Part shown: piece after piece, positions 1-64,000 of the stretch
Numbering within the stretch: the stretch's first letter is position 1
Layout: the number at the start of each line of letters is the position of its first letter
Virus record (IMG/VR): IMGVR_UViG_3300033273_000677
Span: 1 to 64,000 of that record
From: a virus
Length of the DNA stretch: 64,000 nt
Direction: 5' to 3' (one strand)
Notes under the pieces: model-generated
Database searches by the model: none
Seen by the model: the letters and a program-made list of their open reading frames with translations, nothing else
What the model was told of the DNA's origin: nothing
Translations under genes and position numbers: made by a program

Positions 1-130
1 CACCAGGTGATGATGGAGTACCAGGTCCACCAGGACCACCAGGTGATGATGGAGTACCAGGTCCACCAGGTGATGATGGAGTACCAGGTCCACCAGGTCC
101 ACCAGGTCCACCAGGTCCACCAGGTCCAGG
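1..130 (+). repeat. Collagen-type Gly-X-Y coding repeat
   Basis: Imperfect tandem array built from nine-base units encoding Gly-Pro-Pro, with longer units containing Gly-Asp-Asp-Gly-Val-Pro that recur three times. It continues beyond the left edge. The repeat is in frame throughout and is part of the fibre gene, so it is coding and not an intergenic repeat. Confidence 0.9.
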
Positions 131-443
131 CAGTACGGTTTCAGTAGGATATATAAGAGCTTATGGTAGAATGAACAATGGTAAAAGCAGTCCAACAGTA
201 TCTCCAACTGATAAAAATATAAGTAGTATTACTAGAAATAACAATGAATATACAGTTAATTTTACCAATGGGTTTAATAATGCCAATTATGTAGTATCTC
301 TAACCATCGAAAGTGATAATGATCATGTCCTTATGATAAGTCAGAGGAATAAAGATTTCTTTAAATTTCAATGTCATGATCCCGGTAGTGGTAATAATGA
401 TAATCAAACGATTGAAGAAGCTCACATAATTGTTATCAAATAA
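1..443 (+). CDS. Collagen-like virion fibre protein, C-terminal part (5' end outside window)
   Basis: The gene runs in from the left edge; codons are in phase from position 3. The visible part encodes about 42 residues of Gly-X-Y triplets (GDD, GVP, mostly GPP), then about 105 residues of an Asn/Ser-rich C-terminal domain ending at 443. Collagen-like stretches form triple-helical shafts in phage fibres and spikes, so the C-terminal domain is probably the trimerising or receptor-facing tip (inference). The second Pro of each GPP triplet is in the Y position, the usual target of prolyl 4-hydroxylases, and the next gene encodes such an enzyme. The N-terminus and total length cannot be seen. Confidence 0.85.
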
Positions 444-518
444 AATTTTAATATAATCATAATGAAAATAATATGATAAAATAATAACCTAACTAATATA
501 AATCAAAAATGATTTGAT

Positions 519-1115
519 ATGAACAATTTTATTCAAACGATTAAAGTATTAACACCAAAAGAATTAAAACAAGTAAATGAGTATGTTGATACTTTAGATT
601 TTGGTGCATGTAGAATTTTTTCTACAGGAACACCAAAAGTAGATGAAAAAGTTAGGACGAGCACGGGAACATCTTTAGATGATAATTGTGATGTTGCCAA
701 ACTTATGACAAATAGATTAAATGATGCTTTATTGGTTTATAAACAAAGATTAATTGAAAAGGCAAAAGTAATTGATAGTTATCCAGTTCCTGTCGGAATG
801 AATACAACATGTTACAGAGAAGGTATTCAAATCTTAGATTATGCTGAAGGTCAAAGATATCGAGAACATTTTGATGTTGCAACGGATCCAAATAATCATT
901 GCTATCATAGACATATATCAGTAGTTCTCTATCTCTCCAAAGATTTTGAGGGGGGACATACGGCATTTTCGCATAAAAAATATAAACCAAAACCTGGATA
1001 TGCATTATTTTTTCCATCAAATTGGTGTTTTCCTCATCAATCAAAACCAGTAAAGTCTGGAAAAAAACGGGTAGCAGTTACCTGGTACTACGTTAATGAT
1101 ACTAGAAATGGTTGA
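519..1115 (+). CDS. Prolyl 4-hydroxylase-like 2OG-Fe(II) oxygenase
   Basis: 198 residues. The double-stranded beta-helix signature of Fe(II)/2-oxoglutarate dioxygenases is complete: H117-x-D119 (in REHFD), distal H173 (in FPHQSKPV) and K183, ten residues after the distal His. Lys at His+10 is the arrangement in prolyl 4-hydroxylases, where it binds the 2-oxoglutarate carboxylate; many other dioxygenases have Arg. A typical GGHTAF strand follows the first motif. The enzyme would hydroxylate a peptidyl substrate, with CO2 and succinate as co-products. It lies 75 bases after the collagen-like fibre gene on the same strand, so the fibre's GPP triplets are the obvious candidate substrate (inference). 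A weak TATAAATC late-promoter-like box lies at 497-504. Confidence 0.85.
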   Translation: MNNFIQTIKVLTPKELKQVNEYVDTLDFGACRIFSTGTPKVDEKVRTSTGTSLDDNCDVAKLMTNRLNDALLVYKQRLIEKAKVIDSYPVPVGMNTTCYREGIQILDYAEGQRYREHFDVATDPNNHCYHRHISVVLYLSKDFEGGHTAFSHKKYKPKPGYALFFPSNWCFPHQSKPVKSGKKRVAVTWYYVNDTRNG

Positions 1116-1140
1116 CACCCCCACCCAGATGCCCTATAAT
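1112..1140 (+). promoter_or_regulatory. Sigma70-type early promoter (TTGACA, 17 bp, TATAAT)
   Basis: Consensus TTGACA at 1112-1117 and TATAAT at 1135-1140 with a 17-base spacer. The -35 hexamer overlaps the stop of the oxygenase gene. The downstream leader contains GTAATCAACG, a sequence shared with several other promoters in this window. It would be read by host RNA polymerase and drive the 64-residue protein gene at 1168. Confidence 0.9.
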
Positions 1141-1167
1141 ATGTGGGTAATCAACGCAAGACACCCC

Positions 1168-1362
1168 ATGCAACGCACCGAAGAGTTTGTCAAAGGTATC
1201 GTGATTGACATCTGCTCTCGTTCTTTTCTTCTCCTGAGTGATCAGGGTGATGAAAAGTTTGTGGAATGTGATACTGTTGATCAGTTCATGTCTGTACTGG
1301 ATGTCGTTACTTCTAATCTAAATGATGATCAGATTGAGTATGCGGACCTTGCCATTGCATGA
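1168..1362 (+). CDS. Small conserved-type phage protein
   Basis: 64 residues, acidic and soluble, with no membrane segment. The start at 1168 (MQRTEEF) was chosen because the reading frame further upstream overlaps the promoter at 1112-1140, which could not give a transcript containing the earlier start codons. It resembles small proteins I recall from T4-like cyanophages, but no function is known to me. Its stop overlaps the next late promoter element. Confidence 0.75.
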   Translation: MQRTEEFVKGIVIDICSRSFLLLSDQGDEKFVECDTVDQFMSVLDVVTSNLNDDQIEYADLAIA

Positions 1363-1368
1363 TAAATA
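1361..1368 (+). promoter_or_regulatory. T4-type late promoter GATAAATA
   Basis: GATAAATA matches the late-promoter consensus of T4-like cyanophages (NATAAATA), read by polymerase carrying the phage late sigma factor. It lies 19 bases before the start of the small gene at 1388 and could also feed the tRNA cluster. Confidence 0.7.
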
Positions 1369-1387
1369 AATCAACTGTGAAACATTG

Positions 1388-1564
1388 ATGGAAGTTTTTA
1401 CTTTACAGGAATGGGAAGAAAATTTTGATTCATTATTCAAAAGAGTTGAAGAAGGAGAGACAATAGGAGTGGTTAGAGAAGACGGAAAAGCAGCAGTGTT
1501 TATGCCTGCTGATGAGGCAGAGTTTCTGCGAATACACACAACAGACAATAACGACGCTGATTGA
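1388..1564 (+). CDS. Phd/YefM antitoxin-like small protein
   Basis: 58 residues. The N-terminal half has the pattern of Phd/YefM-type proteins: an early Leu-Gln-Glu helix, a second helix with LFKRVEEGE, then a strand pair, GVVREDGKAAVFMPADE, equivalent to the ITRRGKPVAVLVP region. The usual C-terminal toxin-neutralising tail is very short here. No toxin gene is adjacent; the tRNA cluster follows directly. A late promoter lies just upstream. Phd-type proteins bind DNA and can repress promoters, so a regulatory role or neutralisation of a host toxin is possible, both inferred. The similarity is from pattern recognition, not from a search. Confidence 0.65.
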   Translation: MEVFTLQEWEENFDSLFKRVEEGETIGVVREDGKAAVFMPADEAEFLRIHTTDNNDAD

Positions 1565-1571
1565 TGTATTT

Positions 1572-1643
1572 GGGAGTGTCGCATATTGGTTAATGCCCAT
1601 GCCTTATAAGCGTGTGAACCGAGTTCAATTCTCGGCATTCCTA
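1572..1643 (+). tRNA. trnI(UAU): tRNA-Ile (anticodon UAU)
   Basis: Complete cloverleaf: acceptor GGGAGTG/CATTCCT with two G-U pairs, D stem GCAT/ATGC, anticodon stem CATGC/GCGTG around loop CTTATAA, T arm CCGAG-TTCAATT-CTCGG, discriminator A; CCA is not encoded. Anticodon UAU reads AUA. Most bacteria read AUA with a CAU tRNA carrying lysidine, so a dedicated UAU tRNA may help an AT-rich phage translate AUA codons (inference). Confidence 0.9.
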
Positions 1644-1645
1644 TT

Positions 1646-1718
1646 AGTGTAGGTGTGATGTAAGGAAACACGCCTCTTCGGAGAGTATTGCAGGTATCAA
1701 ACCCTGTCATCTACACTA
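1646..1718 (+). ncRNA. tRNA-sized structured RNA, possibly a degenerate tRNA
   Basis: Sits exactly between tRNA-Ile and tRNA-Met and is 73 bases long. It has a perfect 7-bp acceptor-like stem AGTGTAG/CTACACT (extendable to 11 bp with one G-U), a D-arm-like hairpin GTGT/ACAC, a central CTC-TTCG-GAG hairpin and a T-arm-like GCAGG/CCTGT with an 8-base loop. No 5-bp/7-base anticodon arm can be drawn on either strand. It is either a decayed tRNA or a structured RNA of other function. Confidence 0.4.
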
Positions 1719-1721
1719 TCC

Positions 1722-1794
1722 GCTCGTTTAGCAATCTGTCGAATGCAATCGTCTCATAAACGATCGAAGGTGGGTTAGATTCCCACAACGAGCA
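1722..1794 (+). tRNA. trnM(CAU): tRNA with anticodon CAU (Met, or Ile2)
   Basis: Acceptor GCTCGTT/AACGAGC, D stem GCA/TGC, anticodon stem ATCGT/ACGAT with loop CTCATAA, T arm GTGGG-TTAGATT-CCCAC, discriminator A, no encoded CCA. CAU is either elongator Met or, if lysidine-modified, Ile2; sequence alone does not settle this. The upstream Ile(UAU) makes an Ile2 role less necessary. Confidence 0.88.
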
Positions 1795-1795
1795 C

Positions 1796-1824
1796 TTGAC
1801 AATCAGCACTCTGAGTGTTATGAT
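1796..1824 (+). promoter_or_regulatory. Sigma70-type promoter inside an inverted repeat, between tRNAs
   Basis: TTGACA at 1796-1801 and TATGAT at 1819-1824, 17-base spacer. The region forms an inverted repeat, GACAATCA (1798-1805) with TGATTGTC (1821-1828), plus an inner CACT/AGTG pairing. The repeat may be an operator or a weak RNA hairpin. It would give independent early expression of tRNA-Val and tRNA-Leu. Confidence 0.75.
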
Positions 1825-1833
1825 TGTCCCATC

Positions 1834-1905
1834 GGGTGATTGGCGCAGTGGTAGCGCAGTAGATTTACATTCTATTGGTCACTGGTTCGAATCCAGTATC
1901 ACCCA
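1834..1905 (+). tRNA. trnV(UAC): tRNA-Val (anticodon UAC)
   Basis: Acceptor GGGTGAT/ATCACCC, D stem GCGC/GCGC, anticodon stem GTAGA/TCTAT with loop TTTACAT, T arm ACTGG-TTCGAAT-CCAGT, discriminator A. The anticodon at 1866-1868 is TAC, reading GUA. CCA is not encoded. Confidence 0.92.
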
Positions 1906-1909
1906 CCTT

Positions 1910-2192
1910 GCGAGTATGGTGGAATCGGTAGACACACCAGACTTATGAAAATTGAGCCTCATTTGAGAAATCTTATGAGTGTAACTCCTCAAATTCGGGG
2001 AAACCTGTAAAATGGCAATCCCGAGCCAAGCATCGTAAGATGAAGGTGTAGAGACTAGACGGGGAGCACCTAAACTGAAAGGTATGGTGAAGGGATAGTC
2101 CAGACCACAAACCGTAAGGGCAAGGAAACTTGTAGTGGTAAGAAAATCTGTTGACCATTACGGTCGTGGGAGTTCAAGTCTCCCTACTCGCA
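1910..2192 (+). tRNA. trnL(UAA): tRNA-Leu (UAA), split by a group I intron
   Basis: Exon 1 is 1910-1944 and exon 2 is 2143-2192. Joined, they give acceptor GCGAGTA/TACTCGC, D arm with GGTAGA, anticodon loop CTTAAAA (anticodon TAA), a long class II variable arm GACC/GGTC, T arm GGGAG-TTCAAGT-CTCCC and discriminator A. Position 27-43 of the anticodon stem is a C-U mismatch. The intron separates the first anticodon base (U34) from A35, the same position as the ancient tRNA-Leu(UAA) intron of cyanobacteria and plastids. The tRNA only works after splicing. Confidence 0.92.
1945..2142 (+). ncRNA. Group I intron in tRNA-Leu(UAA), cyanobacterial/plastid type
   Basis: 198 bases with no open reading frame for an endonuclease. 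The core segments match the cyanobacterial trnL intron as I know it, in order: AATTGAGCC near the 5' end, CGGGGAAACCTG, AATCCCGAGCCAAGC, GTGTAGAGACTAGACGG and ATAGTCC. P7 can be drawn as GACTA (2053-2057) with TAGTC (2096-2100). Exon 1 ends in U (...GACTT) and the intron ends in G (GGTAAG), as group I splicing requires. Its host tRNA and insertion point are the classic ones, so it probably came from a cyanobacterial trnL gene (inference). Confidence 0.9.
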
Positions 2193-2209
2193 CTATATAA
2201 AAATAAAAT

Positions 2210-3226
2210 ATGAAACTAATCGAACGCATCGAAGAACTTTCAAAGACTTTACCAAGACCTTCTTATAGTGAAGCAGATACTAAAGGTAAGTCACTTGTAA
2301 TAAGATGGATGTTAGAAGACGGTTTGACCGTAAATAAAGACATCTATGGTAATATAAGAGGAGTTCTTCCCGGTTCCGGTGCTCCTATTGTTACTGGTTC
2401 GCATACAGATACTGTAGCAACTGCCGGTAAGTATGATGGTGCTCTGGGTGTTTTGGCAGGATTAGAAGCAGCCAGAGCACTGAAAGGTAAATTAAAGCAT
2501 CCATTGGAAGTTGTAATCTTTGATGATGAAGAAAATACAATGGGTGGATCAGTTGGATACTGTTCGAAAAAACCTGATATCAAGGCATTTGTTGAACTTC
2601 ACGTTGAACAAGGACCAGTATTGGATGTTCAGCAATTAGATATTGGCATTGTTCAGGGTATTGTAGGACAGAGAAGGTGCTCTGTTTCTGTATTTGGACA
2701 AGAGAATCACGCAGGAACCACACCAATGAATATGAGAGATGATGCTCTCGTAAAGACTGCAGAGATCATCACTTACATTAATAAGAAAGCACAAGAATGT
2801 GATGGATTGGTTGCAACTGTAGGTGTCCTAGATGTTCATCCAAACGCATTCAGTGTTGTTCCTGGCCGTGTTGATTTTACATTACAGGTACGAGATTTGT
2901 ATGCTGATACAATGGAGAGTTTTGTAGAGGATGTATGTAAGAAGTTTGATTTGAGATATGAAATCTCACACCAGTCAGAACCTGCATTGTGTGATAAAAA
3001 GATTATGGAGTTTATATCAGAATCTTGTGGTGATTTAAAGAGTATTGAGATGCCTTCAAGAGCATCACACGATGCACAGAACTTTACCTTCTGTCCGATG
3101 GGTATGATATTTGTTCCATCAATTGGTGGTATCAGTCATTCTCCAAAGGAAAAAACCACAGATCAGATGTGTATTAATGGGTCAAATGTCTTAACAAATA
3201 CCATCAAAATGATTGATGAGATGTAA
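2210..3226 (+). CDS. M20-family amidohydrolase (allantoate / N-carbamoyl amino acid amidase type)
   Basis: 338 residues. The two-metal peptidase-like centre is visible: H65 (GSHTDTV), D76 (YDGALG), E107-E108 (FDDEEN), H131 (HVEQGP) and H310 (GGISHSP). HVEQGP, ENHAGTTPM (H167, lid domain) and SRASHDAQ are hallmarks of the hydantoinase/carbamoylase branch of M20, which releases ammonia from allantoate, ureidoglycolate or N-carbamoyl amino acids. Family members are usually about 400 residues; this one is shorter mainly at the N-terminus. It follows the tRNA cluster by 17 bases. As a phage gene it would be an auxiliary metabolic gene for nitrogen salvage (inference); the substrate cannot be told from sequence. 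Confidence 0.85.
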   Translation: MKLIERIEELSKTLPRPSYSEADTKGKSLVIRWMLEDGLTVNKDIYGNIRGVLPGSGAPIVTGSHTDTVATAGKYDGALGVLAGLEAARALKGKLKHPLEVVIFDDEENTMGGSVGYCSKKPDIKAFVELHVEQGPVLDVQQLDIGIVQGIVGQRRCSVSVFGQENHAGTTPMNMRDDALVKTAEIITYINKKAQECDGLVATVGVLDVHPNAFSVVPGRVDFTLQVRDLYADTMESFVEDVCKKFDLRYEISHQSEPALCDKKIMEFISESCGDLKSIEMPSRASHDAQNFTFCPMGMIFVPSIGGISHSPKEKTTDQMCINGSNVLTNTIKMIDEM

Positions 3227-3234
3227 AATAAATA
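3227..3234 (+). promoter_or_regulatory. T4-type late promoter AATAAATA
   Basis: AATAAATA directly after the amidohydrolase stop and about 20 bases before the next start. It matches the NATAAATA late consensus. Confidence 0.6.
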
Positions 3235-3250
3235 CTCCAAAGGAAATAAA

Positions 3251-3559
3251 GTGATGTCTTATACAGTAAGTACGAAACACTGTTGGTATAACGACGAGAG
3301 AATAATAGTGAAAATGTATTTCTTAAATGATATACCTTTCACATTTGATGAAATGCCAGATGGACATCTTTATGATAAAGATTTAGTAGAAGAAGCAAAT
3401 AAAAATAAGTCTTATGAAGTTGATGATGTTTATAAAGGATCAACTTATTTGATATTAGAAGAGGCACATCCTTGCTTTGATCCTGTAGAGATATCAAACC
3501 CACAAATTTTGCCTGAAGATTTAATTCCTTTCTATGACGAGGAGGATTTGCTAGGATAA
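3251..3559 (+). CDS. Unknown acidic protein
   Basis: 102 residues from GTG 3251, or 101 from ATG 3254; AGGA at 3240-3243 fits either start. Acidic and Asp/Glu-rich, with no membrane segment or recognisable motif. It lies between two late promoters and directly before the first large fibre gene, so expression late in infection is likely. Function not recognised; it could be a small virion protein or a fibre chaperone (guess). Confidence 0.7.
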   Translation: MMSYTVSTKHCWYNDERIIVKMYFLNDIPFTFDEMPDGHLYDKDLVEEANKNKSYEVDDVYKGSTYLILEEAHPCFDPVEISNPQILPEDLIPFYDEEDLLG

Positions 3560-3562
3560 ATA
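3555..3562 (+). promoter_or_regulatory. T4-type late promoter GATAAATA
   Basis: GATAAATA overlapping the stop of the 3251 gene and 34 bases before the start of the large fibre gene. Confidence 0.75.
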
Positions 3563-3595
3563 AATCATAGCAAATAGTATAGAAGCAGTAATACA

Positions 3596-6500
3596 ATGCC
3601 TCTGAATAAGTTAGATTCTATCATCAAGAATACTGAAGGTCGCATCTTATATGTAAGTCCGGCAGATTTAGACTCTACTGATAGTATTAGTAATCAAGGA
3701 AATTCTCTTGCCAGACCATTCAAGACTCTTCAGAGAGCATTAATTGAATCTGCGAGATTTTCGTATATAAAAGGAAATAGTAACGACGAGACAGAGAAGA
3801 CCACAATTCTCTTGATGCCTGGTGAGCACGTTATTGATAATAGACCGGGTTATACTATTGATAGTACGGGAACAACAACTACTGCTGATGGTTCAGCAGT
3901 AACACCATTTGCTTTAACATTAGACTCTATTTTTGATTTAACACAAAAAGATAATGATCTTTATAAGTTCAATAGTGTAAATGGTGGGGTAATTGTTCCT
4001 CGTGGAACTTCAATCGTTGGTCTTGACTTAAGAAAGACTAAACTGCGCCCACTTTATGTTCCAAATCCAACTGATGATTCAGTACCATATTCTTCTCTCT
4101 TTAGAATTACTGGAGCTTGCTATCTTTGGCAATTCTCAATTTTTGATGCGGATGAATTTGAAACGGTATATACTCAACACAACAATTTTACTGAAAAGTC
4201 TACACCAACATTTTCTCACCATAAACTTACGGTATTTGAATATGCCGATGGTGTTAATGAAGTTGGCAATAAGGGTCTTACGGACCTTCAGATGTACTAT
4301 GCCAAATTATCTCAGGCTTACTCTACCGGTTCTGGTAGACCAGTCGATACTGATGATGTATTCCCAACAAACGATTTAGGATTTAATCCTAGAAGACCGG
4401 AATTTGAAATTGTAGGTGCATTTGCTTCAGATCCTATTACAATTTCATCGATTCAAGCAGGTGATGGATTAACTCCTACTAGAAGAATTAAGGTTACCAC
4501 ACAAGAAGAACACGGATTGAATGTGGGAACACCTATTCTTATTAAAGGTGTATCTGATAATTCTTATAATATTTCTACCAAAGTTACATCAATTGATGAA
4601 GATAATGATAAAATCTTTTTCTATAATATAACTAAAAATCCTGCACTTATCAATCCCGGACCATTTACAAGTGAAGGTACTGTAACCATTGAGACTGATA
4701 CAGTTACTGGTGCTTCTCCATATATCTTCAATATTTCCATGCGATCTGTATGGGGTATGCAGGGTATGCACGCCGACGGAAGTAAGGCAACTGGTTTCCG
4801 TTCAATGGTTGTTGCTCAGTTTACTGGTGTTTCACTTCAAAAAGATGATAGAGCATTTGTAAAATATAATGAGTCAAGTAGAACATACGAGAATACATTT
4901 TATGCTGCAGGAACAACACAAAGTGGTTCTGAACTATCCTCAAAATCATCATCAACTGGAACAGTTTATCATTTAGATTCTGAGGCAATTTATCGTCAGG
5001 GATGGGAACAATCACATATCAGAATTAGTAACGATGCAATTGTTCAGGTAGTTTCTGTTTTTGCCATTGGTTATAACAAGCATTTTGTTGCCGAAACTGG
5101 TGGTGATGCTTCAATCACTAACTCAAACTCTAACTTTGGTCAGTTATCTCTGGTCTCCGATGGATTTAAGAAAGAGGCATTTGCGAAAGATGATAAGGCA
5201 TTCATCACTCATATTATTCCACCAAGAGCAATTGAATCAACGGAAGAAGATATTGATTGGTTGACTCTTGATCAGGATGCACCAAATACTTCAACCAAGT
5301 TATATATCTTTGGATTTAAGAACAAACAAGTAAAACCACCAATTCTTACTCAAGGATATCGTGTTGGTGCGAAAGTAAATGATAAACTTTTCTTAGGGTC
5401 TAACTCTGCAAGCATTGTAATGCCAAGTGGAGCATCTTCATTTGAAGAGTATTCTGTCGGTGCACCGAGTAATAATTTATTCACAGTTTCTAACAGTGGA
5501 ACTCATAATTTAACAACTGGTGAAAAAGTTATCATTATTAGTGACGATGGAGATTTACCAGAAAATCTGAGAACAAATACAGTTTATTATGCAATTGTTC
5601 CAAATAATACCACATTCAGACTTGCCGCATCACTGGCAGAAGCAACTTCAGATAGTCCAATTGAAGTATATGGTGGAACAAACTTAAAAGTTATTACGAG
5701 AGTCTCTGATAAAGAATCTGATGATATTGGTCATCCAGTTCAATATGATGATTCTGCGGATCAGTGGTATATTACTGTAAGTGCGACCGGAAATACTATT
5801 ACTTCACAGTTAACAGGATCTGGTGCCACTGATGAACCAACTATAATCAAGAGAATTCAAGATAATAGAAGTCTCGATGAAAAGATTTACAAACTTAGAG
5901 TTGTAGTTCCAAGTCAACTTACAAACGCAAAAACACCAGAATCTGGATTTGTTATTCAAGAATCAAGTTCAACTGGTTTTAGAGTAGATACTGATGCTAC
6001 TGCCGTTAGTATTGGAACGACTGATTATGATTTTAATCGTAATCTAAGAATTATCAAAAGTTGCTCTTTCTCATCACCAACAGTTACCGTCGTTTCGGAA
6101 CTTCCACACAACTTAAAGACTGGTGATTCTATTATTATTAGAAACGTAACAGACTCTACAAATACTGAAGGATTAATTGATAAGGGATATAACGGAACCT
6201 TTACTGTAGTAACTGTTGTTGATGATTTAACATTTACATATGTCACATCAACAACACCAGGGACATTTACAAATAATGTAAATACAAGAACTACAGCACT
6301 TCCAAGATTCGAGAGAAATAATCTTCAAGAAAATTTTTATATTTATAGAAATGAAGTTATTTCAGAATATGAAGAGAATGATAAAAATGGTGTATATCAC
6401 ATTTATGCATTAAATGCAAACAATGCGATTCAAGATCAATTTACAGATCTAAAATATAGTCAAAATGTAACAGATCTGTATCCACAACTTGACAGAGATA

Positions 6501-8980
6501 ATGTCAATGATAATCCTAATAGTGCAACAACTTATGCATTAAGATCTCCAATTGGAGAAGTTCAAACAGACGATCTTAAGAAAAGTATTACAAGAGAAAC
6601 AACAGATAAGTTATTAACAAGTTTAGGTATTGGCCTTGATGTTTCATCAGTTACAAATCCAACCTCAACATCACCAACAATTGTTTTTGACAGAAATCAT
6701 AGTTTTGCAGGTATCATAACTGGAACACAAGCACAAGGAACAGCAGGATTTAGTGCAGGAACATATCATAATGTAAAAATTTATAATAATAGTGGATTAA
6801 CGACTTGGAACGGTGCAACCGCAAAAGTTGTTGTTTCTGCGGGAACAAATATATCTTCTGTGGAAATAATGAATGGTGGATCTAACTATTCTGCAGGAAC
6901 ATATTACTTAGATACCAGTGTTATTGGAACAGGAAATAACAATGCATTTACTGTCGTAGCAAGTGGTCTTACACCTGGAGTAGGTCAAGCTATTCAATTT
7001 ACTGGCATTGGAACCGGAACAGATACATATCACCGTATTACTGGAGTTACTGCGAGAAATAGTGTTTCTATTGCGAGAACAACAGGAGATCCTGTAATTA
7101 CTTCTGATAATTACGGATTTGTAGTTGGACCATCTGTTGCATTTACTGCAGATTCAACATCTGGAATTGTAACTGCAACAGGTCATGGATTAGTGGTTGG
7201 TAATAAGTTTAGAGTCATTGATAGCAGCAATAATAATGCAGGAGACTATATTGTTGGTGTATCCACATTAACTAATAAATTTGAAGTTAGTGGTGGTATT
7301 GGAGCAGCATCTGGTTTCATTATGAAACATGGATTATCATCTAATGAAGGTGTTTCGGATAGAACAAATGAAAATTTACAGGCAAGAGGAGTTACTATCT
7401 TTGATGGTGAGATATTAACACTCACCGAATCTTCAGGTATTACAGATTCTACAACATCATTCTCTGTAAGTGGCGCTCAGGGTGGAGTCATTGAAAGATT
7501 CCCACTTGGAACTTACATTCAAGTTGATGAAGAGATCATGAGAATCTCAAGCAGTAGTCTCAGTGGAGTTCCTGCTGATAAAATTACAGTAATTCGTGGA
7601 GCACTTGCAACTAGGGCAACTTCTCATTCAGTCAATTCTGTAATTAAGAGAATCAAAGTCCCTGCGATTGAATTCCGTAGACCATCAATTCTTCGTGCTT
7701 CCAGTCATACGTTTGAATATCTTGGATATGGTCCCGGTAACTATTCTACTGCACTTCCACAAGTTCAGGATAGAACTCTGACTGAAAGAGAAGAATTTTT
7801 ATCACAGGCACAAGAAAGATCTAATGGTCTTGTTGTTTACACTGGCATGAATAATAAAGGTGACTTCTTTATTGGTAATCAGAAGAAATCGTCCGCAACT
7901 GGTGAAGAAACTAACTTTGATATTCCGATTTCAACTGTTACTGGTGAGGACCCAGCAAGATTAAGTGCTGTATTTGATGAAGTTATAATCAAAGAAAGAT
8001 TAGTCGTAGAAGGTGGTAAGTCAAATCAAGTATTATCACAGTTTGATGGTCCTGTTACCTTCAATGAAAAGACAAAATTTGATGAACCTGTCAAAATTTC
8101 TTCAAATAAAGACTCTACAAGTTCAGCATCTGGAGCACTTGTAGTAACTGGGGGTATTGGAGTTGGTAAGACCATCACCGCATCAAATGTAAATGTCGGT
8201 AATATCACCATCAAAGGATCTACGGGTGAAGTATCAACGACAAGTGGTGACTTAAACATCACTTCTCTCGCAGGAAATAAAGTAGCAATTAAAACAGACA
8301 CTACTATTACAGGTGATGTATCAATCACTGGTGATACTACAATCACTGGTGTTACCACAATCACTGGTAATACGGATATTAATGGAAACTTAGATTTAAC
8401 TGGATCTGCTTCTACTGAAGGTAGAATTAGTGCCAATTATCTTGATGTTCCAAATATTTCTCCTATTGGAAGTATTATGATTTGGCCAGGTACAATCAAT
8501 ACTTGGCCAACGACAAATTGGAGACAATGTAATGGTGCTACATTATCTAAGACAACCTATTCAGACTTGTTTGCCGTTATTGGATACACTTATGGTGGTT
8601 CTGGTAACAACTTTAAACTTCCCAATTTGCAAGGTAAATTTGTGACTGGTATTGGTAATGACACTTGGAACAATACTTTGAATGAAACTGGTGGTAGAAC
8701 TGATGCAGTACTACCACAACACAAGCATGATATTAATGATCCAGGTCATCATCACGATTTCACTGCCGCAAGACAATTTTCTAATACAGAAAGTGGTGAT
8801 GGTGATATAGAATGCAAAAACTTTAATAATTTAGAAACTGGAAATGAAACAACTGGTATCTCGATACAGAATGTTGATTCTGATGATACAAATGCGAATA
8901 TTATGAGCAATTCAGATAAATTATCTGTAGCAAACCTACCACCATATACGGCACTCTATTACATCATAAGAATTAAATAA
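3596..8980 (+). CDS. Large tail fibre/short-fibre-like structural protein with tail collar domain
   Basis: 1794 residues. The N-terminal part (about 15-60) has the SLARPFKTLQRALIESARFS segment common in cyanophage structural proteins. The middle is long, Ser/Thr/Gly/Asn-rich beta-structure. Around 1565-1605 lies a run of six-residue TITGDT-like repeats typical of a triple beta-helix. From about 1620 there is a tail-collar domain (PIGSIMIWPG, WRQCNGATLS, LPNLQGKFVTG), then a histidine-rich QHKHD...GHHHD segment like the metal-binding region of T4 gp12. The fold and location suggest a trimeric receptor-binding fibre. It is preceded by a late promoter. Confidence 0.9.
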   Translation: MPLNKLDSIIKNTEGRILYVSPADLDSTDSISNQGNSLARPFKTLQRALIESARFSYIKGNSNDETEKTTILLMPGEHVIDNRPGYTIDSTGTTTTADGSAVTPFALTLDSIFDLTQKDNDLYKFNSVNGGVIVPRGTSIVGLDLRKTKLRPLYVPNPTDDSVPYSSLFRITGACYLWQFSIFDADEFETVYTQHNNFTEKSTPTFSHHKLTVFEYADGVNEVGNKGLTDLQMYYAKLSQAYSTGSGRPVDTDDVFPTNDLGFNPRRPEFEIVGAFASDPITISSIQAGDGLTPTRRIKVTTQEEHGLNVGTPILIKGVSDNSYNISTKVTSIDEDNDKIFFYNITKNPALINPGPFTSEGTVTIETDTVTGASPYIFNISMRSVWGMQGMHADGSKATGFRSMVVAQFTGVSLQKDDRAFVKYNESSRTYENTFYAAGTTQSGSELSSKSSSTGTVYHLDSEAIYRQGWEQSHIRISNDAIVQVVSVFAIGYNKHFVAETGGDASITNSNSNFGQLSLVSDGFKKEAFAKDDKAFITHIIPPRAIESTEEDIDWLTLDQDAPNTSTKLYIFGFKNKQVKPPILTQGYRVGAKVNDKLFLGSNSASIVMPSGASSFEEYSVGAPSNNLFTVSNSGTHNLTTGEKVIIISDDGDLPENLRTNTVYYAIVPNNTTFRLAASLAEATSDSPIEVYGGTNLKVITRVSDKESDDIGHPVQYDDSADQWYITVSATGNTITSQLTGSGATDEPTIIKRIQDNRSLDEKIYKLRVVVPSQLTNAKTPESGFVIQESSSTGFRVDTDATAVSIGTTDYDFNRNLRIIKSCSFSSPTVTVVSELPHNLKTGDSIIIRNVTDSTNTEGLIDKGYNGTFTVVTVVDDLTFTYVTSTTPGTFTNNVNTRTTALPRFERNNLQENFYIYRNEVISEYEENDKNGVYHIYALNANNAIQDQFTDLKYSQNVTDLYPQLDRDNVNDNPNSATTYALRSPIGEVQTDDLKKSITRETTDKLLTSLGIGLDVSSVTNPTSTSPTIVFDRNHSFAGIITGTQAQGTAGFSAGTYHNVKIYNNSGLTTWNGATAKVVVSAGTNISSVEIMNGGSNYSAGTYYLDTSVIGTGNNNAFTVVASGLTPGVGQAIQFTGIGTGTDTYHRITGVTARNSVSIARTTGDPVITSDNYGFVVGPSVAFTADSTSGIVTATGHGLVVGNKFRVIDSSNNNAGDYIVGVSTLTNKFEVSGGIGAASGFIMKHGLSSNEGVSDRTNENLQARGVTIFDGEILTLTESSGITDSTTSFSVSGAQGGVIERFPLGTYIQVDEEIMRISSSSLSGVPADKITVIRGALATRATSHSVNSVIKRIKVPAIEFRRPSILRASSHTFEYLGYGPGNYSTALPQVQDRTLTEREEFLSQAQERSNGLVVYTGMNNKGDFFIGNQKKSSATGEETNFDIPISTVTGEDPARLSAVFDEVIIKERLVVEGGKSNQVLSQFDGPVTFNEKTKFDEPVKISSNKDSTSSASGALVVTGGIGVGKTITASNVNVGNITIKGSTGEVSTTSGDLNITSLAGNKVAIKTDTTITGDVSITGDTTITGVTTITGNTDINGNLDLTGSASTEGRISANYLDVPNISPIGSIMIWPGTINTWPTTNWRQCNGATLSKTTYSDLFAVIGYTYGGSGNNFKLPNLQGKFVTGIGNDTWNNTLNETGGRTDAVLPQHKHDINDPGHHHDFTAARQFSNTESGDGDIECKNFNNLETGNETTGISIQNVDSDDTNANIMSNSDKLSVANLPPYTALYYIIRIK

Positions 8981-8983
8981 ATA
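8976..8983 (+). promoter_or_regulatory. T4-type late promoter AATAAATA
   Basis: AATAAATA overlapping the stop of the collar-domain fibre gene, 18 bases before the next fibre gene start. Confidence 0.65.
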
Positions 8984-9001
8984 ACTCTAAAGCTTATAAT
9001 A

Positions 9002-10543
9002 ATGGCAAATATTAGGAAGTCATTTAATTTTAGGTCTGGTCTTCAGGTTGATAATGATAATTTTGTAATAAATTCTAATGGATTAGTGGGAATAGGAACA
9101 TCTGTTCCTACCACTTATCTTTTAAATGTTCATGGTGATACGAGAATTACTGGACTTGCCACCGTAAATAATGTATTTGTATCAGAAGGTCTTGAAGTAT
9201 TATCTGGTGTAACCACTGTTGGTTTTATAACGGCAACTAGTGGAAATGTTTCTGGTATGCTCACAGCAAGCAACCTTACAGTGAATGGTCAACTCACTGT
9301 CGGAAATAATACTGTAGATAATTTAATTGGATATGCATTTACAACATTTATTAGTGATAACAATGGAGTAGGACTCCATACAACATCAAAAATTGGCATC
9401 AATACTTCAACAAGTCCTGGAGGATCTAGTAGAGAGTTAACAGTTACTGGTGATGTAGAAGTTACGGGATTAACTACAACTGGAACCTTAAAAGTTGATG
9501 GAGTAGCAACAGCATCAACATTTAGTGGATCTGGTGCATTATTGACAAATATACCTGATACTGCCACAACTGCAAATCCAGTTAATGTATCAAATACTAT
9601 TGTATCTAGAGATGCTTCTGGTGGATTTAGTGCTGGTATTATAACTGCCACCTCATTTAGTGGAACTTCTACTTCATCAAACGGATTAACAGGAAGTCCT
9701 GCAATAGCAGTAACATCTGTAAATTCTACCGGTATTATAACTTCTAATATGAGAGTAATCACACCATCCATTGGTGTAGGAACAGAATCTCCTAATGCTG
9801 CCATTCATGTTAGAAAATCTGGTATTGCTTCGATACAACTTACAAGTGATAATGAATATTCAGTTATAACTTTTGGTGAAAATGTATCGGCAGTATCTGA
9901 TAATGGACAGATTAGATATGGATATGGAAATGCACTAGGAGATGCTGAATTTAGTACCGAGCAATCTTTAGATATTATCAATAAGGGAACTGATAATCTT
10001 AATTTCTACTTAAATCCAAGTGGATTTGGTACGGCATTTAACTGGTTGACAAATGCTTCAACCAGAGCAATGGTTCTTACTGTAGACGGTAATCTTGGTA
10101 TTAATAGTACATCACCATCAGATAGATTAAGTGTTGGTGGTGATACTAGCATTACCGGAGATCTTAGTGTAGTTGGTTCGGGTAAAAGTATTACCAGTCA
10201 GAAAATTGTAAAGGTTGGTGGTTCTTCAACAGAATTCTTAAAAGCAGATGGAAGTGTTGATTCTTCAACATATATTGTTGCTGGAGCTGCTCTAACCACT
10301 GTTCAACAAGATATATCTCCAACATTAGGGGGAAGTTTAGATATAAATTCAAACAGTATTCTTGGTATTGGAACTATTAATATAAATGGCAAGATTGGTA
10401 GTAGTAATTTGAATACGGGTATTGCAACAGCAACTGATGGTTTCACTAGTGGAACTGGTGGACCTGTTGAAATAAGTGTAGTTGGAACCACCTTAACATT
10501 CAACGTTGTTGGTGTCGGTAGCATAAGCTTGACACTTTCCTAA
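9002..10543 (+). CDS. Fibre-type structural protein with beta repeats
   Basis: 513 residues. The N-terminus (RKSFNFRSGLQVDNDNFVIN, then GLVGIGT) and the recurring segments ending in ...GIGT, ...TITG or ...GVTT are typical of cyanophage virion fibres built from short beta-strand repeats. No collar domain or enzyme motif is seen. It follows the larger fibre in the same late unit and may form another segment of the same fibre or a separate one. The C-terminus is Gly/Val-rich and hydrophobic, as in trimerising tips. Which T4 fibre it corresponds to cannot be said. Confidence 0.8.
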   Translation: MANIRKSFNFRSGLQVDNDNFVINSNGLVGIGTSVPTTYLLNVHGDTRITGLATVNNVFVSEGLEVLSGVTTVGFITATSGNVSGMLTASNLTVNGQLTVGNNTVDNLIGYAFTTFISDNNGVGLHTTSKIGINTSTSPGGSSRELTVTGDVEVTGLTTTGTLKVDGVATASTFSGSGALLTNIPDTATTANPVNVSNTIVSRDASGGFSAGIITATSFSGTSTSSNGLTGSPAIAVTSVNSTGIITSNMRVITPSIGVGTESPNAAIHVRKSGIASIQLTSDNEYSVITFGENVSAVSDNGQIRYGYGNALGDAEFSTEQSLDIINKGTDNLNFYLNPSGFGTAFNWLTNASTRAMVLTVDGNLGINSTSPSDRLSVGGDTSITGDLSVVGSGKSITSQKIVKVGGSSTEFLKADGSVDSSTYIVAGAALTTVQQDISPTLGGSLDINSNSILGIGTININGKIGSSNLNTGIATATDGFTSGTGGPVEISVVGTTLTFNVVGVGSISLTLS

Positions 10544-10588
10544 TATACTGCTAGACTAGGTTTGTCTCCATTGAAGATAATAATATAG

Positions 10589-11212
10589 ATGAATTTAAGT
10601 GATCTGATATATGTCAAAGAAAATGTATTAGATCACGAGTTTTGTCGTGAATTAATATTAAAATTTAATAGTGATGATAGGAAACGACCAGGAAGTATTG
10701 GTTCTACTGGTGCAACAGGAGAAATTATATCTAATGTAAATTTGAATTTAAAAAAATGTTTAGATCTTAATATAACTGGTCTTAAAGAGTGGAACAAAGA
10801 AGATAAAGTATTATGTAAGTCTTATAATAACAATGTACAAAATTATTTTCAATATACTGATAAATTTTCTCCTAGAACAGAAAATAATGAAACAGTATTT
10901 GGAAATGGAATTTGTAATTTCAGAGATCGTGGATATTTAATAAGATCATATGAAAAATCAGATGGTTACTTTAAGTGGCATAATGATTTTTCATTAGATA
11001 AAAAATATGGTCTTAGAATGTTAACTCTTATTTGGTATTTGAATGATGTAGAGGAAGGTGGAGAAACTGAATTTGTTGATGGAACTCTTGTTAAGCCAAA
11101 AACAGGGCAATTATTAATATTTCCAACATCATGGTATATGGCACATAGAGGAAAAATGCCAATATCAAATAAAAAATATATTATTACAAGTTGGTTATAT
11201 GGTTATCAGTAG
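10589..11212 (+). CDS. Second prolyl 4-hydroxylase-like 2OG-Fe(II) oxygenase
   Basis: 207 residues. H131-x-D133 (KWHNDF), the EEGGETEF strand, distal H186 (MAHRGKMP) and K196 at His+10 form a complete Fe(II)/2-oxoglutarate site of the prolyl 4-hydroxylase type. It is clearly diverged from the copy at 519-1115, so the two are not a recent duplication. Like that copy it follows a fibre gene, here by 45 bases, which hints at hydroxylation of virion proteins (inference). Near residues 35-45 it carries a short GSIGSTGATGE run resembling collagen triplets, possibly coincidental. Confidence 0.82.
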   Translation: MNLSDLIYVKENVLDHEFCRELILKFNSDDRKRPGSIGSTGATGEIISNVNLNLKKCLDLNITGLKEWNKEDKVLCKSYNNNVQNYFQYTDKFSPRTENNETVFGNGICNFRDRGYLIRSYEKSDGYFKWHNDFSLDKKYGLRMLTLIWYLNDVEEGGETEFVDGTLVKPKTGQLLIFPTSWYMAHRGKMPISNKKYIITSWLYGYQ

Positions 11213-11220
11213 ACACTTCA

Positions 11221-11255
11221 ATAACCGTCCTATGGGTCGCACCAGGGACGGTTAT
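11221..11255 (+). terminator. Strong hairpin, likely terminator at end of the fibre/oxygenase unit
   Basis: Perfect 10-bp stem ATAACCGTCC (11221-11230) with GGACGGTTAT (11246-11255), loop of 15 bases with an inner TGG/CCA pairing. It lies 8 bases after the oxygenase stop and 4 bases before a -10 element. There is no U-run, so termination efficiency is uncertain. Confidence 0.65.
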
Positions 11256-11256
11256 C

Positions 11257-11265
11257 TGCTATAAT
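11257..11265 (+). promoter_or_regulatory. Extended -10 promoter for the helicase gene
   Basis: TGC followed by TATAAT (11260-11265), directly behind the hairpin. No good -35 hexamer at the right distance, so the extended -10 probably carries recognition. The helicase ATG is 24 bases downstream of the -10. Confidence 0.65.
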
Positions 11266-11289
11266 AACAAGGTATTCGTGAGACACCTA

Positions 11290-12483
11290 ATGACCACCAT
11301 CACTCTGCGTCCTCACCAGCAAGATGCCTGTGATGCCATGCTGGTTCATGATAAGGGTCAGATTATTGTTCCAACCGGTGGTGGAAAGACTCTCACTATG
11401 ATTCAAGATGTTATTCATCAACATGCTGTGCCGACTGGTACAACTTCTGTTGTAGTTGCTCCTCGTATTCTTCTTGCAGAACAACTTTGCAGTGAGTTTC
11501 TGGAAGTTATTGATCGTTCTTACACTCATGTGATGCACGTTCACAGTGGTGAAACTCATCACTTCTCCACTACTAAGTCCGAAAAGATTCACCTGTTTGC
11601 TAACTGTGCTCGTACTGCTGGTGAGAACCTGATTATCTTCACCACCTATCATTCTCTACACCGTGTGATGGAAGCAGATATTGAAGTCAATAACATTTAC
11701 TTTGATGAGGCACATAACTCTGTTCAACGTAACTTTTTCCCTGCTACAGAGCACTTTGCTGCTGAGTCTGATCGGTGTTACTTCTTCACTGCTACTCCTA
11801 AGCATTCTCTGTCTGTATTCAAACCAGGTATGAATGATGCTGAGGTTTATGGTAATGTTATTTGCAATGTTCCTGCACCTAAACTGGTAGAAGAAGGTTA
11901 TATTCTTCCTCCTAAGGTTGTTGTGAAGCAACTGGATATGGTTCAGGATAAGCAGATGATTGCTGATCGTGATTGTCAGAATCTGATTGATACGATTGAT
12001 GAGAATGCACTGAATAAGATTCTTATCTGTGCTCGTTCTACTAAGCAGATTATCAAACTTCTTTCAGAATCTGACTTCCGTAATGAACTTGCAGAACGTG
12101 GTTATTCTTGCATGTATATCACTGCCAAGACTGGTGGTGTGATTGACGGTCAGAAAGTCAATCGTGAGGTATTCTTTGACACTCTGAATGCTTGGGGCAA
12201 AGATCCTGAGAAGAAGTTTGTTGTCCTGCACCACTCTATTCTGTCTGAAGGTATCAACGTCAGTGGACTTGAGGCAGTTCTTTTCATGCGTAACATGGAT
12301 TATATCGGAATCTCTCAGTCAATCGGTCGTGTAATTCGTCTGGGAGGGTCTCAAAAGACGTTTGGACTGGTCTGTGTGCCAGTATATGACAAAGTGGGTA
12401 TCAGCACTGCCAAGTCGGTTCAGGCAGTCGTTGATACTGTATTTGAGAAAGGTGAAGCAGCAGTATCTGTAGTTCGTCGTTGA
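11290..12483 (+). CDS. Superfamily 2 DNA helicase (UvsW/Res-like)
   Basis: 397 residues from ATG 11290 (MTTITLRPHQQ); the frame upstream overlaps the promoter. Helicase motifs in order: Q-like LRPHQQDA, Walker A PTGGGKT (28-34), motif Ia VVVAPRILLAEQ, DEAH box 139-142, motif III FTATP, and the C-terminal domain with HHSILSEGINVSG (motif V) and QSIGRVIRLG (motif VI). In T4, UvsW-type SF2 helicases unwind branched DNA and R-loops during recombination-dependent replication; a similar role is likely. The next gene follows after 3 bases and is probably co-expressed. Confidence 0.88.
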   Translation: MTTITLRPHQQDACDAMLVHDKGQIIVPTGGGKTLTMIQDVIHQHAVPTGTTSVVVAPRILLAEQLCSEFLEVIDRSYTHVMHVHSGETHHFSTTKSEKIHLFANCARTAGENLIIFTTYHSLHRVMEADIEVNNIYFDEAHNSVQRNFFPATEHFAAESDRCYFFTATPKHSLSVFKPGMNDAEVYGNVICNVPAPKLVEEGYILPPKVVVKQLDMVQDKQMIADRDCQNLIDTIDENALNKILICARSTKQIIKLLSESDFRNELAERGYSCMYITAKTGGVIDGQKVNREVFFDTLNAWGKDPEKKFVVLHHSILSEGINVSGLEAVLFMRNMDYIGISQSIGRVIRLGGSQKTFGLVCVPVYDKVGISTAKSVQAVVDTVFEKGEAAVSVVRR

Positions 12484-12486
12484 ATT

Positions 12487-13104
12487 ATGAAAACCACTAT
12501 TGATTTGGTTCAAGATCTTCGTTCTCTGCCTGATGAAATTTATGAAAATTTCTGCAATCAGGCAAAGATGGTGGCATTAGAGTACCCTTCTGCACATGGA
12601 ATTGACTGTTTTGCCCGTGGTGAAACAATCGAATATGGGTTCATTGATATTGTAGGGCAGTATATTGACTTGAAACCTAATATAAAGGAAGATTTTAACG
12701 ATCCCGATGGAGTTTATGCAGTAGAGCACCTAACGGACGTAAAAACGCAAGGAAATGGGTTTTTGCCACGCAAAGATCAAAAAGCATTGTTTTATTCTAA
12801 ACAATGGGACATTAAGAAGACCGCTAGTGGTGCATCACAGTTTGAATCTAAGGCACACTCATATATTTTGATCGACCCTATTTGTGCTAGGATTGCTGTT
12901 GTAGATACCAGTGTTTTTTATCGTAAACCATTCCGTACTAATTCTGCACGTATTTCATTCAGTGTAAAACCACAGGATGTTTATATGATCTATGATGGTA
13001 TTGCAAAAGTGATTGATACAACAATTGTTCCAGATCCTAATGCAATCTATCGTGAGATCTGGAATAAAGCAGGCAATCGTCTGCAAGAGATGACCACTTT
13101 CTGA
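12487..13104 (+). CDS. Unknown protein paired with the helicase; possible nuclease
   Basis: 205 residues, starting 3 bases after the helicase stop, so the two are almost certainly co-translated. Mixed alpha/beta sequence. HLTDVKTQG near residues 82-90 resembles the acidic-x-Lys end of a PD-(D/E)xK nuclease site, with Asp residues about 20-30 residues earlier (GFIDIVG), but the match is weak. A helicase-nuclease pair would fit DNA processing. Function not firmly recognised. Confidence 0.7.
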   Translation: MKTTIDLVQDLRSLPDEIYENFCNQAKMVALEYPSAHGIDCFARGETIEYGFIDIVGQYIDLKPNIKEDFNDPDGVYAVEHLTDVKTQGNGFLPRKDQKALFYSKQWDIKKTASGASQFESKAHSYILIDPICARIAVVDTSVFYRKPFRTNSARISFSVKPQDVYMIYDGIAKVIDTTIVPDPNAIYREIWNKAGNRLQEMTTF

Positions 13105-13113
13105 ACCGTCTAC

Positions 13114-13132
13114 TGGCACTCTGTGCTATAAT
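13114..13132 (+). promoter_or_regulatory. Extended -10 promoter behind a short hairpin
   Basis: TGC-TATAAT at 13124-13132, overlapping a GCAC-TCT-GTGC hairpin (13116-13126). The leader downstream (GTAATCGAGGGAACAACCCC) is nearly the same as in other promoters of this region. It drives the small-gene operon beginning at 13159. Confidence 0.7.
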
Positions 13133-13158
13133 ACAAAAGTAATCGAGGGAACAACCCC

Positions 13159-13302
13159 ATGAAATGCAAAGTCAAACTCTATGTTGCTGGCACTGTCTTT
13201 GAAGAGACTGTTCATGCCAGGGATTATGAAGAGGCAAAGAAAGTAGCACTGGCACGCAATCCTAATGCCACCATTGTGAGTGTGAACGCATCTTTCTTTT
13301 GA
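13159..13302 (+). CDS. 47-residue small protein
   Basis: Begins MKCKVKLYVAGTVFEETV and ends ASFF. Preceded by a GAGGGAAC ribosome site and a good promoter. Beta-strand then helix pattern (RDYEEAKKVALARNP). I recall similar small proteins in T4-like cyanophages; function unknown. It overlaps the next start by one base (TGATG), so it heads a translationally coupled string of small genes. Confidence 0.7.
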   Translation: MKCKVKLYVAGTVFEETVHARDYEEAKKVALARNPNATIVSVNASFF

Positions 13303-13547
13303 TGAATAAGTTTCAAAAACCATTTGTAAGTAATCAGGGTGTCCTTAATCCTAAACCAGGAGACCCTGATGGTTTTGTATCTAAAGATGGAATGTGGGCT
13401 GCTGTTCCTTTTGCCGGTAATAATGGGTTTTGCATTATACATAATGGTATGCAAGTTCACTCTGTAAAAACTTATAAACAGGCACTTGCATATATTAAAA
13501 AATCTTCTAAAGTAAAGAAGACATCATCTCTTGAGGAGTTTCTATGA
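13302..13547 (+). CDS. 81-residue unknown protein
   Basis: Start ATG 13302 overlaps the previous stop (TGATG). Contains GVLNPKPGDPDGFVSKDGMWAA and a C-terminal Lys/Ser-rich helix. No membrane segment. Overlaps the next gene by ATGA. Function not recognised; probably one of the early host-takeover small proteins (inference from location). Confidence 0.65.
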   Translation: MNKFQKPFVSNQGVLNPKPGDPDGFVSKDGMWAAVPFAGNNGFCIIHNGMQVHSVKTYKQALAYIKKSSKVKKTSSLEEFL

Positions 13548-13735
13548 CTGAGAAAGACCAAAAACGTCGTGATGCACTTGGACTTTTTTATGAAAGTGTT
13601 CTTAAACCAGATCATCAGTTGAGACAGTGTTCACATAATCAAGAATGTTTTTTTGAACTGATGGAATGGAGATCTGAAATTCTTGAATATCTTGATCGTC
13701 GTAGGAACGAAGAGTTTCACGAAGAAAATAAATAA
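13544..13735 (+). CDS. 63-residue charged helical protein
   Basis: ATGA overlap with the preceding gene. Rich in Arg, Glu and Lys and predicted largely helical (EKDQKRRDALGLFYESV...LDRRRNEEFHEENK). Two Cys in the middle. The stop region contains AATAAATA (13727-13734), a possible late promoter for the next gene. Function unknown. Confidence 0.65.
   Translation: MTEKDQKRRDALGLFYESVLKPDHQLRQCSHNQECFFELMEWRSEILEYLDRRRNEEFHEENK
13727..13734 (+). promoter_or_regulatory. Possible late promoter AATAAATA
   Basis: Matches the late consensus and lies 21 bases before the ATG at 13756, but it is inside the end of a coding region of low GC content, so chance occurrence is possible. Confidence 0.35.
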
Positions 13736-13755
13736 GCATATAAAGGTACATTAAT

Positions 13756-14073
13756 ATGCTCTCTACTCAGTACAGACTCCGATTAGAGTTTATTTGTAAG
13801 AAGATTGCAAATAAAGAAGAAGTTAAACTTGAAGATATGGTTTGGGTGCAGAAGTTATCTAAGGCAAATACTTCTGCCAGAGAAATGCTCAAAAAGGCAA
13901 GATACCGTGCTGCTAATCCTGATATACAGGAGGGCAGTATGGATGAATTTATGAACACTATGGGGTTGGGTGATCCTGACCCATCCAATTACAAAACGGG
14001 GTTTGATGGTGCAGATGAAATTGTAGATTGGTTCAAGCAAGATAAACCTGACGACTGGCGACAACGTGACTAA
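13756..14073 (+). CDS. 105-residue unknown protein
   Basis: Soluble, helical N-terminal half (YRLRLEFICKKIANKEEVKLEDMVWVQKL) with a charged, Asp-rich C-terminal half ending WFKQDKPDDWRQRD. It resembles proteins I recall from T4-like cyanophages but has no known role. It overlaps the following GTG start by 8 bases. Confidence 0.7.
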   Translation: MLSTQYRLRLEFICKKIANKEEVKLEDMVWVQKLSKANTSAREMLKKARYRAANPDIQEGSMDEFMNTMGLGDPDPSNYKTGFDGADEIVDWFKQDKPDDWRQRD

Positions 14074-14398
14074 GTATAGTATTATTCATAAAGATGGAAC
14101 AGAAACACATTATGTTTGGTGTGATAAAACAAAACAAATGGTAGTAAAAGAGACAACAATTATGGAAGCAGTAATTTATAGTAACGGAAACCAAGAGTGT
14201 GAACGTGCTAAAACACTGTTAGAAAAACTTAACTTTCAGATATCTGTATATAAATTGAATCAGCACTTCTCACAAAAAGGTTTTGTTGCTGAATTTGGTG
14301 AGGAAGCAGAATATCCACAAGTTAATGTCGGTTTCAGACATATTGGTGGGTTAAAGGAAACACTTCAATACATGAACGACAGAGGAATGTTTTTATGA
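14066..14398 (+). CDS. Glutaredoxin-like protein lacking the first active-site cysteine
   Basis: 110 residues from GTG 14066; an internal ATG at 14162 with AAAGAGA upstream would give just the 78-residue glutaredoxin domain. That domain shows the glutaredoxin order: strand MEAVIYS, active-site loop, helix, cis-Pro region YPQVNVG and GGLKET. The loop reads NGNQEC where a glutaredoxin has CPYC, so only the second Cys remains (residue 45 of the long form). Classical dithiol chemistry is therefore not possible. It may bind a partner or have changed function. T4-like phages encode a glutaredoxin/thioredoxin (NrdC) for ribonucleotide reductase; this may be a decayed or repurposed relative. Confidence 0.75.
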   Translation: MTKYSIIHKDGTETHYVWCDKTKQMVVKETTIMEAVIYSNGNQECERAKTLLEKLNFQISVYKLNQHFSQKGFVAEFGEEAEYPQVNVGFRHIGGLKETLQYMNDRGMFL

Positions 14399-14583
14399 AC
14401 TTTGATTTGACAATGGAGGATCACACGATTATCCTTAATGCACTTCATTATTATAAAAAAGTTGAAAAGAGAGGAAACTTCAAACAATATACAAGTTCCC
14501 GTATCAATGAATTGAGAGATAAGTTAGTAAAACAATTAGTTTGGGATAATACTGATATAGATAAATTTGTAAGCAAGGAGTAA
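14395..14583 (+). CDS. 62-residue unknown protein
   Basis: ATGA overlap with the glutaredoxin-like gene. Mostly helical with heptad-like hydrophobics (DHTIILNALHYYKKVEK, INELRDKLVKQLVW). No motif recognised. Co-translated with its neighbours. Confidence 0.65.
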   Translation: MNFDLTMEDHTIILNALHYYKKVEKRGNFKQYTSSRINELRDKLVKQLVWDNTDIDKFVSKE

Positions 14584-14584
14584 A

Positions 14585-14794
14585 ATGAATCCAGCAGTCC
14601 TTATTGCCTGCCTATCTCCAATAGCAATAATATGGATTGTGATGAAACTTGCATTATGGTTATCTGCTACTAATACGGAACGAAAGTATGTCGCAGGAGA
14701 GAAATATAGAGTCAGAGGACCCTACGTGGCAGATGCATATGCAGACGTTGATGAAGAGGAAGAGGAGTATGGAGATCGCACAGATTATAAATGA
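14585..14794 (+). CDS. 69-residue single-pass membrane protein
   Basis: Residues 3-27 are a hydrophobic segment (VLIACLSPIAIIWIVMKLAL), followed by a basic stretch and an acidic Asp/Glu tail. This pattern suggests an N-out/C-in inner or thylakoid membrane anchor with a cytoplasmic tail. AAGGAG ribosome site just before the start. Function unknown; it overlaps the next gene by 26 bases. Confidence 0.65.
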   Translation: MNPAVLIACLSPIAIIWIVMKLALWLSATNTERKYVAGEKYRVRGPYVADAYADVDEEEEEYGDRTDYK

Positions 14795-14915
14795 AGCACT
14801 GGAAGAATATTATGCTGAACAAGGAAAACCTGTTCCGAATTGGAGACAAAATAGAAATCCTGAGTGGTGGATAGAATATCTTAAGGAACTGGGACTTGAC
14901 CCAGATAACTCATAG
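14769..14915 (+). CDS. 48-residue unknown protein
   Basis: Start ATG 14769 has GAGGAG just upstream, inside the end of the membrane-protein gene. Sequence MEIAQIINEALEEYYAEQG, then WRQNRNPEWWIEYLKELGL: two short helices with several Trp. The longer frame upstream would overlap the membrane protein entirely, so the internal start is preferred. Confidence 0.6.
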   Translation: MEIAQIINEALEEYYAEQGKPVPNWRQNRNPEWWIEYLKELGLDPDNS

Positions 14916-14924
14916 TGCTATAAT
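14896..14924 (+). promoter_or_regulatory. Sigma70-type promoter (TTGACC, 17 bp, TGC-TATAAT)
   Basis: TTGACC at 14896-14901 and TATAAT at 14919-14924 with a 17-base spacer and an extended TGC. The -35 box lies within the end of the preceding coding sequence. It serves the gene at 14947 and the genes behind it. Confidence 0.85.
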
Positions 14925-14946
14925 ACCATTACACAAAAACCTTATC

Positions 14947-15135
14947 ATGGATTACAAACCTTATTCACCAGAGTGGCATCGTAAAAGATACCTGAAAGAA
15001 GCACTGGATAAGTATTTTGATGATTATGTGGATGTAGAAACTATTCGGGAAGACATCTACGACATTCTTCATTCTCGTGCTAGTGATGCATATGAAGAAT
15101 ACAATCGTTTAAATAAGTTGGCAGAATCTCTTTAG
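14947..15135 (+). CDS. 62-residue conserved-type phage protein
   Basis: Starts MDYKPYSPEWHRKRYLKEAL; the start is placed after the promoter at 14896-14924. Helical, acidic, with DYVDVETIREDIYDIL. I recall near-identical openings in T4-like cyanophages. No known role. First gene of an early transcription unit. Confidence 0.75.
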   Translation: MDYKPYSPEWHRKRYLKEALDKYFDDYVDVETIREDIYDILHSRASDAYEEYNRLNKLAESL

Positions 15136-15136
15136 A

Positions 15137-15562
15137 ATGAAAAAGAATGATACTGTAGAATATCTTGGATGTTCTGATGAACAAGTCAGATGGGGAAATA
15201 ATGATGATCCCAGATCATTTTTAATTGTGGGTAAAGAATATGTGATTGAAAAGGTAGATGTTCATAGGCAACATACAAAGATCAAATTGTATAATAAGAT
15301 GGGGTGGTTCAACTCAGTCTGCTTCAGATTAGTGAAAACTGAGTTAAATACTTATTCCAACTATGAGACAGACATGGACCCAACTAGCATAACACTGACA
15401 ACACCATCAAAGTCTTTTGCATATGAGCAACAAGCAAGAGAAATTGAAAAATGTTCTGATGTTGACCAACTTCGCAACATATGCAAATGTTATGCTAAAC
15501 TATACTACAAACAACAAGAAACCTTAAGGACACTAGGACTTCCAAATGAACCTGATCAGTAA
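15137..15562 (+). CDS. 141-residue unknown protein
   Basis: N-terminal half is beta-rich (GKEYVIEKVDVHRQHTKIKLY), like a small SH3-like barrel; C-terminal half is helical (QQAREIEKCSDVDQLRNICKCYAKLYYKQQETL). The C-terminal helix pair recurs in cyanophage proteins in my memory. Overlaps the next gene by 17 bases. Function unknown. Confidence 0.65.
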   Translation: MKKNDTVEYLGCSDEQVRWGNNDDPRSFLIVGKEYVIEKVDVHRQHTKIKLYNKMGWFNSVCFRLVKTELNTYSNYETDMDPTSITLTTPSKSFAYEQQAREIEKCSDVDQLRNICKCYAKLYYKQQETLRTLGLPNEPDQ

Positions 15563-15770
15563 GTCAGATCCTCAATACTTTGAAGTAACGTCTGATAAAC
15601 CATATGACAGACATCAGTATAAAGTGGTATATCACTGCGGTGATTGTGGTTGTGAACATCAAATTGTAGATTCATGGGAAGAGGTAAGAGAACTATGGTG
15701 GAATAGCATCCCACAATTTATCTCTCATGTTGAAGTGCTAGATAAAAAGGAGACCAAAGGATTCAAATGA
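15546..15770 (+). CDS. 74-residue protein with CxxC motif
   Basis: Contains CGDCGC (residues 31-36) followed by a His, a possible half of a zinc or metal site. Otherwise a small alpha/beta sequence with SWEEVRELWW. Overlaps both neighbours, with an ATGA junction to the cupin gene. Function unknown. Confidence 0.6.
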   Translation: MNLISKSDPQYFEVTSDKPYDRHQYKVVYHCGDCGCEHQIVDSWEEVRELWWNSIPQFISHVEVLDKKETKGFK

Positions 15771-16237
15771 GTGTTCAGTTTCGTAAGCATCGGGTGTTCC
15801 GTGAGACTCCCGATGTTGTTTTCTATGATATTAGTGTAGATGATTCAAACGCATCTGATCTTGTGGTACACGAAGGACCGGCAGTATCACCACCAGATGA
15901 TGTCATCGGTGCAAAACAGTTCTACATCCACCATCATCAAGTGGACCATAATCGTGTCCTCTCAGGTGAAAGAACTTTTGAACTTGTGAACTTTGATTGG
16001 AAGTTTCCATACCATATTGTTCACATGAATCGTAAGAGTGGGGCACTGGTAGTTCCTATCGGAACATATCATCGTAGCACATCAGGTGAGAAAGGTTCGA
16101 TTGTAATTAATCAGGCAGTTCGTGATGATGAGTTCAACCCAGAAACAGAGTTTATCCCTGTAAGTGCTGGAAACAATCCAGAACTGTATCGCATTCTTGT
16201 TCATGAACAACCAGTAATTCACGACATAGGAGAATAA
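15767..16237 (+). CDS. Cupin-like protein
   Basis: 156 residues, beta-rich. Cupin motif 1 is recognisable in H55-H-H57...H61...G67, and motif 2 in PIGTYH (H102), so a metal-binding barrel is likely. The spacing fits a single-domain cupin such as an isomerase, epimerase or sensing protein. No substrate can be inferred. It is translationally coupled to the preceding CxxC protein (ATGA). The assignment is from motif pattern only. Confidence 0.65.
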   Translation: MSVQFRKHRVFRETPDVVFYDISVDDSNASDLVVHEGPAVSPPDDVIGAKQFYIHHHQVDHNRVLSGERTFELVNFDWKFPYHIVHMNRKSGALVVPIGTYHRSTSGEKGSIVINQAVRDDEFNPETEFIPVSAGNNPELYRILVHEQPVIHDIGE

Positions 16238-16238
16238 A

Positions 16239-16430
16239 ATGCACGATTTTCTAGACAATCTGGGTGCACAACAGTATGAAAAAATGAGGGAACGTAATGC
16301 CACCAAGGAAGAAATCACCAACACCTGCGAAGAAACCTACGGCAAAAAAGCCTGTCACGAAGAAACCTACTACGACTCCCAAAGCGAAGGCAAAGAGTTC
16401 CAAACCAAAACGGAAGAAACTTCCACCTGA
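16239..16430 (+). CDS. 63-residue unknown protein, overlapping the next gene in another frame
   Basis: Start has a strong AGGAGA site two bases after the cupin stop. The first 19 residues (MHDFLDNLGAQQYEKMRER) look natural; the rest is read through the start of the basic protein gene at 16297 in a different frame and is Glu/Thr-rich, so the C-terminal part may be constrained mainly by the other gene. Real start likely; biological relevance of the tail uncertain. Confidence 0.45.
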   Translation: MHDFLDNLGAQQYEKMRERNATKEEITNTCEETYGKKACHEETYYDSQSEGKEFQTKTEETST

Positions 16431-16587
16431 AGAAATGCACCCATTTCCAACATTTCCATATCGTTTAGAATATCAAGATGGAAACGACACCAGAGTCTGT
16501 CACTTCGAATGTGAAGAACACAGAACCAAACACATCAAACGATACGGACTCCGAAAAAACCAATACTTCAGCGACAACCTTACCTAA
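16297..16587 (+). CDS. Basic Lys/Pro-rich protein with C-terminal domain
   Basis: 96 residues. Residues 1-42 are a low-complexity Lys/Pro/Ala/Thr tail (PAKKPTAKKPVTKKP), like histone or DNA-compaction tails. Residues 47-96 form a compact domain with FPYRLEY, VCHFECEEHRTKH and RYGLRKNQYF, a pattern I recall in cyanophage small proteins. AGGGAAC lies just upstream. DNA or RNA binding is likely given the charge (inference). It overlaps genes on both sides in other frames. Confidence 0.7.
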   Translation: MPPRKKSPTPAKKPTAKKPVTKKPTTTPKAKAKSSKPKRKKLPPEEMHPFPTFPYRLEYQDGNDTRVCHFECEEHRTKHIKRYGLRKNQYFSDNLT

Positions 16588-16720
16588 GGATCCTATTATC
16601 CCCTCCCTAATGTTCCTGGGAGTGATACTTGCCACATTAGGTTTCATTGTGCTAGGATACTTCAAGGGTAACATGCATTTGCTAACTACACTTAAAAACG
16701 CAAAGGAATTTTATGGCTGA
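16478..16720 (+). CDS. 80-residue single-pass membrane protein
   Basis: First 36 residues are polar (Thr/Ser/Asn/Glu-rich), then IIPSLMFLGVILATLGFIVL forms a clear membrane segment, followed by a short basic tail. The first 110 bases overlap the basic protein gene in another frame; the membrane half lies in otherwise unoccupied DNA, which supports the gene. Not a high-light-inducible protein: the ExxNGRxAMxG signature is absent. Confidence 0.55.
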   Translation: METTPESVTSNVKNTEPNTSNDTDSEKTNTSATTLPKDPIIPSLMFLGVILATLGFIVLGYFKGNMHLLTTLKNAKEFYG

Positions 16721-16865
16721 TACTGAGAAAAAACAGTTTGTAAACTCCAAAGGTGATACCTGGGAGTATGAAGAAACTGAAGAAATGCGGAAAGCAGTAG
16801 AACGACTGCACCAAACTATCCGAGAACTTGAGGAAAAAGCACCTGATTATGGAGTAGGAAAGTGA
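16713..16865 (+). CDS. 50-residue acidic helical protein
   Basis: ATG 16713 with AAAGGAA upstream, overlapping the preceding stop by 8 bases. Sequence opens MADTEKKQFVNSKGDTWEYE and continues as a charged amphipathic helix (MRKAVERLHQTIRELEEK). Shares a GTGA junction with the next gene. Function unknown. Confidence 0.6.
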   Translation: MADTEKKQFVNSKGDTWEYEETEEMRKAVERLHQTIRELEEKAPDYGVGK

Positions 16866-17026
16866 AAGAAAGGGTCACTCCCGAAACATATAAAAAAATA
16901 AATGAAGAGTTTGAGGAAGAGGGTACACCTTTCAGAATCAAAATTCCCACTCAAGAACAAATAGATCAATGTTTAAATCAAGAAAATCAAGAAAATCAAG
17001 AAAATCATGAAACTACTAACACTTGA
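16862..17026 (+). CDS. 54-residue protein with NQE tandem repeat tail
   Basis: GTG start in a GTGA junction. The N-terminal half (KERVTPETYKKINEEFEEEG) is charged; the C-terminal part contains NQE repeated three times from CAAGAAAAT units at about 16977-17004, then a short Thr-rich end. The repeat suggests slippage and rapid length change. Function unknown. Confidence 0.5.
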   Translation: MKERVTPETYKKINEEFEEEGTPFRIKIPTQEQIDQCLNQENQENQENHETTNT

Positions 17027-17210
17027 AGATTATCAAAAAGCAGGAGAAGAATTTTGGCCAAAATATTGGTATGTTGCCAAAGAACTGGGAGAAAATGCTA
17101 AACCAGAAGACGTGCTGAAAGTTATGGAAGCAGTCGGTGGTCTTGCACTGAAACTTAAACTTGAAGAGAAACTTCCTCCATTTGGATTTAACAAAAAAGA
17201 TAATGATTGA
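17007..17210 (+). CDS. 67-residue conserved-type protein
   Basis: Opens MKLLTLEDYQKAGEEFWPKY and continues as two or three helices with a VLKVMEAVGGLALKLK core. I recall close relatives in T4-like cyanophages; no role known. Overlaps the NQE-repeat gene at its start and the next gene (ATGATTGA) at its end, so it is translationally coupled. Confidence 0.7.
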   Translation: MKLLTLEDYQKAGEEFWPKYWYVAKELGENAKPEDVLKVMEAVGGLALKLKLEEKLPPFGFNKKDND

Positions 17211-17493
17211 AACATCTACAAAATCTAAACTCTCCACCTCTCTTGGTGGTACTGTAGAAAAAAATATTCCTGAAGATGTTGTGTGGATTGATGATGCTTT
17301 TTACATCAAAAAAACAAGATTTGGTCTTCATACTTCTATCCTAAAAGAACCTTATGGTGCTCACTTTATCACTGGAATGCACTATGAAGATGTTCTTAAA
17401 ATGACGAGATGGCACCTAAAGTGCTTGCAAGATGGAAGTCTTGATGATTATACTAGAGTTGTAAATAGTGGTGTTGTTGGTGGTAAACTCTGA
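17203..17493 (+). CDS. 96-residue unknown protein
   Basis: Start ATG 17203 overlaps the previous stop by 8 bases; the longer frame upstream lies wholly inside the previous gene. Mixed alpha/beta, with DDAFYIKKTRFGLHTSIL and YEDVLKMTRWHLKCL. No motif recognised. The next gene starts on its last base (TGATG). Confidence 0.65.
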   Translation: MIETSTKSKLSTSLGGTVEKNIPEDVVWIDDAFYIKKTRFGLHTSILKEPYGAHFITGMHYEDVLKMTRWHLKCLQDGSLDDYTRVVNSGVVGGKL

Positions 17494-17672
17494 TGTATGA
17501 GGAATTGAATTGCTTTGAAGAAGCACTGAAACACTTTGGCACTCGTGTTGAAGTAATTACTGCTATGGAAATGTCTAGGAGAATCTCTCCCGAAGACGCA
17601 TATCAAATGATTAAAGAAGAACTTAAAGAGGTGAAGAAGTGTCGTAAGGAGTTCAAAAAAGATGGATGTTGA
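17493..17672 (+). CDS. 59-residue helical protein
   Basis: TGATG junction with the previous gene. Opens MYEELNCFEEALKHFGTRVE; strongly helical with a Lys-rich C-terminus (VKKCRKEFKKDGC). Overlaps the next start by 11 bases. Function unknown. Confidence 0.6.
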   Translation: MYEELNCFEEALKHFGTRVEVITAMEMSRRISPEDAYQMIKEELKEVKKCRKEFKKDGC

Positions 17673-17826
17673 TAGTCTGAAAGTCAATCAAAATAGAGAT
17701 GGTACATTCACCCTTGAATGGGACAAAGAAGATCCCAAATGGAGTTTTCTAAATGGGATGACATCCAAAGAAATCGTTGCTATCATAGAGGAGGCAATAA
17801 AAAATGACACAAATGCCCAATATTAA
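17662..17826 (+). CDS. 54-residue conserved-type protein
   Basis: MDVDSLKVNQNRDGTFTLEW then DKEDPKWSFLNGMTSKEIVA: the LEWDK-DP-WSFLNG-TSKEI pattern is one I recall from many T4-like cyanophages. Likely a small alpha/beta protein. Coupled at both ends by overlap. No known role. Confidence 0.7.
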   Translation: MDVDSLKVNQNRDGTFTLEWDKEDPKWSFLNGMTSKEIVAIIEEAIKNDTNAQY

Positions 17827-17977
17827 AGATGTGACTAATTCTCCTGAAGATTGGGATGACTTTTGGAATGGAGAAGATCTCACAGATGATGAAGTTGAAT
17901 ATCTAAAAACAAGATCAGAATATTATTTTGATTATAATCGTAATGACCTAAACAGACCAAACCCTTTTAAAAAATAA
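17804..17977 (+). CDS. 57-residue acidic protein
   Basis: Starts inside the previous gene with GAGGAGG nearby at 17788-17794. Asp/Glu-rich (DWDDFWNGEDLTDDEVEYL) and ends with a basic RPNPFKK. The stop and next start share TAATG. Possibly a DNA mimic or host-protein binder, but that is speculation from charge only. Confidence 0.6.
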   Translation: MTQMPNIKDVTNSPEDWDDFWNGEDLTDDEVEYLKTRSEYYFDYNRNDLNRPNPFKK

Positions 17978-18201
17978 TGGCACTATCAAAATCAGTTGAA
18001 GAATCACTCAAAGAAGCAGAACAATCACTCCGAAATGCACTAGCTTTTGCTGCACGACAAGAGAGACCAATGGTTTGTAGTGTCATTGCTGATTTGATCA
18101 GCAAGATTGAATCTATACAGGAAACTGATTCCATTTTGGACAAACTTGAGAACCGTAAACCAGGAGATTCTGGGATGTTCGGTAACATATTTGACGAATA
18201 A
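17977..18201 (+). CDS. 74-residue conserved-type helical protein
   Basis: Opens MALSKSVEESLKEAEQSLRN and contains ALAFAARQERPMVCSVIADL and KPGDSGMFG, a combination I recall from several T4-like cyanophages. Predicted helical bundle. Last gene of a nine-gene overlapping string. No known function. Confidence 0.7.
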   Translation: MALSKSVEESLKEAEQSLRNALAFAARQERPMVCSVIADLISKIESIQETDSILDKLENRKPGDSGMFGNIFDE

Positions 18202-18275
18202 TCCCAAAGAAAATATTAAATTTCTAGATAGTACTAGATTCTAATGTTAGAATTTGGAAACATCGCACGAGATCT

Positions 18276-18470
18276 ATGACACTTCCATCCAACGGCAAAA
18301 AACTGACCAAAAACGAAGAGAAAAGCATGAAAATTGCCCTAGAACAGGCAGATATTCGTGCAATTCACCCCGAAAGGATGGAAGCACTAGCAGATTCTAT
18401 GGTAGCAAAACTAAAAGGAAATGCTACAAATGCTCAGGGTTGGCGCACTACAAGTGCACTTAATGAGTAA
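18276..18470 (+). CDS. 64-residue unknown protein
   Basis: Opens MTLPSNGKKLTKNEEKSMKI, helical and charged, ends GWRTTSALNE. The 74 bases before it contain repeated CTAGA/TAGAT motifs but no clear promoter. Function unknown. Followed by a late promoter. Confidence 0.65.
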   Translation: MTLPSNGKKLTKNEEKSMKIALEQADIRAIHPERMEALADSMVAKLKGNATNAQGWRTTSALNE

Positions 18471-18475
18471 TTAAC

Positions 18476-18483
18476 AATAAATA
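18476..18483 (+). promoter_or_regulatory. T4-type late promoter AATAAATA
   Basis: CAATAAATAG in a short intergenic stretch 25 bases before the next start; not inside coding sequence. Confidence 0.6.
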
Positions 18484-18508
18484 GTACAAAGCTTTACAAA
18501 AACTTCAC

Positions 18509-18736
18509 ATGGAAAGTATCGAAAAGCATATTGAAAGAGACAAGGAAATCTTACACGATCCCACCGTCTCACCACAAATGCGTCGTCACATTGAAGGTGA
18601 ACTGCACGATTTAGAAGAGTATGCAGAACATCATAAAAAAGAAATTGAAGCAGGTGATCATCACGATCCATCATATCTTGAGTTGTTCTGTGACCAGAAC
18701 CCATCAGAACCCGAATGTTTGATTTATGATGATTGA
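18509..18736 (+). CDS. 75-residue acidic His-rich protein
   Basis: MESIEKHIERDKEILHDPTV, then HIEGELHDLEEYAEHHKKEI and DHHDPSYLELFCDQNPSEPECL. Helical N-terminal part with many His and Glu; the C-terminus has two Cys. A metal-binding role is conceivable but no known motif fits. Followed by a factor-independent terminator. Confidence 0.65.
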   Translation: MESIEKHIERDKEILHDPTVSPQMRRHIEGELHDLEEYAEHHKKEIEAGDHHDPSYLELFCDQNPSEPECLIYDD

Positions 18737-18762
18737 GTGTGACAGTTAAATAGGTGGCACAC

Positions 18763-18784
18763 GGACCCTCCGGGGTCTTTTTTT
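18763..18784 (+). terminator. Factor-independent terminator
   Basis: GACCC-TCCG-GGGTC stem-loop (18764-18777) followed by seven T. A classic intrinsic terminator. A TATAAT -10 box begins only 7 bases after the T-run. Confidence 0.85.
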
Positions 18785-18790
18785 ATGCCC

Positions 18791-18796
18791 TATAAT
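18791..18796 (+). promoter_or_regulatory. -10 element right behind a terminator
   Basis: ATGCCC-TATAAT followed by the shared leader GGAGTAATCAAGC. No proper -35 hexamer; the terminator occupies that position. The downstream gene starts at 18822, 26 bases after the -10. Confidence 0.65.
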
Positions 18797-18821
18797 TACG
18801 GAGTAATCAAGCAAAGGCACC

Positions 18822-19247
18822 ATGGGAACCCGCAGCAGGATCGGCATCCAACTCCAAGACAACAGCATCTTGTCTGTCTATTGCCACTATGATGGTTATC
18901 CTGCCTTCAATGGTCGTGTTCTGCGTGACAACTTCGACACCGTTGAGAAGGTTCGCAATCTGATTGATGGTGGGAACATGTCCTGTACCTGGACAAATGC
19001 AGGTTGGAACAATGAAACTCTGCCCGAATCTGGTCCTCTTTACTATACTATGCGTGGTGAATCTATTGAAGACAATGCACCTGAACTTAGTAAAAATGTG
19101 AAAGAGTATATGGAACTGGGTGGTGAATATGGTGATGAAGAGTATGCTTATCTCTTCACAAGTGCCGGGTGGACATGTTACAATACCCGTTCTTGGGATG
19201 ATAACTACATGAAAGAAGAAGAAATCCCTGCCGGACCAGTTGCCTAA
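18822..19247 (+). CDS. 141-residue conserved phage protein
   Basis: Opens MGTRSRIGIQLQDNSILSVY followed by CHYDGYPAFNGRVL; this opening is shared by proteins of many unrelated phages in my memory. Alpha/beta with an acidic, Tyr-rich C-terminal half. The function is unknown. It is the only gene between two hairpin-promoter units. Confidence 0.78.
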   Translation: MGTRSRIGIQLQDNSILSVYCHYDGYPAFNGRVLRDNFDTVEKVRNLIDGGNMSCTWTNAGWNNETLPESGPLYYTMRGESIEDNAPELSKNVKEYMELGGEYGDEEYAYLFTSAGWTCYNTRSWDDNYMKEEEIPAGPVA

Positions 19248-19256
19248 GTGGCACAC

Positions 19257-19290
19257 GGCATCCTGAAACCTCACCAGGATGCCCTATAAT
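19257..19290 (+). promoter_or_regulatory. Hairpin-promoter cassette: GGCATCCTG/CAGGATGCC then TATAAT
   Basis: Perfect 9-bp stem (19257-19265 with 19275-19283, 9-base loop), one C, then TATAAT (19285-19290) and leader TTTGTAATCAACGGAAC. Almost base-for-base the same as the cassette at 22035-22068, including upstream TAAGTGGCACA. The hairpin can end the upstream transcript; the -10 starts the next. Confidence 0.8.
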
Positions 19291-19314
19291 ACCTTTGTAA
19301 TCAACGGAACTGCT

Positions 19315-20046
19315 ATGGGTACCCTCGCACAGATCGAAGCAGGTCGGAAGGCAAAGTACGATGGTCATGCTGAAGAAGAAACTTCAGCAGAGAGTTTGTC
19401 AATATCAACTGAATACTATCACTACACAGACGGTAGAAATATCACAAAAAGAGATATTCTTTGCGATACTCTTGGGCACTATTTCAGCAAAAAGTCAGTA
19501 TCAAAAGAACACACTCAATGTCATCTAACATCTTGGGATGTTTGGTGTACTTATTTCAACATCACTGGTGAACTTCGTGAATGGTTTGGATTGTTCTTTG
19601 GAACTCCGCATGAAGACGTTAGCAATGGCACTCACCCACAACATCGTGTTATTGATAATGACCGATTGAATGAACTTGGTGTTAAGTGGTTCAATGATCA
19701 TAAAATGGAAACCTTTGATGCTATCGTTCGTAAGGGAATCTATCAAAACAGAAAAACAAAGGATATTTTTGTTGGTGAACCAGTTAATAGAATGATATGG
19801 TATAATAAAGAAACGAAACAAGAGTGGAATTATCATATCAAGAGTATTGCTGATGTTATTGAAGGTGGATATTGGAGATTAGCACCACCTAGCAAAAAAA
19901 CACCTATACCAACTACACTTTGGTTTATTGATGCTAATGGTAATAAACTATTTCATGTTCAAATGAAAGGTTCTGGTGAAAAGTTCAACTCTAGTTATCA
20001 TTCTCTCATGTTTCATATCCATCGCCCTAAAGTAAATGCTTATTAA
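19315..20046 (+). CDS. Candidate restriction endonuclease next to a DNA methyltransferase
   Basis: 243 residues from ATG 19315; the frame upstream overlaps the promoter cassette. A possible nuclease site is D206 with Q216-x-K218 in a strand pair (WFIDANGNKLFHVQMKGSG), like the PD-(D/E)xK fold with Gln in place of the acid. It overlaps the methyltransferase gene by 11 bases, so the two are made together, as in type II restriction-modification systems. The endonuclease call rests on context plus this weak motif. It could instead be a target-recognition partner or unrelated. Confidence 0.55.
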   Translation: MGTLAQIEAGRKAKYDGHAEEETSAESLSISTEYYHYTDGRNITKRDILCDTLGHYFSKKSVSKEHTQCHLTSWDVWCTYFNITGELREWFGLFFGTPHEDVSNGTHPQHRVIDNDRLNELGVKWFNDHKMETFDAIVRKGIYQNRKTKDIFVGEPVNRMIWYNKETKQEWNYHIKSIADVIEGGYWRLAPPSKKTPIPTTLWFIDANGNKLFHVQMKGSGEKFNSSYHSLMFHIHRPKVNAY

Positions 20047-20761
20047 TAAAGATTGTATTGAAGGTATGAAGGAGATGGAAGATAATTCCATCGATTGTAT
20101 CGTCACATCTCCTCCATACAACAAAAAAGGTTTGCTTGGCAATGTTAAACCAGGCAATCAGATTTGGGGTAAGTTCCAGATAGATTACAACACATATGGT
20201 GATGATATGCCTGAGGACCAATATCAGGCATGGATGATAGAGTTTTTGAATCAATGCCATCGTGTGATTAAACCTGAAGGTTCTATCTTCTTCAACCATA
20301 AACCAAGACGATACAAGAATAGATGTTATCTACCAACAGATTTCATCAGTCAAAGTGATGCTCAACTCTATCAACTTATCATCTGGGATAGACGTAATTC
20401 ACCAAATATCAGAAATGATGTACTTGTGCCATGCACAGAGCATATCTATTGGTTCTGCAAAAAGAAACCAAAAGTATTTCGTGATGCCGTAGATCCTGCA
20501 TACAAAGGTGAAGTATGGGTGATCAATCCTGACAGACAGAAACAACACCCAGCACCATTTCCTCCACAACTGGTAGAAAACTGCATCAAACTTACCACAC
20601 AAGAGGGTGATTTGGTGCTTGATCCTTTTATGGGATCAGGTACAACTGCTGTTGTGTCACAAAATCTTAACAGAAAATGGATTGGGTTTGACATCGACGA
20701 AAAATATGCTACAATTACAACTGAACGATTGAAAGAAGGACTTTCCTCTTTCTTTGTTTGA
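20036..20761 (+). CDS. DNA methyltransferase, beta class (N6-adenine or N4-cytosine)
   Basis: 241 residues. Motif IV TSPPYN at 24-29 comes first and the S-adenosylmethionine motif I DPFMGSGTT at 196-204 comes last, the beta-class order. NRKWIGFDIDEKYATITTERL is the usual C-terminal motif II-III region. TSPPY occurs in both N6-adenine and N4-cytosine enzymes, so the methylated base is open. It would protect phage DNA from host nucleases or from the product of the overlapping upstream gene. The target sequence is not predictable here. Confidence 0.88.
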   Translation: MLINKDCIEGMKEMEDNSIDCIVTSPPYNKKGLLGNVKPGNQIWGKFQIDYNTYGDDMPEDQYQAWMIEFLNQCHRVIKPEGSIFFNHKPRRYKNRCYLPTDFISQSDAQLYQLIIWDRRNSPNIRNDVLVPCTEHIYWFCKKKPKVFRDAVDPAYKGEVWVINPDRQKQHPAPFPPQLVENCIKLTTQEGDLVLDPFMGSGTTAVVSQNLNRKWIGFDIDEKYATITTERLKEGLSSFFV

Positions 20762-20833
20762 GACAAACCATTCAAACCCTCAAATAAAATCGTTTACTTT
20801 CTAACCTAACACCATTTAATTTCAGTTAGAACC

Positions 20834-22009
20834 ATGTCTACACAAACAAAAATCTATAAAGATATCAAGAGGATCATTGACCTTGCATTAGATAAGGTTG
20901 ATGAAAAAGATTTTGAAAACCTCAGTAAATATCAAGTAGTAGATCAAATGCCATCGGGACATCCCTTTATGGAAGATGTCATCAGAGATTATCTTCTTGG
21001 TGACAAATATCTTGGTGGAGAAAATATCCTTGTCTCTGCACGAGTTGGTGATCTTTTTGGTGATCCAACATATAATCGTGTTGATGAGATTAACTATAAT
21101 AACTGCATGAAGCAGATCAGAAATGTAGGAGGATTTTCATTCTTTGCTGCCGACAGTCTCTCTGCTTTCTTACGTCCGAACGGAAAAGTTGCCTGCACTA
21201 AGGGAAATCACCGCGTCACTATGCGGTTTCTCATTGACAGAGATCCAGATGCAAGAGTTTCAGTTAGTCTGAAACTTCATAACAGAAATGCAACCATTGA
21301 ACAAATGGTTATTGATGAAGCAAGGGATCACACTTTTGATTGTTCATATCGTACTTCTCAAAAAGGTGATGATAAGTTTAAGTCAAATTACCATGCTGAA
21401 GAAGGTTGGGCAGTTAAACTTTATGATGATTGTGCTCAGTTTTCTATTGGAATTGCTGGCACTAATCCTGAAGCAAAGTTTGATCTTCCCCGTTACAGTT
21501 ACTTGACTCGCGCTCAAAACAATATTGGGAGTGTATTTACAAATAAGTTTCTAAAGGCATTTACATCAGAAGAATGCTGTAGTGTTATCGGTGGAAATAT
21601 CATCGTTGCAGGATCTGCTTTCTGTAAATACTTTCAAACAATTATTTCTAAAGTTGATAAAGAATACAATGTAGATTCTCTTGCAGAGATGCTTAATTTT
21701 TACTTTCATCAATGGGGTCCATTGATGGCATCTATTGGTGAACCTGATGCAAAAAATGTAACTCAGGAAATGATTACAGATGCAGCAGCATGGAACAATC
21801 CACCTGGACAAGAACCTGGTATTGCTCGTTTGGTGATGCTCTATAATACTTATTGTGCAAGAAACAAATATGTTCTTAAAGGACATGCTAACACTGTTAT
21901 CCCATTCAAGAGCGATTCTGAAGATAATGAATGGAACAAGTTCTTAGATACTTGTCATCCATACATTCGTGCATCAATGTATAATATCGCAACGACAAAA
22001 TTTTTCTGA
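20834..22009 (+). CDS. ParB/sulfiredoxin-like domain protein
   Basis: 391 residues. RPNGKVACTKGNHRVTMRFL at about 114-133 matches the GxHR-type motif of ParB-like nucleotide-binding domains, preceded by the usual strand/helix region (FFAADSLSAFL). The remaining 250 residues are helical and unrecognised. Some ParB-like phage proteins act as nucleases or CTP-dependent DNA binders; the actual activity here is unknown. It follows the methyltransferase by 72 bases and ends 25 bases before the next hairpin-promoter cassette. Confidence 0.7.
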   Translation: MSTQTKIYKDIKRIIDLALDKVDEKDFENLSKYQVVDQMPSGHPFMEDVIRDYLLGDKYLGGENILVSARVGDLFGDPTYNRVDEINYNNCMKQIRNVGGFSFFAADSLSAFLRPNGKVACTKGNHRVTMRFLIDRDPDARVSVSLKLHNRNATIEQMVIDEARDHTFDCSYRTSQKGDDKFKSNYHAEEGWAVKLYDDCAQFSIGIAGTNPEAKFDLPRYSYLTRAQNNIGSVFTNKFLKAFTSEECCSVIGGNIIVAGSAFCKYFQTIISKVDKEYNVDSLAEMLNFYFHQWGPLMASIGEPDAKNVTQEMITDAAAWNNPPGQEPGIARLVMLYNTYCARNKYVLKGHANTVIPFKSDSEDNEWNKFLDTCHPYIRASMYNIATTKFF

Positions 22010-22034
22010 TGTGACAGTTGCTTAAGTGGCACAG

Positions 22035-22068
22035 GGCATCCTGAAACCCCATCAGGATGCCCTATAAT
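22035..22068 (+). promoter_or_regulatory. Hairpin-promoter cassette: GGCATCCTG/CAGGATGCC then TATAAT
   Basis: Stem 22035-22043 with 22053-22061, 9-base loop, one C, TATAAT at 22063-22068. Upstream TGACAGTTGCTTAAGTGGCACA matches the flanks of the cassettes at 18740-18760 and 19245-19255. Drives the gene at 22093. Confidence 0.8.
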
Positions 22069-22092
22069 ATGTTCATACAAGGGAAACGACCC

Positions 22093-22539
22093 ATGACCAC
22101 CTCCTTCGCAGACTATGTTGCTCAGCAGGACGCACGCAACACTCTCCAACTGAATGTCCGCAAGTGGACGATGATGCTGTGTGATGCACTGGAGCACAAC
22201 TTCACTGAGTATACTGTCCGTGCTCACAAACGTTCTGCCAACCTTGCAGATCGTGTTGAGGACAAAGCATACCATGAGATGAAGATCAAGGAAGCACAGG
22301 AAAAGTGTGCTGTTAAGTTTACCTTTGAAGAAGGTCGTAAGTATTTCAAAGTTATGTTCCGTGACTCTGGTGGTGGTAACTCTGTCCATGCCTTTGTTGA
22401 TCGGAAGACTGGTGAACTTTACAAGGCAGCATCATTCAAGGCACCTGCCAAAGGTGTTCGTTTCGATCTGAGATTGATCGAACAACGTGAATGGGTTCTC
22501 AAGAACTGCGATTGGGCAGGTGGTTATCTTTACAAGTGA
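22093..22539 (+). CDS. 148-residue conserved-type protein
   Basis: Start ATG 22093 follows the promoter; ribosome site AGGGAAAC. Contains VHAFVDRKTGELYKAASFKA and CDWAGGYLYK at the end, both of which I recall from T4-like cyanophage proteins of unknown role. Basic, alpha/beta, soluble. First gene of a string of small early genes. Confidence 0.75.
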   Translation: MTTSFADYVAQQDARNTLQLNVRKWTMMLCDALEHNFTEYTVRAHKRSANLADRVEDKAYHEMKIKEAQEKCAVKFTFEEGRKYFKVMFRDSGGGNSVHAFVDRKTGELYKAASFKAPAKGVRFDLRLIEQREWVLKNCDWAGGYLYK

Positions 22540-22544
22540 TTGAC

Positions 22545-22721
22545 ATGACTATTGACCGTGATTGGCTTCAAGAACGATACATTCAGTGGGATCTGAATCA
22601 AATGTCAAATGATCAACTTAGACAGTTCTTCATTGACACTCAAAATCGTGAGTTGAGTGATCTTGATGATGACGAACTGATTTATGAAGTAGAACAATAT
22701 GCTCCTGAACTGTTTGTATGA
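22545..22721 (+). CDS. 58-residue acidic protein
   Basis: Starts MTIDRDWLQERYIQWDLNQM; a helical small protein ending ELSDLDDDELIYEVEQYAPELFV. The DDELI-EVEQY-P-L ending also appears in the 28870 product (VDELIEEVEEYYPHLLEE), so the two are probably paralogous. The frame upstream of 22545 lies in the previous gene. Confidence 0.65.
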   Translation: MTIDRDWLQERYIQWDLNQMSNDQLRQFFIDTQNRELSDLDDDELIYEVEQYAPELFV

Positions 22722-22852
22722 CATCTAAGGAAAAACTCCTGTTCACTGCATCTTTTATTTGGTTTCTTCACTGGGGCACATGTCTAGCATCTACCATTCT
22801 GGATACGGTTATTCTAAGAAACTCTGTGAGGATGTTACCTCTTGGTTTCTGA
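22718..22852 (+). CDS. Possible 44-residue membrane peptide
   Basis: ATGA junction with the previous gene. Opens MTSKEKLLFTASFIWFLHWG, with a hydrophobic stretch to about residue 33, so a membrane peptide is plausible. The second half is read in another frame inside the metalloprotease gene and may not be maintained. Weak call, based on the coupled start and hydrophobicity. Confidence 0.3.
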   Translation: MTSKEKLLFTASFIWFLHWGTCLASTILDTVILRNSVRMLPLGF

Positions 22853-23256
22853 ACAAGTATTATCCACGACATAAGATTGATGTGGATATTGTTCATCGTG
22901 GATTGAGACGTGATAATGTGCTGGGGTATTGTGATGTTATTGGTCGTTCTTATCGACCAAGACACTTCCTGATTGAACTCCAGACCGATATGTGTAAGGA
23001 GTTGTATATAAAAACTCTTTTGCATGAACTGACCCACCTGGCACAGTGGGTAGACGGTTCTCTGCGGTTTACGCATGGAAAAATGTGTTATTGTCAAGAA
23101 CCAGTAGAAAATTACGATTATGAGGATCAACCGCATGAAATTGAGGCACGGGACAGTGAAACAATCCTATATGATCTGTATATGAGTGATAAACAAGGTG
23201 TGCCGGTCAAACAGGTGGCACAGGGGTCGTTCCCGAACCGTCTGACGGCTGTATAA
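22780..23256 (+). CDS. SprT-like zinc metalloprotease
   Basis: 158 residues from ATG 22780 (GGGGCAC upstream). Zinc site H82-E83-x-x-H86 in LLHELTHLAQWVDG, followed by CxC and a HEIEARD segment that could supply the third ligand. The size and layout fit SprT/Spartan-like or WSS1-like minimal metalloproteases, which degrade DNA-crosslinked or host proteins. The phage role is unknown; protein removal from DNA during host takeover is one option (inference). Its stop overlaps the next -10 element. Confidence 0.75.
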   Translation: MSSIYHSGYGYSKKLCEDVTSWFLNKYYPRHKIDVDIVHRGLRRDNVLGYCDVIGRSYRPRHFLIELQTDMCKELYIKTLLHELTHLAQWVDGSLRFTHGKMCYCQEPVENYDYEDQPHEIEARDSETILYDLYMSDKQGVPVKQVAQGSFPNRLTAV

Positions 23257-23257
23257 T
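23252..23257 (+). promoter_or_regulatory. -10 element with shared leader
   Basis: TATAAT at 23252-23257 behind a CCG-TCTGA-CGG hairpin, then ACAAGGTAATCAAGGGAACACCC, the same leader as at the other sites. The upstream flank AGGTGGCACAGGGG again matches the cassette family. Confidence 0.65.
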
Positions 23258-23282
23258 TACAAGGTAATCAAGGGAACACCCA

Positions 23283-23549
23283 ATGCAACTGACCAACTCT
23301 GCCACCATCGTTGACTTCTTCCCTGAGGCATTCATTGCCGAGGCATGTGAGAAGAAAGGTATGAAGGTTGTGGTCAAGCGTTTCACCAAACGTGTTACCT
23401 TCCGTGCTAATGGTATGAAGTCCTACAGTGTTGTGGATATGATCGATGCCAAGAATGAGTGGGCATCCCGTATTGCCAAAGGTGCCGAGGTTACCAACTA
23501 CAACACCGACAAACTTCCCCGTGAAGAGTATATGCCTCTTTACTGCTGA
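23283..23549 (+). CDS. 88-residue unknown protein
   Basis: Opens MQLTNSATIVDFFPEAFIAE; basic alpha/beta protein with KVVVKRFTKRVTFRA, ends EEYMPLYC. GGGAAC ribosome site. Shares TGATG with the microprotein gene that follows. Function unknown. Confidence 0.68.
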   Translation: MQLTNSATIVDFFPEAFIAEACEKKGMKVVVKRFTKRVTFRANGMKSYSVVDMIDAKNEWASRIAKGAEVTNYNTDKLPREEYMPLYC

Positions 23550-23599
23550 TGTTGTATCTTCTCTCCATTATTGTTATCGTTGTTTCACTCTTCTCATGA
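23549..23599 (+). CDS. 16-residue hydrophobic microprotein
   Basis: MLYLLSIIVIVVSLFS: one continuous hydrophobic span with no charges. Its start overlaps the stop of the upstream gene (TGATG) and its stop overlaps the start of the downstream gene (ATGA). Without it, 46 bases would be empty in a region where genes otherwise touch. This double coupling argues for real translation. It may be a membrane peptide or serve to pass ribosomes between neighbours. Confidence 0.5.
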   Translation: MLYLLSIIVIVVSLFS

Positions 23600-23763
23600 T
23601 TACTTCTAAAGCATATCTTCTTCGGGTGATGAAAAACTGCGAATACGCAGACACTCTCACCCGTGAAGAAAAGTTTCAAGTCTTCTGTCGTGTATGTGAT
23701 AACATGCTCAACGAAGGTAGAATGACCAAAGTAACTCACAAACGTTTCACGGAGATCTGGTGA
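23596..23763 (+). CDS. 55-residue unknown protein
   Basis: ATGA overlap with the microprotein gene. Opens MITSKAYLLRVMKNCEYADT, helical, with two Cys in CRVCDNM. A longer frame upstream lies in the neighbouring genes and is not needed. TGATG junction to the next gene. Confidence 0.62.
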   Translation: MITSKAYLLRVMKNCEYADTLTREEKFQVFCRVCDNMLNEGRMTKVTHKRFTEIW

Positions 23764-23951
23764 TGCAAACAACGACCGCAACTTATCAGATTCAGGTAAC
23801 AACCGATGAAGGTTCTTTATCTTTTCTGAGGACAATGCCCACACGTCCAAAGACACAAAAGGGCATCAAATCACACAACACCAGGTTAGAGAACTATGCC
23901 AAAAAGCAGTATCCTAACTGGACCGAAATCAATGTCATTCCTTTAGACTGA
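23763..23951 (+). CDS. 62-residue basic protein
   Basis: TGATG junction. Beta-rich N-terminus (TYQIQVTTDEGSLSFLRTM) and a basic middle (RPKTQKGIKSH). Ends in WTEINVIPLD. Stop and next start overlap in TGATG. Function unknown. Confidence 0.62.
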   Translation: MQTTTATYQIQVTTDEGSLSFLRTMPTRPKTQKGIKSHNTRLENYAKKQYPNWTEINVIPLD

Positions 23952-24100
23952 TGTTTTCCAAAGAAGATCATGAGTTTATCGACTTTCTGTTTGGTAAACT
24001 GACCTGTCTCACTGATACTGAGATGATTGATTTGCAGGATGATGATTCCTGCTGTGACCACCTTGAATTCAAACAACTGGAGATCGACAACAATGTGTGA
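23951..24100 (+). CDS. 49-residue acidic protein
   Basis: ATG 23951 in a TGATG junction. Opens MFSKEDHEFIDFLFGKLTCL; Asp-rich with adjacent CC and a His (DDDSCCDHLEF). Overlaps the next gene by 8 bases. A metal-binding role is possible but unproved. Confidence 0.55.
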   Translation: MFSKEDHEFIDFLFGKLTCLTDTEMIDLQDDDSCCDHLEFKQLEIDNNV

Positions 24101-24272
24101 GATGAAAGTGACCAAGGAGGAACTGAATAATATCATTCAGAGGTTGGAGGATGCAATCAATGTTTGTTACACTGCACCAGAGAATCCAAATGAGGAAGGT
24201 TATCCTTATGCGACAGGATATGCACGATCTGCAATGCAAGGATCGGTCGAAAATCTCCGAAGTTTAATGTGA
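24093..24272 (+). CDS. 59-residue helical protein
   Basis: Start ATG 24093 overlaps the previous gene; an alternative start is ATG 24102. KVTKEELNNIIQRLEDAINV, then a PYATGYARSAMQGSVENL segment that looks like a second helix. The stop abuts a -10 element. Function unknown. Confidence 0.6.
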   Translation: MCEMKVTKEELNNIIQRLEDAINVCYTAPENPNEEGYPYATGYARSAMQGSVENLRSLM

Positions 24273-24278
24273 TATAAT
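24273..24278 (+). promoter_or_regulatory. -10 element TATAAT
   Basis: TGTGA-TATAAT right after the stop of the previous gene, 27 bases before the next ATG, followed by GAGTTGTAGTAAGCAGGAAGG including a ribosome site. No clear -35. Confidence 0.55.
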
Positions 24279-24305
24279 TAGAGTTGTAGTAAGCAGGAAG
24301 GACAA

Positions 24306-24518
24306 ATGACTTTTGAGAAGAATGTACCACTGAATGTTCAGGAACTAGGTGTTATTCTCTCGGCACTACAACTCTTAGACCACGGTGATGAGAATCACAT
24401 TGCCAAACATTATGGTAGTGCACCATCACTGTACCGTCGATTGGAGGAGATCTATGAACAAATGGACACCTCAGTCTGCGGACCTCAAAATGACCCAATC
24501 TGCGAACCTTCGTTTTAA
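24306..24518 (+). CDS. 70-residue unknown protein
   Basis: Strong AGGAAGG site. MTFEKNVPLNVQELGVILSA, then LLDHGDENHIAKHYGSAPSL and a helix ending in a Cys/Pro-rich tail. The pattern NVQELGVILSALQLL followed by a helix resembles the 14395 product (TMEDHTIILNALHYY), so they may be related. Role unknown. Confidence 0.62.
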   Translation: MTFEKNVPLNVQELGVILSALQLLDHGDENHIAKHYGSAPSLYRRLEEIYEQMDTSVCGPQNDPICEPSF

Positions 24519-24520
24519 TT

Positions 24521-24712
24521 ATGGACAAGCAAGTCAAAGATCTGCTCCGTGCCTATGTGGACTGGGAGAAGAATGTCTTTCAAAAATATATGGTTATGAT
24601 TGATGGTGTGGAGGTTGATATTCCCGAGGAAGAAGATTTGATGGCATCGTTTGAAGAAGAGGCGGCAAAGTTGGAGGTGACGGTTGATTACTACATGGAG
24701 GAGTTCCTGTGA
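24521..24712 (+). CDS. 63-residue acidic protein
   Basis: MDKQVKDLLRAYVDWEKNVF, then DGVEVDIPEEEDLMASFEEE; acidic and helical. Only two bases separate it from the preceding stop. GTGA junction with the next gene. Function unknown. Confidence 0.62.
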   Translation: MDKQVKDLLRAYVDWEKNVFQKYMVMIDGVEVDIPEEEDLMASFEEEAAKLEVTVDYYMEEFL

Positions 24713-24870
24713 AAAAGATTGATGATCCTGTATTCAAATTACTCTCGGCAAAGCACCAGGTCGAAAATGTAATGAAATTGATTGAGGATAATCCTTATGA
24801 ACAGTACATGTACATGCATTTGAACACGGTTTATTATGAGCTCGAAAGACAGTTATCTTTATGTTCTTGA
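24709..24870 (+). CDS. 53-residue unknown protein
   Basis: GTG start in a GTGA junction. MKKIDDPVFKLLSAKHQVEN, then VMKLIEDNPYEQYMYMHLNT and YYELERQLSL: two helices. Overlaps the next gene by 35 bases. Relatives may exist in other cyanophages, but I cannot confirm this. Confidence 0.58.
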   Translation: MKKIDDPVFKLLSAKHQVENVMKLIEDNPYEQYMYMHLNTVYYELERQLSLCS

Positions 24871-25078
24871 CTACTGGGTGCCATTTCCGGCATCTGAGTA
24901 TGGTGGACTGATTGTATTGATTGCGGAAAATGATCAGGATGCATTTGAGATTTTATCCAATGAGGAACAATTGGAGAGTGATTATGGGCACCTGATTATG
25001 GAACAGATCGTGAAGTCAACAAAAATAAAGTTGGCGGAAGAACACGAATCTGGTATAATTGATGTATTCTGCACTTAA
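24836..25078 (+). CDS. 80-residue unknown protein
   Basis: Opens MSSKDSYLYVLDYWVPFPAS and continues GGLIVLIAENDQDAFEIL, a plausible ferredoxin-like alpha/beta fold. Contains a sigma70 promoter near its 3' end. Function unknown. Confidence 0.65.
   Translation: MSSKDSYLYVLDYWVPFPASEYGGLIVLIAENDQDAFEILSNEEQLESDYGHLIMEQIVKSTKIKLAEEHESGIIDVFCT
25031..25059 (+). promoter_or_regulatory. Sigma70-type promoter (TTGGCG, 17 bp, TGG-TATAAT)
   Basis: TTGGCG at 25031-25036, TATAAT at 25054-25059, 17-base spacer, extended TG. It lies inside the end of the 24836 gene and would start transcription just before the next gene. Confidence 0.75.
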
Positions 25079-25082
25079 ACAA

Positions 25083-25268
25083 ATGGCACAAGGATTTAAG
25101 ATCAAATCAAATAGCAGTAATGAATTGTATAAGATTGAAGAAGAACAGACAATCGGATGGACACTTGTAAAGAGTGATATTACAAAGGAAGAATGTAAGG
25201 AACAGTATGAAAAACTCATTGGTGATGGAGTATCACCGGACAGGATCAAAATCACCCGACTTCAATGA
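25083..25268 (+). CDS. 61-residue unknown protein (MAQGF family start)
   Basis: Start ATG 25083 chosen because the promoter at 25031-25059 would begin the transcript after the earlier ATG at 25062 or very close to it. MAQGFKIKSNSSNELYKIEE is beta-rich with a helix after it. The MAQGFK opening recurs in the 31333 product and in similar form in the 31568 product. Overlaps the next gene (ATGA). Confidence 0.6.
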   Translation: MAQGFKIKSNSSNELYKIEEEQTIGWTLVKSDITKEECKEQYEKLIGDGVSPDRIKITRLQ

Positions 25269-25573
25269 TTGAACCACTGCGTGACCTCCCCGACGATTTT
25301 ATTCATGAACCACCCGAAGGATATCATTATGAGGTTGATCAATTCCGACGCAATGTTCATCGCATTTGCATTGTCAATGATGGTACTTTCACCTATACTA
25401 GTGATGCACCTAAATGTGTCTGGGGATTCTACAATACAAAGACAAGAGTCTATTCATCCCCGATTAACTTTACCAAACAAGGAGACACGGTAGACATCAA
25501 TCGCACGACTCCTTATACTGCCATGCAACTCAATCTCAATCCGTTAGAACAATGTCTTATGTCCCTATTGTAG
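25265..25573 (+). CDS. 102-residue conserved-type protein
   Basis: LPDDFIHEPPEGYHYEVDQF, then CVWGFYNTKTRVYSSPINFT and TPYTAMQLNLNPLEQ: a combination I recall from many T4-like cyanophages. Beta-rich, small. ATGA coupled to the preceding gene; overlaps the next by 22 bases. Role unknown. Confidence 0.75.
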   Translation: MIEPLRDLPDDFIHEPPEGYHYEVDQFRRNVHRICIVNDGTFTYTSDAPKCVWGFYNTKTRVYSSPINFTKQGDTVDINRTTPYTAMQLNLNPLEQCLMSLL

Positions 25574-25806
25574 ATGATTATGTCAAGTGGAGAAATGTCG
25601 AAGGATGGGTGTATTATGTCGGAGAAGAGTATATTACGATAGAAGTTGCGGTCAAGGACAAACCCGATAATCATGTAATGTTTCATCGGAAGATTCATTG
25701 TAATGTTGTTTGTCCTAGTTGGAACTGGGATGAACTAAAGTATGTGACTAATAGGAGAGAACCTGAGTATAAAGGTCAACCTTATAGAGATCAGGATTTG
25801 TACTAA
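25552..25806 (+). CDS. 84-residue unknown beta-rich protein
   Basis: MSYVPIVDDYVKWRNVEGWV, then YYVGEEYITIEVAVKDKPDN: looks like a small beta-barrel, ending with a helix-poor Arg/Glu/Tyr tail. Last plus-strand gene before the minus-strand island; its stop overlaps the stop of the convergent oxygenase gene by 4 bases. Confidence 0.68.
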   Translation: MSYVPIVDDYVKWRNVEGWVYYVGEEYITIEVAVKDKPDNHVMFHRKIHCNVVCPSWNWDELKYVTNRREPEYKGQPYRDQDLY

Positions 25807-26495
25807 TATTGAAGTGCCTTCATGTCATTGTAGGTAAGATGTTTTCTAACCAATAAATCACGACGTGCTCTCCACCTAACATAGTTTGAATTGTAGTAGT
25901 CATAAAGATTATCACACATGGGTTCTTTTACTTTATCCATCATGTGTCCCCAATACTTATATTCACGGAATGCTTCTATGTTAGTCCATAATGAATGAGA
26001 CCAAAAGATTGCAACATTACGTTCACCCCTGGTAACAGTATTGACCCTATGTCCTATACCAGTTTCATATGTAACACCCCAACCCATATCTAACTTGAAT
26101 GGAACTTCCTTACCATCAATGAATAAAACTAATTCACCACCATCATATTGATCAGGAGAATTAAGAAAGATTGTTGTACTAAAGTTACCCAGTGTTAGTT
26201 TATCTACATGTGGATGATAGTAACCACCGACAGGAGTTTTTGTTATTCTTGCCTTACTACTGGTATGTGATTGAGTAAATTTTATAAAATTACTGTTTCT
26301 ATCAACATGTTTCCATATTAGATTACCCGGTAATGTTTCCTTTGTTATTAGGTTGTTTTTTATCTCTTTGTTCTTCTTACTGTGTGTCTCAGATCCATCT
26401 ATCCATTCCTGTAATTTATACCAGTGTTTGATCTTATCTAGTGCTGATTGATTGAAGAACTGACTGATGTAGAATCTTCCGATTGGTGTTGTCAT
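25803..26495 (-). CDS. PiuC/YbiX-type 2OG-Fe(II) oxygenase
   Basis: 230 residues from ATG at 26495, with CCGGAGA just upstream; the frame before it overlaps the homing endonuclease gene and is not needed. Fe(II)/2-oxoglutarate site: H96-x-D98 (YYHPHVDKL), YDGGELVL strand, H149 (GIGHRVNTVTRGER) and R159 at His+10. The GHRV-VTRGER region and the N-terminal GRFYISQFFNQS fit the PiuC/YbiX (PKHD-type) branch, unlike the two Lys-type enzymes on the plus strand. Substrate unknown. It is the second gene of a two-gene minus-strand unit. Confidence 0.82.
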   Translation of the reverse strand: MTTPIGRFYISQFFNQSALDKIKHWYKLQEWIDGSETHSKKNKEIKNNLITKETLPGNLIWKHVDRNSNFIKFTQSHTSSKARITKTPVGGYYHPHVDKLTLGNFSTTIFLNSPDQYDGGELVLFIDGKEVPFKLDMGWGVTYETGIGHRVNTVTRGERNVAIFWSHSLWTNIEAFREYKYWGHMMDKVKEPMCDNLYDYYNSNYVRWRARRDLLVRKHLTYNDMKALQY

Positions 26496-26511
26496 ATGAT
26501 GTCTCCGGTGA

Positions 26512-27318
26512 TTACGCCTTAAACCAGTAATATCCTTTGTAAGAGTTTTTGCGGGGATTTTTAATAGATTTTCTAATTCCATCTACACTACCATATATCT
26601 TACCTGCTTCTCTTATACTGTTATAGGTTGGTGTTCTCTGCCAGGTAATCTTATTGATGCCATATACCTTAACACATTGCTTGGATTGTTCTAAACGTTT
26701 CCATAGATGACCCTGGCACTTATATCCTTTATTCATAGCACGGGTAATGTTACCTGCTTTATTTCTGTTACCTGTTAATTCTATTGCTGCTTCACTTACA
26801 CTATTCCATACTCTCTCTTCTCCTGTTTCTACATTCACAGACATTATCTTAGTTGCTAGGTGTTTACCATTGCCCCTATTCTCTGCTAAATGAAATCCCC
26901 ATTTCTCGTTATTATCTAACTTATCTTTTAATCCTTTACTGATATTATCACAATGTTTTTCTGATTTACTTACACCAGACATCTTATCTGATATCTTCTG
27001 TTTTGTTTCATCACTGAATGATGGAGTATTACCACCTGATGTAGCATTATATCCTGCACTACTATTGAATGTATTGAACTTTTCTATGTAATATTCTTCT
27101 CTTTCATCTAACAGTTCAGTATCACATTCTTCTAATTCTTTAATCATAAAGTTGTGATTACCGTGCTTTCGCATTGCCTTATGTAAAGGATACGGAGACA
27201 TACGTATTGCTTCCTGTATATGTTGTGCCCATCTCTTGTTCATTCCTCTGATGGTCTGCCCGACATATTTGTGCCCGTTAATCTTATTGATGATGAGATA
27301 GATTGTTCCTACTGCCAT
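26512..27318 (-). CDS. GIY-YIG homing endonuclease with NUMOD motifs
   Basis: 268 residues from ATG 27318. The catalytic domain begins GTIYLIINKINGHKYVGQT (T5-I-Y7 and Y18-V-G20), followed by Arg in IRGMNKRW and Glu in LLDEREEYYIEKF. SFSDETKQKISDKMSG is a NUMOD3-type DNA-binding motif, and SIREAGKIYGSVDGIRKSI is a NUMOD1-like helix-turn-helix. This is a free-standing mobile gene like the Seg endonucleases of T4. It lies 16 bases before the oxygenase start on the same strand, so it may have brought in or invaded beside that gene. A late promoter lies 23 bases upstream. Confidence 0.9.
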   Translation of the reverse strand: MAVGTIYLIINKINGHKYVGQTIRGMNKRWAQHIQEAIRMSPYPLHKAMRKHGNHNFMIKELEECDTELLDEREEYYIEKFNTFNSSAGYNATSGGNTPSFSDETKQKISDKMSGVSKSEKHCDNISKGLKDKLDNNEKWGFHLAENRGNGKHLATKIMSVNVETGEERVWNSVSEAAIELTGNRNKAGNITRAMNKGYKCQGHLWKRLEQSKQCVKVYGINKITWQRTPTYNSIREAGKIYGSVDGIRKSIKNPRKNSYKGYYWFKA

Positions 27319-27340
27319 ATTGTGATAAAATACATACCAA

Positions 27341-27348
27341 TATTTATA
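27341..27348 (-). promoter_or_regulatory. T4-type late promoter on the minus strand
   Basis: TATAAATA on the minus strand (TATTTATA as written), 22 bases before the endonuclease ATG. A perfect late consensus, giving the minus-strand island its own late expression. Confidence 0.75.
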
Positions 27349-27611
27349 GAACTGTATTGCTTTGTGATAATATACAATACATTTCTTTATTGTTAAATTA
27401 AATATAAATAACCTGTTTTTATTGCTCTGAGTAACTGTGTAGATACTGTGTAGATACTGCTGAGTAACTGTCAAATAAACCTCAGACCTTATGCAAGTTC
27501 AGGCGACACGCTACCACACTCAGAGCATTTTGTCAACCACCCCCGCATAAAAATCTGAGAACCCACACATAAAACTTACAGGTCTTATAAATATTGCTTA
27601 TGAGACCCCCC
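27349..27611. other. Intergenic region between divergent units
   Basis: No gene seen. It holds two further TATAAATA boxes on the plus strand (27403-27410 and 27586-27593) with no gene close behind them, and direct repeats near 27428-27470: GTGTAGATACT twice in tandem and GAGTAACTGT twice. The middle (27490-27560) has a higher GC content with short C-runs and no clear hairpin. Likely a divergent promoter region and a possible insertion scar of the minus-strand island. Confidence 0.5.
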
Positions 27612-27640
27612 TTGACGTGTGGTGGGTGATCGGTTATAAT
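27612..27640 (+). promoter_or_regulatory. Sigma70-type promoter (TTGACG, 17 bp, TATAAT)
   Basis: TTGACG at 27612-27617 and TATAAT at 27635-27640, 17-base spacer. Drives the gene at 27673 and those after it. Confidence 0.88.
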
Positions 27641-27672
27641 AACAGAGTACGAGATTCATCTGCACGAGACCC

Positions 27673-27867
27673 ATGTACGAAACCGACTACGAGTTTACAT
27701 ACGAGTATAACAACGAGTCTTATACATATGATCTCGACGAGATGTGCGAGTATGCAATGCGAGATACACATACACAATATAACATGTATGATGCATACGA
27801 GATGGATGATGAGTACGCACGAGATTCATGTGATTATAACGAGCTTGCATATAGGCATTATGCATGA
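27673..27867 (+). CDS. 64-residue Tyr/Asp/Glu-rich low-complexity protein
   Basis: Starts MYETDYEFTYEYNNESYTYD and stays composed almost entirely of Tyr, Asp, Glu, Asn and Met to the end; no Lys occurs. The DNA is dominated by ACGAG, TACGAG and ACATA-like units, quite unlike neighbouring genes. The acidic aromatic composition resembles DNA-mimic or intrinsically disordered proteins. It has a perfect promoter and a stop just before another promoter, which supports it being real. Function unknown. Confidence 0.6.
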   Translation: MYETDYEFTYEYNNESYTYDLDEMCEYAMRDTHTQYNMYDAYEMDDEYARDSCDYNELAYRHYA

Positions 27868-27873
27868 TATAAT
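27845..27873 (+). promoter_or_regulatory. Sigma70-type promoter (TTGCAT, 17 bp, TGA-TATAAT)
   Basis: TTGCAT at 27845-27850, TATAAT at 27868-27873, 17-base spacer, extended TG. The leader GCACGAGATTCACATG matches the leader after the previous promoter (GTACGAGATTCATCTG). Confidence 0.75.
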
Positions 27874-27897
27874 ACGCACACATCGCACGAGATTCAC

Positions 27898-28050
27898 ATG
27901 TACGCACACAAACGCATTGTAAGTGTTACACTAGACATCGAATGTTATGATGACTTGGAGTTGGAAGATCTAGACTGGCGAGAAGTACTAGATCTTCAAG
28001 GTGATGAGAAAGTTGATGTTAGCATTCGTGAGACTGCTGATATCTTCTAG
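27898..28050 (+). CDS. 50-residue conserved-type protein
   Basis: MYAHKRIVSVTLDIECYDDL, then ELEDLDWREVLDLQGDEKVD: strand followed by acidic helix, a pattern I recall from small cyanophage proteins. Its stop codon lies in the left arm of a 17-bp inverted repeat. Role unknown. Confidence 0.68.
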   Translation: MYAHKRIVSVTLDIECYDDLELEDLDWREVLDLQGDEKVDVSIRETADIF

Positions 28051-28113
28051 TGTGCAGTTCCACGATTGGAACACTCTGAATATTCTTTTGTGACAGTCGT
28101 GGAACTGCACACT
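28049..28113. terminator. 17-bp perfect inverted repeat, likely transcript-end hairpin
   Basis: AGTGTGCAGTTCCACGA (28049-28065) pairs perfectly with TCGTGGAACTGCACACT (28097-28113), with a 31-base loop. The left arm includes the stop of the 50-residue protein gene. No U-run, so it may terminate, protect the 3' end or be an RNase III-type processing site. A TCGTGTATTGTAT element follows 22 bases later. Confidence 0.6.
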
Positions 28114-28135
28114 ATTTCCCCACAAGGGCAAGATT

Positions 28136-28148
28136 TCGTGTATTGTAT
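28136..28148 (+). promoter_or_regulatory. TCGTGTATTGTAT element, copy 1
   Basis: First of four identical 13-base elements in 28.1-29.8 kb, each just upstream of a small gene and downstream of a hairpin. TATTGT or a neighbouring register could serve as a -10 box preceded by TG. Probably a second promoter class of this genome section. Confidence 0.6.
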
Positions 28149-28169
28149 CAACAGTTCAAAAAAGTTCCC

Positions 28170-28448
28170 TTGAATTACACACTCAAGCAATTGCAAGACA
28201 AACTGAACAGAATGATCGCAGATCAGGGTGAAGATGCACAAGTTGCTGCATGGATTTACAGCAAAGAAGACATTTATCGGGTCGATGAAGACGGAGAATT
28301 TGATTACTTTGCACTCGACAATCCTGAACTGGTTGAACGTGTCTTCGATGATGTTGGCAACATTGATTACATCTATCAAGTCATTCAAGAATGTGTAGAT
28401 GAAGTTGCAGAAGAGCAGTTTATGTTACAACAACAGGAGTTAGTGTAA
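28170..28448 (+). CDS. 92-residue acidic protein (TTG start)
   Basis: TTG 28170 gives MNYTLKQLQDKLNRMIADQG, then EDAQVAAWIYSKEDIYRVDE, a layout I recall from cyanophage small proteins; a frame-internal start further upstream would lie inside the promoter element. Acidic, helical, ending in a Gln-rich tail (QQQELV). The unusual TTG start is an inference and lacks a strong ribosome site. Confidence 0.65.
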   Translation: MNYTLKQLQDKLNRMIADQGEDAQVAAWIYSKEDIYRVDEDGEFDYFALDNPELVERVFDDVGNIDYIYQVIQECVDEVAEEQFMLQQQELV

Positions 28449-28454
28449 ACAATA

Positions 28455-28478
28455 TGTGCCACATGTTCTAGTGGCACA
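28455..28478. terminator. Hairpin TGTGCCAC/GTGGCACA
   Basis: Perfect 8-bp stem (28455-28462 with 28471-28478) and 8-base loop, 7 bases after the stop of the previous gene and before the second TCGTGTATTGTAT element. The stem contains GTGGCACA, the same octamer found upstream of the hairpin-promoter cassettes at 18.7-23.2 kb. Confidence 0.6.
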
Positions 28479-28501
28479 AACATTTACCATTGGCACGAAT
28501 T

Positions 28502-28514
28502 TCGTGTATTGTAT
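28502..28514 (+). promoter_or_regulatory. TCGTGTATTGTAT element, copy 2
   Basis: Identical to copy 1, in the context GGCACGAATTTCGTG..., 22 bases before the start of the 44-residue protein gene. Confidence 0.6.
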
Positions 28515-28535
28515 TCACAGTTGAGAAATTCACTC

Positions 28536-28670
28536 ATGTTTGACGAACTTTGGTCTGAGATTGCTGATGCTCCCGGTGAGATCTTCGATGTGATCGAATA
28601 CAAGGAAGAATGGGAGAAGGAAGAGAAATTTGACGTAGAAAGTTACATCAACGGAAACACCGATTATTGA
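28536..28670 (+). CDS. 44-residue acidic protein
   Basis: ATG 28536. MFDELWSEIADAPGEIFDVI, then a Glu/Lys helix and a polar end. A small helical protein of unknown role, immediately followed by another small gene. Confidence 0.55.
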   Translation: MFDELWSEIADAPGEIFDVIEYKEEWEKEEKFDVESYINGNTDY

Positions 28671-28675
28671 GAACA

Positions 28676-28870
28676 ATGCAATTCCAAATCACTGACATTG
28701 AGTTTGATTTCACTGATTCTTTTGATGTTGAAAACTATGATCAGGATGTAATTGATGAAGTTAAGGCAACAGTTTGGGAAGCAAATGATGAAGATGATTT
28801 AATCGAAGAGATTACATCTGCATCAGGTTGGTGTATTAAATCCATCGACTATCTTCACGTCTTAAAGTAA
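28676..28870 (+). CDS. 64-residue conserved-type acidic protein
   Basis: ITDIEFDFTDSFDVENYDQD, then DEDDLIEEITSASGWCIKSI: a strand-helix-helix-strand pattern I recall in cyanophages. Strongly acidic. TAATG junction with the next gene. Role unknown. Confidence 0.68.
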   Translation: MQFQITDIEFDFTDSFDVENYDQDVIDEVKATVWEANDEDDLIEEITSASGWCIKSIDYLHVLK

Positions 28871-29106
28871 TGTCTTTCCTCTCAACCTTCGATCACACAA
28901 ACCCCATGACTGACAACATCATCGACCGGGACAATCTGCAGGATGCTTATATTAATGAAATTATTGACGGGATGGATATAAAAGATCTCATGCGTATTGT
29001 TTATGACAACTTGGAGCAAAATCTAGAGCAATACAGTGTAGACGAACTTATTGAGGAAGTTGAAGAATACTACCCGCATTTGTTGGAGGAAAGTAACACT
29101 AACTGA
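28870..29106 (+). CDS. 78-residue acidic helical protein
   Basis: TAATG junction; an internal start at 28906 (MTDNIIDRDNLQDAY) is also possible. YINEIIDGMDIKDLMRIVYD, then VDELIEEVEEYYPHLLEE. The DELIEEVEEY-P segment is shared with the 22545 product, suggesting a small paralogous family in this phage. Function unknown. Confidence 0.68.
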   Translation: MSFLSTFDHTNPMTDNIIDRDNLQDAYINEIIDGMDIKDLMRIVYDNLEQNLEQYSVDELIEEVEEYYPHLLEESNTN

Positions 29107-29164
29107 GTCGGCCGCGGGTGGACGGTTGCACAACCTACACACAAAATAGGCACAGGGGTCAAAA

Positions 29165-29177
29165 TCGTGTATTGTAT
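29165..29177 (+). promoter_or_regulatory. TCGTGTATTGTAT element, copy 3
   Basis: Identical to copies 1 and 2; five bases before the ATG at 29182, so the leader would be nearly absent if it is a -10 box. Alternatively, translation starts at ATG 29197 (MTDTLQ). Confidence 0.6.
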
Positions 29178-29181
29178 ACAC

Positions 29182-29355
29182 ATGACAAAAACACAGATGA
29201 CTGACACACTTCAAGAACTCCAAGATTTCATGTTTGACACTATGTGTTCCGCAGAAATGGCAGTTGATTGGTACTGCGACCGTTTCGAAGTTAATGCTAC
29301 CGATGAGGTGATAGATTTTGTTCTTGATGCTCACGATGCTTTCTTCGGTAACTGA
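29182..29355 (+). CDS. 57-residue acidic protein
   Basis: MTKTQMTDTLQELQDFMFDT, then helices with AVDWYCDRFEVNATDEVIDF. An alternative start is ATG 29197. The transcript start implied by the element at 29165-29177 leaves little or no leader. Function unknown; five bases separate it from the next gene. Confidence 0.6.
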   Translation: MTKTQMTDTLQELQDFMFDTMCSAEMAVDWYCDRFEVNATDEVIDFVLDAHDAFFGN

Positions 29356-29360
29356 TAACA

Positions 29361-29561
29361 ATGCAAGAAATCAAGTTCAACATCTACGGTGAAATGTTTC
29401 ACTCCAATGGTTACTCTAGGATGGATATCCTGAGTTACATTGCACCCACACAAGAGGAGGCAATTGCTAACTGTAAACGCAACAATCCTGGGTTTCATGT
29501 TATGTCATGTTGGATTGATGAAAGTGAACCTGAGGTTGTGAAATTGCAACCCCTTCGTTAA
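29361..29561 (+). CDS. 66-residue unknown protein
   Basis: MQEIKFNIYGEMFHSNGYSR, then IAPTQEEAIANCKRNNPGFH and SCWIDESEPEVVKLQPLR: a ferredoxin-like beta-alpha-beta layout often seen in small phage proteins. No motif recognised. Confidence 0.62.
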   Translation: MQEIKFNIYGEMFHSNGYSRMDILSYIAPTQEEAIANCKRNNPGFHVMSCWIDESEPEVVKLQPLR

Positions 29562-29596
29562 CACTAACTCCTTCGTTCCTTCATTAACACTTTCTC

Positions 29597-29728
29597 ATGC
29601 GTATTGCACTTGCTGCCATTGTTGCCATTCTTGGTGCTAATCTTCTCATCGACCTGCTGGATTCTGACCTGGTAGATGTTATGAACGAACGTCGGGAAAC
29701 CATAGAGAAACAAATGGAACGGATGTGA
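29597..29728 (+). CDS. 43-residue membrane microprotein
   Basis: MRIALAAIVAILGANLLIDL: a hydrophobic N-terminal segment of about 18 residues, then an acidic/basic amphipathic helix (NERRETIEKQMERM). Looks like a single-pass membrane protein with a short cytoplasmic helix. Function unknown. Confidence 0.55.
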   Translation: MRIALAAIVAILGANLLIDLLDSDLVDVMNERRETIEKQMERM

Positions 29729-29770
29729 CAGTCGGACAACCTGCACACTAAATGGGTACGACCCCCAAAA

Positions 29771-29783
29771 TCGTGTATTGTAT
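29771..29783 (+). promoter_or_regulatory. TCGTGTATTGTAT element, copy 4
   Basis: Identical to the other three, behind a small GGGT-ACG-ACCC hairpin; 54 bases before the start of the next gene. The leader contains AGTGGAGGGGAGACC. Confidence 0.6.
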
Positions 29784-29837
29784 AGAAGTGGAGGGGAGAC
29801 CACCCCACCGCAACCCTAGTCCTTTTTCTTCACTTTC

Positions 29838-30200
29838 ATGCGTAAGATTGAACAGCAGATGATTGCCGCAATCAAAGGTAACACTGACTGGAAATCTGCA
29901 AACACTGAGGTTATTCACACTTGCGACAATGTGAATTCTCCCGTGTCCCATGTATATCTGCACGGGAACAAAATTGCCGAGGTTGGTGATGACTTCCTCA
30001 AATTGTTTGACGGTGGGTGGCAAACTACCACCACAAAATCCCGTCTAAATGCACTTCTCTCTGAGTTCGGTTACACTTGCGGAACTAAGCAAGAATTCAT
30101 TTTTCAGAAACAATTTGAGTGGTTCATTCAAATGTTTGACCTGACAGAAAATGCAATGCGGACTATTCCTTTCACCTCTGGAATGCGTCTTGCAGGATGA
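29838..30200 (+). CDS. 120-residue conserved-type protein
   Basis: MRKIEQQMIAAIKGNTDWKS, then NTEVIHTCDNVNSPVSHVYL, HGNKIAEVGDDFLKLFDGGW and TTKSRLNALLSEFG: a layout I recall from T4-like cyanophages and other phages. Alpha/beta, soluble. Function unknown. Followed by a hairpin. Confidence 0.75.
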   Translation: MRKIEQQMIAAIKGNTDWKSANTEVIHTCDNVNSPVSHVYLHGNKIAEVGDDFLKLFDGGWQTTTTKSRLNALLSEFGYTCGTKQEFIFQKQFEWFIQMFDLTENAMRTIPFTSGMRLAG

Positions 30201-30207
30201 CAACTCT

Positions 30208-30233
30208 GGGGGACTAATCTCCCCCTCAATTGT
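30208..30233 (+). terminator. G/C-run hairpin, likely terminator
   Basis: GGGGGA (30208-30213) pairs with TCCCCC (30220-30225), 6-base loop, then TCAATTGTTTT. It has a strong stem but a broken U-run. Confidence 0.6.
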
Positions 30234-30254
30234 TTTCACTTTTCTTCTTCAATC

Positions 30255-31166
30255 ATGACCAAAATTCTTCACATCGAACACCCCGAAGATACCATCCTGA
30301 CCGGTGACACTTCGTTCCTGCAATCTATCAAAGGTAAGCAACATCTTTCCATGAAAATCGATGGTGCTCCTGCTATTGTTTGGGGTATCAATCCTGCGAC
30401 TGGAAACTTCTTCGTTGGCACCAAATCTGTGTTCAACAAAGTGAAGATAAAGATCAACGAAACTCATGCGGACATTGATATTAACCACACCGGCATCGTT
30501 GCAACTATCCTCCACAATTGCTTTGACTATCTGCCACAAACCAACGGCATTTTTCAGGGTGATTTTATTGGTTTCGGTGGTTCCGACGAGTATACACCAA
30601 ACACCATAACTTACAAATTCCCTAACATCGTGCGTGAGGAAATCATCATTGCTCCACATACACTTTACACTGCAGAATCTGACCTGCGTGATGCTATCGC
30701 ACGTCCCCTAGATTTCGTCATCACTGATACTCCCTACTGTAAGTTCGTTAAGAGTGATGCCTACATTTATTCCGGTTGGTATGATCGACTGGGTGAAGAG
30801 TTTGAGTTATCTCCCGTCGTTAATATGATTGAGGAACTGATGCAAACTGTTTCCTTCGTTAGTGATAAGGAAGCAGCACAAATTAAGAAAAATGTTAATC
30901 GTTCTATTCGTGAGGGTTATGCACTCACCAACGACGATTTTCTGGGCAATGAGTTGCTCATGCGTCTCTACGGGTTGATGATAGTTTTGAAGGATGATTT
31001 GAAGGCACAGTGTCGTCAACTCAATGGTCCTGAAGCATACCTCAACGGTGAAAGAATCTCTGGTGAGGGTTATGTAATGCACAATGAGTTTGGAACATTC
31101 AAGTTGATCAATCGTCGGTCCTTCAGTGTTGCTAACTTCAACAACAATAAGTTTGCAACAGTCTGA
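30255..31166 (+). CDS. ATP-dependent ligase-like nucleotidyltransferase
   Basis: 303 residues. Signs of the DNA/RNA ligase fold: K34-I-D-G37 (motif I lysine for covalent AMP), FQGDFIGFG as a motif III-like strand, then GEGYVMHNEFGTFKLINR near 269-287 as motifs IV and V (EG...K). Usual motif III has Glu where this has Asp. No C-terminal OB domain is obvious, so it may be a minimal ligase or an RNA-repair/capping-type enzyme. The substrate is unknown. It lies between a terminator and an unusual hairpin region. Confidence 0.7.
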   Translation: MTKILHIEHPEDTILTGDTSFLQSIKGKQHLSMKIDGAPAIVWGINPATGNFFVGTKSVFNKVKIKINETHADIDINHTGIVATILHNCFDYLPQTNGIFQGDFIGFGGSDEYTPNTITYKFPNIVREEIIIAPHTLYTAESDLRDAIARPLDFVITDTPYCKFVKSDAYIYSGWYDRLGEEFELSPVVNMIEELMQTVSFVSDKEAAQIKKNVNRSIREGYALTNDDFLGNELLMRLYGLMIVLKDDLKAQCRQLNGPEAYLNGERISGEGYVMHNEFGTFKLINRRSFSVANFNNNKFATV

Positions 31167-31332
31167 TAATCATTCGTTCGTGATAACAGCAGTTGGGGGG
31201 TATATGCCCCCCTTATGTGTTGCCCGCCGTGCCCCCCCGTATATAAAAACCCCCAACTTCCCTAAGCTATAAACGACCCAGATCGACCTCTCTATTTCTC
31301 TCTCATAAAAAAAATTTTTTCATATATAAAAA
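31167..31332. other. 166-base intergenic region with competing hairpins
   Basis: Two alternative structures share the same G-run: a short hairpin GGGGGG (31195-31200)/CCCCCC (31207-31212), and a long-range stem AGTTGGGGG (31191-31199)/CCCCCAACT (31250-31258). They cannot form together. The section ends with an AAAAAAATTTTTT palindrome before the next gene. No coding region is seen. A switch or attenuator is possible. Confidence 0.5.
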
Positions 31333-31530
31333 ATGGCACAAGGGTTCAAAGATATGCAAAAAAATCCGCAGGAAAATTTAACGACCATAGAGATCGATCC
31401 AGTATCAGGTGAGCATTATGTAACTATTCCTGAGTGGATTTGTGATGAGAAGGGGTGGTACGAGGGAGTAGAAGTAAACATTGAGGTTGAGAACGACTGT
31501 ATTATTATTAGAGATATTGACTCTGTATAG
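31333..31530 (+). CDS. AbrB/SpoVT-like small protein
   Basis: 65 residues. Opens MAQGFKDMQKNPQENLTTIE, then beta-rich IDPVSGEHYVTIPEWICDEK and GVEVNIEVENDCIIIRDID, matching the swapped-hairpin AbrB/MazE pattern (V-T-IP--------G-V--I). Such domains bind DNA as dimers. A regulatory role in transcription is inferred. Assignment is from pattern only. Confidence 0.6.
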   Translation: MAQGFKDMQKNPQENLTTIEIDPVSGEHYVTIPEWICDEKGWYEGVEVNIEVENDCIIIRDIDSV

Positions 31531-31567
31531 ATAGAGTGTTATGATACTGAAGTAACGTTACTGAATT

Positions 31568-32326
31568 ATGGCTAAAGGATTTACAGTAAAAGCAAAGGCA
31601 CCCAAAAAGTCTGAGAGCACTCAAGAGTGGGACTATGATAAAGCAAAGCAAATGATCAGAGGCAAGACTGTGGTCTTTTGCCTACCCGGTAGAGGAGTTT
31701 CTTATACGTATCTCAAAAACTTTGTACAACTTTGTTTTGATTTAGTACAGGCAGGAGCAAGCATCCAGATCTCGCAAGATTATTCATCAATGGTGAATTT
31801 TGCAAGATGCAAGTGTTTAGGTGCGAATGTACTGCGAGGACCGGATCAGATTCCTTGGGACGGCAAGTTGAAGTATGATTATCAATTGTGGATTGATAGT
31901 GATATTGTTTTTAATACTGAGAAATTCTGGCAACTGATTCTACTGGACAAGGATATTGCCAGTGGATGGTACATGACTGAAGACGGACGTACTACAAGTG
32001 TAGCCCACTGGATGGAAGAAGATGATTTTCGTAATAATGGTGGAGTCATGAATCATGAAACGGCAGAAACAATGCCAAAACGTAAGAAACCATTTACTGT
32101 AGACTATGCAGGATTTGGGTGGTTATTGATCAAGCACGGAGTCTTTGAACATCCTGAGATGAAGTACCCATGGTTTGCACCAAAGATGCAAGTCTTTGAG
32201 TCTGGAGAGGTACAGGATATGTGTGGAGAGGATGTAAGTTTCTGCCTTGATGCAAAAGAAGCAGGATTTGAAATTTGGTGCGATCCTCGTATTAGAGTTG
32301 GTCACGAGAAGACAAGGGTTATCTAA
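31568..32326 (+). CDS. Glycosyltransferase (GT-A fold)
   Basis: 252 residues. A lead segment, then a GT-A core: VVFCLPGRGVSYTYLKNFVQ, a DxD-type metal site in LWIDSDIVFN near 107-114, FTVDYAGFGWLLIKH, and the acceptor-side CGEDVSFCLDAKEAGFEIWC-DPRIRVGHEK ending. The layout fits glycosyltransferase family 2-like proteins seen in cyanophages. It could glycosylate phage DNA, virion proteins or host surface sugars; no sign which. TAATG junction with the next gene. Confidence 0.8.
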   Translation: MAKGFTVKAKAPKKSESTQEWDYDKAKQMIRGKTVVFCLPGRGVSYTYLKNFVQLCFDLVQAGASIQISQDYSSMVNFARCKCLGANVLRGPDQIPWDGKLKYDYQLWIDSDIVFNTEKFWQLILLDKDIASGWYMTEDGRTTSVAHWMEEDDFRNNGGVMNHETAETMPKRKKPFTVDYAGFGWLLIKHGVFEHPEMKYPWFAPKMQVFESGEVQDMCGEDVSFCLDAKEAGFEIWCDPRIRVGHEKTRVI

Positions 32327-32490
32327 TGAAAAAACAGGCAGAATATACAATTCTCCATAGAGGCAAGATATTACATAAAAATTTGACAGAAGAAGAATAT
32401 TTTGATATTATGGAGGACCTTTCGGTAGAGTACTATCAGAAGGGTTCTCCAAGACCACAAGATCTTGAAACAAAAATCACACAGTATTAG
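32326..32490 (+). CDS. 54-residue conserved-type protein
   Basis: MKKQAEYTILHRGKILHKNL, then TEEEYFDIMEDLSVEYYQKG: strand then helix, with SPRPQDLETKI at the end. I recall near relatives in cyanophages next to glycosyltransferase genes. Translationally coupled (TAATG). Role unknown. Confidence 0.7.
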   Translation: MKKQAEYTILHRGKILHKNLTEEEYFDIMEDLSVEYYQKGSPRPQDLETKITQY

Positions 32491-32498
32491 GGAGTATC

Positions 32499-32648
32499 AT
32501 GGCAGTTCGTTCAAAAGTTGGTTTAGTCAAAGACGGTTTTATGCCCGGTAAACCGAAAAAAACTCGTCAAGGAGATGGTAAGAATACGAAGTATGCGGCA
32601 ACGTCGCGTAACTCGGCTCGCAAGAGGTATCGGGGACAAGGACGTTAA
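32499..32648 (+). CDS. 49-residue very basic protein
   Basis: ATG 32499 with GGGAGTATC upstream. MAVRSKVGLVKDGFMPGKPK, then KTRQGDGKNTKYAATSRNSA and RKRYRGQGR: nearly all Lys, Arg, Gly and Ser. Likely nucleic-acid binding and disordered. I recall the same opening in other phages. It could be a virion-packaged or DNA-coating peptide (inference). Confidence 0.7.
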   Translation: MAVRSKVGLVKDGFMPGKPKKTRQGDGKNTKYAATSRNSARKRYRGQGR

Positions 32649-32675
32649 TATATACATTAACTAATATTACGTCAT

Positions 32676-33353
32676 ATGGCATGTTTGATCGCAAATCTTC
32701 CTTCAATGGAAGTATGGGTTCGTAAAGAATATCTAACAGATCATCAAAGTGGACATGGTGAATTTGTAAAGGGCGTCTGGGTTTCGGTCAAATCGATTCC
32801 TGGACGTGCTTTTTATTTTGAGACGTATTTACCAGAGTATGCGGCAATGTACGATAAATTGCCCATCAGTGCCTTTGTATCAGACCCTGAGACCCCTTCA
32901 CCAGACATGAGTCTACCAAACCTACAATTCTGGAATTGCATGGACTACGGAGTCGTCTCAGTGGACAAAAAGTTTATTGGTTCCATGGACTTTGAGTGTT
33001 ATACAAGGGATCATGGTATTGTAAAAGGTACTTATGTCTGTACAATTGATAATTATCACCATGATCCAGACTATGTTGACTATGCCACAAGTGAAAATCC
33101 TGCCGAACACAAGTCACATAACCTGATTGAACTTGAAAATGGTCAATATGCACTGTATCCAAATAATAGATTACGTATTTTTGACAATAGTTTGACACCT
33201 GTTGACCCTAAAATGCCTGATTTTAAGGTTTCGACGCAATATTATCAAGTTGAGAATGGTCATGATCGACTTGGTATGGGTCGTGAGGACGAATATTTTT
33301 GGAAAACGGCAAAAGAACGTGAAAATGTACCTAAAGAAGGTGAAAATAAATAA
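32676..33353 (+). CDS. 225-residue unknown protein
   Basis: Alpha/beta. Segments such as NLPSMEVWVRKEYLTDHQSG, VWVSVKSIPGRAFYFETYLP and NCMDYGVVSVDKKFIGSMDF look familiar from T4-like cyanophages, but no fold or motif is recognised. The C-terminus is charged and disordered (KTAKERENVPKEGENK). It lies just before the baseplate module and behind no clear terminator. Confidence 0.72.
   Translation: MACLIANLPSMEVWVRKEYLTDHQSGHGEFVKGVWVSVKSIPGRAFYFETYLPEYAAMYDKLPISAFVSDPETPSPDMSLPNLQFWNCMDYGVVSVDKKFIGSMDFECYTRDHGIVKGTYVCTIDNYHHDPDYVDYATSENPAEHKSHNLIELENGQYALYPNNRLRIFDNSLTPVDPKMPDFKVSTQYYQVENGHDRLGMGREDEYFWKTAKERENVPKEGENK
33345..33352 (+). promoter_or_regulatory. Possible late promoter AATAAATA
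   Basis: Overlaps the stop of the previous gene and precedes the gene at 33408 by 56 bases. Late consensus match; the hairpin CTGTTTT/AAAACAG (33384-33400) lies between it and the gene. Confidence 0.5.
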
Positions 33354-33383
33354 AAAATAGGGATAGCAACCCCTCAAAAAGTT

Positions 33384-33400
33384 CTGTTTTTCCAAAACAG
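33384..33400. other. Small hairpin CTGTTTT-TCC-AAAACAG
   Basis: Perfect 7-bp stem with a 3-base loop directly before the GGAG ribosome site of the next gene. It could act as a weak terminator or affect translation start. Confidence 0.45.
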
Positions 33401-33407
33401 GAGTAAA

Positions 33408-33584
33408 ATGGCAAATTCACCTGTCGATAGAGACAAAAATTACATGAGAGAAGTATGGGGAACAACAAGTCTAACGTCAGATTATTGGTCACTGCCACGT
33501 AAAACAGAAGATCCCGAAGAAAGAGTAATTCAAGAGATTATGCATGACGATCTGAAATCAGGACAGAAGAATCTTCAAGAATAA
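33408..33584 (+). CDS. 58-residue small protein before the baseplate genes
   Basis: ATG 33408 with CAGGAGTAAA. MANSPVDRDKNYMREVWGTT, then DYWSLPRKTEDPEERVIQEI: charged and probably partly disordered. I recall similar small genes in front of gene 25 in cyanophages. Could be a minor virion protein. It precedes a perfect late promoter. Confidence 0.68.
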   Translation: MANSPVDRDKNYMREVWGTTSLTSDYWSLPRKTEDPEERVIQEIMHDDLKSGQKNLQE

Positions 33585-33586
33585 GG

Positions 33587-33594
33587 TATAAATA
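33587..33594 (+). promoter_or_regulatory. T4-type late promoter TATAAATA for the baseplate module
   Basis: Perfect T4 late consensus in the gap before gene 25 and 23 bases from its start. Drives the co-directional baseplate genes. Confidence 0.88.
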
Positions 33595-33616
33595 AAATTA
33601 CGAAAACTCTTAAAAA

Positions 33617-34018
33617 ATGGCAAATCAGAGGATATCGCGGGCATTTAAGGACATTAGTTTGTCTTTTGAGCCCCATCCTGTGACAAAAGACTTACAAGTA
33701 CTTAAAAATGAGAACGCAATTCGTCGTTCTGTGAGAAATATTGTTGAAACTATCCCAACAGAGAGATTTTTTAACTCTTTGTTGGGTTCTGATGTAAGAA
33801 GAAGCCTATTTGAATTCGTCGATTTTGGTACAGCATCTGTAATTCAGGATCAAATACAAATTGCAGTCGAAAACTTTGAAGAAAGAGTGGAAAATTTGGT
33901 TGTTGAAGTAGATCCAATACCAGATGATAACACTTTTAATGTAACGGTTATATTTGATATTATTGGTCAAGAGTTTCCAACACAAGAATATTCATTCCTC
34001 TTAGAGGCAACAAGATAA
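33617..34018 (+). CDS. gp25: Baseplate wedge protein gp25
   Basis: 133 residues, the usual gp25 length. Opens with FKDISLSFEPHPVTKDLQVLKN and ends with a short FLLEATR tail; the helix NAIRRSVRNIVETIPTER is typical of gp25. In T4, gp25 sits at the junction of wedge and hub and starts sheath assembly. It is two bases from gp6, in the same order as in other T4-like cyanophages. Confidence 0.92.
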   Translation: MANQRISRAFKDISLSFEPHPVTKDLQVLKNENAIRRSVRNIVETIPTERFFNSLLGSDVRRSLFEFVDFGTASVIQDQIQIAVENFEERVENLVVEVDPIPDDNTFNVTVIFDIIGQEFPTQEYSFLLEATR

Positions 34019-34019
34019 A

Positions 34020-35912
34020 ATGCCTTTTACAAAGTATACAAATCTAGATTTTGATCAGATAAAGACTTCTATCAAAGATTATCTCCGTGCAAACTCTACG
34101 TTTACGGATTTTGACTTTGAGGGATCAAACTTTTCTGTTTTAATAGATACGTTAGCATATAATACTTATATAACAGCGTTTAATTCAAATATGATTGTGA
34201 ATGAATCCTTTCTGGATTCAGCCACTCTCAGAGAAAATGTTGTTTCTCTTGCCGGAAATATTGGATATGTACCACGTTCAAGAACAGCATCAGTAGCACA
34301 GATATCGTTTGATGTAACAACCACCGTAGACACCCCTACACTGACTCTCAAGGCAGGTATAGTGTGCGTAGGCAGTGCTAATGACTCCACATATACATTT
34401 GCCGTTCCAGAGGATATTACGGCAAATGTGGTTGATGGAACAGCTTCTTTTGATAAAATTGATGTATTGCAAGGAATATTTTTAACAAAGAAATTTTTGT
34501 ATGATGGATCATTAGATCAAAGGTTTATCTTAAATAATTCTTTTATTGACACATCGACTATTAAAGTTTATATTGGTAAAGAAAATACCAGAGGTATTGA
34601 ATATTCTCTTTCGGAAAATATTTTTAATATTGATAAAAATTCAAGAATCTTTTTCATAAATGAAGTTCAAGATGAAAAATATGAATTGAGATTTGGTGAT
34701 GGAATTATTGGCAAAAAACTAGGTGAAGATGGTGATGGAACTTATATTACTGTAAATTATATTGTAACAGATGGCAGAGATGGTAATGGTGCTAGTAATT
34801 TCTCTTTTTCCGGAACACTAGAATCTGCCAACAATCAAGTCATTGATCCTGGAACTGTTACGATTACAACCAATCAATCATCAATTAATGGTGGTGAAAT
34901 TGAACCAATCGACTCTGTTAAGTATTATGCCCCAAGACTGTACTCATCACAGTACAGGGCAGTTACAGCAAGGGACTATGAGGCAATTATTAGGAGAATA
35001 TATCCTAATACTGAATCAGTTTCTGTAGTTGGTGGTGAGCAGTTAGATCCTCCTCAATTTGGAACGGTTCAAATTAGTATAAAACCAAAAAATGGAAGTT
35101 TTGTTTCTGATTTTAATAAAGAACAGATTTTATCAAAATTAAAACAATTTTCTGTATCTGGAATTAATCAAAAGATAATTGATCTTAAGATTCTTTATGT
35201 AGAGTTAGACAGTTCTGTTTATTATAATTATTCAAAAATATCAGGTTTAGAGGAACTAAAAACTTCGATTACAGATTCTCTTCGAAAGTATTCCAACTCA
35301 TTAGACTTAAACAAGTTTGGAGGAAGACTTAGATATAGTAAAGTTCAACAAGTTATTGATAATACAAACACGGCAATTACTTCAAATATTACAAAAGTAA
35401 TTATTCGTAGAGACTTAAAAGCAGTTCTAAACACTTTTACACAATATGAATTATGCTATGGAAATAGATTTCATGTAAATCCTCAAGGAAAAAATATTAA
35501 GTCTACAGGATTTAAAATTTCTGGAGAAAGTTCTACAGTATATTTTTCAGATGTTCCAAATGAGGATTTAAAAACTGGAACTATTTCAATATTTAAAATT
35601 GATGCAGATGGAAATATCGTTGTAGTATCTGAAGAAGTTGGAACAGTGGATTATGAAAAAGGAGAAATTATTCTTGGAACTTTAAATATTACATCGACTA
35701 TGGTTGCTGGTAATGTTATAGAAATTCAAGCATTTCCAGAGTCCAATGATGTTGTTGGTTTGAGAGATTTGTATATCACATTAAATGTTTCTAAAAGTAC
35801 AATAAATATGGTAAGAGATGTAATTGCTTCTGGTGACGAAATATCCGGAACCAGATTTGTTAATGATTTTTATACATCAAGTTATTCAAACGGAAGTCTT
35901 ATAAGAAAGTAG
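34020..35912 (+). CDS. gp6: Baseplate wedge protein gp6
   Basis: 630 residues, close to the T4 gp6 size. FTKYTNLDFDQIKTSIKDYL at the N-terminus and FEGSNFSVLIDTLAYNTYI are gp6 hallmarks. In T4 two gp6 copies per wedge make the ring holding the baseplate together and rearrange on contraction. Directly followed, one base apart, by the giant gp7-like gene. Confidence 0.92.
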   Translation: MPFTKYTNLDFDQIKTSIKDYLRANSTFTDFDFEGSNFSVLIDTLAYNTYITAFNSNMIVNESFLDSATLRENVVSLAGNIGYVPRSRTASVAQISFDVTTTVDTPTLTLKAGIVCVGSANDSTYTFAVPEDITANVVDGTASFDKIDVLQGIFLTKKFLYDGSLDQRFILNNSFIDTSTIKVYIGKENTRGIEYSLSENIFNIDKNSRIFFINEVQDEKYELRFGDGIIGKKLGEDGDGTYITVNYIVTDGRDGNGASNFSFSGTLESANNQVIDPGTVTITTNQSSINGGEIEPIDSVKYYAPRLYSSQYRAVTARDYEAIIRRIYPNTESVSVVGGEQLDPPQFGTVQISIKPKNGSFVSDFNKEQILSKLKQFSVSGINQKIIDLKILYVELDSSVYYNYSKISGLEELKTSITDSLRKYSNSLDLNKFGGRLRYSKVQQVIDNTNTAITSNITKVIIRRDLKAVLNTFTQYELCYGNRFHVNPQGKNIKSTGFKISGESSTVYFSDVPNEDLKTGTISIFKIDADGNIVVVSEEVGTVDYEKGEIILGTLNITSTMVAGNVIEIQAFPESNDVVGLRDLYITLNVSKSTINMVRDVIASGDEISGTRFVNDFYTSSYSNGSLIRK

Positions 35913-35913
35913 C

Positions 35914-38900
35914 ATGATACAAACTGGAATTGAATCTAGAGTCAAGATTCAGGATGTAATTTCCAATCAATTACCAGAATTTCTTTTGGATGAAAGTCCA
36001 AAAGCAATAGATTTTTTAAAGCAATATTATATTTCTCAAGAATATCAGGGAGGTCCTGTTGATCTCATCGATAATCTTGATCAATATTTAAAAGTAGATA
36101 ATTTAAAACCGGAAGTTATTGTTGATAGTGTATTATTAGATAATGATGTAACATCTACTGATACTATAATTGAAGTTTCTAGTACTAAAGGATTTCCGAA
36201 TGAGTATGGTCTTTTGAAAATCGATGATGAGATCATTACTTATACAGGTATAACATCCAATACATTCACTGGATGTATTCGTGGTTTTAGTGGAATTTCA
36301 GAATTTGATCAAAATTCTAATAGTAAAGATTTAGTATTCTCTACTTCAACTGCTACATCTCATAAAAGTAGTGCGCCTGTACAAAACCTAAGTTCTTTAT
36401 TCTTAAAGGAGTTTTATATAAAATTAAAATCAACTTTTACTCCAGGATTAGAAAATATTTCTTTTGTAGAAGAAATTGATGCTGGCAATTTTATAAAGAG
36501 AGCAAAAGATTTTTATTCATCAAAAGGAACTGATGAAGCGATAAAAATTCTCTTCAAAGTTATTTTTGGTGAATCTCCATCTATTATAAATTTGGAAGAT
36601 TATTTAATTAAACCATCTTTTGCAAATTATGTTAGAAGAGAGATCGTAATTGCAGAAGTTGTATCTGGAGAACCTTTAAAAATTATTGGTGAAACTCTCA
36701 TAAAAAATACTGATGCAAATACAACAGCATCCATCTCTGCCGTAGAACCATTTTCAAGAAAAGGAAAAACTTTTTATAAAATCGAGCTGTATATCAGCAA
36801 TGATGGTAGGTCTTCAGTGGAGGGTAATTTTGAAATTACCCCAAATACAAAATTAATTGAAAGTGCATCAGTAGGAGATAATATTTTAACAGTAGATTCT
36901 ACTTTAAGTTTTCCAGAATCAGGAACTTTAATTTCTGGTAACAATACAATTTCTTATACAGGAAAAAGTGTAAATCAGTTTTTTGGATGCACGGGCATTA
37001 ATACTGCAGTAGCAAAATCATCAAATATTAGATCTAATGATACTTATTTTTCATATGAAAATGGAGATGTTACCAAAAAAGTAGAATTAATAATTTTTGG
37101 AGTAATTAGTGATTTCAAACAAGAAAGTGAAAACTTCAAAGCAAGTGAAGGTGATTTAATTTCTATAAAAAATATCGGAGATAAAATTAAAAATAATAAT
37201 TCAAATTGGAAAGAAATTTTTGCTAATTCTTTAATATACAATACCAGTACAAGATATGAAATATCAAATAATGATTCTAATAAATTATCATCTACTATTG
37301 ATAGATCAAGTTTAAAAATAGGTGATGAAGTTGAAATATTGGAAAGAGAATCTGAAATTGTAGTTACTTCTTCAAATCCAGTATATATTACAAATATTGA
37401 TAAATCTCAAAATACTTTAACCTTAGAAAATAAACCAAGTTTAAATGCCAATACAAAGTATGACATAAGAAGAAAATTAAATAAAACCAAATCTTCTGGA
37501 TCTACATTTGAATCCGATTCATTATTATCAGATGTGCTTAATCTTTATGTTGATAAAGATGAGTATGCATATATTGCATCCAATTCTTTACCATCCAAGA
37601 TTGTTGAATTATCTAATGGTACTGTAATAGATAATTATCGTTTAGATGTTCAAGAAAGTGTTAAGTCAGTAACTATTTCCAACCTTTCAAATTTAACAGA
37701 TTTATCTGATGAAGTATATAATACTTTTGAAGTTGATAATGTACCTTTTTTAACTGGAGAAGAAGTATTCTATTCTTCTGAAGGAGAAACTTTAGTTGGA
37801 TTAACTACAGGAACATATTTTGTAAAGAAAATATCAAATAAAAAATTCAAATTATATGGATCTCAATCTACAATAAGTTCTGGAAGTAATTTGACATTCC
37901 AAGTATCAAATTCTGGATTAGGAACTCACACTTTTATATTAAATTCCCAAAAAGAAAATGATCTTGGAATACAGAAAATTTTAAGAAAATTTCCATTAGA
38001 AAAAAATATTAAAGAGGGTTCTGGAACACTAACAGTTCCTGGAAAAACTGGAATGTTGATTAATGGTGTTGAGATTGATAACTATAAATCTGATGATGCA
38101 GTATATTTTGGTCCTATTAATGATGCAAATGTTTTATTTGGTGGGGAAGACTATGATGTAATTAATCTGCCACGCATTGTAGTTTCTGATAGTACTGGTA
38201 GTGGTGCAAAAATTCAACCAGTAATCAGTGGTAAATTTGAAAAAGTATACGTAGATACTCAAGATTATGATATTGATAAAATTGCCTCTATTGATATTTC
38301 TGGTGGAAATGGAAGTGGTGCTGTTATTGAACCAGTATTAATTACCAGACCCAGAGAGGTTTTATTTAATGCCGATGAATTTTCTAGTGGTGGTGGAGTT
38401 AATGAAACAACAAATCAGATTGTATTTTTAACAGACCACAATTTTGTTAATGGTGAACAAGTAATTTATAATTCATTGGGAAATACTGCCATAAAAATTG
38501 GCACATCGATAAGCAACGAATTTATGCCCGATAATTCAACATATTTTGTTGAAGTAACGAACAATAAAGCAATAAAATTATATTTTAATTTAGAAGATCA
38601 ACAATCAAAAACAAATCCTGTTGGAATTTTTACAGGATCTCTGGGAAGTCATAAATTTTCAACTGTTTCTTCAAAAAAACAAATTGATAGTATTAAAATT
38701 ATTAATAGTGGAGAGGGATATACTAATAGAAAACTAATTGTTAGCCCGACAGGAATATCTACAGTAAACAATTTAGTTAATTTTGTTAATCACGGATTTA
38801 ATGATGGTGAATTAGTATCTTATGATTACGAAACAACTCAAATTTCTGGAATTTCTAGTGCAAATCAATATTATGTTTTAAAGGTTGATAACGATTCTTT

Positions 38901-41900
38901 TAGGTTATGCAATGCTGGTGTTGGAGGAACTATTACCTCAAATTATGAAAGATTGAATTATGAAAAATTCAACAGTATTGGAAGTGGAGAGCAATATTTT
39001 AAATATCCAGATATTTCAGTTTCTATTCAATACACTACTACCGGAATTGGATCAACCACTCAAACTTTTGAAAATTTAGTTCTTACTCCAGTGGTAAAGG
39101 GAGAAATAATTGACGCATATGTATATGAGTCTGGAACTGGATACGGATCGACAATTATAAACTATCAAAGAAAACCAACAGTAACTTTACAGAATGGAAA
39201 ATCTGCACAATTAACTCCAGTTGTTGTTAATGGTAGACTTACAAAAGTTTCAATTAGTTATCAAGGTACAGAGTATTATTCTGTTCCCGATTTGATAGTT
39301 TCTGGAACAGGAACTGGGGCTGAATTGAGAGCAATAATTAATGATAGTGGACAAATTAGTGAAGTCAAGGTTCTCAATACTGGTATTGGATATTCTTCAT
39401 CAAATACGAGTATTGAAGTTATTCCATCAGGAAAAAATGCTTTTATTGATTCACAAATAAGAAAATTAACTATTAATAATAATCATACAAAATTCTCTAC
39501 TGGTGAAGTTTTATTGAATGGTAAAGATAAACTTCAATATTCAGTTTCCAAGTATTTTGAATCTTTAAGAAATTCATTCTTAGAGAATGCAAATTCACGA
39601 TCTGAAATTATTGGTTGGGCATATGATGGAAATCCAATTTATGGTCCATATGGATATCCCAATCCTGCGATACCTTTAGGAGTAAAAACACTAGAATCTG
39701 GATATACTCTCGATTCTTCAAATGTTGTAGATAGACCTTCTGGATTTGATGATGGATTTTTTGTTGAAGATTATAAATTTGATAATAGTGGTGATTTAGA
39801 TGAATATAATGGAAGATATGAAAGAAATGATGATTTTCCAAATGGTGTTTATGCATATCATGCAACAATAGACGAATTCCCATATTTCATAGGAAATAAG
39901 TATAGATCCGAACCAGTTTTTGATTCTAATTTAGATCAATCATTTGATTTCAATAATTCTAATTTATTAAGAAATACTTTACCATATAAGGTATCAGAAA
40001 AAGGTGCAGACTATGATTTTGTAAATGAAATTAGTGATGTTTTAGAACAAAAAATAAAAGTTGTTTCTGTTACTTCAGGTCCAATAGAATCTTTGGAGAT
40101 TCAGAGTGCTGGAGACAAGTTTAAAGTCGGAGATAAATTGATTTTTGACGAAACTAATACCTCTGGAAGTGGATTAGATGTTGCTGTAGAATCATTAAAA
40201 GGGAAAAATATTACAAATATAGAAACAACTTCAACTTCATATCAAAATTCCGTCTTTACTTGGAATTCTTCGGATAAAATAAAGGTTTCAATATTACCAA
40301 ATCACAATCTCTCTAACTTAGATTATGTTACTATATCTGGATTTTCTACAAACCTTTCAAAATTAAATGGAAGTAATAGAATTTCTGTTCCTTCATATAA
40401 TAATGCAACTTGCCTATCTACAATAACATCATCATCTGCAGGTTTTACAACAGAAATTTATGTAGCACCGATTCCGGATCAAATATCAGTTGGTAGTAGT
40501 ATCAGTATTGGAACAGAAACCCTGAGAGTTCTTGGTGTATTTAAGAATGAAAATATCTTAAGAATAGAAAGAGGATCAACTGGAATATCACATACAGTTG
40601 GTACTGCAGTTTCTTTCTTGCCAGACTTCTTTACTATCGATAAGTCAGTAGACAAATTTGAATCTTCTACAAGCAACAAAGTATTCTTTAACCCTAGAGA
40701 ATCTATAGGAGTTTCAACTATAAGTGGAGTTGGATATAGTACTTCATTTGTTTTTGGAAATATTACTGTAAACAAAGATATTCCATCTAAGAGTATTAAT
40801 ATTAATAATCACTCATTTACAACAAATCAACGTGTTGTATTTACTAATAATGGAACGAGTATAACTGTTTCTACTGATGGTGTAAATGTATCCAATATTG
40901 ATACAAATCTTTTTGTCATTAATAAAAATCCAAATTTAATTGGATTGAAGACATCTATTGATGGAGATGAGTTATTCTTCCATTCTAATGGTGATGACAA
41001 TGATCTCTATTCATTAGAATCTAATCCTACACAAGTTCTTGGAAATGTTGATAAAAGAGAAGTGTCAGTTTTTGTTTCTACTGCACATGAACTTAGAAAT
41101 GGAGATTTTATAACTTTAGATGTTCAACCAAATCTTTCTGTAGGAATAGGAACTTCTACAGCAGTTCGTGTTGTCTATAATTCTCAAATAGGCAATATTA
41201 CAGTAAATCCTATTGGATTCAATTCTACAGGTATCAATACATCTACTAATGAATTTACCATAAACAATCATGAATTTGAAACTGGTGATAAAGTCCTTTA
41301 TGAAGACATTGGATATGGAGAGTATTTTGTATTTAAGATTGATAATAATAAATTTAAACTTTGCGAAACTTATTTTGACTCTCAGCAAAACCCTCCAACT
41401 ACTGTAAGTTTTGCGTCCACAGGAACTGCTTCGCAGTCAATATCATTAATTAATCCCAAATTGAATCCAACTAAAAATAATAATTTTGTATTTGATCTTT
41501 CCGATTCTAGTTTGACTGGATATAATTTTAGGATTTATGAAGACTCCAAATTTAATAATGAATTTATTTCTGTAGGTTCAACAAATCAATTTACGATAAC
41601 CAAAACAGGGACAATTGGATCTGCTTCAGCATCCTTAACATTGAACTACAATTCAAATATTCCAGAAAAATTATATTATACATTAGAAAAAGATGGCACG
41701 ATAGTTAAATCTGACACTGAAGTTGAGAATTATTCTACTATTGAATATAAAGAAAGTGTATATAATAATACCTATAAGATAACTGGAATAGGCACAACGA
41801 CATTTAATTTAAATATTACCGAAAAACCAGAAAGATCTTTTTATATTTCAACAGAATGTGATGTTTTAAATTATTCAACATCATCAAGTTTTGCTTCCGG

Positions 41901-44900
41901 TCCAGTAAATTCATTAAATGCAATATCTTTTGGATCTGGGTACAAATCTTTACCAACTTTAAAATCGACAAATTCGATTTCTGGTTTCGATCTACTCGTA
42001 AATCCACTGTCAAACTCAATTGGATCTGTAAAAGAAAAGGAAATCTTAAATAACAAGTTTACCTATTCCTCAGATAAAACACTCAGACCTAAAGCAAACG
42101 TCTCTCCAACTATCGTATTGGAGGATTTAAATACGATAGATCAAATATTGGTAACTAATAGTGGTGAAGGGTATACAACTGCACCAACCCTAAAACTTGT
42201 TGATTCTGTAAGTAGAAATGTAATAGATTCCGGAATATTGAAACCAATTTTAACAGGATCTGCAATTTCCTCGGTTAATGTTGAGTCTAAACCAAAAGGT
42301 TTGCCAGATGAAACTGTAGAAATATTTGCGACCAATAATACTAATGGAGTTGCAATTGTAAGTGTAGAATCATCAAACTCTGGTATTTTTACATGCACAA
42401 TATCAACACCAATAACTACAGGAATTTCTGCATTTACAGTTCAACCTTTTAATGTTGGTGATAAAGTTTATGTTGAAGGAATTCAAAAATTTAGCAGTAC
42501 TGGTGATGGATTTAATTCTGAAGATTATGGATTTAAGTATTTTGAGGTAACAAATATAAACACTAGTGGAGTAAATGATACTGTTACAATTAGTGTATCA
42601 GGACTTACTACAAACACTGGTATTGCAAAAACTGTTCAGGATTATTCTGGAGTCTTAATTAATAAAAATGATTATCCTCAGTTTGAAATAACTCAAAAAT
42701 TATCAGAATTTTTTGAAGGAGAAAGTTTATCTTCAAATGGAATAATCAGAGACTTAACGGTTGCTAAAAATATTGAAAATCAATTAAAAGTTTCTGGATT
42801 ATATGATCTATCTGTTGGAGAAGTCATCACAGGAACCGAATCTGGAACCGTTGCAACGATAAAATCACTGAATGTTAATGAAGCATTTTTTGATGTTGAA
42901 TTTTCCAATAGAAAAAATATTGGATGGAGAGATCAAGTTGGTAAACTAAGTGAAGATTATCAAGTAATTCCTGACAATGATTACTATCAAAATTTATCTT
43001 ACTCAGTAAAGAGTTCTATAACTTATAAAGATCAACAATCACCTGTAGAAAATTTAGTTCATACTAGTGGATTGAAAAATTTTGCGAATACTGGAATTTC
43101 TTCTTCTGTAACTGCAGGTATCACTACAACTAAAGAACAATTTACAATCATTTATGACATTGTTGATGATCGTAGAGTAGATACAGTTAATAATTTTGAT
43201 AATGTTGTAGATGTAGATGTTGTAAATTCAACATCCAAATTCCTAAAACTTGAAAATAGGAATCTTACCAACTATGCAGAATTGAGAAATCTTAACGTAT
43301 TGGAAATTGATGATATTAGTGATCAATTTTCCAATTCTGAATCAGAAAATACTGAATTTTTATCTATTGATGAAGTTGATAATATAACATATCAAAATTA
43401 TTTGTTTAGAGTTACCAGTAGTGACAACAGTGAAATACAGTTAACTGATCTAACAATTTTAAGTGATGGAATTGAGACTGTTATTGTTGAAAATGAATCG
43501 TTATATAATTCAAACACCCAATATGGAAGTTTTGAATTATTTGAAAATGAATTTGATGAAACTTTCCTAAGATTTATTCCTGTTGATCCTTTCAATACTG
43601 ATTATGATGTCAAATTAATTAAGCAATCTTTCAATACAAGTTTATCTGGAGTTGGAACACAACCAGTTGGATTCGTAACTTTAACCGGATCTGTTGACAT
43701 AGAAAATAGCACTGTTGGTTTAGGAACTACCACAATAATCTCCGTAGATTCTAATAAATTTAAATCTCTTTATATTAATGCACAAGTGACTAATACCATC
43801 ACGGATGATATGAATTATGTAAGATTATATGTTGCACATGATGGAACAAATAGTTTTATGTCAGAATATTACATTGACAATACTCTCAGTTCATCAACAG
43901 GTGATTCAATAGGAACATTCTATTCCAATTTGAGTAGTGGAATTTTATCAATAACACACGAAAATACCACATCAAATACAATCAATATAAAAACAAACAT
44001 CGTTGGTTTTGGAACAACTACATCCGGAATTGGAACATATAGATTTAAGTCATCAGATCAATTGGATGGACAAGAAAGAAGTGTAGTTTATAATTCAAAT
44101 TATCAATCTACAGTATCTTTAGCATCCACAACCATTCATACTTTAGATAAGACATTATTTAATGCATCAAAATCTTTAGTACAAGTCAGTATAGGTGCCA
44201 GTAAAGCACTTCATCAGGTTATGATGTTATTTGATGGAAATGATGTTTATACTCAACAGTTACCTTTCCTTTCAGTAGACAGCATTACTAATACTCTTGA
44301 CACTTTATCTGGTATCGGAACTTTTGGTGGAGAAGTATCTGGATCTAATTTAATTCTAAAATTCTATCCAGACAACCAAAATCAACAAGTTGATATTGAA
44401 GTATTTAATAAGTCTCTTTATTCGCAGGTAGATTCTATTAATAATTATCTAGATTTGTCTTATGGTGCTGTAACTGAAAGTATTGATGAAAGATTCTATA
44501 ATTCAATTAATGGTGATAGAATCAATAGAACTAATTTTAAACTCAATAGCAAACTCAAACCAATTTTCTCAAAAGAATTTAATCCAAATTCTGTAGCATT
44601 AGCACAAACAACAGGAATATTTACTATTCCAGATCATTTCTTTATGACTGGTGAAGAATTAATTTATACTCCAAACTCAACCATTGTTGGTGTTGGTACT
44701 AGTGCAATGATGACCAGTGCAACTGATGTCTTGCCATCTACAGTATATGCAATTAAAATAACAGAGGATACTTTCAAAGTTGCAATAACAACTACAGCAG
44801 CTCAAAGTGGTATTGGAATAACGTTTACTTCTTTAGGTGAAGGAAATGCTCATAGATTTACTATGAAAGAAAGAAATACTAAGTGTTTAATTAGTGTTGA

Positions 44901-47541
44901 TGAACTTGTTCAATATCCATTGGCATTTTCTGGAATAACTCACACTTTATCTGGTAATATAGGAATTACTACTACTATCATTCCTTTGAGTGGAATTTCA
45001 TCAATTAATCCAAGAGATGTTTTATTGGTTGATGATGAATATTTGAAAGTTACTAATGTTGGAAATGGAACATCCACTGCTGGACCAATCACAAATAGCG
45101 GAAGTGTAAAACTTGTAGAAGTTGATAGAGGATTTGTTGGATCTTCCGCAACAACTCATACTAATTCTACAAGTGTTCAACTTTATAGAGGATCATTTAA
45201 TATTGTTGATGATGAAATTCACTTTACAGAACCTCCAAGAGGAAATCCTCAAATCGATAAAACTGACTCCAATTTGGACTTTGAAACATCTTCCTTTAAT
45301 GGAAGAGTATTCTTAAAATCAAATTACAATAACAATAAAGTATATGATGATATTTCTGATAAATTTACTGGAATAGGAAGAACATTTACTTTGACAGTTG
45401 GTGGTGCTAACACTACTGGTATTGGAACAGATGGAGGCAGTGGTCTTGTGTTTGTCAACAACATCTATCAATCACCAAAAACAGATAATAATCCATCCAT
45501 ATTTAACTATGAAATTTTAGAAAATACTACATCAGGAATAACAACTGTAGAATTTTCTGGTATAACCAGACCCGATAATGTTCTTGAATATGTAAGTTCC
45601 GATTCTGATATAAATCAAAATGAGACTCCCAGGGGAGGGATTATAGTTTCTTATGCTTCTACACCTGGACTTGGATTTGCTCCACTTGTAGGTGCTTCTG
45701 TAACAGCTGTTGTTGGTGCTGGGGGATCTATCGTATCTGTAGGACTGGGAACTACCGACAATCTTGGATCTGGATATAATGGATTAGTTTCAATTGGAGT
45801 ATCAGTTTTTGAAGAAGGTCATTCTGGAACTCCTGCAGAAATAACAGCAACAGCAAATGTCGGTGCTGGTGGAACACTTTCTTTCAATGTCAATTCAGGT
45901 GGAACTGGGTATACAAATCCACAAATATTTGTATCTGATCCATCATATGCAAATCTTCCTGTCACTGGTGTTTATAGAGAGGGTATTGGCAACACAACAA
46001 CCACCGGTATCGGGTTATTAATGGATGTTATAGTTGGTGGTGCTTCTACAAATGTTGGAATTGGTTCAACTTATTTTGAAGTGAAAGATTTTAACTTCTC
46101 AAGATCCGGTTATGCATTCAAGAGAGGTGACATTTTCAAACCAGTCGGTTTAGTTACCGATTCCAATTTATCATCTCCATTATCAGATTTTACAATAGAA
46201 GTAATTGATACATATTCTGACAATTTTGCAGCATGGGAATTTGGTGAACTCGATTATATAGATTCTATTCAAAATCTTCAGAATGGAAGTAGAACAAGAT
46301 TCCCACTCAACTATAATGGAGAACTTCTTAGTTTTAAACCACAAGAAGGATCTCCAATCGAAGAAAATATCAATAATGTATTAGTTATCTTTATAAATGG
46401 TGTTCTTCAAAAACCGGTAACTAATTTCGTCTTTGAAGGTGGAACTTCTTTCGTATTCACCAAAGCACCTTTACCAGAAGATGAAGTTGAAATTTATTTC
46501 TATAAGGGTGTTGATGGAATTGATTCTAATTCAGTAGATAATGTGAGACCAACACTAAAAACTGGTGATAAGGTTCAAGTTATTAGTAATAATAATGTTC
46601 CAAATACAATAACTCAAAACGAGAGAACTGTTTACAATTTAGCATTCTCCGATAAATTTGAAACTAATAGATATTTTGAGCAGGGAATCGATGAAAGTAA
46701 TTTCAAACCACTTTCTTGGATTAAGCAAAAATCTGACAAAAAAGTTAATGGTGAATTTGTAAGTAAGTCCAGAGATGTATTAGAACCTCTAATTTTCCCA
46801 ACTGCAAGAATTATTAAGGATGTGTCTGTGAGCGATACTGAAGTATTTGTTGATAATGCAGAACTTTTCGAATACGAAGATAAAGTGAATGCTGCCTCAG
46901 TAGGAACTCCATATGACGATGGTTCTACACCATGTGATGCATTGGTTGTCAATGGAATTTCTACAGTTGGATATTCAACTGGTCTTGTTGAAAAAATTAC
47001 TGGATTCAATGCTATAAATGGTTCTTCTGGAATTATTACTGGGATCACGACATCTACAGGATCTGGATCAAATCCATTGGCTATTGTATTCTCAATTACC
47101 GATACTAACAGCACATTGAGTGGATTATCTACTGGATATCCTATCTACATTCATGATACAAACGTAGGTAATGGAGTTACATCAATTAATAGTTCGGATT
47201 CTGAAGTCGTTGGTATTGGAACTACATGTTTAGATAACATTTATTATGTTTCCGATGTCTCATCATCGCAGTTAATAACAGGTGTATACTTAGGAATTGT
47301 AACTTGCAATGTACATTCTAATACAAATATTGTAGGTATTGCCACTACTGGAAGTTCTCCCAATAATATTGTTGGAAGATATTCATGGGGTAGATTATCT
47401 GGAGGAACAAGATCCTCAAGTCCAATATCCATTGGTGTAACCGGTAATATTGTTTCCGGATTATCAACATATCCGACTATTCAAAGAAGAGGTGGAATTA
47501 ATATAAGAAAGACAGGTGCTCTTCCAAAAATTGAAAATTAA
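35914..47541 (+). CDS. gp7: Giant gp7-like baseplate wedge protein with YHYH-type domain
   Basis: 3875 residues; T4 gp7 is about 1030. It occupies the gp7 slot between gp6 and gp8. The N-terminus (IESRVKIQDVISNQLPEFLL, FLKQYYISQEYQGG) is the wedge-anchoring part found in cyanophage gp7. The rest is long, Ser/Asn/Thr-rich beta-structure with many IGTT/GSGA repeats. At about 1230-1335 lies a YHYH-type domain (GWAYDGNPIYGPYGYPNP, GDLDEYNGRYERN, GVYAYHATIDEFPYFIG). The domain's activity is unknown to me. The size suggests arms that reach out from the baseplate. Confidence 0.85.
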   Translation: MIQTGIESRVKIQDVISNQLPEFLLDESPKAIDFLKQYYISQEYQGGPVDLIDNLDQYLKVDNLKPEVIVDSVLLDNDVTSTDTIIEVSSTKGFPNEYGLLKIDDEIITYTGITSNTFTGCIRGFSGISEFDQNSNSKDLVFSTSTATSHKSSAPVQNLSSLFLKEFYIKLKSTFTPGLENISFVEEIDAGNFIKRAKDFYSSKGTDEAIKILFKVIFGESPSIINLEDYLIKPSFANYVRREIVIAEVVSGEPLKIIGETLIKNTDANTTASISAVEPFSRKGKTFYKIELYISNDGRSSVEGNFEITPNTKLIESASVGDNILTVDSTLSFPESGTLISGNNTISYTGKSVNQFFGCTGINTAVAKSSNIRSNDTYFSYENGDVTKKVELIIFGVISDFKQESENFKASEGDLISIKNIGDKIKNNNSNWKEIFANSLIYNTSTRYEISNNDSNKLSSTIDRSSLKIGDEVEILERESEIVVTSSNPVYITNIDKSQNTLTLENKPSLNANTKYDIRRKLNKTKSSGSTFESDSLLSDVLNLYVDKDEYAYIASNSLPSKIVELSNGTVIDNYRLDVQESVKSVTISNLSNLTDLSDEVYNTFEVDNVPFLTGEEVFYSSEGETLVGLTTGTYFVKKISNKKFKLYGSQSTISSGSNLTFQVSNSGLGTHTFILNSQKENDLGIQKILRKFPLEKNIKEGSGTLTVPGKTGMLINGVEIDNYKSDDAVYFGPINDANVLFGGEDYDVINLPRIVVSDSTGSGAKIQPVISGKFEKVYVDTQDYDIDKIASIDISGGNGSGAVIEPVLITRPREVLFNADEFSSGGGVNETTNQIVFLTDHNFVNGEQVIYNSLGNTAIKIGTSISNEFMPDNSTYFVEVTNNKAIKLYFNLEDQQSKTNPVGIFTGSLGSHKFSTVSSKKQIDSIKIINSGEGYTNRKLIVSPTGISTVNNLVNFVNHGFNDGELVSYDYETTQISGISSANQYYVLKVDNDSFRLCNAGVGGTITSNYERLNYEKFNSIGSGEQYFKYPDISVSIQYTTTGIGSTTQTFENLVLTPVVKGEIIDAYVYESGTGYGSTIINYQRKPTVTLQNGKSAQLTPVVVNGRLTKVSISYQGTEYYSVPDLIVSGTGTGAELRAIINDSGQISEVKVLNTGIGYSSSNTSIEVIPSGKNAFIDSQIRKLTINNNHTKFSTGEVLLNGKDKLQYSVSKYFESLRNSFLENANSRSEIIGWAYDGNPIYGPYGYPNPAIPLGVKTLESGYTLDSSNVVDRPSGFDDGFFVEDYKFDNSGDLDEYNGRYERNDDFPNGVYAYHATIDEFPYFIGNKYRSEPVFDSNLDQSFDFNNSNLLRNTLPYKVSEKGADYDFVNEISDVLEQKIKVVSVTSGPIESLEIQSAGDKFKVGDKLIFDETNTSGSGLDVAVESLKGKNITNIETTSTSYQNSVFTWNSSDKIKVSILPNHNLSNLDYVTISGFSTNLSKLNGSNRISVPSYNNATCLSTITSSSAGFTTEIYVAPIPDQISVGSSISIGTETLRVLGVFKNENILRIERGSTGISHTVGTAVSFLPDFFTIDKSVDKFESSTSNKVFFNPRESIGVSTISGVGYSTSFVFGNITVNKDIPSKSININNHSFTTNQRVVFTNNGTSITVSTDGVNVSNIDTNLFVINKNPNLIGLKTSIDGDELFFHSNGDDNDLYSLESNPTQVLGNVDKREVSVFVSTAHELRNGDFITLDVQPNLSVGIGTSTAVRVVYNSQIGNITVNPIGFNSTGINTSTNEFTINNHEFETGDKVLYEDIGYGEYFVFKIDNNKFKLCETYFDSQQNPPTTVSFASTGTASQSISLINPKLNPTKNNNFVFDLSDSSLTGYNFRIYEDSKFNNEFISVGSTNQFTITKTGTIGSASASLTLNYNSNIPEKLYYTLEKDGTIVKSDTEVENYSTIEYKESVYNNTYKITGIGTTTFNLNITEKPERSFYISTECDVLNYSTSSSFASGPVNSLNAISFGSGYKSLPTLKSTNSISGFDLLVNPLSNSIGSVKEKEILNNKFTYSSDKTLRPKANVSPTIVLEDLNTIDQILVTNSGEGYTTAPTLKLVDSVSRNVIDSGILKPILTGSAISSVNVESKPKGLPDETVEIFATNNTNGVAIVSVESSNSGIFTCTISTPITTGISAFTVQPFNVGDKVYVEGIQKFSSTGDGFNSEDYGFKYFEVTNINTSGVNDTVTISVSGLTTNTGIAKTVQDYSGVLINKNDYPQFEITQKLSEFFEGESLSSNGIIRDLTVAKNIENQLKVSGLYDLSVGEVITGTESGTVATIKSLNVNEAFFDVEFSNRKNIGWRDQVGKLSEDYQVIPDNDYYQNLSYSVKSSITYKDQQSPVENLVHTSGLKNFANTGISSSVTAGITTTKEQFTIIYDIVDDRRVDTVNNFDNVVDVDVVNSTSKFLKLENRNLTNYAELRNLNVLEIDDISDQFSNSESENTEFLSIDEVDNITYQNYLFRVTSSDNSEIQLTDLTILSDGIETVIVENESLYNSNTQYGSFELFENEFDETFLRFIPVDPFNTDYDVKLIKQSFNTSLSGVGTQPVGFVTLTGSVDIENSTVGLGTTTIISVDSNKFKSLYINAQVTNTITDDMNYVRLYVAHDGTNSFMSEYYIDNTLSSSTGDSIGTFYSNLSSGILSITHENTTSNTINIKTNIVGFGTTTSGIGTYRFKSSDQLDGQERSVVYNSNYQSTVSLASTTIHTLDKTLFNASKSLVQVSIGASKALHQVMMLFDGNDVYTQQLPFLSVDSITNTLDTLSGIGTFGGEVSGSNLILKFYPDNQNQQVDIEVFNKSLYSQVDSINNYLDLSYGAVTESIDERFYNSINGDRINRTNFKLNSKLKPIFSKEFNPNSVALAQTTGIFTIPDHFFMTGEELIYTPNSTIVGVGTSAMMTSATDVLPSTVYAIKITEDTFKVAITTTAAQSGIGITFTSLGEGNAHRFTMKERNTKCLISVDELVQYPLAFSGITHTLSGNIGITTTIIPLSGISSINPRDVLLVDDEYLKVTNVGNGTSTAGPITNSGSVKLVEVDRGFVGSSATTHTNSTSVQLYRGSFNIVDDEIHFTEPPRGNPQIDKTDSNLDFETSSFNGRVFLKSNYNNNKVYDDISDKFTGIGRTFTLTVGGANTTGIGTDGGSGLVFVNNIYQSPKTDNNPSIFNYEILENTTSGITTVEFSGITRPDNVLEYVSSDSDINQNETPRGGIIVSYASTPGLGFAPLVGASVTAVVGAGGSIVSVGLGTTDNLGSGYNGLVSIGVSVFEEGHSGTPAEITATANVGAGGTLSFNVNSGGTGYTNPQIFVSDPSYANLPVTGVYREGIGNTTTTGIGLLMDVIVGGASTNVGIGSTYFEVKDFNFSRSGYAFKRGDIFKPVGLVTDSNLSSPLSDFTIEVIDTYSDNFAAWEFGELDYIDSIQNLQNGSRTRFPLNYNGELLSFKPQEGSPIEENINNVLVIFINGVLQKPVTNFVFEGGTSFVFTKAPLPEDEVEIYFYKGVDGIDSNSVDNVRPTLKTGDKVQVISNNNVPNTITQNERTVYNLAFSDKFETNRYFEQGIDESNFKPLSWIKQKSDKKVNGEFVSKSRDVLEPLIFPTARIIKDVSVSDTEVFVDNAELFEYEDKVNAASVGTPYDDGSTPCDALVVNGISTVGYSTGLVEKITGFNAINGSSGIITGITTSTGSGSNPLAIVFSITDTNSTLSGLSTGYPIYIHDTNVGNGVTSINSSDSEVVGIGTTCLDNIYYVSDVSSSQLITGVYLGIVTCNVHSNTNIVGIATTGSSPNNIVGRYSWGRLSGGTRSSSPISIGVTGNIVSGLSTYPTIQRRGGINIRKTGALPKIEN

Positions 47542-47549
47542 TATTATCG

Positions 47550-47557
47550 TATAAATA
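47550..47557 (+). promoter_or_regulatory. T4-type late promoter TATAAATA
   Basis: Perfect late consensus in the 33-base gap between the gp7-like and gp8 genes. Confidence 0.85.
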
Positions 47558-47574
47558 TCTAAAAAACAATTAAT

Positions 47575-49101
47575 ATGTCTGCATTCGTAACAGATCAATT
47601 TAGAATATTGAATGCTGGTTCTTTTGTAGAGTCCATCAATAATAACTCTTATTACGCTTTTTTGGGTCTGTCAAATCCAACGACTCCAAATCCTGGATTT
47701 GGTAGAACCTCTAACTGGAATTCAAGCACAACTAATAATCCTGTAGATAATTTTCAACATTTATCTCATTATAGAGATACTAGTTTGTTTGGTAAAAAAA
47801 TTACCACAGAAAATGCCAGAAGAGTTATAAGAAAAATTGAGTGGGTCTCAAATAATCAATATGATGCATATAGACATGATTATGGACAAAATAACATAGC
47901 ACCTGTAAGTAAAGCTTTAAAGTTATATGATGCAAACTATTATGTAATTACTAGTGATTTTAAAGTTTATGTTTGTATAGAAAACGGAACAACAGGGATT
48001 AATCCAACTGTTCCTCGATCAACTTTCGAACCAATACATACTGATGTAGAACCTGTTTCTTATTCAGATGGATATAAATGGAAATATCTTTTTAAAGTTT
48101 CACCATCAGATATTATAAAATTTGACTCTACAGAGTTTATTGTTGTCCCAAATAATTGGGAAACCACTACAGATTCTGAGATTGCAGTTATTAGAGATGG
48201 TGGCAATTCAGATGAAAAAGATAATCAGATAAGGACAGTATATATTGAAAATGGTGGAACTGGATATGGTACTGGCACAGGTTCCTTCACAGCATCAATT
48301 CTAGGTGATGGTAGTGGTGGTGAAGTTAGTATAACAACAGATACTAATGGAGTTATAACTGGTGTTCAGGTAACTCAAGGTGGAAAGGGATATACTTATG
48401 GAATTGTTGATTTAAGTTCAAGTTCTGGATCTGGGTCAAAATTAATCCCAATTATTCCTCCATCCAAAGGACATGGGTATAATATTTACAAAGAATTGGG
48501 TACAGACAGAGTATTACTATATGCTAGATTTGATAGTTCGACAAAGGATTTTCCTATAGATACAAAATTTGCTCAGGTTGGTATTGTAAAAAATCCTGAA
48601 CAATTTGCAGGAACAGGTGTGACATTTACAGGAAATACATTTTCATCACTTTTTTCTGTTGGATTGACTACTTCCAGAACTGTGACTATTGGTGAAAAAA
48701 TTACTCAAGATCAAGGTAATAATGTTGAAGCGAGAGGTTATGTAGCTTCTTTTGATAAAGAAACTAATATTTTGAAATACTATCAAGATAGATCTTTATG
48801 TTTTGGTAATGAAGTTGACCAAACACAACATCCAAATACAGCAGGTATCACTACATTTAATTCTAGTAGTGCTATCAACTTTTCAGAATCTTTAGGATCT
48901 GCAACAATTGATAATAGTTTAAATGGTAGTGTTATAACTGTTAATTCAAAACAAATTAATTTGGGAGTTACTTTCTCAAATGGACTTGCAAATCCTGAGA
49001 TAAATAAAAAGACAGGGGATATAATCTACATCGATAATCGACCCGAAGTTCAAAGAGACTCTAGACAAAAAGAAGACGTTAAAATCATTCTGGAATTCTA
49101 A
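47575..49101 (+). CDS. gp8: Baseplate wedge protein gp8
   Basis: 508 residues; T4 gp8 is 334. The N-terminal two thirds match gp8: FVTDQFRILNAGSFVESINN, NSYYAFLGLSNPTTPNP, then DGYKWKYLFKVSPSDIIKF. The extra length is a Gly/Ser/Thr-rich beta insertion (about 225-300: NGGTGYGTGTGSF, SSSSGSGSK). gp8 dimerises in the wedge and contacts gp7 and gp10. It follows its own late promoter. Confidence 0.92.
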   Translation: MSAFVTDQFRILNAGSFVESINNNSYYAFLGLSNPTTPNPGFGRTSNWNSSTTNNPVDNFQHLSHYRDTSLFGKKITTENARRVIRKIEWVSNNQYDAYRHDYGQNNIAPVSKALKLYDANYYVITSDFKVYVCIENGTTGINPTVPRSTFEPIHTDVEPVSYSDGYKWKYLFKVSPSDIIKFDSTEFIVVPNNWETTTDSEIAVIRDGGNSDEKDNQIRTVYIENGGTGYGTGTGSFTASILGDGSGGEVSITTDTNGVITGVQVTQGGKGYTYGIVDLSSSSGSGSKLIPIIPPSKGHGYNIYKELGTDRVLLYARFDSSTKDFPIDTKFAQVGIVKNPEQFAGTGVTFTGNTFSSLFSVGLTTSRTVTIGEKITQDQGNNVEARGYVASFDKETNILKYYQDRSLCFGNEVDQTQHPNTAGITTFNSSSAINFSESLGSATIDNSLNGSVITVNSKQINLGVTFSNGLANPEINKKTGDIIYIDNRPEVQRDSRQKEDVKIILEF

Positions 49102-49106
49102 AAAAG

Positions 49107-52100
49107 ATGGCACAAAAAACCGACTTAAATATCAACCCATATTATGATGACTTTGATGAGGATAAAAACTTTTACAAAGTTTTATTTAAACCAGGATTTC
49201 CAGTTCAAGCTAGAGAACTAACCACTCTTCAGTCTATTTTACAAAATCAAGTAGAGTCTTTTGGAAGTAATATTTTTAAAGAAGGATCCATGGTTATACC
49301 TGGAGGTATAACTTTTGATAATGACTATTCCGCAGTAAAATTAAATTCTACCAATTTAGGAATAGATGTTTCCCTCTATATTAAGAATTTTATTGGAAAA
49401 ACGATAACGGGACAAAGTTCTGGTGTAACTGCTAGTGTTAAAAATGTAGCACTTACCAGTGAGTCTGATTTGGTAGAATACTTAACAATATATGTAAAAT
49501 ATTCTACGGCAGGTAACGATCCTGAAATATCTGCATTTGAGGATGGAGAATTATTAATTGCTAATGAGAATGTAACATATGGAAATACTACAATTTCTTC
49601 TGGTACAGCATTTGCATCATTGATTGCATCTAATGCAACATCTACAGGTTCTGCATTGTCTGTTGATAGTGGAGTTTATTTTGTAAGAGGAACGTTTGTT
49701 GATGTTCCAAAACAAACTCTTATATTAGATTATTATACGAATACACCATCGTATAGAGTAGGATTTAATATAAAAGAAGAAATTATTAATGCCAAAGATG
49801 ATGATTCTTTGTATGATAATGCAAAGGGTTTTACAAATTTTGCAGCACCGGGTGCAGATAGATTCAAAATTTCATTAAATTTGACTAAAAAATCATTAAC
49901 AGATTTTAATGACACTGATTTTATAGAAATTTTTAGATCTGATGATGGAAAGATCAAGAAAGTAGTTGATAAAACTGTATATAATATTATCAGAGATTAT
50001 ATTGCAGAAAGAACATTTGACGAGTCAGGACATTATACGGTTGATGAGTTTGAATTAAAAGTTTTAAACTCATTGAATGATAGAATTGATAATGATGGTT
50101 TATTCTTAGAAAATGAAACGACAGAAGAAGGAAATATCCCAAATGATGATTTAATGTGCGTTCAGGTATCACCTGGAAAAGCATATGTTGCTGGATATGA
50201 TGTTGAGATAGATGGAACAGCAACAATTGATGTAGAAAAACCAAGAGATACTCAAAACGTATCATCTATCAATGTTCCTTTTGAAATGGGACATCTTTTG
50301 AGAATTAATAACGTTGAAGGTGCGGCAGAAGAAAAAGCAGAAATTGAATTAAAGTCTCAGTTTGAAGAAGACGGTGGTGGAAATGTTATTGGTAAAGCAA
50401 GAGTATATACATGTAACCTGACAGATGCCGCATATTCTGGCGATGCGACTGAATGGGATTTATACCTTTATGATATTCAAACGTATACTAATGTTGTATT
50501 TAATAGAGCGGTAACAACTACAGAAATTCCAACAACATCTTTCATAAAAGGAAAGAGTAGTGGAGCAAGTGGTTTTGTAGTCTTAGGAAAAAATGCTAAT
50601 AATGTTGACATTTATCAGACATCAGGTACTTTTGTTGCCGATGAGCAGTTAACAGTTAATGGTATCGATGCTTCATTATCTTTGAAGAGTTTTACAGTTT
50701 ATGGTATTAGAGATATTAAGTCAGTAGAACAAACTGGATTGGTAGGTACTCCTTTTAAAGGAGATGCTGTCTTAACTAAGAAGAAAATCAGAGGAATTAC
50801 TGAAGCAAATTTTGTAAGTTCTACAGGTGTCTTCACAAGTCCAGGTAATCTTTTTGTTGGTATTAAGACTGGTGACATTATTAGTTATCAAGTATCTGGA
50901 AAAAGTGATCCCACTTACAATAGAGTTACTCAGGTAGATGGAAATCTGACATCAATAACAGTTGATCCAATCGGTGGAAACAATGTGTCTGGAGTTTATG
51001 ATAAAGATAAAGGTGGTAACGGAACTTATAACATTAGACTTGCAGTTCCAGAACTGAGGAATAATGAAAATGCTTCTCTGTTTGCAAGACTTCCAGATTC
51101 TAATATTTCATCGGTTGATCTTTCTAATTCACAACTATCCATAACTCGTCAAATTACTGGAGAGTCAACAGATCCAAATGGAGTATTGGCATTTGATTTA
51201 CCCACTGGTATCACTAGTGCAACATATCAAGCATTTGATCAAGAAAGATATTCTGTACACTTTAATAATGGTACAATTGGAACAATAAATTCTGATACTT
51301 TTAGTTTATCTGGAAATACCGTAACTATTACTGGATTATTAGCAGGTCAAACAGGTAATGTTACTGTAAACACCACTCTTAAGAAGAATGGTATTAGAAG
51401 TAAAATTAAAGAATACAATAGAAGTGCTATAAGAATTGTAGATCTTTCTACACTTGCTCAATCTGGTGCAGCAACTAGCAATTCGATCAATGATGGATTG
51501 ACTTATAATCCATACTACGGACTGAGAGTTCAAGATGATAAAATTTCATTGAATGTTCCAGACGTTGCTAAAGTTCTTTCAGTATATGAATCAACAAATA
51601 CTGCCGATCCTATTTTAGATAGAATTCAATTCTCATCAATATCTCAAGTAGATACTGATGCAATTATTGGTGAGGATATTGTTGGATCCGATAGTGGAGC
51701 TTTGGCAAGAATTGTTCAAAATTCATCTTCAGGAGCAACACCAGCAATTCCTACAAACAATATTGGTATTGTTTATTTAAATGATCAAACATTTTCTGTA
51801 GGAGAAACTGTAACCTTTAAGGAATCTGGAATAATTTCTACAGTAGAAGCAATAACTTTAGGCAAGTATAAAAATATAACAAATAACTTTAGATTAAATA
51901 AAGGTCAAAAAAGACAATATTATGATTTCTCAAGATTAGTTAGAGTTGGAACTCAAGTTCCAGAAAGGAGATTATTAATTGTATATGATCATTATACAGT
52001 TCCAGCATCAGATACTGGTGATGTATTCACTGTTCTTAGTTATGATGCGGACAGATTTTCTGAAGATGTCCCACTTATAGGTGAGAGACGTTTCGGAAGA

Positions 52101-55100
52101 GTCAGAGCTACTGATACATTAGACTTTAGACCAAGAGTTCAGAATTTTACTGTAACCACATCATCTCCATTTGACTTTTCTTCAAGAAACTTTGGAACCG
52201 AACCACAATTCATATTGAAATCTGGAGAGGGGTCATTAATTGGGTATGATTTTTATCTTCCTAGAATTGATAGAGTATATCTCAATAAGTTTGGAAATGT
52301 TATTATTAGAAAAGGCATCTCTTCCGAAGAACCAGTTCCACCAGAGAATGAAGATACTGATTTGATGCAATTGGGACAAATTAATCTTCCTGCTTATTTG
52401 TATAATGTCGATGATGCTGAAATAAGCATGATAGACAATAGAAGATATACTATGAGAGATATTGGTAATATTGAAGATAGGGTTGAAAATTTAGAAAGAG
52501 TCACATCATTAAGTTTATTAGAACTCGGAACAGAATCTCTAAGAGTTGAAGATTCTGAAGGGAACAATAGATTTAAGAGTGGAATATTTGTAGATGATTT
52601 TGATGATGATTCTTTGTCTGATAATGATTTAACAACTGCTAACATTATTGATGGAGAACTGAGACCAATTGCATTTAGAAATACTTTACAGCAAAAATTA
52701 GTTCCAGCTGTAGAGCAACCGATAAGTTCGTTTGATTCTGAGGAAAATTATGATCTATTAGATCCAAATGTACAAAAAACAGGCAATGTAGTTACATTGA
52801 AATATGACTCCGTTGATTGGTTGAATCAAAGTTTTGCCACTAAAGTTGAAAATGTAAATCCATTCCATGTTATAGAATTTAATGGAATAGTTCAATTGAA
52901 ACCAAAAAGAGATAATTGGGTAAGAACTATTAGACTTGCACCTCGTATAATTCGAAGAACTAAACGTAGAACGAGAAGAAGAGAAGTTCGAGGACCACGT
53001 AGAAGAATTGGATTTGATAGAAGAGTAAGAGAACGTAGATCTGTTAGTAGGTCTACAAGAACAGTTCTTGTTTCTTCAGGAAGAGAAAAATATATTCGTT
53101 CTAGAAATGTTGCTTTCTTTGGAAGATTATTCAGACCTCTTGCAAGACACTATCAATTCTTAGACAATCACAGCAACTTAGATTTTATTCCAAAACTGAT
53201 TGAAATCGCAAACTCCAAGACTTTGAAAAATTATGGTTCTTCTAATGGTGCCTTCCGGACAGGAGAAACAGTAAGAGTTTATAAAGGAGGGAAGAGAATA
53301 GGAACATTTAGATTGGCAAAATCAAATCACAAAAAAGGAAAGTTCAATTCTCCAAAATTTACTTATACTACAAATCCATATGTACCATCAGAGTCTATAC
53401 CTTCTGGATATAGTCAATCATCCAAAACAATAAATATTGATTTAAATGCCTTGGCATCAGAAGCACAAGGTAGTTTTAGTGGATATGTTGAAAAAGGTGC
53501 AAAAATTGTTGGTCAAACCAGTGGTGCAATTGCTTATGTCAAAGACTTAAGACTTATTTCTGATGTCAATGGTACATTATTTGGATCATTCTTCATTAAA
53601 AATCCACACAGAAATCCAGCACCAAATCCAAGAATTCGTACAGGAAAGAAAACATTTAGATTAAGTAGTAGTAAAACCAATCAAACTCCATTACCAGGTA
53701 GTAAATTAATCTCTGCCGGTGATGCAACTTATACAGCAAGAGGTACATTCCGTGAATTGCAAAGAGTAACTACTGTAACTACAACTATAACAAGAACAAT
53801 TACCCGTAGAACGGATCCTCTGGCACAAACTTTCACTGTTGGTAGGGATATTGAAGCACCCGATTTTAGTGGTGACAATGATGATGACAATGGAGTATTC
53901 TTAACAGAGGTAGATTTGTTCTTTGCATCAAAACCAAGTGGTGAAGAACCTATTACAGTTGAGATAAGATCAGTTGAACTTGGAATACCAACTTTAACTA
54001 GAATTGGTGAAGGAAAAACTTTATCTCCCAGTGAGGTAAAAATTTCGGCAAATGCAAAAACTCCAACAAGAGTGACATTTGATCAACCAATTTTCCTTCC
54101 ACCAGGTCAAGAATATGCATTAGTATTGCTTGCACCAAATTCGGATCAATATGAAGTTTGGACTGCAAAGATGGGACAAAAAACTATTGAGACTAAAGAT
54201 CTTCCAAATTCTCAAGCAATAAAATATTCCGTACAATTTGCAATTGGAAGTTTATTTAAATCACAGAATGGTTCAACATGGACTCCTGCTCAAAAACAGG
54301 ATCTCAAATTCAAATTATATAAAGCAAAATTCACTGCAAATACTGGCATTGTACATTTTGGAAATCCTCCACTCGATTCTAGCAATGGATATGTTCCAAC
54401 ACTTGAAGAAAATTCACTAACAGCATTGCCAAAAAATGTAACTCTTGGTATCACTACCATTAGTTCTAGTGATTCTTTAGTTGGTATCTTAACTGCTGGT
54501 AGAAGAATTGCAGGTGCAGGAAATAGTTTTGGTACTATTGTTTCTACAGGAAGTAGTGCTTCTACTCTTACTGTAACTAATGGTGGTTTGAATTATACAA
54601 ATCGTACTAATTCTGCCACAACTAATGTCTTTGGTAGTGGTAGTGGATTGACAGTTGATATTACTCAGACTGCTGGTGTTATAACCGGAATTACTATCAA
54701 TAATCCAGGAAATGGATATGTGACTGGAGACGTTGTTTCAATTGTAAATGGTTCGGGAGAAAGTGGTAGAGGTGCTGTTATTACAGTTACTGCTAGTGGT
54801 GATATCGATACTTTATACTTAACAAATGTTCAAGGTTCAATTCCAACGGGAGATCTGGTTTACTATGATACTGACACCACCAAAGTTTCTCTTGCCAATA
54901 CTGATGTCCTAACTTCAACTGAAGACGGTGGAATTTTCTCTGGAAATTATCTACATGTCGATCATTTCAATCATGGAATGTATGCAAATAATAATAAGTT
55001 GGAGTTGCATGATGTTGCTTCCGATTTAGCACCATCAAAATTAACTTCACAACTTCTTGCCACAACTGGTGGTACTGGAACAATTCAAATCCAAAATACC

Positions 55101-56312
55101 GATATTTTCCAAACATTTGAAGGTCAACCTGTTAGTTCATCTAACATTGGTTATGTCAAAATTGGAGATGAAATTATTGGATACAGCACTGCAACTACAA
55201 CTCAATTGACAATCAGCACTAGAGGAGTTGAAGGAGTCATAGAAACTCATGAAATTGATGATCAGGTAATGAAATATGAATTCAACGGAATTTCATTGAG
55301 AAGAATTAATAATGTAGTCTATGATATTTCAGATACTGATATTGAAAGTGATGGATACTATATTGAAGTTGATAGAGGTGCCACATCAACTATTGAAGGG
55401 AAGTCAATAGGATTGAATAGATCAACAGATGGTTCATATCCACAAGTATCATTTACTACTGAATTAATTGGAGGTGGAACTGAAATCAAGGCATCTGAAA
55501 ATATAATGTTTAATAGAATTAATCCTAGATTTAATGTAATATCTCCAGGAAAAGAAACTTCAGTGTCTTCAAATATTAGAACTACATCAGGAACAAGTAT
55601 TAGTGGAAATGAAGTTTCTTTCAATCTTGAAAATAAAGTGATACCGGTAATTCTAAATCAAGAAAATGACTTAAGTTCTGTGCGTATGGTTTGTTCTAGA
55701 GCAAATGAATTAAATCAATCCGCATTTGCTAATGTATCTGGTAACAGATCATTCAATTCCACAGTGACATTGAATACAACCAATGAAAATCTGTCACCAA
55801 TGATATTATTGGATGATTCTGTCGTGGAATTTATTTCAGATGGTATTAATAAACCTGTAACAAATTATGCTACAGATTCTTCTACTAATTCAATTGATAA
55901 TGATCCGCATGACGCAGTTTATGTTTCAAATATGATAAGTCTTGCACAACCAGCATCATCTCTTAAGGTTCTGTTGACGGCTTATAGACCAGATCCAGCA
56001 GATATTAGAGTTCTTTATAGTTTGGTTAGAGAAGATTCTGATGAAATTGAACAAGAATTTGAACTTTTCCCTGGATTCAATAATTTACAGTCAACTTCTC
56101 AAGGATCCTTAAAAGTTGTTGATCCTGCATTAAGTGATGGAAGACCTGATGTTAGAGTTCCAGCAAGTGAAAAAGGTCAATACTTAGAGTATGAATTTAC
56201 TGCAAATGATTTGGAAGATTTCAGTGGATATAGAATCAAAATCGTTATGTCATCAACTGACCAAGCAAACTATCCCATTATTAGAGACCTTAGAACTATA
56301 GCACTGATATGA
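49107..56312 (+). CDS. Large DUF4815-type baseplate/fibre structural protein
   Basis: 2401 residues. N-terminal domain (INPYYDDFDEDKNFYKVLFK, PVQARELTTLQSILQNQVES) is the DUF4815 type found in T4-like cyanophages downstream of gp8, in the place where T4 has gp9, gp10 and gp11. Around 1272-1318 there is an extraordinary Arg-rich stretch (RRTKRRTRRREVRGPRRR), then a conserved FFGRLFRPLARHYQFLDNH region and a C-terminal sandwich part. It probably forms the outer baseplate and the link to fibres. Exact T4 equivalent unclear. Its stop overlaps the next gene (ATGA). Confidence 0.85.
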   Translation: MAQKTDLNINPYYDDFDEDKNFYKVLFKPGFPVQARELTTLQSILQNQVESFGSNIFKEGSMVIPGGITFDNDYSAVKLNSTNLGIDVSLYIKNFIGKTITGQSSGVTASVKNVALTSESDLVEYLTIYVKYSTAGNDPEISAFEDGELLIANENVTYGNTTISSGTAFASLIASNATSTGSALSVDSGVYFVRGTFVDVPKQTLILDYYTNTPSYRVGFNIKEEIINAKDDDSLYDNAKGFTNFAAPGADRFKISLNLTKKSLTDFNDTDFIEIFRSDDGKIKKVVDKTVYNIIRDYIAERTFDESGHYTVDEFELKVLNSLNDRIDNDGLFLENETTEEGNIPNDDLMCVQVSPGKAYVAGYDVEIDGTATIDVEKPRDTQNVSSINVPFEMGHLLRINNVEGAAEEKAEIELKSQFEEDGGGNVIGKARVYTCNLTDAAYSGDATEWDLYLYDIQTYTNVVFNRAVTTTEIPTTSFIKGKSSGASGFVVLGKNANNVDIYQTSGTFVADEQLTVNGIDASLSLKSFTVYGIRDIKSVEQTGLVGTPFKGDAVLTKKKIRGITEANFVSSTGVFTSPGNLFVGIKTGDIISYQVSGKSDPTYNRVTQVDGNLTSITVDPIGGNNVSGVYDKDKGGNGTYNIRLAVPELRNNENASLFARLPDSNISSVDLSNSQLSITRQITGESTDPNGVLAFDLPTGITSATYQAFDQERYSVHFNNGTIGTINSDTFSLSGNTVTITGLLAGQTGNVTVNTTLKKNGIRSKIKEYNRSAIRIVDLSTLAQSGAATSNSINDGLTYNPYYGLRVQDDKISLNVPDVAKVLSVYESTNTADPILDRIQFSSISQVDTDAIIGEDIVGSDSGALARIVQNSSSGATPAIPTNNIGIVYLNDQTFSVGETVTFKESGIISTVEAITLGKYKNITNNFRLNKGQKRQYYDFSRLVRVGTQVPERRLLIVYDHYTVPASDTGDVFTVLSYDADRFSEDVPLIGERRFGRVRATDTLDFRPRVQNFTVTTSSPFDFSSRNFGTEPQFILKSGEGSLIGYDFYLPRIDRVYLNKFGNVIIRKGISSEEPVPPENEDTDLMQLGQINLPAYLYNVDDAEISMIDNRRYTMRDIGNIEDRVENLERVTSLSLLELGTESLRVEDSEGNNRFKSGIFVDDFDDDSLSDNDLTTANIIDGELRPIAFRNTLQQKLVPAVEQPISSFDSEENYDLLDPNVQKTGNVVTLKYDSVDWLNQSFATKVENVNPFHVIEFNGIVQLKPKRDNWVRTIRLAPRIIRRTKRRTRRREVRGPRRRIGFDRRVRERRSVSRSTRTVLVSSGREKYIRSRNVAFFGRLFRPLARHYQFLDNHSNLDFIPKLIEIANSKTLKNYGSSNGAFRTGETVRVYKGGKRIGTFRLAKSNHKKGKFNSPKFTYTTNPYVPSESIPSGYSQSSKTINIDLNALASEAQGSFSGYVEKGAKIVGQTSGAIAYVKDLRLISDVNGTLFGSFFIKNPHRNPAPNPRIRTGKKTFRLSSSKTNQTPLPGSKLISAGDATYTARGTFRELQRVTTVTTTITRTITRRTDPLAQTFTVGRDIEAPDFSGDNDDDNGVFLTEVDLFFASKPSGEEPITVEIRSVELGIPTLTRIGEGKTLSPSEVKISANAKTPTRVTFDQPIFLPPGQEYALVLLAPNSDQYEVWTAKMGQKTIETKDLPNSQAIKYSVQFAIGSLFKSQNGSTWTPAQKQDLKFKLYKAKFTANTGIVHFGNPPLDSSNGYVPTLEENSLTALPKNVTLGITTISSSDSLVGILTAGRRIAGAGNSFGTIVSTGSSASTLTVTNGGLNYTNRTNSATTNVFGSGSGLTVDITQTAGVITGITINNPGNGYVTGDVVSIVNGSGESGRGAVITVTASGDIDTLYLTNVQGSIPTGDLVYYDTDTTKVSLANTDVLTSTEDGGIFSGNYLHVDHFNHGMYANNNKLELHDVASDLAPSKLTSQLLATTGGTGTIQIQNTDIFQTFEGQPVSSSNIGYVKIGDEIIGYSTATTTQLTISTRGVEGVIETHEIDDQVMKYEFNGISLRRINNVVYDISDTDIESDGYYIEVDRGATSTIEGKSIGLNRSTDGSYPQVSFTTELIGGGTEIKASENIMFNRINPRFNVISPGKETSVSSNIRTTSGTSISGNEVSFNLENKVIPVILNQENDLSSVRMVCSRANELNQSAFANVSGNRSFNSTVTLNTTNENLSPMILLDDSVVEFISDGINKPVTNYATDSSTNSIDNDPHDAVYVSNMISLAQPASSLKVLLTAYRPDPADIRVLYSLVREDSDEIEQEFELFPGFNNLQSTSQGSLKVVDPALSDGRPDVRVPASEKGQYLEYEFTANDLEDFSGYRIKIVMSSTDQANYPIIRDLRTIALI

Positions 56313-56515
56313 AGAATTTATCTAAAGTTAAAGATTATCCTCATCTTTATCGAGATGAGGATACTGGAGCAATATTAAATTATGATACTATTGGTTATAA
56401 TCAAAGATTGAGAAAAATAAAAAGACAAAAATCACAAAAAGAAGAGTTGGATGAAATGAAGAAAGATATTGATGAAATAAAAACTTTGATAAAACAATTT
56501 CTTCAGAATAACTAG
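56309..56515 (+). CDS. 68-residue coiled-coil protein
   Basis: ATGA overlap with the DUF4815-type gene. MKNLSKVKDYPHLYRDEDTG, then AILNYDTIGYNQRLRKIKRQ and a heptad-patterned helix (DEMKKDIDEIKTLIKQFLQ). I recall the KVKDYPHLYRDEDTGAILN segment from cyanophages. Possibly a minor virion or assembly protein; function unknown. Confidence 0.75.
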   Translation: MKNLSKVKDYPHLYRDEDTGAILNYDTIGYNQRLRKIKRQKSQKEELDEMKKDIDEIKTLIKQFLQNN

Positions 56516-56528
56516 CCTATACAAATAA

Positions 56529-56536
56529 TATAAATA
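56529..56536 (+). promoter_or_regulatory. T4-type late promoter TATAAATA
   Basis: Perfect late consensus, 28 bases before the next start. Confidence 0.82.
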
Positions 56537-56564
56537 GCTAGAGGTATATTAGCATCACAAAATA

Positions 56565-56903
56565 ATGGCTGTTTATGTATCCAATATTGTGATTGAACAA
56601 GGATTTGATTTCGATACATCTTTTCAATTAGAGGATACTAGAACAAATTCTAGTTTAGACTTAACTGATGCATCAGTTTCTGGACAACTGAGAAAACATT
56701 ATGGATCGTCTACTGCGGTATCTTTTGGATCCACCATAACATCTCCTGATTTGGGAATTTTATCAATCAGTCTAACAGGAACACAATCATTATCTTTGAA
56801 ACCTGGTAGATATGTATATGATATAAAAATAACTTCAGCTAGCGGTAAAGAGTACAAAGCCGTGGAAGGGTCAGCATTAGTAAGAGCAGGAGTAAGTAGG
56901 TAA
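56565..56903 (+). CDS. 112-residue Ig-like virion protein
   Basis: Beta-sandwich pattern: MAVYVSNIVIEQGFDFDTSF, SLDLTDASVSGQLRKHYGSS, LSLKPGRYVYDIKITSASGK and EYKAVEGSALVRAGVSR. This type of small protein, resembling baseplate or fibre attachment sandwiches (BppU-like), recurs in cyanophages next to fibre genes. Its last base is the first of the next ATG. Confidence 0.72.
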   Translation: MAVYVSNIVIEQGFDFDTSFQLEDTRTNSSLDLTDASVSGQLRKHYGSSTAVSFGSTITSPDLGILSISLTGTQSLSLKPGRYVYDIKITSASGKEYKAVEGSALVRAGVSR

Positions 56904-58051
56904 TGCCCAACATAAACGACAGAATTGGTTCTCAGAACGTAATTCGTGTATTATCCAATGCTTCTGCACCACCAACACGATTAGTTAATTTAACTGATGT
57001 AAACTCAACCTTAAAGACAAAGGATGGTGTAATTTTAGTTTGGGATGTTTCTACCGAAACATTCATTATGACGGATATTATTGATTCGTCATCTTTGAAT
57101 GTTACTGGAATCGCATCATTTTCAAATACTACCCAATCAGATTCTCCTACAACAGGAGCACTAGTTGTTAATGGTGGTCTTGGAGTTGGAAAACAAGTTT
57201 ATCTTGGTGCAGGCATTACTATTACAGGAATTTCAACCTTTGCATCTGATTTAGATATTAATGCAGCTGTTGATATTTTAAATGGGTTAAAGGTAAACCA
57301 AACTTTTGAGTCTGTTGGAATTACTACCTTGGCATCATCCGGTGGCATTACGACTACTGGTGGTGATCTTTACGTTGGTGCTGGATTGACAGTAGCAAAC
57401 AATCTTAAAGTTAACGGAACATCAGAATTTATTGGTAACGTTACTTTTAGAGGAGGAACTATTGGTATTGGTGACTCTACTAGTGACGATATTAATATTG
57501 GTGGTGAGTTTGTATCTAGTTTAGTACCAAATACCGATAATGCTTATGATATTGGTATTTCCACTCAAAGATGGAGAGACGGAAGGTTTTCTGGTATTAT
57601 AACATCATCAACTTTATCTGTTTCTGGTGTATCAACCTTTACTGGTGCCATTGATGCTAATGGTGACTTAGATGTTGATGGACATACTGAATTAGATAAC
57701 CTTAATGTATCAGGTGTATCAACCTTTACTGGTGCCATTGATGCTAATGGTGACTTAGATGTTGATGGACATACTGATTTATTAAATGGATTATATGTAA
57801 GTGGTGTTTCTACATTTGCTGGTGCTGCTGACTTTAACGGTGATATTGATATTTCCGGAGACTGTGTTGTCTCTGGAAATACAATATCCGAAGAAATTTC
57901 TTCACAAAATCTTGGAGTCTCTGGATTAACCACTACACAAAATCTAAGAGTTGACGGACTATCAAGTTTTATCGGAGTGGCAACTTTTTCAACTAATGTT
58001 TCTGTAGGAGGAACTCTAACTGCCGGACTTATTGATGGAGGAATTTACTGA
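56903..58051 (+). CDS. Fibre/whisker-type structural protein with 29-residue duplication
   Basis: 382 residues of short beta repeats (TITGISTFAS, VSGVSTFTGAIDANGDLDVD). It lies immediately upstream of gp13, the position of the fibritin (wac) gene in T4, but shows no fibritin-like coiled coil, so equivalence is only positional. A 65-base exact repeat with period 87 lies at 57626-57777. C-terminus GGTLTAGLIDGGIY. Overlaps gp13 by one base. Confidence 0.78.
   Translation: MPNINDRIGSQNVIRVLSNASAPPTRLVNLTDVNSTLKTKDGVILVWDVSTETFIMTDIIDSSSLNVTGIASFSNTTQSDSPTTGALVVNGGLGVGKQVYLGAGITITGISTFASDLDINAAVDILNGLKVNQTFESVGITTLASSGGITTTGGDLYVGAGLTVANNLKVNGTSEFIGNVTFRGGTIGIGDSTSDDINIGGEFVSSLVPNTDNAYDIGISTQRWRDGRFSGIITSSTLSVSGVSTFTGAIDANGDLDVDGHTELDNLNVSGVSTFTGAIDANGDLDVDGHTDLLNGLYVSGVSTFAGAADFNGDIDISGDCVVSGNTISEEISSQNLGVSGLTTTQNLRVDGLSSFIGVATFSTNVSVGGTLTAGLIDGGIY
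57626..57777 (+). repeat. Exact 65-base direct repeat, period 87
   Basis: 57626-57690 and 57713-57777 are identical; the 22-base spacer differs. In frame, it encodes GVSTFTGAIDANGDLDVDGH twice. Identity at third positions points to a recent duplication or gene conversion inside the fibre gene. Confidence 0.9.
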
Positions 58052-58917
58052 TGGCAAAACCAACTACCAGAGAAGAACTAAAAGATTATTGTCTGAGACA
58101 ACTTGGTGCACCTGTTCTTGAAATTAATGTAGCAGATGAGCAAGTTGATGATTTATTAGATGATACCATTCAATATTTTAATGAAAGGCATTTTGATGGT
58201 GTAGAAAAAACATATTTAAAATACAAAATTTCTCAAGAAGATATTGATAGGGGAAGAGGTGCTGGAGGTGGAACTGTTGGTGTAACTACAACTGGTGTTG
58301 GAATTGTTACTACAACAGGAACATCAACAAACATTGCTGGTTTAGGTACAATAACTTCCAATTTTTATGAAACATCAAACTTTATTCAAGTTCCCGATTC
58401 TGTAATTGGTATTGAAAAAATATTTAAGTTTGATACTAGCAGTATTTCTGGAGGAATGTTTAGTATCAAATATCAGTTATTCTTGAATGATTTGTATTAC
58501 TTCAACTCTGTTGAACTTTTACAATATGCGATGACTAAGACTTATCTTGAAGATATTGATATGCTATTAACAACTGATAAGCAAGTTAGATTCAATCAAA
58601 GACAAAATAGACTATACCTTGATATTGATTGGAAAGCACAAACCGCAGGTAATTACTTAGTTATAGAGTGTTATAGGGCATTAGACCCTGCAAACTATTC
58701 AAAAATTTTCAATGATAGTTTTGTTAAGAGATACTTGACTGCTGCAATCAAAAAGCAGTGGGGGCAAAACTTAATCAAATTCCAAGGAGTGAAACTTCCT
58801 GGTGGATTGGAACTTAACGGCAGGCAAATATATGATGATGGTCAAAGAGAGTTAGATGAGATAAGACAAAGAATGTCGTCTGATTACGAATTACCACCCA
58901 TGGACCTGATTGGATAA
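58051..58917 (+). CDS. gp13: Neck protein gp13
   Basis: 288 residues, near the T4 gp13 length of 309. N-terminus KPTTREELKDYCLRQLGAPV and VDDLLDDTIQYFNERHFDGV are gp13 hallmarks; later ITAAIKKQWGQNLIKF-like helix and GGLELNGRQIYDDGQRELDE. gp13 and gp14 join the head to the tail. A short Gly/Thr-rich insertion (GTVGVTTTGVGIVTTTG) lies near 70-90. Followed after 5 bases by gp14. Confidence 0.92.
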   Translation: MAKPTTREELKDYCLRQLGAPVLEINVADEQVDDLLDDTIQYFNERHFDGVEKTYLKYKISQEDIDRGRGAGGGTVGVTTTGVGIVTTTGTSTNIAGLGTITSNFYETSNFIQVPDSVIGIEKIFKFDTSSISGGMFSIKYQLFLNDLYYFNSVELLQYAMTKTYLEDIDMLLTTDKQVRFNQRQNRLYLDIDWKAQTAGNYLVIECYRALDPANYSKIFNDSFVKRYLTAAIKKQWGQNLIKFQGVKLPGGLELNGRQIYDDGQRELDEIRQRMSSDYELPPMDLIG

Positions 58918-58922
58918 TACTC

Positions 58923-60365
58923 ATGACATTAAATCCATTTTTTCTACAAGGATCTCCGAATGAACAATTTCTTGTTCAGGATTTGATCAATGAGCATTTG
59001 CGAATGTTTGGAATTGAGGTTTATTATCTGCCAAGAAAAATATTTAAGACCGATGATATTATTCGTGAAATTCAATCATCAAAGTTTGATGATGTTTTTG
59101 CAATAGAAGCATATATTAATAATTATGATGGATATGCTCCAGATAGTGATATTATGACCAAGTTTGGTTTGAGGTTAAAAAATGAAATAAGTTTGACAAT
59201 ATCCAGAGAAAGGTATGAAGAATTTATCGCACCATTTTTGGAGGGAATTAGTGCCGGAATTAGGGAAGGTCAAATTACCGAATATGATTTCGCAGACTTA
59301 ATTACAAGACCTAAAGAAGGAGATTTAATTTATTTTCCACTTGGTGAAAGATTATTTGAAATTAAGAGAGTTGAGCATGAAAAACCATTTTATCAATTGG
59401 GATCAAGTTATACTTATGAATTGAGTTGCGAACTTTATGAATATGAAAATGAGCTTATTGATACTGCAATTGATGAAGTTGATAATACTGTAGAAGATGA
59501 AGGATATATTACGTCACTCACCCTTGTAGGTACTGCCATAACTGCTACCGTAACTCCTATCATGGCAAGGGGAGGTGTTTCGCAAGTATTCTTAAATAAT
59601 GATGGTTTTGGATATACATCTGTACCTACCGTAACATTTTCGGCACCAGAATCAGCAACAGGAGTTACAGCTACCGCAGTTGCTATTACAACTAGTATTG
59701 GAAATGTTCAATCCGTAGAAAGAATTGATATTACCAATGCTGGTCTTGGGTATACAGTTGCTCCAACAATAACGATCTCTGGTGGAGGAGGAACAGGGGC
59801 AGCTGCCACTTGCTCAATAAATCAAACAACAGAGTTCAATATTAATCGCATTCGAATTGATAATGAAGGACTGGGATATTCAGTTCCACCTGCTGTAACA
59901 ATCGTTGGATCTGTTGGTTCTGGTGGAACAACTGCAATTGGTGTTGCAAGTATTTCTAGTGATGGTAAACTTAATGCAATTAATTTAACCAGACCTGGTG
60001 CGGGATATTCGGAAGCACCATCTATCAATATTGCAGGATTCTCTACCATTGGTTTTGGTACATTTGTTTATAATGAGTTAGTAACTGGTCAATCTTCTGG
60101 TACAACAGGAAGAGTTAGAGACTTTAGAACCATAGTTTCAGTAACTCCAGGTATTGCTCCTGTTACCAATCTTAGAGTATCACTAAATACTGGTAAGTTT
60201 TACACTGGCGAAGTAATCGTCGGATCACTTTCTTCTGCTAGATATGTTGTTAAAAATTATGATGATGAAAGTTATGACAACCCATACGATGTCAATGAAG
60301 AGATTGAAACAGAAGCTGATAATATATTAGATTTTACAGAGTCAAATCCGTTTGGTAATTATTAA
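58923..60365 (+). CDS. gp14: Neck protein gp14 with Gly-rich insertion
   Basis: 480 residues; T4 gp14 is 256. The N-terminal 180 residues (NPFFLQGSPNEQFLVQDLIN, EVYYLPRKIFKTDDI, YEFADLI-like) and the C-terminal end (NILDFTESNPFG) match gp14. The extra ~200 residues are repeats of GLGYTVAPTITISGGGGTGA type, each about 40 residues, a beta-helix-like decoration that may project from the neck. Ends on the base before the next ATG. Confidence 0.9.
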   Translation: MTLNPFFLQGSPNEQFLVQDLINEHLRMFGIEVYYLPRKIFKTDDIIREIQSSKFDDVFAIEAYINNYDGYAPDSDIMTKFGLRLKNEISLTISRERYEEFIAPFLEGISAGIREGQITEYDFADLITRPKEGDLIYFPLGERLFEIKRVEHEKPFYQLGSSYTYELSCELYEYENELIDTAIDEVDNTVEDEGYITSLTLVGTAITATVTPIMARGGVSQVFLNNDGFGYTSVPTVTFSAPESATGVTATAVAITTSIGNVQSVERIDITNAGLGYTVAPTITISGGGGTGAAATCSINQTTEFNINRIRIDNEGLGYSVPPAVTIVGSVGSGGTTAIGVASISSDGKLNAINLTRPGAGYSEAPSINIAGFSTIGFGTFVYNELVTGQSSGTTGRVRDFRTIVSVTPGIAPVTNLRVSLNTGKFYTGEVIVGSLSSARYVVKNYDDESYDNPYDVNEEIETEADNILDFTESNPFGNY

Positions 60366-61165
60366 TGTTAGGAACTTATTTTTATCACGAAATTATAAGA
60401 AAAACTATTATTAGTTTTGGTACATTATTCAATAATGTTATAATTCGTCACACGAAAAGTGATGGTAGTATTTTGGATGAAACTAAAGTTGGTCTTTCTT
60501 ATGGACCAATGCAGAAGTTTTTGACAAAAATTCAAGAGCAAGAGCAATTATCAAAATCAATTGCTATTACTCTTCCCAGAATGTCATTTGAAATGACTTC
60601 TATACAATATGACCCTACAAGAAAAACTGGTGTAACTCAAACATTTAAGGTTAATGATACTTCTGGAAACACAAAAAAAGTTTTCATGCCAGTACCATAT
60701 AATATTGGATTTGAACTCAACATTTTTTCAAAATTAAATGATGATGCACTTCAAATTATTGAACAAATACTTCCATTCTTTCAACCATCATTCAACTTAA
60801 CTGTTGATCTAGTAAATTCTATTGGAGAAAAGAGAGATATTCCAATCATACTTGACAGTATTGATTTCCAGGATGATTATGAAGGTTCATTTCAAACAAG
60901 AAGAGCACTTATCTATACATTGAGATTTACTGCGAAAACATATCTGTTTGGTCCAATCGCAGAAAGCACGGATGGTCTCATTCGTAAGGTACAGGTTGAT
61001 ATGTATGCAGATACAAATACTCAAACTGCAAAACGTGAAATGAGATATGTAGCAACACCAGATCCAATTGATGCAGAACCTGGAGATGATTTTGGATTCA
61101 ATGAAAGTTGGGAATTTTTAGGAGATGCTAAGGATTATAGCCCAACCAGACAACAAGATATTTGA
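60365..61165 (+). CDS. gp15: Proximal tail sheath stabilising protein gp15
   Basis: 266 residues, the T4 size (272). LGTYFYHEIIRKTIISFGTL, then MSFEMTSIQYDPTRKTGVTQ and PVPYNIGFELNIFSKLNDDA are gp15 features. gp15 forms a hexamer capping the sheath and tube and docks to the neck. Overlaps gp14 by one base. Confidence 0.93.
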   Translation: MLGTYFYHEIIRKTIISFGTLFNNVIIRHTKSDGSILDETKVGLSYGPMQKFLTKIQEQEQLSKSIAITLPRMSFEMTSIQYDPTRKTGVTQTFKVNDTSGNTKKVFMPVPYNIGFELNIFSKLNDDALQIIEQILPFFQPSFNLTVDLVNSIGEKRDIPIILDSIDFQDDYEGSFQTRRALIYTLRFTAKTYLFGPIAESTDGLIRKVQVDMYADTNTQTAKREMRYVATPDPIDAEPGDDFGFNESWEFLGDAKDYSPTRQQDI

Positions 61166-61170
61166 TTATT

Positions 61171-61590
61171 ATGAATAATAGTTATGACCCTATCGACGAA
61201 GCACTCAATACAACGAGTGATATTGTTGCATCGAAACCAATTCCCAAACCGGAAGTTGTTAAGTCAAAAGATGTAGATATTGAGAAGGACTATGAATATA
61301 GTCGTGCAAACCTCTATTCCCTCATAGAGAAGGGTCAGGAGGCAATCAACGGTATTATGGAGGTTGCAGGTGAGGGAGGTAGTCCAAGGGCATATGAGGT
61401 TGCTGGACAGTTGATTAAGAGTGTTGCTGACACTACTGATAAATTGATTGATCTTCAGAAGAAACTCAAAGATGTTGAAGATGAGTCTAAGAAGACCACA
61501 AACAATGTTACCAACAATGCTGTTTTTGTAGGTTCTACTTCAGAACTTCAGAAAATGCTAAAGCAAGGTTTTCTAAATAATAAAGAGTAA
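61171..61590 (+). CDS. gp16: Small terminase subunit gp16
   Basis: 139 residues from ATG 61171 (MNNSYDPIDEALNTTSDIVA), 5 bases after gp15; the alternative TTG at 61162 lies in the gp15 stop region. A central helix pair (DYEYSRANLYSLIEKGQEAI, KLIDLQKKLKDVEDESKKTT) and the end VGSTSELQKMLKQGFLNN fit T4 gp16. gp16 rings regulate DNA packaging by the large subunit gp17, not seen here. Confidence 0.92.
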   Translation: MNNSYDPIDEALNTTSDIVASKPIPKPEVVKSKDVDIEKDYEYSRANLYSLIEKGQEAINGIMEVAGEGGSPRAYEVAGQLIKSVADTTDKLIDLQKKLKDVEDESKKTTNNVTNNAVFVGSTSELQKMLKQGFLNNKE

Positions 61591-61605
61591 CTTACTTTTT
61601 TATTA

Positions 61606-63024
61606 ATGAAAAAGTGTAAGCAGGGATACTATTACTGTTATACTGATGAGAAGTGCAAGCCCATTCCTCAGGGTTTGAAGATGACCGCCAGATTTTCTGG
61701 TGGTGGAAAGGAACCCGAAGAAACTGGAATAGACGTACCGACAAATGGAAATAACCAGAATGGCAATGGAAATGGGAATGGGCACTCTAATGGGGGTTCT
61801 AATGGCGGAGGCGTCAGTGAAGGCACCCTGCACAAGTGGTTCAAAGGATCCAAATCTAAAGATGGCAAAGGTGGGTGGGTCAATGTCGTCACAGGTGGAA
61901 CCTGTGCAAGTGATGAACCAGGAGAAGGAACACCAAAATGCGTCTCTTCAGCAAAAAGAGCAAGTATGAGTAAAGCAGAAAGACTCTCTGCTGCCAGAAG
62001 AAAGAAAAAAGCAGATCCTGGACAACAACAAAAATCTGGTGCTGCAAAACCAACCTATGTTGCTACCGATAAAAAGAAAATGAAAAAAGAAGAAGTAGAA
62101 ATTATTGAAGGAAAGGATAAAAAGGGTAAAGGTAGTGGCACCAAAGATGCCTGCTATCATAAGGTCAAGTCACGTTATTCTGTATGGCCTTCTGCTTATG
62201 CTTCTGGTGCACTTGTAAAGTGCCGTAAGGTTGGTGCTGCCAACTGGGGTAATAGCACTAAGAAAGAGTCATATGAATTATCAAACTGGAGAGATGACTT
62301 CAAGGCAACTGAATATGAATTTGTTGACCTCATCAAACCAGAACCAATTAAAGGTGGTCAAGAGCAGATTGATGAAGGACAGAAGTGCTGGAAGGGATAT
62401 GAGAAGAAGGGCACCAAAAAGATGTTTGGTAAGACCTACAATAACTGTGTGAAGAAAGAAGAAATTGAAATTGAGGAAAAGAAAGATCCTTGCTGGGATA
62501 CTCACAAGCAAGTGGGTATGAAGAAGAAGGGTGGCAAAATGGTTCCCAACTGTGTTCCCAAAGAGGAAAAGCAAATCGGTGGTGGCAATCTCAAAAAACT
62601 TGCCGGAAAGGCAACTAAGAGAGTTGATGCTGATGTAGATGGTGATGTTGACACTAAAGATATGAGTTCTTCTGAGACTGGAGAATTCATACCATCTCCA
62701 TGTGGTAAGAAAAAATTAAAACCAAAAGTTAGATTTGAACAGTCTGACTGGAGATCTGAACTTGGTGAAGATTGGCAGAAGGTAAATAAATCTGATAATA
62801 CTGATGGAATGTCACAGAAAGCAGTAAATGCTTATCGTCGTGAAAATCCAGGTTCAAAGTTAAAAACTGCCGTAACTGGTAATCCAAAGAAAGGAAGCAA
62901 GGACGCAAAGAGACGTTCATCTTATTGCTCCCGTTCGGAGGGGCAAAAAGATATGCATAATATTGATTGCTCTAAGACCCCAGATAAAGCAATCTGCAAA
63001 GCCCGTCGTCGTTGGAAGTGCTGA
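61606..63024 (+). CDS. Basic Cys-rich multi-module protein, probably virion-packaged
   Basis: 472 residues, strongly basic. Modules in order: Cys-rich start CKQGYYYCYTDEKCKPIPQG (4-23); Asn/Gly linker (NGNNQNGNGNGNGHSNGG, about 47-66); GWVNVVTGGTCASDEPGEGT plus a Lys-rich helix; KDACYHKVKSRYSVWPSAYA (about 180-212); repeated short motifs NWRDDF and DWRSEL; two CW/C pairs ahead of NCVKK and NCVPK; then AVNAYRRENPGSKL through SYCSRSEGQKDMHNIDCSKT (406-472). These Cys/Lys modules occur in cyanophage and large algal virus proteins in my memory, function unknown. It lies between gp16 and a capsid-targeted protein. Confidence 0.8.
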   Translation: MKKCKQGYYYCYTDEKCKPIPQGLKMTARFSGGGKEPEETGIDVPTNGNNQNGNGNGNGHSNGGSNGGGVSEGTLHKWFKGSKSKDGKGGWVNVVTGGTCASDEPGEGTPKCVSSAKRASMSKAERLSAARRKKKADPGQQQKSGAAKPTYVATDKKKMKKEEVEIIEGKDKKGKGSGTKDACYHKVKSRYSVWPSAYASGALVKCRKVGAANWGNSTKKESYELSNWRDDFKATEYEFVDLIKPEPIKGGQEQIDEGQKCWKGYEKKGTKKMFGKTYNNCVKKEEIEIEEKKDPCWDTHKQVGMKKKGGKMVPNCVPKEEKQIGGGNLKKLAGKATKRVDADVDGDVDTKDMSSSETGEFIPSPCGKKKLKPKVRFEQSDWRSELGEDWQKVNKSDNTDGMSQKAVNAYRRENPGSKLKTAVTGNPKKGSKDAKRRSSYCSRSEGQKDMHNIDCSKTPDKAICKARRRWKC

Positions 63025-63027
63025 TCA

Positions 63028-63333
63028 ATGAAAAGTTTTCAACAGTTTTTACAAGAAAGTATCACCATCAACGGTGATTTTAATGGAACTCTCAATGTAG
63101 GTGGTTCCCAATCAGAACAGGCATCAGAGTCATTCTTTGCCGATGTTGTCTGGGAAGGGAAACTATATAGGTTAGAGATAGAAGGATCTATGCTCTCCAA
63201 AAATGAATTGGCAGAACAAATTCAAGGAGAGTATCCCGGAGCAATTGTTCATAATATCTATCCGAATTCTGGTCCATCTAAAGTTAAAAACGCACAAAGA
63301 TATCAACCAGAAAAATTAAGTTGGAGTGACTGA
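63028..63333 (+). CDS. Small protein with T4-type capsid-targeting N-terminus
   Basis: 101 residues. The first eleven residues, MKSFQQFLQES, fit the capsid-targeting sequence of T4 internal head proteins (MKTYQEFIAEA in T4 as I recall), including the L-x-E cleavage signal of prohead protease gp21 (LQE, then S). The rest is soluble alpha/beta (VVWEGKLYRLEIEG, then a helix). It could be packaged in the prohead and injected. TGATG junction with the next gene. Confidence 0.72.
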   Translation: MKSFQQFLQESITINGDFNGTLNVGGSQSEQASESFFADVVWEGKLYRLEIEGSMLSKNELAEQIQGEYPGAIVHNIYPNSGPSKVKNAQRYQPEKLSWSD

Positions 63334-64000
63334 TGGCACAGTGGAATAAAAATGATCAAGATTATCTAAATCAGGAGAGAACTCTCCATGAGGTGATGTT
63401 GATTGCGGATTCGCAAGGTAATATCATTGATGACTTTGGAGGTTCATCTACAACTTCTGCACCAGGAGGAGCAGATATTTTTAGTCGGATTGATATTGCT
63501 GCTGGAACTTATACAGCATACTCTTACATTAATAAGTTTGGATATAGAGAAATTCAAGCAAGTGCTACCCAATACTATTCAGTAACATCTCAAGGAACAT
63601 ATACATTTCCAACTGCAACAGACACTGCTACTGTTACTAGTTCAGATACTGGTGACGATAATGGTGGAACAGTTTTAGTTTCTGGTCTTGATGGGGATTA
63701 TAATCAAGTAGAAGAAACTATTACCATTGGACAAAGTGGAACTCAGCAGTTTTTAAGAGTTCACAGAGCACGATTAGTAACTGCAAATACTGGAAGCACG
63801 AACTCTGGAAATATTACTGTTGAGGTTGATGGTGACACAGTAGCATATATTCCTGCAGGATATGGACAAACACTTCAATGTGCATATACAGTTCCTGCTG
63901 GATATACTGCCTACATATTTCAGATAGATTGTGGTGTGGATGAAAAAGAGAAACCAGTTCATTTTCGTATTGTAACTAGAGATAATACTGTTGCAAACGC
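63333..64000 (+). CDS. Structural-type protein, 5' part (continues past window)
   Basis: Start ATG 63333 overlaps the previous stop. The open frame runs to the right edge: 222 residues. MAQWNKNDQDYLNQERTLHE, then a mostly beta, Thr/Ser/Gly/Asp-rich sequence. It resembles cyanophage virion or fibre-associated proteins located after the small terminase gene, but the fold is not recognised. Confidence 0.75.
   Translation, partial: MAQWNKNDQDYLNQERTLHEVMLIADSQGNIIDDFGGSSTTSAPGGADIFSRIDIAAGTYTAYSYINKFGYREIQASATQYYSVTSQGTYTFPTATDTATVTSSDTGDDNGGTVLVSGLDGDYNQVEETITIGQSGTQQFLRVHRARLVTANTGSTNSGNITVEVDGDTVAYIPAGYGQTLQCAYTVPAGYTAYIFQIDCGVDEKEKPVHFRIVTRDNTVAN

What the first reader, a model, noticed from the sequence alone, without database searches (positions are those of the whole stretch)
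1..1115. Collagen-like fibre next to its likely prolyl 4-hydroxylase
Seen: an open reading frame with GPP-rich Gly-X-Y triplets, then 75 bases later an oxygenase with all Fe(II)/2-oxoglutarate residues and Lys at distal His+10, as in prolyl 4-hydroxylases. Known: Y-position prolines of collagen are the usual target. Inference: the phage hydroxylates its own fibre, stabilising the triple helix in the absence of host machinery. Collagen hydroxylation in phages is rarely demonstrated.
Basis: partly seen in the sequence, partly recalled or inferred. Interest (0 to 1): 0.8.

Follow-up and report, generated by a model that had tools for sequence, protein, structure and literature searches.

The report
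Phage collagen fibre with prolyl hydroxylase
A marine cyanobacterial virus carries a collagen-like tail-fibre gene next to an enzyme that very probably hydroxylates the prolines of that fibre, and in related viruses the enzyme goes together with proline-rich collagen, which offers a testable role for a viral gene whose use has been called cryptic.

Summary
Window 3-443 is the 3' part of a collagen-like fibre gene (14 Gly-X-Y triplets, 10 with Y-Pro, then a ~103-aa tip); its 5' part is missing because the window starts at the first base of a 64,710-base phage contig. Window 519-1115 encodes a 198-aa Fe(II)/2-oxoglutarate oxygenase whose best solved relatives are prolyl 4-hydroxylases; Fe ligands, Lys at distal His+10 and an R-x-S motif are invariant in 81 of 81 relatives. 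These form a discrete subfamily. Other 2OG oxygenases in the same place associate only weakly. A rough phylogenetic model agrees; strict independent pairs point the same way but are too few for significance. Fourteen of the 60 lack Y-Pro, so Y-specificity is not shown, and hydroxylation itself is undemonstrated. Best reading: a fibre-maturation prolyl hydroxylase acting on the phage's own collagen stalks.

The parts
3..443 (+). Collagen-like tail-fibre ORF, 3' part only (146 aa visible; 5' end cut by the contig start)
6..131 (+). Collagen stalk: 14 Gly-X-Y triplets, 10 with Pro at Y, 8 with Pro at X
   Evidence: PF01391 29.5 bits
132..440 (+). Non-collagen C-terminal domain (~103 aa), related to fibre-tip-like ORFs of other phages of the set; probable fibre tip
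   Evidence: phmmer to L059 4.1e-7, L038 2.9e-5 and others; weak Gp53-like_C and a weak, non-significant match to the cyanophage Pam1 tailspike receptor-binding domain, E 0.025, model pLDDT 68.7
519..1115 (+). Fe(II)/2-oxoglutarate oxygenase, predicted prolyl 4-hydroxylase of the fibre (198 aa)
   Evidence: PF13640 9e-17; best PDB sequence match Bacillus anthracis P4H 2.4e-8; model pLDDT 89.0, top fold matches prolyl hydroxylases; invariant active site
3596..8980 (+). Conserved tail-fibre gene (phrog_529) used as the syntenic anchor of the comparison

Best explanation
The enzyme is a phage-encoded prolyl 4-hydroxylase of the tail-fibre module. During infection it uses O2, Fe(II) and 2-oxoglutarate to hydroxylate prolines of Gly-X-Y repeats in the phage's own fibre stalks, most likely on chains that have not yet trimerised, and so stabilises the triple helix that carries the fibre tip. 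Shown here: the gene pair, the P4H-type fold and residues, and the association of this one oxygenase subfamily with collagen-like, proline-rich fibre genes. Inferred: that proline is what it hydroxylates, that X as well as Y prolines may be used, that the nearby fibre is the substrate, and that the benefit is stability.
For: Best solved sequence relatives are P4Hs (Bacillus anthracis P4H 2.4e-8, Chlamydomonas P4H1 about 1e-5), including a shared R-T-S-x-G motif. Model pLDDT 89; top fold matches are prolyl hydroxylases, among them viral collagen P4H vCPH 5c5t (Z 18.4, rmsd 2.6, 163 aligned, 25% id) and algal P4H with peptide 3gze (Z 17.8, rmsd 2.7, 169 aligned, 28% id). R46, S48, R100, E101, H117, D119, R131, H173, K183, W189 in 81 of 81. 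Co-occurrence: collagen-like ORF 59/60 with the enzyme vs 20/67 without; X+Y Pro >=5 in 56/60 vs 7/67. Specificity: other 2OG oxygenases in the same stretch reach only p=0.025 for Y-Pro, against 7e-16; GC equal, 0.370 vs 0.369; among collagen-bearing loci only, Y-Pro in 30/34 vs 3/11. Phylogeny: Pagel-type model LR 53.2 for Y-Pro. Direct upstream neighbours (82 scanned): 21 collagen, 21 phage tail assembly chaperone family. The nearest isolated relative by fibre gene, S-SKS1 (85%), lacks both.
Against: 14 of 60 loci have fewer than 3 Y-Pro and 4 of 60 fewer than 5 X+Y Pro. Some loci without the subfamily have Y-Pro (3 of 65 within 6 kb; 6 of 67 in whole loci), L258 most clearly (19 of 60 sites). 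Independent pairs on starred branches: 9, with 5.1 the same way, 0.3 opposite, sign test median p 0.0625, not significant; for collagen presence alone the pairs show nothing (2.4 vs 1.0). Many loci are near-copies, so Fisher p-values are too small. Isolates S-8S56 and S-CAM9 have X-Pro-rich collagen without the subfamily. Fold alone does not separate collagen P4H from HIF-type PHD, the EF-Tu type P4H or PiuC-like enzymes. No biochemical data.
Confidence: 0.75

Rival explanations
1. It is a hydroxylase of the collagen fibre but not mainly of proline: it modifies Lys, Thr, Asn or Asp in the triplets, sometimes as a handle for a glycosyltransferase.
For: Fibres of enzyme-bearing phages range over GPP, GPT, GAQ and GQKGEKG repeats. 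In ACG-2014f and S-CAM7 a glycosyltransferase gene lies in the same cluster, overlapping the oxygenase gene in ACG-2014f. Lys-rich repeats occur in 9 of 37 enzyme-bearing loci.
Against: Y-Lys repeats do not associate with the enzyme (9/37 vs 8/65, p=0.17) while Pro does. Lys at distal His+10 in 81 of 81 is the P4H pattern; lysyl hydroxylases are recalled to have Arg there.
Confidence: 0.1
2. The enzyme hydroxylates a host or phage protein that has nothing to do with the fibre (as the EF-Tu prolyl hydroxylase does), and its place in the fibre module is hitch-hiking.
For: The Pseudomonas P4H in complex with EF-Tu is among the best fold matches (4iw3, Z 18.6, rmsd 3.6, 176 aligned). Some enzyme-bearing loci have little collagen proline.
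Against: Association with collagen and its prolines is far stronger than for other oxygenases in the same stretch; in the dependent model, loss of the enzyme is fitted as absent when Y-Pro is present (rates at bounds).
Confidence: 0.07
3. Shared ancestry or joint transfer of a tail-fibre cassette explains the co-occurrence, with no enzyme-substrate relation.
For: Few supported independent changes; the pair test is not significant. The control loci are the best hits of two related queries.
Against: On the fibre-gene tree the enzyme label needs 19 changes and Y-Pro 15, and supported pairs run 5.1 with to 0.3 against; L009 and the window keep the enzyme at 90% while the gene directly upstream differs.
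Confidence: 0.08

Closest known systems
Paramecium bursaria chlorella virus 1 collagen prolyl hydroxylase (vCPH, PDB 5c5t)
   Same: Virus-encoded P4H-type 2OG oxygenase; fold match Z 18.4 over 163 residues, 25% identity. The title of Eriksson 1999, seen in a reference list, reports evidence for 4-hydroxyproline in viral proteins.
   Different: Eukaryotic algal virus; here a tailed phage, with the enzyme inside the tail-fibre module beside collagen stalks.
Bacillus anthracis prolyl 4-hydroxylase (PDB 3itq/5hv0)
   Same: Closest solved sequence relative (2.4e-8); a review states that it hydroxylates PPG peptides at X and Y with Y favoured (PMC8968730, passages).
   Different: Cellular enzyme; no phage fibre.
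Chlamydomonas reinhardtii P4H1 (PDB 3gze, 2jig)
   Same: Fold match Z 17.8 over 169 residues, 28% identity; shared RTSTGT motif.
   Different: Eukaryotic enzyme, crystallised with a Ser-Pro peptide rather than a collagen peptide.
Cyanophage PSSM2_031 of P-SSM2 (annotated PiuC / ferrochelatase) and homologues in ACG-2014f and S-CAM7
   Same: Same subfamily, 40-52% identity, same place before the phrog_529-type tail fibre, with collagen-like fibres nearby.
   Different: Annotated as PiuC, ferrochelatase or generic oxygenase; one S-CAM7 record says putative prolyl 4-hydroxylase; no fibre role in the annotation.

Membership tests
Prolyl 4-hydroxylase type Fe(II)/2OG oxygenase | HxD...H iron triad | tested here: met
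   H117, D119, H173 in 81 of 81
Prolyl 4-hydroxylase type Fe(II)/2OG oxygenase | Lys at distal His+10 for the 2OG carboxylate (recalled as typical of collagen-type P4H; Arg in PHDs and lysyl hydroxylases) | tested here: met
   K183 in 81 of 81
Prolyl 4-hydroxylase type Fe(II)/2OG oxygenase | Sequence relation to known P4Hs | tested here: met
   All 9 PDB sequences at E<=1 are prolyl hydroxylases (one, 3gze, is named 'Predicted protein' in the table and algal P4H; one is prolyl 3-hydroxylase 1); best 2.4e-8
Prolyl 4-hydroxylase type Fe(II)/2OG oxygenase | Prolyl hydroxylase fold in preference to other 2OG oxygenases | tested here: inconclusive
   Top matches are PHD-type, EF-Tu P4H, vCPH and algal P4H, with a putative Shewanella oxygenase and PiuC chains close behind (Z 18.9 to 17.1)
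Prolyl 4-hydroxylase type Fe(II)/2OG oxygenase | Peptidyl-proline 4-hydroxylation activity | not testable with these tools
   needs an enzyme assay or mass spectrometry
Collagen-like protein | Gly at every third residue over a long stretch | tested here: met
   14 triplets, PF01391 above cut-off; the stretch is cut by the contig start
Collagen-like protein | Triple-helical trimer | not testable with these tools
   needs circular dichroism or a structure
PiuC-type Fe2+-dependent dioxygenase (NCBIfam PRK05467) | NCBIfam score above cut-off | tested here: not met
   33.1 bits against a cut-off of 143

The most novel reading that the evidence does not exclude
A discrete, phage-confined prolyl 4-hydroxylase subfamily evolves together with its own substrate: marine phages gain and keep proline in their collagen fibre stalks only while they carry the hydroxylase, and use Gln or Lys triplets when they do not, so that hydroxyproline-stabilised collagen is a virion material of prokaryotic viruses.
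Probability: 0.5. Interest if true: 0.85.

Novelty: new variant of a known kind. Interest (0 to 1): 0.66.

Why it matters
A 2022 virome study that found P4HA among abundant viral auxiliary genes wrote that the way viruses utilise prolyl 4-hydroxylase remains cryptic (PMC9301287, passages). [quoted passage not shown] The data here give a concrete, testable role and suggest that the statement fails for this phage group: Y is Pro in 28% of sites in loci with the enzyme and 3% without. Isolates exist (P-SSM2, S-CAM7, ACG-2014f), so mass spectrometry of virions could settle it.

Tried and rejected
Rejected: that the subfamily is PiuC (33 bits against a cut-off of 143), though P-SSM2 annotation says so. 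No close relative of the collagen C-terminal domain in IMG/VR by pattern scan; profile comparison inside the fetched loci found distant ones. Led nowhere: fold of the tip (pLDDT 68.7, no PDB match below 0.001). Literature: the searches (listings) found no paper that ties a phage P4H to phage collagen fibres in the held open-access library; most subscription papers and all preprints are not held, so this is no claim of priority. Schnicker and Dey 2016 and the 2005 cyanophage genome paper were not held. Passages only were seen of PMC10665884, PMC3368898, PMC9301287, PMC7029224, PMC8968730, PMC9611531, PMC7864055.

Changes of criterion made after seeing results: a first strict G-X-Y run count gave collagen in 20/29 vs 2/30 within 6 kb. 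After seeing interrupted GPP repeats in L016 I used a density criterion (8 or more G..G sites in 60 aa): collagen 26/29 vs 2/30, Y-Pro 24/29 vs 0/30. After a second tail-fibre scan the Y-Pro count was 28/34 vs 5/68; three 'without' loci (L215, L227, L234) proved to have the enzyme beyond 6 kb and were moved, giving 30/37 vs 3/65. Of the three exceptions left, L258 and L251 have another 2OG oxygenase gene next to the collagen gene; L213 has none listed. The 59/60 vs 20/67 figures count ORFs anywhere in the fetched locus.

Whole-record Pfam Collagen over cut-off: 30 of 40 enzyme-bearing vs 7 of 40 others; the 40s are the contigs of 15 kb or more out of 82 and 74 loci. Of those seven, three records (G025, G038, G019) were read for Y: 1 Y-Pro in 921 triplets over five ORFs; G039 gave no scorable run there, and G013, G017, G018 were not read. 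Eight complete isolates without the subfamily: 2 have collagen (S-8S56, S-CAM9), with Y-Pro at 1 of 60 and 1 of 63 sites but X-Pro at 20 and 30, which counts against X-Pro as a mark of the enzyme. The genome collection has 3 contigs with the subfamily, one in a Pelagibacter single-cell genome and two in a Euryarchaeota MAG; two of the three collagens there have almost no Y-Pro, and the ORFs around look like the phage tail module.

Full report
What is there. The window is bases 1-64000 of a 64,710-base virus record. Its first 443 bases are the 3' end of a collagen-like gene: 14 Gly-X-Y triplets with 10 Pro at Y and 8 at X, Pfam Collagen above its cut-off, followed by about 103 residues without repeat. 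Seventy-five bases on lies a 198-aa ORF, 519-1115. The context is a phage tail region: tRNAs, an M20-type peptidase, a small phrog_4134 gene and a large phrog_529 tail fibre. The nearest isolate by the fibre gene is Synechococcus phage S-SKS1 (85%), so the source is probably a cyanophage; its host is not known.

The enzyme. Pfam 2OG-FeII_Oxy_3 at 9e-17. Among solved structures the best sequence matches are Bacillus anthracis P4H and Chlamydomonas P4H1, and the alignments share the R-T-S-x-G motif upstream of the iron motif. The AlphaFold2 model has pLDDT 89.0; the best fold matches are PHD-type enzymes, a Pseudomonas P4H bound to EF-Tu, viral vCPH and algal P4H with a proline peptide. The iron triad, K at distal His+10, and R46, S48, R100, E101, R131 and W189 are identical in 81 of 81 relatives. 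By recall several of these positions touch the peptide in algal P4H; that list comes from no call. An HMM from seven members separates the subfamily (216 bits and more) from all other oxygenases found (76 and less).

Where the subfamily occurs. In named phages it is in P-SSM2/P-SSM5, two marine single-cell phages, ACG-2014f and S-CAM7 (the first 55 of 211 records, five kinds), each time in the tail-fibre cluster with collagen-like ORFs within about 8 kb. IMG/VR gave 172 relatives, of which 80 loci were kept. In 84,980 bacterial and archaeal genomes only 3 contigs matched, and the ORFs around look like the phage tail module.

Co-occurrence. As a control I fetched loci anchored on the phrog_529 fibre next door and sorted them by presence of the subfamily. 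Enzyme-bearing loci with at least 4 kb upstream: 59 of 60 have a collagen-like ORF, 46 of 60 have 3 or more Y-Pro, 56 of 60 have 5 or more X or Y Pro. Loci without: 20 of 67, 6 of 67, 7 of 67. Pooled over sites, Y is Pro in 1417 of 7578 against 74 of 2483, X is Pro in 2646 against 51. Within 6 kb of the anchor: Y-Pro in 30 of 37 against 3 of 65. Collagens without the enzyme carry mostly Gln or Lys at Y. GC content is equal in both sets; other 2OG oxygenases in the same stretch show only a weak link with Y-Pro (p=0.025) and some link with Y-Lys (p=0.0075). The only enzyme-bearing locus without collagen, L048, has 5 kb upstream on a 7.6-kb contig. The collagen criterion and the grouping were changed during the work; all versions are told under Tried and rejected.

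Relatedness. On a quick tree of 102 anchor proteins the enzyme label needs 19 changes. A Pagel-type comparison of independent and dependent change gives LR 53.2 for Y-Pro and 43.1 for collagen, with some rates at their bounds, so the p-values (8e-11, 1e-8) are rough. In independent pairs on supported branches Y-Pro goes with the enzyme in 5.1 of 9, against it in 0.3; median sign-test p is 0.0625. Collagen presence alone shows no significant signal in pairs. The direction is clear, the strict test is underpowered.

Neighbourhood. Of 82 ORFs directly upstream of the enzyme, 21 match Collagen, 21 Phage_tail_APC (a tail assembly chaperone family) and 7 the fibre chaperone Peptidase_S74; a few are carbamoyltransferases, glycosyltransferases, other 2OG oxygenases or a halogenase (82 of the 100 listed). 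This looks like a fibre assembly and modification cassette. Sister contig L009 keeps the enzyme (90%) with a different, non-collagen gene directly upstream and GPP repeats in a 1,915-aa fibre, with a subtilase-like ORF between (the last name is by eye). The tip domain of the window's collagen is related to tip-like ORFs in L059, L038, L033, L045 and others.

Mechanism. Most likely the enzyme hydroxylates stalk prolines before trimerisation, as is known for animal collagen chains (PMC8968730, passages). That the B. anthracis enzyme takes both X and Y prolines (same source) would fit the loci rich in X-Pro but poor in Y-Pro. Against this, S-8S56 and S-CAM9 have X-Pro collagen without the subfamily. 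Hydroxyproline itself has not been looked for.

Verdict. Observation confirmed; interpretation supported in its core and unproven in its chemistry. It is a new variant of a known kind: virus-encoded P4H is known from an algal virus, but a phage subfamily that goes together with proline-rich collagen stalks was not found described in the searches made.

Noticed in passing
window 1912-2194: A tRNA-Leu(TAA)-like gene split by a group I intron (Rfam Intron_gpI 66.5 bits at 1935-2124; ARAGORN did not list the tRNA). Isolates such as S-CAM4 and Sf-FS3 match both exon parts at about 94% with a short, annotated tRNA-Leu.
   Followed up: partly
window 2210-3226: M20-family peptidase gene (PF01546 1.7e-25) in the tail region of a phage.
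   Followed up: no
window 10589-11212: Second 2OG-Fe(II) oxygenase (PF13640 4.4e-14), 59.5 bits on the P4H-subfamily HMM, so another subfamily; next to a helicase.
   Followed up: partly
L203, L204, L213, L216, L226, L251: Collagen-like fibres with Lys at Y (GQKGEKG) in phages without the P4H subfamily; L216, L226 and L251 have another 2OG oxygenase gene in the same stretch, a possible second modifying enzyme.
   Followed up: partly
L009:7334-9241: Subtilase-like ORF between a GPP-collagen fibre and the P4H in the sister contig; named by eye.
   Followed up: no
L007:6917-8008: Glycosyltransferase gene overlapping the P4H gene in ACG-2014f; S-CAM7 has one nearby.
   Followed up: no
window 35914-47541 and 49107-56312: Very large ORFs of 3,875 and 2,401 aa.
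   Followed up: no

Follow-up and report, generated by a model that had tools for sequence, protein, structure and literature searches.

Can a phage carry the group I intron of tRNA-Leu(UAA), and if so, did it receive the intron together with its gene from a cyanobacterium? The question arises from the window analysed here, a 64,000-nucleotide stretch of a 64.7-kb virus record (IMG/VR IMGVR_UViG_3300033273_000677, positions 1 to 64,000). Window 1910-2192 is a tRNA-Leu(UAA) gene split by a group I intron, with the following parts:

1910..1944, plus strand: 5' exon of tRNA-Leu(UAA), with U34 of the anticodon as its last base (ARAGORN on the spliced gene)
1945..2142, plus strand: group I intron, IC3-like, 198 nt, ORF-less (Rfam RF00028; covariation across P2-P9; relatives found with our own model, R1)
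2143..2192, plus strand: 3' exon of tRNA-Leu(UAA), with A35 as its first base and CCA not encoded (cloverleaf of the spliced gene)

When 1910-1944 is joined to 2143-2192, ARAGORN recognises a class II tRNA-Leu(taa) with a score of 116.0, which forms a full cloverleaf with an acceptor stem of 7 bp, a T stem of 5 bp, a long variable arm and the anticodon UAA. Its sole flaw is a C27.U43 mismatch that is common to intronless tRNA-Leu genes of cyanophages and cyanobacteria, and the cloverleaf and anticodon predict that the spliced product is a functional tRNA-Leu. The intron is matched by the Rfam group I model (RF00028, Intron_gpI) at window 1935-2124 on the plus strand with 66.5 bits (E 1.1e-14; gathering score 50). 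It is inserted after U34, the position of the trnL intron, and its boundaries (ACUU^...UAAG^) have U just before the 5' cut and G as the last intron base, as in its relatives. A preliminary description of this locus had read the exons as a complete class II tRNA-Leu and the insert as 198 bases after U34 with a group I core, a P7 helix and U/G boundary bases; all of this holds, coordinates included, and the covariance model returned the significant match that it had proposed to look for. Its expectation of a tRNA-search hit was borne out for the spliced exons, whereas the unspliced gene is missed or miscalled by ARAGORN. With introns disabled, only tRNA-Ile, -Met and -Val were called there. Intron mode gave a Tyr(ata) call with a misplaced boundary as well as wrong calls of Ser and Phe, and because of these wrong boundaries splice pairs were enumerated and then rescored with ARAGORN. 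A rival 3' site giving AAG scored marginally higher (116.6) and was rejected, as it lacks the terminal-G register of the relatives and goes against homology.

The fold of the intron was assessed on an alignment of 17 introns using a hand-drawn P2-P9 structure that includes the P3/P7 pseudoknot. The two helices of the pseudoknot are placed as follows in the window:

1985..1990, plus strand: P3 5' strand, CUCCUC, pairing with 2061-2066 (5/6 pairs covary; 100% of cells paired)
2061..2066, plus strand: P3 3' strand, GGGGAG (same covariation test)
2053..2057, plus strand: P7 5' strand, GACUA, guanosine-binding helix, pairing with 2096-2100 (100% paired)
2096..2100, plus strand: P7 3' strand, UAGUC (same covariation test)

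Overall, 91.4% of cells were paired and double-sided (compensatory) changes were found in 30/50 pairs, while 0/500 shuffles performed as well and slid partners reached at most 47% pairing. The last P7 pair varies between A-U, U-A and C-G, with GACUA/UAGUC in the window, GACUU/AAGUC in other phages and GACUC/GAGUC in cyanobacteria. The P5 loop is short in the alignment and the window intron has no P5abc extension; P5a-d is absent from IC3 introns (PMC11835236). The intron is thus classified as IC3-like from its tRNA host gene and the missing P5abc extension, and it is very probably self-splicing.

The surroundings of the split gene establish what kind of genome carries it. The relevant features are:

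1571..1644, plus strand: tRNA-Ile(UAU) (ARAGORN, Rfam tRNA)
1722..1795, plus strand: tRNA-Met(CAU) (ARAGORN, Rfam tRNA)
1796..1824, plus strand: candidate promoter TTGACA-17-TATGAT before tRNA-Val and tRNA-Leu (11/12 consensus match)
1834..1907, plus strand: tRNA-Val(UAC), separated by 2 nt from the split tRNA-Leu that follows it (ARAGORN, Rfam tRNA)
3596..8980, plus strand: cyanophage-type tail fibre gene (PHROG 529), constantly beside the tRNA block in related phages
26512-27474, minus strand: GIY-YIG homing endonuclease gene, the nearest found, 24 kb from the intron

The candidate promoter is weak, because such sites are no more frequent in this region than in shuffles. The record encodes T4-like neck, sheath, baseplate and fibre proteins, including gp14, whose nearest relatives are from Marine virus AG-345-L05 and Synechococcus and Prochlorococcus phages. 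Every one of the 458 INPHARED records that match the N-terminus of the tail fibre belongs either to a cyanophage (of Synechococcus, Prochlorococcus or others) or to a marine virus from a single cell (best match S-SKS1, 79.6%). In several related contigs the split tRNA-Leu lies upstream of the tail-fibre gene in the same gene order, and in the cultured phages S-SKS1 and S-SRM01 this position is taken by a shorter type of tRNA-Leu(UAA) that has no intron, follows tRNA-Ile and tRNA-Met and precedes the fibre gene. UUA accounts for 42% of Leu codons in 15 large window ORFs, so tRNA-Leu(UAA) is plausible cargo. The contig is therefore that of a T4-like cyanophage and not host contamination, a worry that the preliminary description had raised. 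As a metagenome contig it might in principle be misassembled or contaminated, yet its split gene is flanked by phage tRNAs and T4-like genes, the same arrangement recurs in independent IMG/VR contigs from other samples, and introns of the same class are present in finished genomes of cultured phages (below), all of which makes an artefact extremely improbable.

Three further observations were made in the window. Between tRNA-Ile and tRNA-Met, positions 1645-1720 can be drawn as a tRNA-like cloverleaf with a 7-bp acceptor stem and a T arm, but with a UUCG tetraloop in place of the anticodon arm; its fold z-score is only -1.9 and neither ARAGORN nor Rfam called it. Directly after the tRNA block, 2210-3226 is a Peptidase M20 family gene (PF01546, E 1.7e-25) with no PHROG match. 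Three separate 2OG-Fe(II) oxygenase genes are found at 519-1115, 10589-11212 and 25803-26582.

The preliminary description proposed a cyanobacterium as the source of the phage's intron-bearing gene, such that intron and exons share one origin. The carrier is indeed a cyanophage and both the tRNA and the insertion point are those of cyanobacterial trnL, but the exons tell otherwise. The spliced tRNA matches the intronless tRNA-Leu of Synechococcus phages Sf-FS3 and ACG-2014j at 81/85 and 80/85 positions, and its 5' exon is identical to both at 33/35. Of the cellular genes compared, the intronless tRNA-Leu(UAA) of a 1.8-Mb cyanobacterial genome comes closest (74/85) and features the C27.U43 mismatch too, whereas exons of intron-bearing cyanobacterial trnL genes reach only 60-67/85. 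Judged by these identities, the window exons are of cyanophage origin, and their nearest relatives, intron-bearing phages aside, lack introns. An intronless tRNA-Leu(UAA) pattern was detected in 283/386 sampled cyanobacterial genomes, among them nearly all genomes of 1.6-2.8 Mb. The usual hosts have genomes of that size, and these genomes would be picocyanobacterial.

The intron itself points the same way. Introns at this site occur in alphaproteobacteria, acidobacteria, planctomycetes, Bacteroidota and gammaproteobacteria besides cyanobacteria, so the earlier identification of the site after U34 and its core with cyanobacterial trnL was correct as to position but not specific to that group. 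Two trees were built, one of 142 and one of 103 introns. Cyanobacterial trnL introns formed their own clade (100% in one tree, 100/100 in the other, there on a branch of 0.65) with zero phage introns, and in both trees the window intron was placed outside it, among phage tRNA-Leu and tRNA-Arg introns. BLAST core matches were up to 85% for alphaproteobacterial introns and 75-79% for the best cyanobacterial introns of similar length, and the P7-P9 segment is also nearer to alphaproteobacterial and acidobacterial introns. The P1-P2 segment, on the other hand, is nearer to cyanobacterial introns (median 0.667) than to alphaproteobacterial ones (0.476), and placing the window clade as sister to the cyanobacterial one was not rejected by AU tests (p 0.128 and 0.502); these two signals are compatible with an old cyanobacterial ancestor or a mosaic intron, either of which is possible. 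Taken together, the separate clade, the BLAST matches and the segment signals argue that the window intron is not a sampled cyanobacterial trnL intron. The cyanobacterial donor is thus probably wrong, and we regard acquisition of the whole gene from a cyanobacterium as unlikely. Separately, a tRNA-Leu intron from a Legionellales (Tatlockia) MAG (L173) was nested within the cyanobacterial clade, reflecting either transfer or contamination.

Comparison with known systems places the intron more precisely. It shares with cyanobacterial tRNA-Leu(UAA) introns the tRNA, the insertion after U34, the core fold and a similar P1-P2, but it belongs to a separate clade, is phage-borne within exons of the intronless phage type, and differs in P7 (above) and in P9 (GACCAC...GUGGUAAG compared with AUUCUC...GAGAAUG). 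The tRNA-Leu(UAA) introns of alphaproteobacteria and acidobacteria have the closest P3-P8 core and the same P7 and 3' end, but reside in cellular genes and differ in P1-P2 and in guide context (GAGUGC against GAGCC). Azoarcus-type IC3 introns, whose core sequence we take to be very similar to that of the window intron, interrupt tRNA-Ile at another position. The cyanobacterial tRNA-fMet intron with I-Ssp6803I provides a homing endonuclease in the family; that intron is bacterial and sits in another tRNA, while phage relatives of the window intron encode HNH or LAGLIDADG proteins. The group I introns that interrupt protein genes of phages (T4 td/nrd, cyanophage psbA, Pf-WMP3 DNA polymerase, Jug phage terL) are phage-borne too and differ in having a protein rather than a tRNA host gene, yet a related core is found in the capsid gene of HTVC120P.

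To our reading of the literature searched, no trnL intron has been described as phage-borne, in agreement with the preliminary description. At the time of a 2014 review, no phage intron was known outside protein genes, although phages have many tRNA genes (Hausner 2014, PMC3984707), and among the later papers found, two report phage introns in protein genes (PMC11878797, PMC12363816). Over half of catalogued viral introns are of subtype IA2 (PMC11835236), and the main text of the huge-phage paper does not mention introns (PMC7162821). A 58-bp tRNA-Ser 'intron' is listed for Lactococcus phage PhiL47 (PMC3888941), but is too short to be a group I precedent.

The window intron is absent from deposited cyanophages in INPHARED, but it has many relatives elsewhere. 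Two pattern scans of IMG/VR yielded, among the matches listed, introns whose removal restores a tRNA-Leu(UAA), Arg(UCU), Asn(GUU), Lys, Thr or Met. IMG/VR was also searched with 15-base junction patterns, which are expected to match by chance, so a contig was counted only if its tRNA was spliceable. Split tRNA-Leu(UAA) genes were found in at least 76 contigs (at least 62 with the exact core motif) and split tRNA-Arg(UCU) genes in at least 50 (at least 42 with the motif); a long Leu case (L553), ORF-less and with a weak R1 score, was left out of the count. On one 281-kb contig (L110, IMGVR_UViG_3300022935_000005, 212921-214376), consecutive Arg(UCU), Leu(UAA) and Lys(UUU) genes each carry their own group I intron. 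The huge phages LR756501 and LR756503 (735 kb) share an intron-bearing tRNA-Leu, with an intron of 205 nt in LR756501. Two cultured phages, the jumbo Agrobacterium phage Atu_ph07 (L435) and Gordonia phage Daredevil (L434), carry unannotated examples:

NC_042013 112939-113211, minus strand: split tRNA-Leu(UAA) of Atu_ph07, with a 278-nt group I intron after U34 (R1 E 5e-34)
MH590603 about 41861-42093, minus strand: tRNA-Lys(UUU) of Daredevil, split by a 238-nt group I intron (R1 E 1e-30)

R1 is our own covariance model, with Atu_ph07 and Daredevil outside its training set and LR756501 inside; Rfam gave no match at E 0.01 on any of these three genomes. The Daredevil intron is near a tyrosine integrase gene, which might bear on the attachment site. 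Judged against the open literature and few preprints or supplements, this widespread and overlooked family of phage tRNA introns is probably novel.

Some related cores fall outside phage tRNA genes. Among the matches listed, 115 viral pattern matches had no tRNA, and a sample of these together with the HTVC120P capsid case suggests that they are introns in protein genes. In Pelagibacter phage HTVC120P (L298 1457-1653, R1 E 4e-35) and uncultured phage KM23-C739 (L299 1457-1630, R1 E 1e-29), the core lies between two annotated capsid fragments, and the capsid gene of both is probably spliced. The same core was found in two Pacearchaeota archaeal contigs, which could be binning errors; it splices into tRNA-Asn(GUU) in one (L126), while the tRNA call is uncertain in the other (L130). 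Four cyanobacterial genomes (L349, L351, L356, L378) have a different tRNA(CAU), probably tRNA-Ile, split after U33.

This distribution bears on whether the intron is simply inherited with the tRNA block of one cyanophage lineage, mainly vertically and with ordinary recombination but no current homing. Such a history fits the recurrence of the split tRNA-Leu ahead of the tail-fibre gene in several related contigs, as well as an ORF-less intron, but unrelated phages (LR756501, Atu_ph07, Daredevil) and several tRNA genes carry introns, and intron and exon histories are decoupled across phages. Intron identity exceeded distal-exon identity in 296/325 phage pairs compared with 62/231 cyanobacterial pairs, and at intron identities of 0.80-0.90 the mean exon identity was 0.676 in phages, 0.882 in cyanobacteria and 0.829 in alphaproteobacteria, although fast evolution of phage tRNAs could account for part of the low exon identity. 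Contig L284 is 97.9% identical to the window across the tRNA/intron block, whereas the proteins that follow are only 39-52% identical. Intronless tRNA-Leu alleles are present in cyanophages. The earlier suggestion of a vehicle for horizontal movement is therefore supported by the decoupling and by L284, with the movement being among phage tRNA genes.

Endonuclease ORFs in relatives also count against mainly vertical inheritance. A LAGLIDADG_2 protein (E 2e-26) is encoded inside the tRNA-Leu intron of a 79-kb contig, and the only relative of it found in tRNA introns outside that contig is encoded by an 844-nt intron after U35 of a tRNA-Asn(GUU) gene (L303 1300-2260). LR756511 (595 kb) encodes an HNH protein in the L6 loop of its tRNA-Leu intron, and HNH-like ORFs occur in six more long tRNA-Leu introns, several with HNH scores below the Pfam cut-off. 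There is no endonuclease ORF in the 198-nt window intron and none adjoining it, so homing is proposed for the lineage rather than for this copy. Monophyly of the phage Arg introns was not rejected (AU test, p 0.064), and switching between tRNA sites is therefore suggested only. With these points on both sides, mainly vertical inheritance is a weaker account, although one with a real chance of being correct.

We therefore favour, as the likely explanation, a self-splicing IC3 intron that is an endonuclease-less member of a lineage moving among phage tRNA genes and that was gained by an intronless-type phage tRNA. Its observational basis is the anatomy, conservation, distribution and phylogenetic separation of the intron, the exon/intron decoupling and the endonuclease ORFs of relatives, from which we infer splicing in vivo, homing and the direction of gain. 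A T4-like cyanophage would carry a functional tRNA-Leu(UAA) gene, useful to it because UUA is its commonest leucine codon, and a group IC3 intron would have entered the anticodon loop after U34. In the transcript, the 5' exon would pair with the intron guide, forming U.G at the 5' splice site; P7 would bind an external guanosine that attacks, and the terminal G would direct the second step to yield a joined tRNA of about 85 bases. The lineage would circulate among phage tRNA genes by homing, using the HNH or LAGLIDADG enzymes of relatives, and by recombination of the tRNA block, and the intron would have been gained by an intronless-type phage tRNA rather than imported with a cyanobacterial trnL gene. 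Alternatively, the intron might be kept to protect or regulate the tRNA, with the pre-tRNA hiding its anticodon loop from host anticodon nucleases or delaying the tRNA. Its position in the anticodon loop would suit this role, and a role of phage tRNAs against tRNA-cleaving defences has been proposed (PMC10264068), but bacterial tRNA introns are as a rule also in the anticodon loop, so no defence role is needed and we consider this explanation very unlikely.

Split tRNA genes occur in numerous phage contigs as well as in huge phages and two cultured ones, in contrast to the protein-genes-only picture of the earlier review (PMC3984707). They escape tRNA finders when introns are disabled, some of them are not matched by Rfam, and Atu_ph07 and Daredevil now make splicing and homing directly testable in culture. 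Textbooks present the trnL intron as an ancient one passed on largely by vertical descent; a phage pool with endonuclease-encoding relatives would therefore offer a vehicle for its scattered bacterial distribution. Tentatively, and with somewhat less than even confidence, we propose that phages are a major overlooked reservoir of mobile tRNA group I introns. With or without endonucleases, these would move among Leu(UAA), Arg(UCU), Lys, Asn, Thr and Met genes and would pass from one tRNA to another where both have CUU at the 5' splice site; the tRNA introns of bacteria may have come from phages in this way, and not the other way round.
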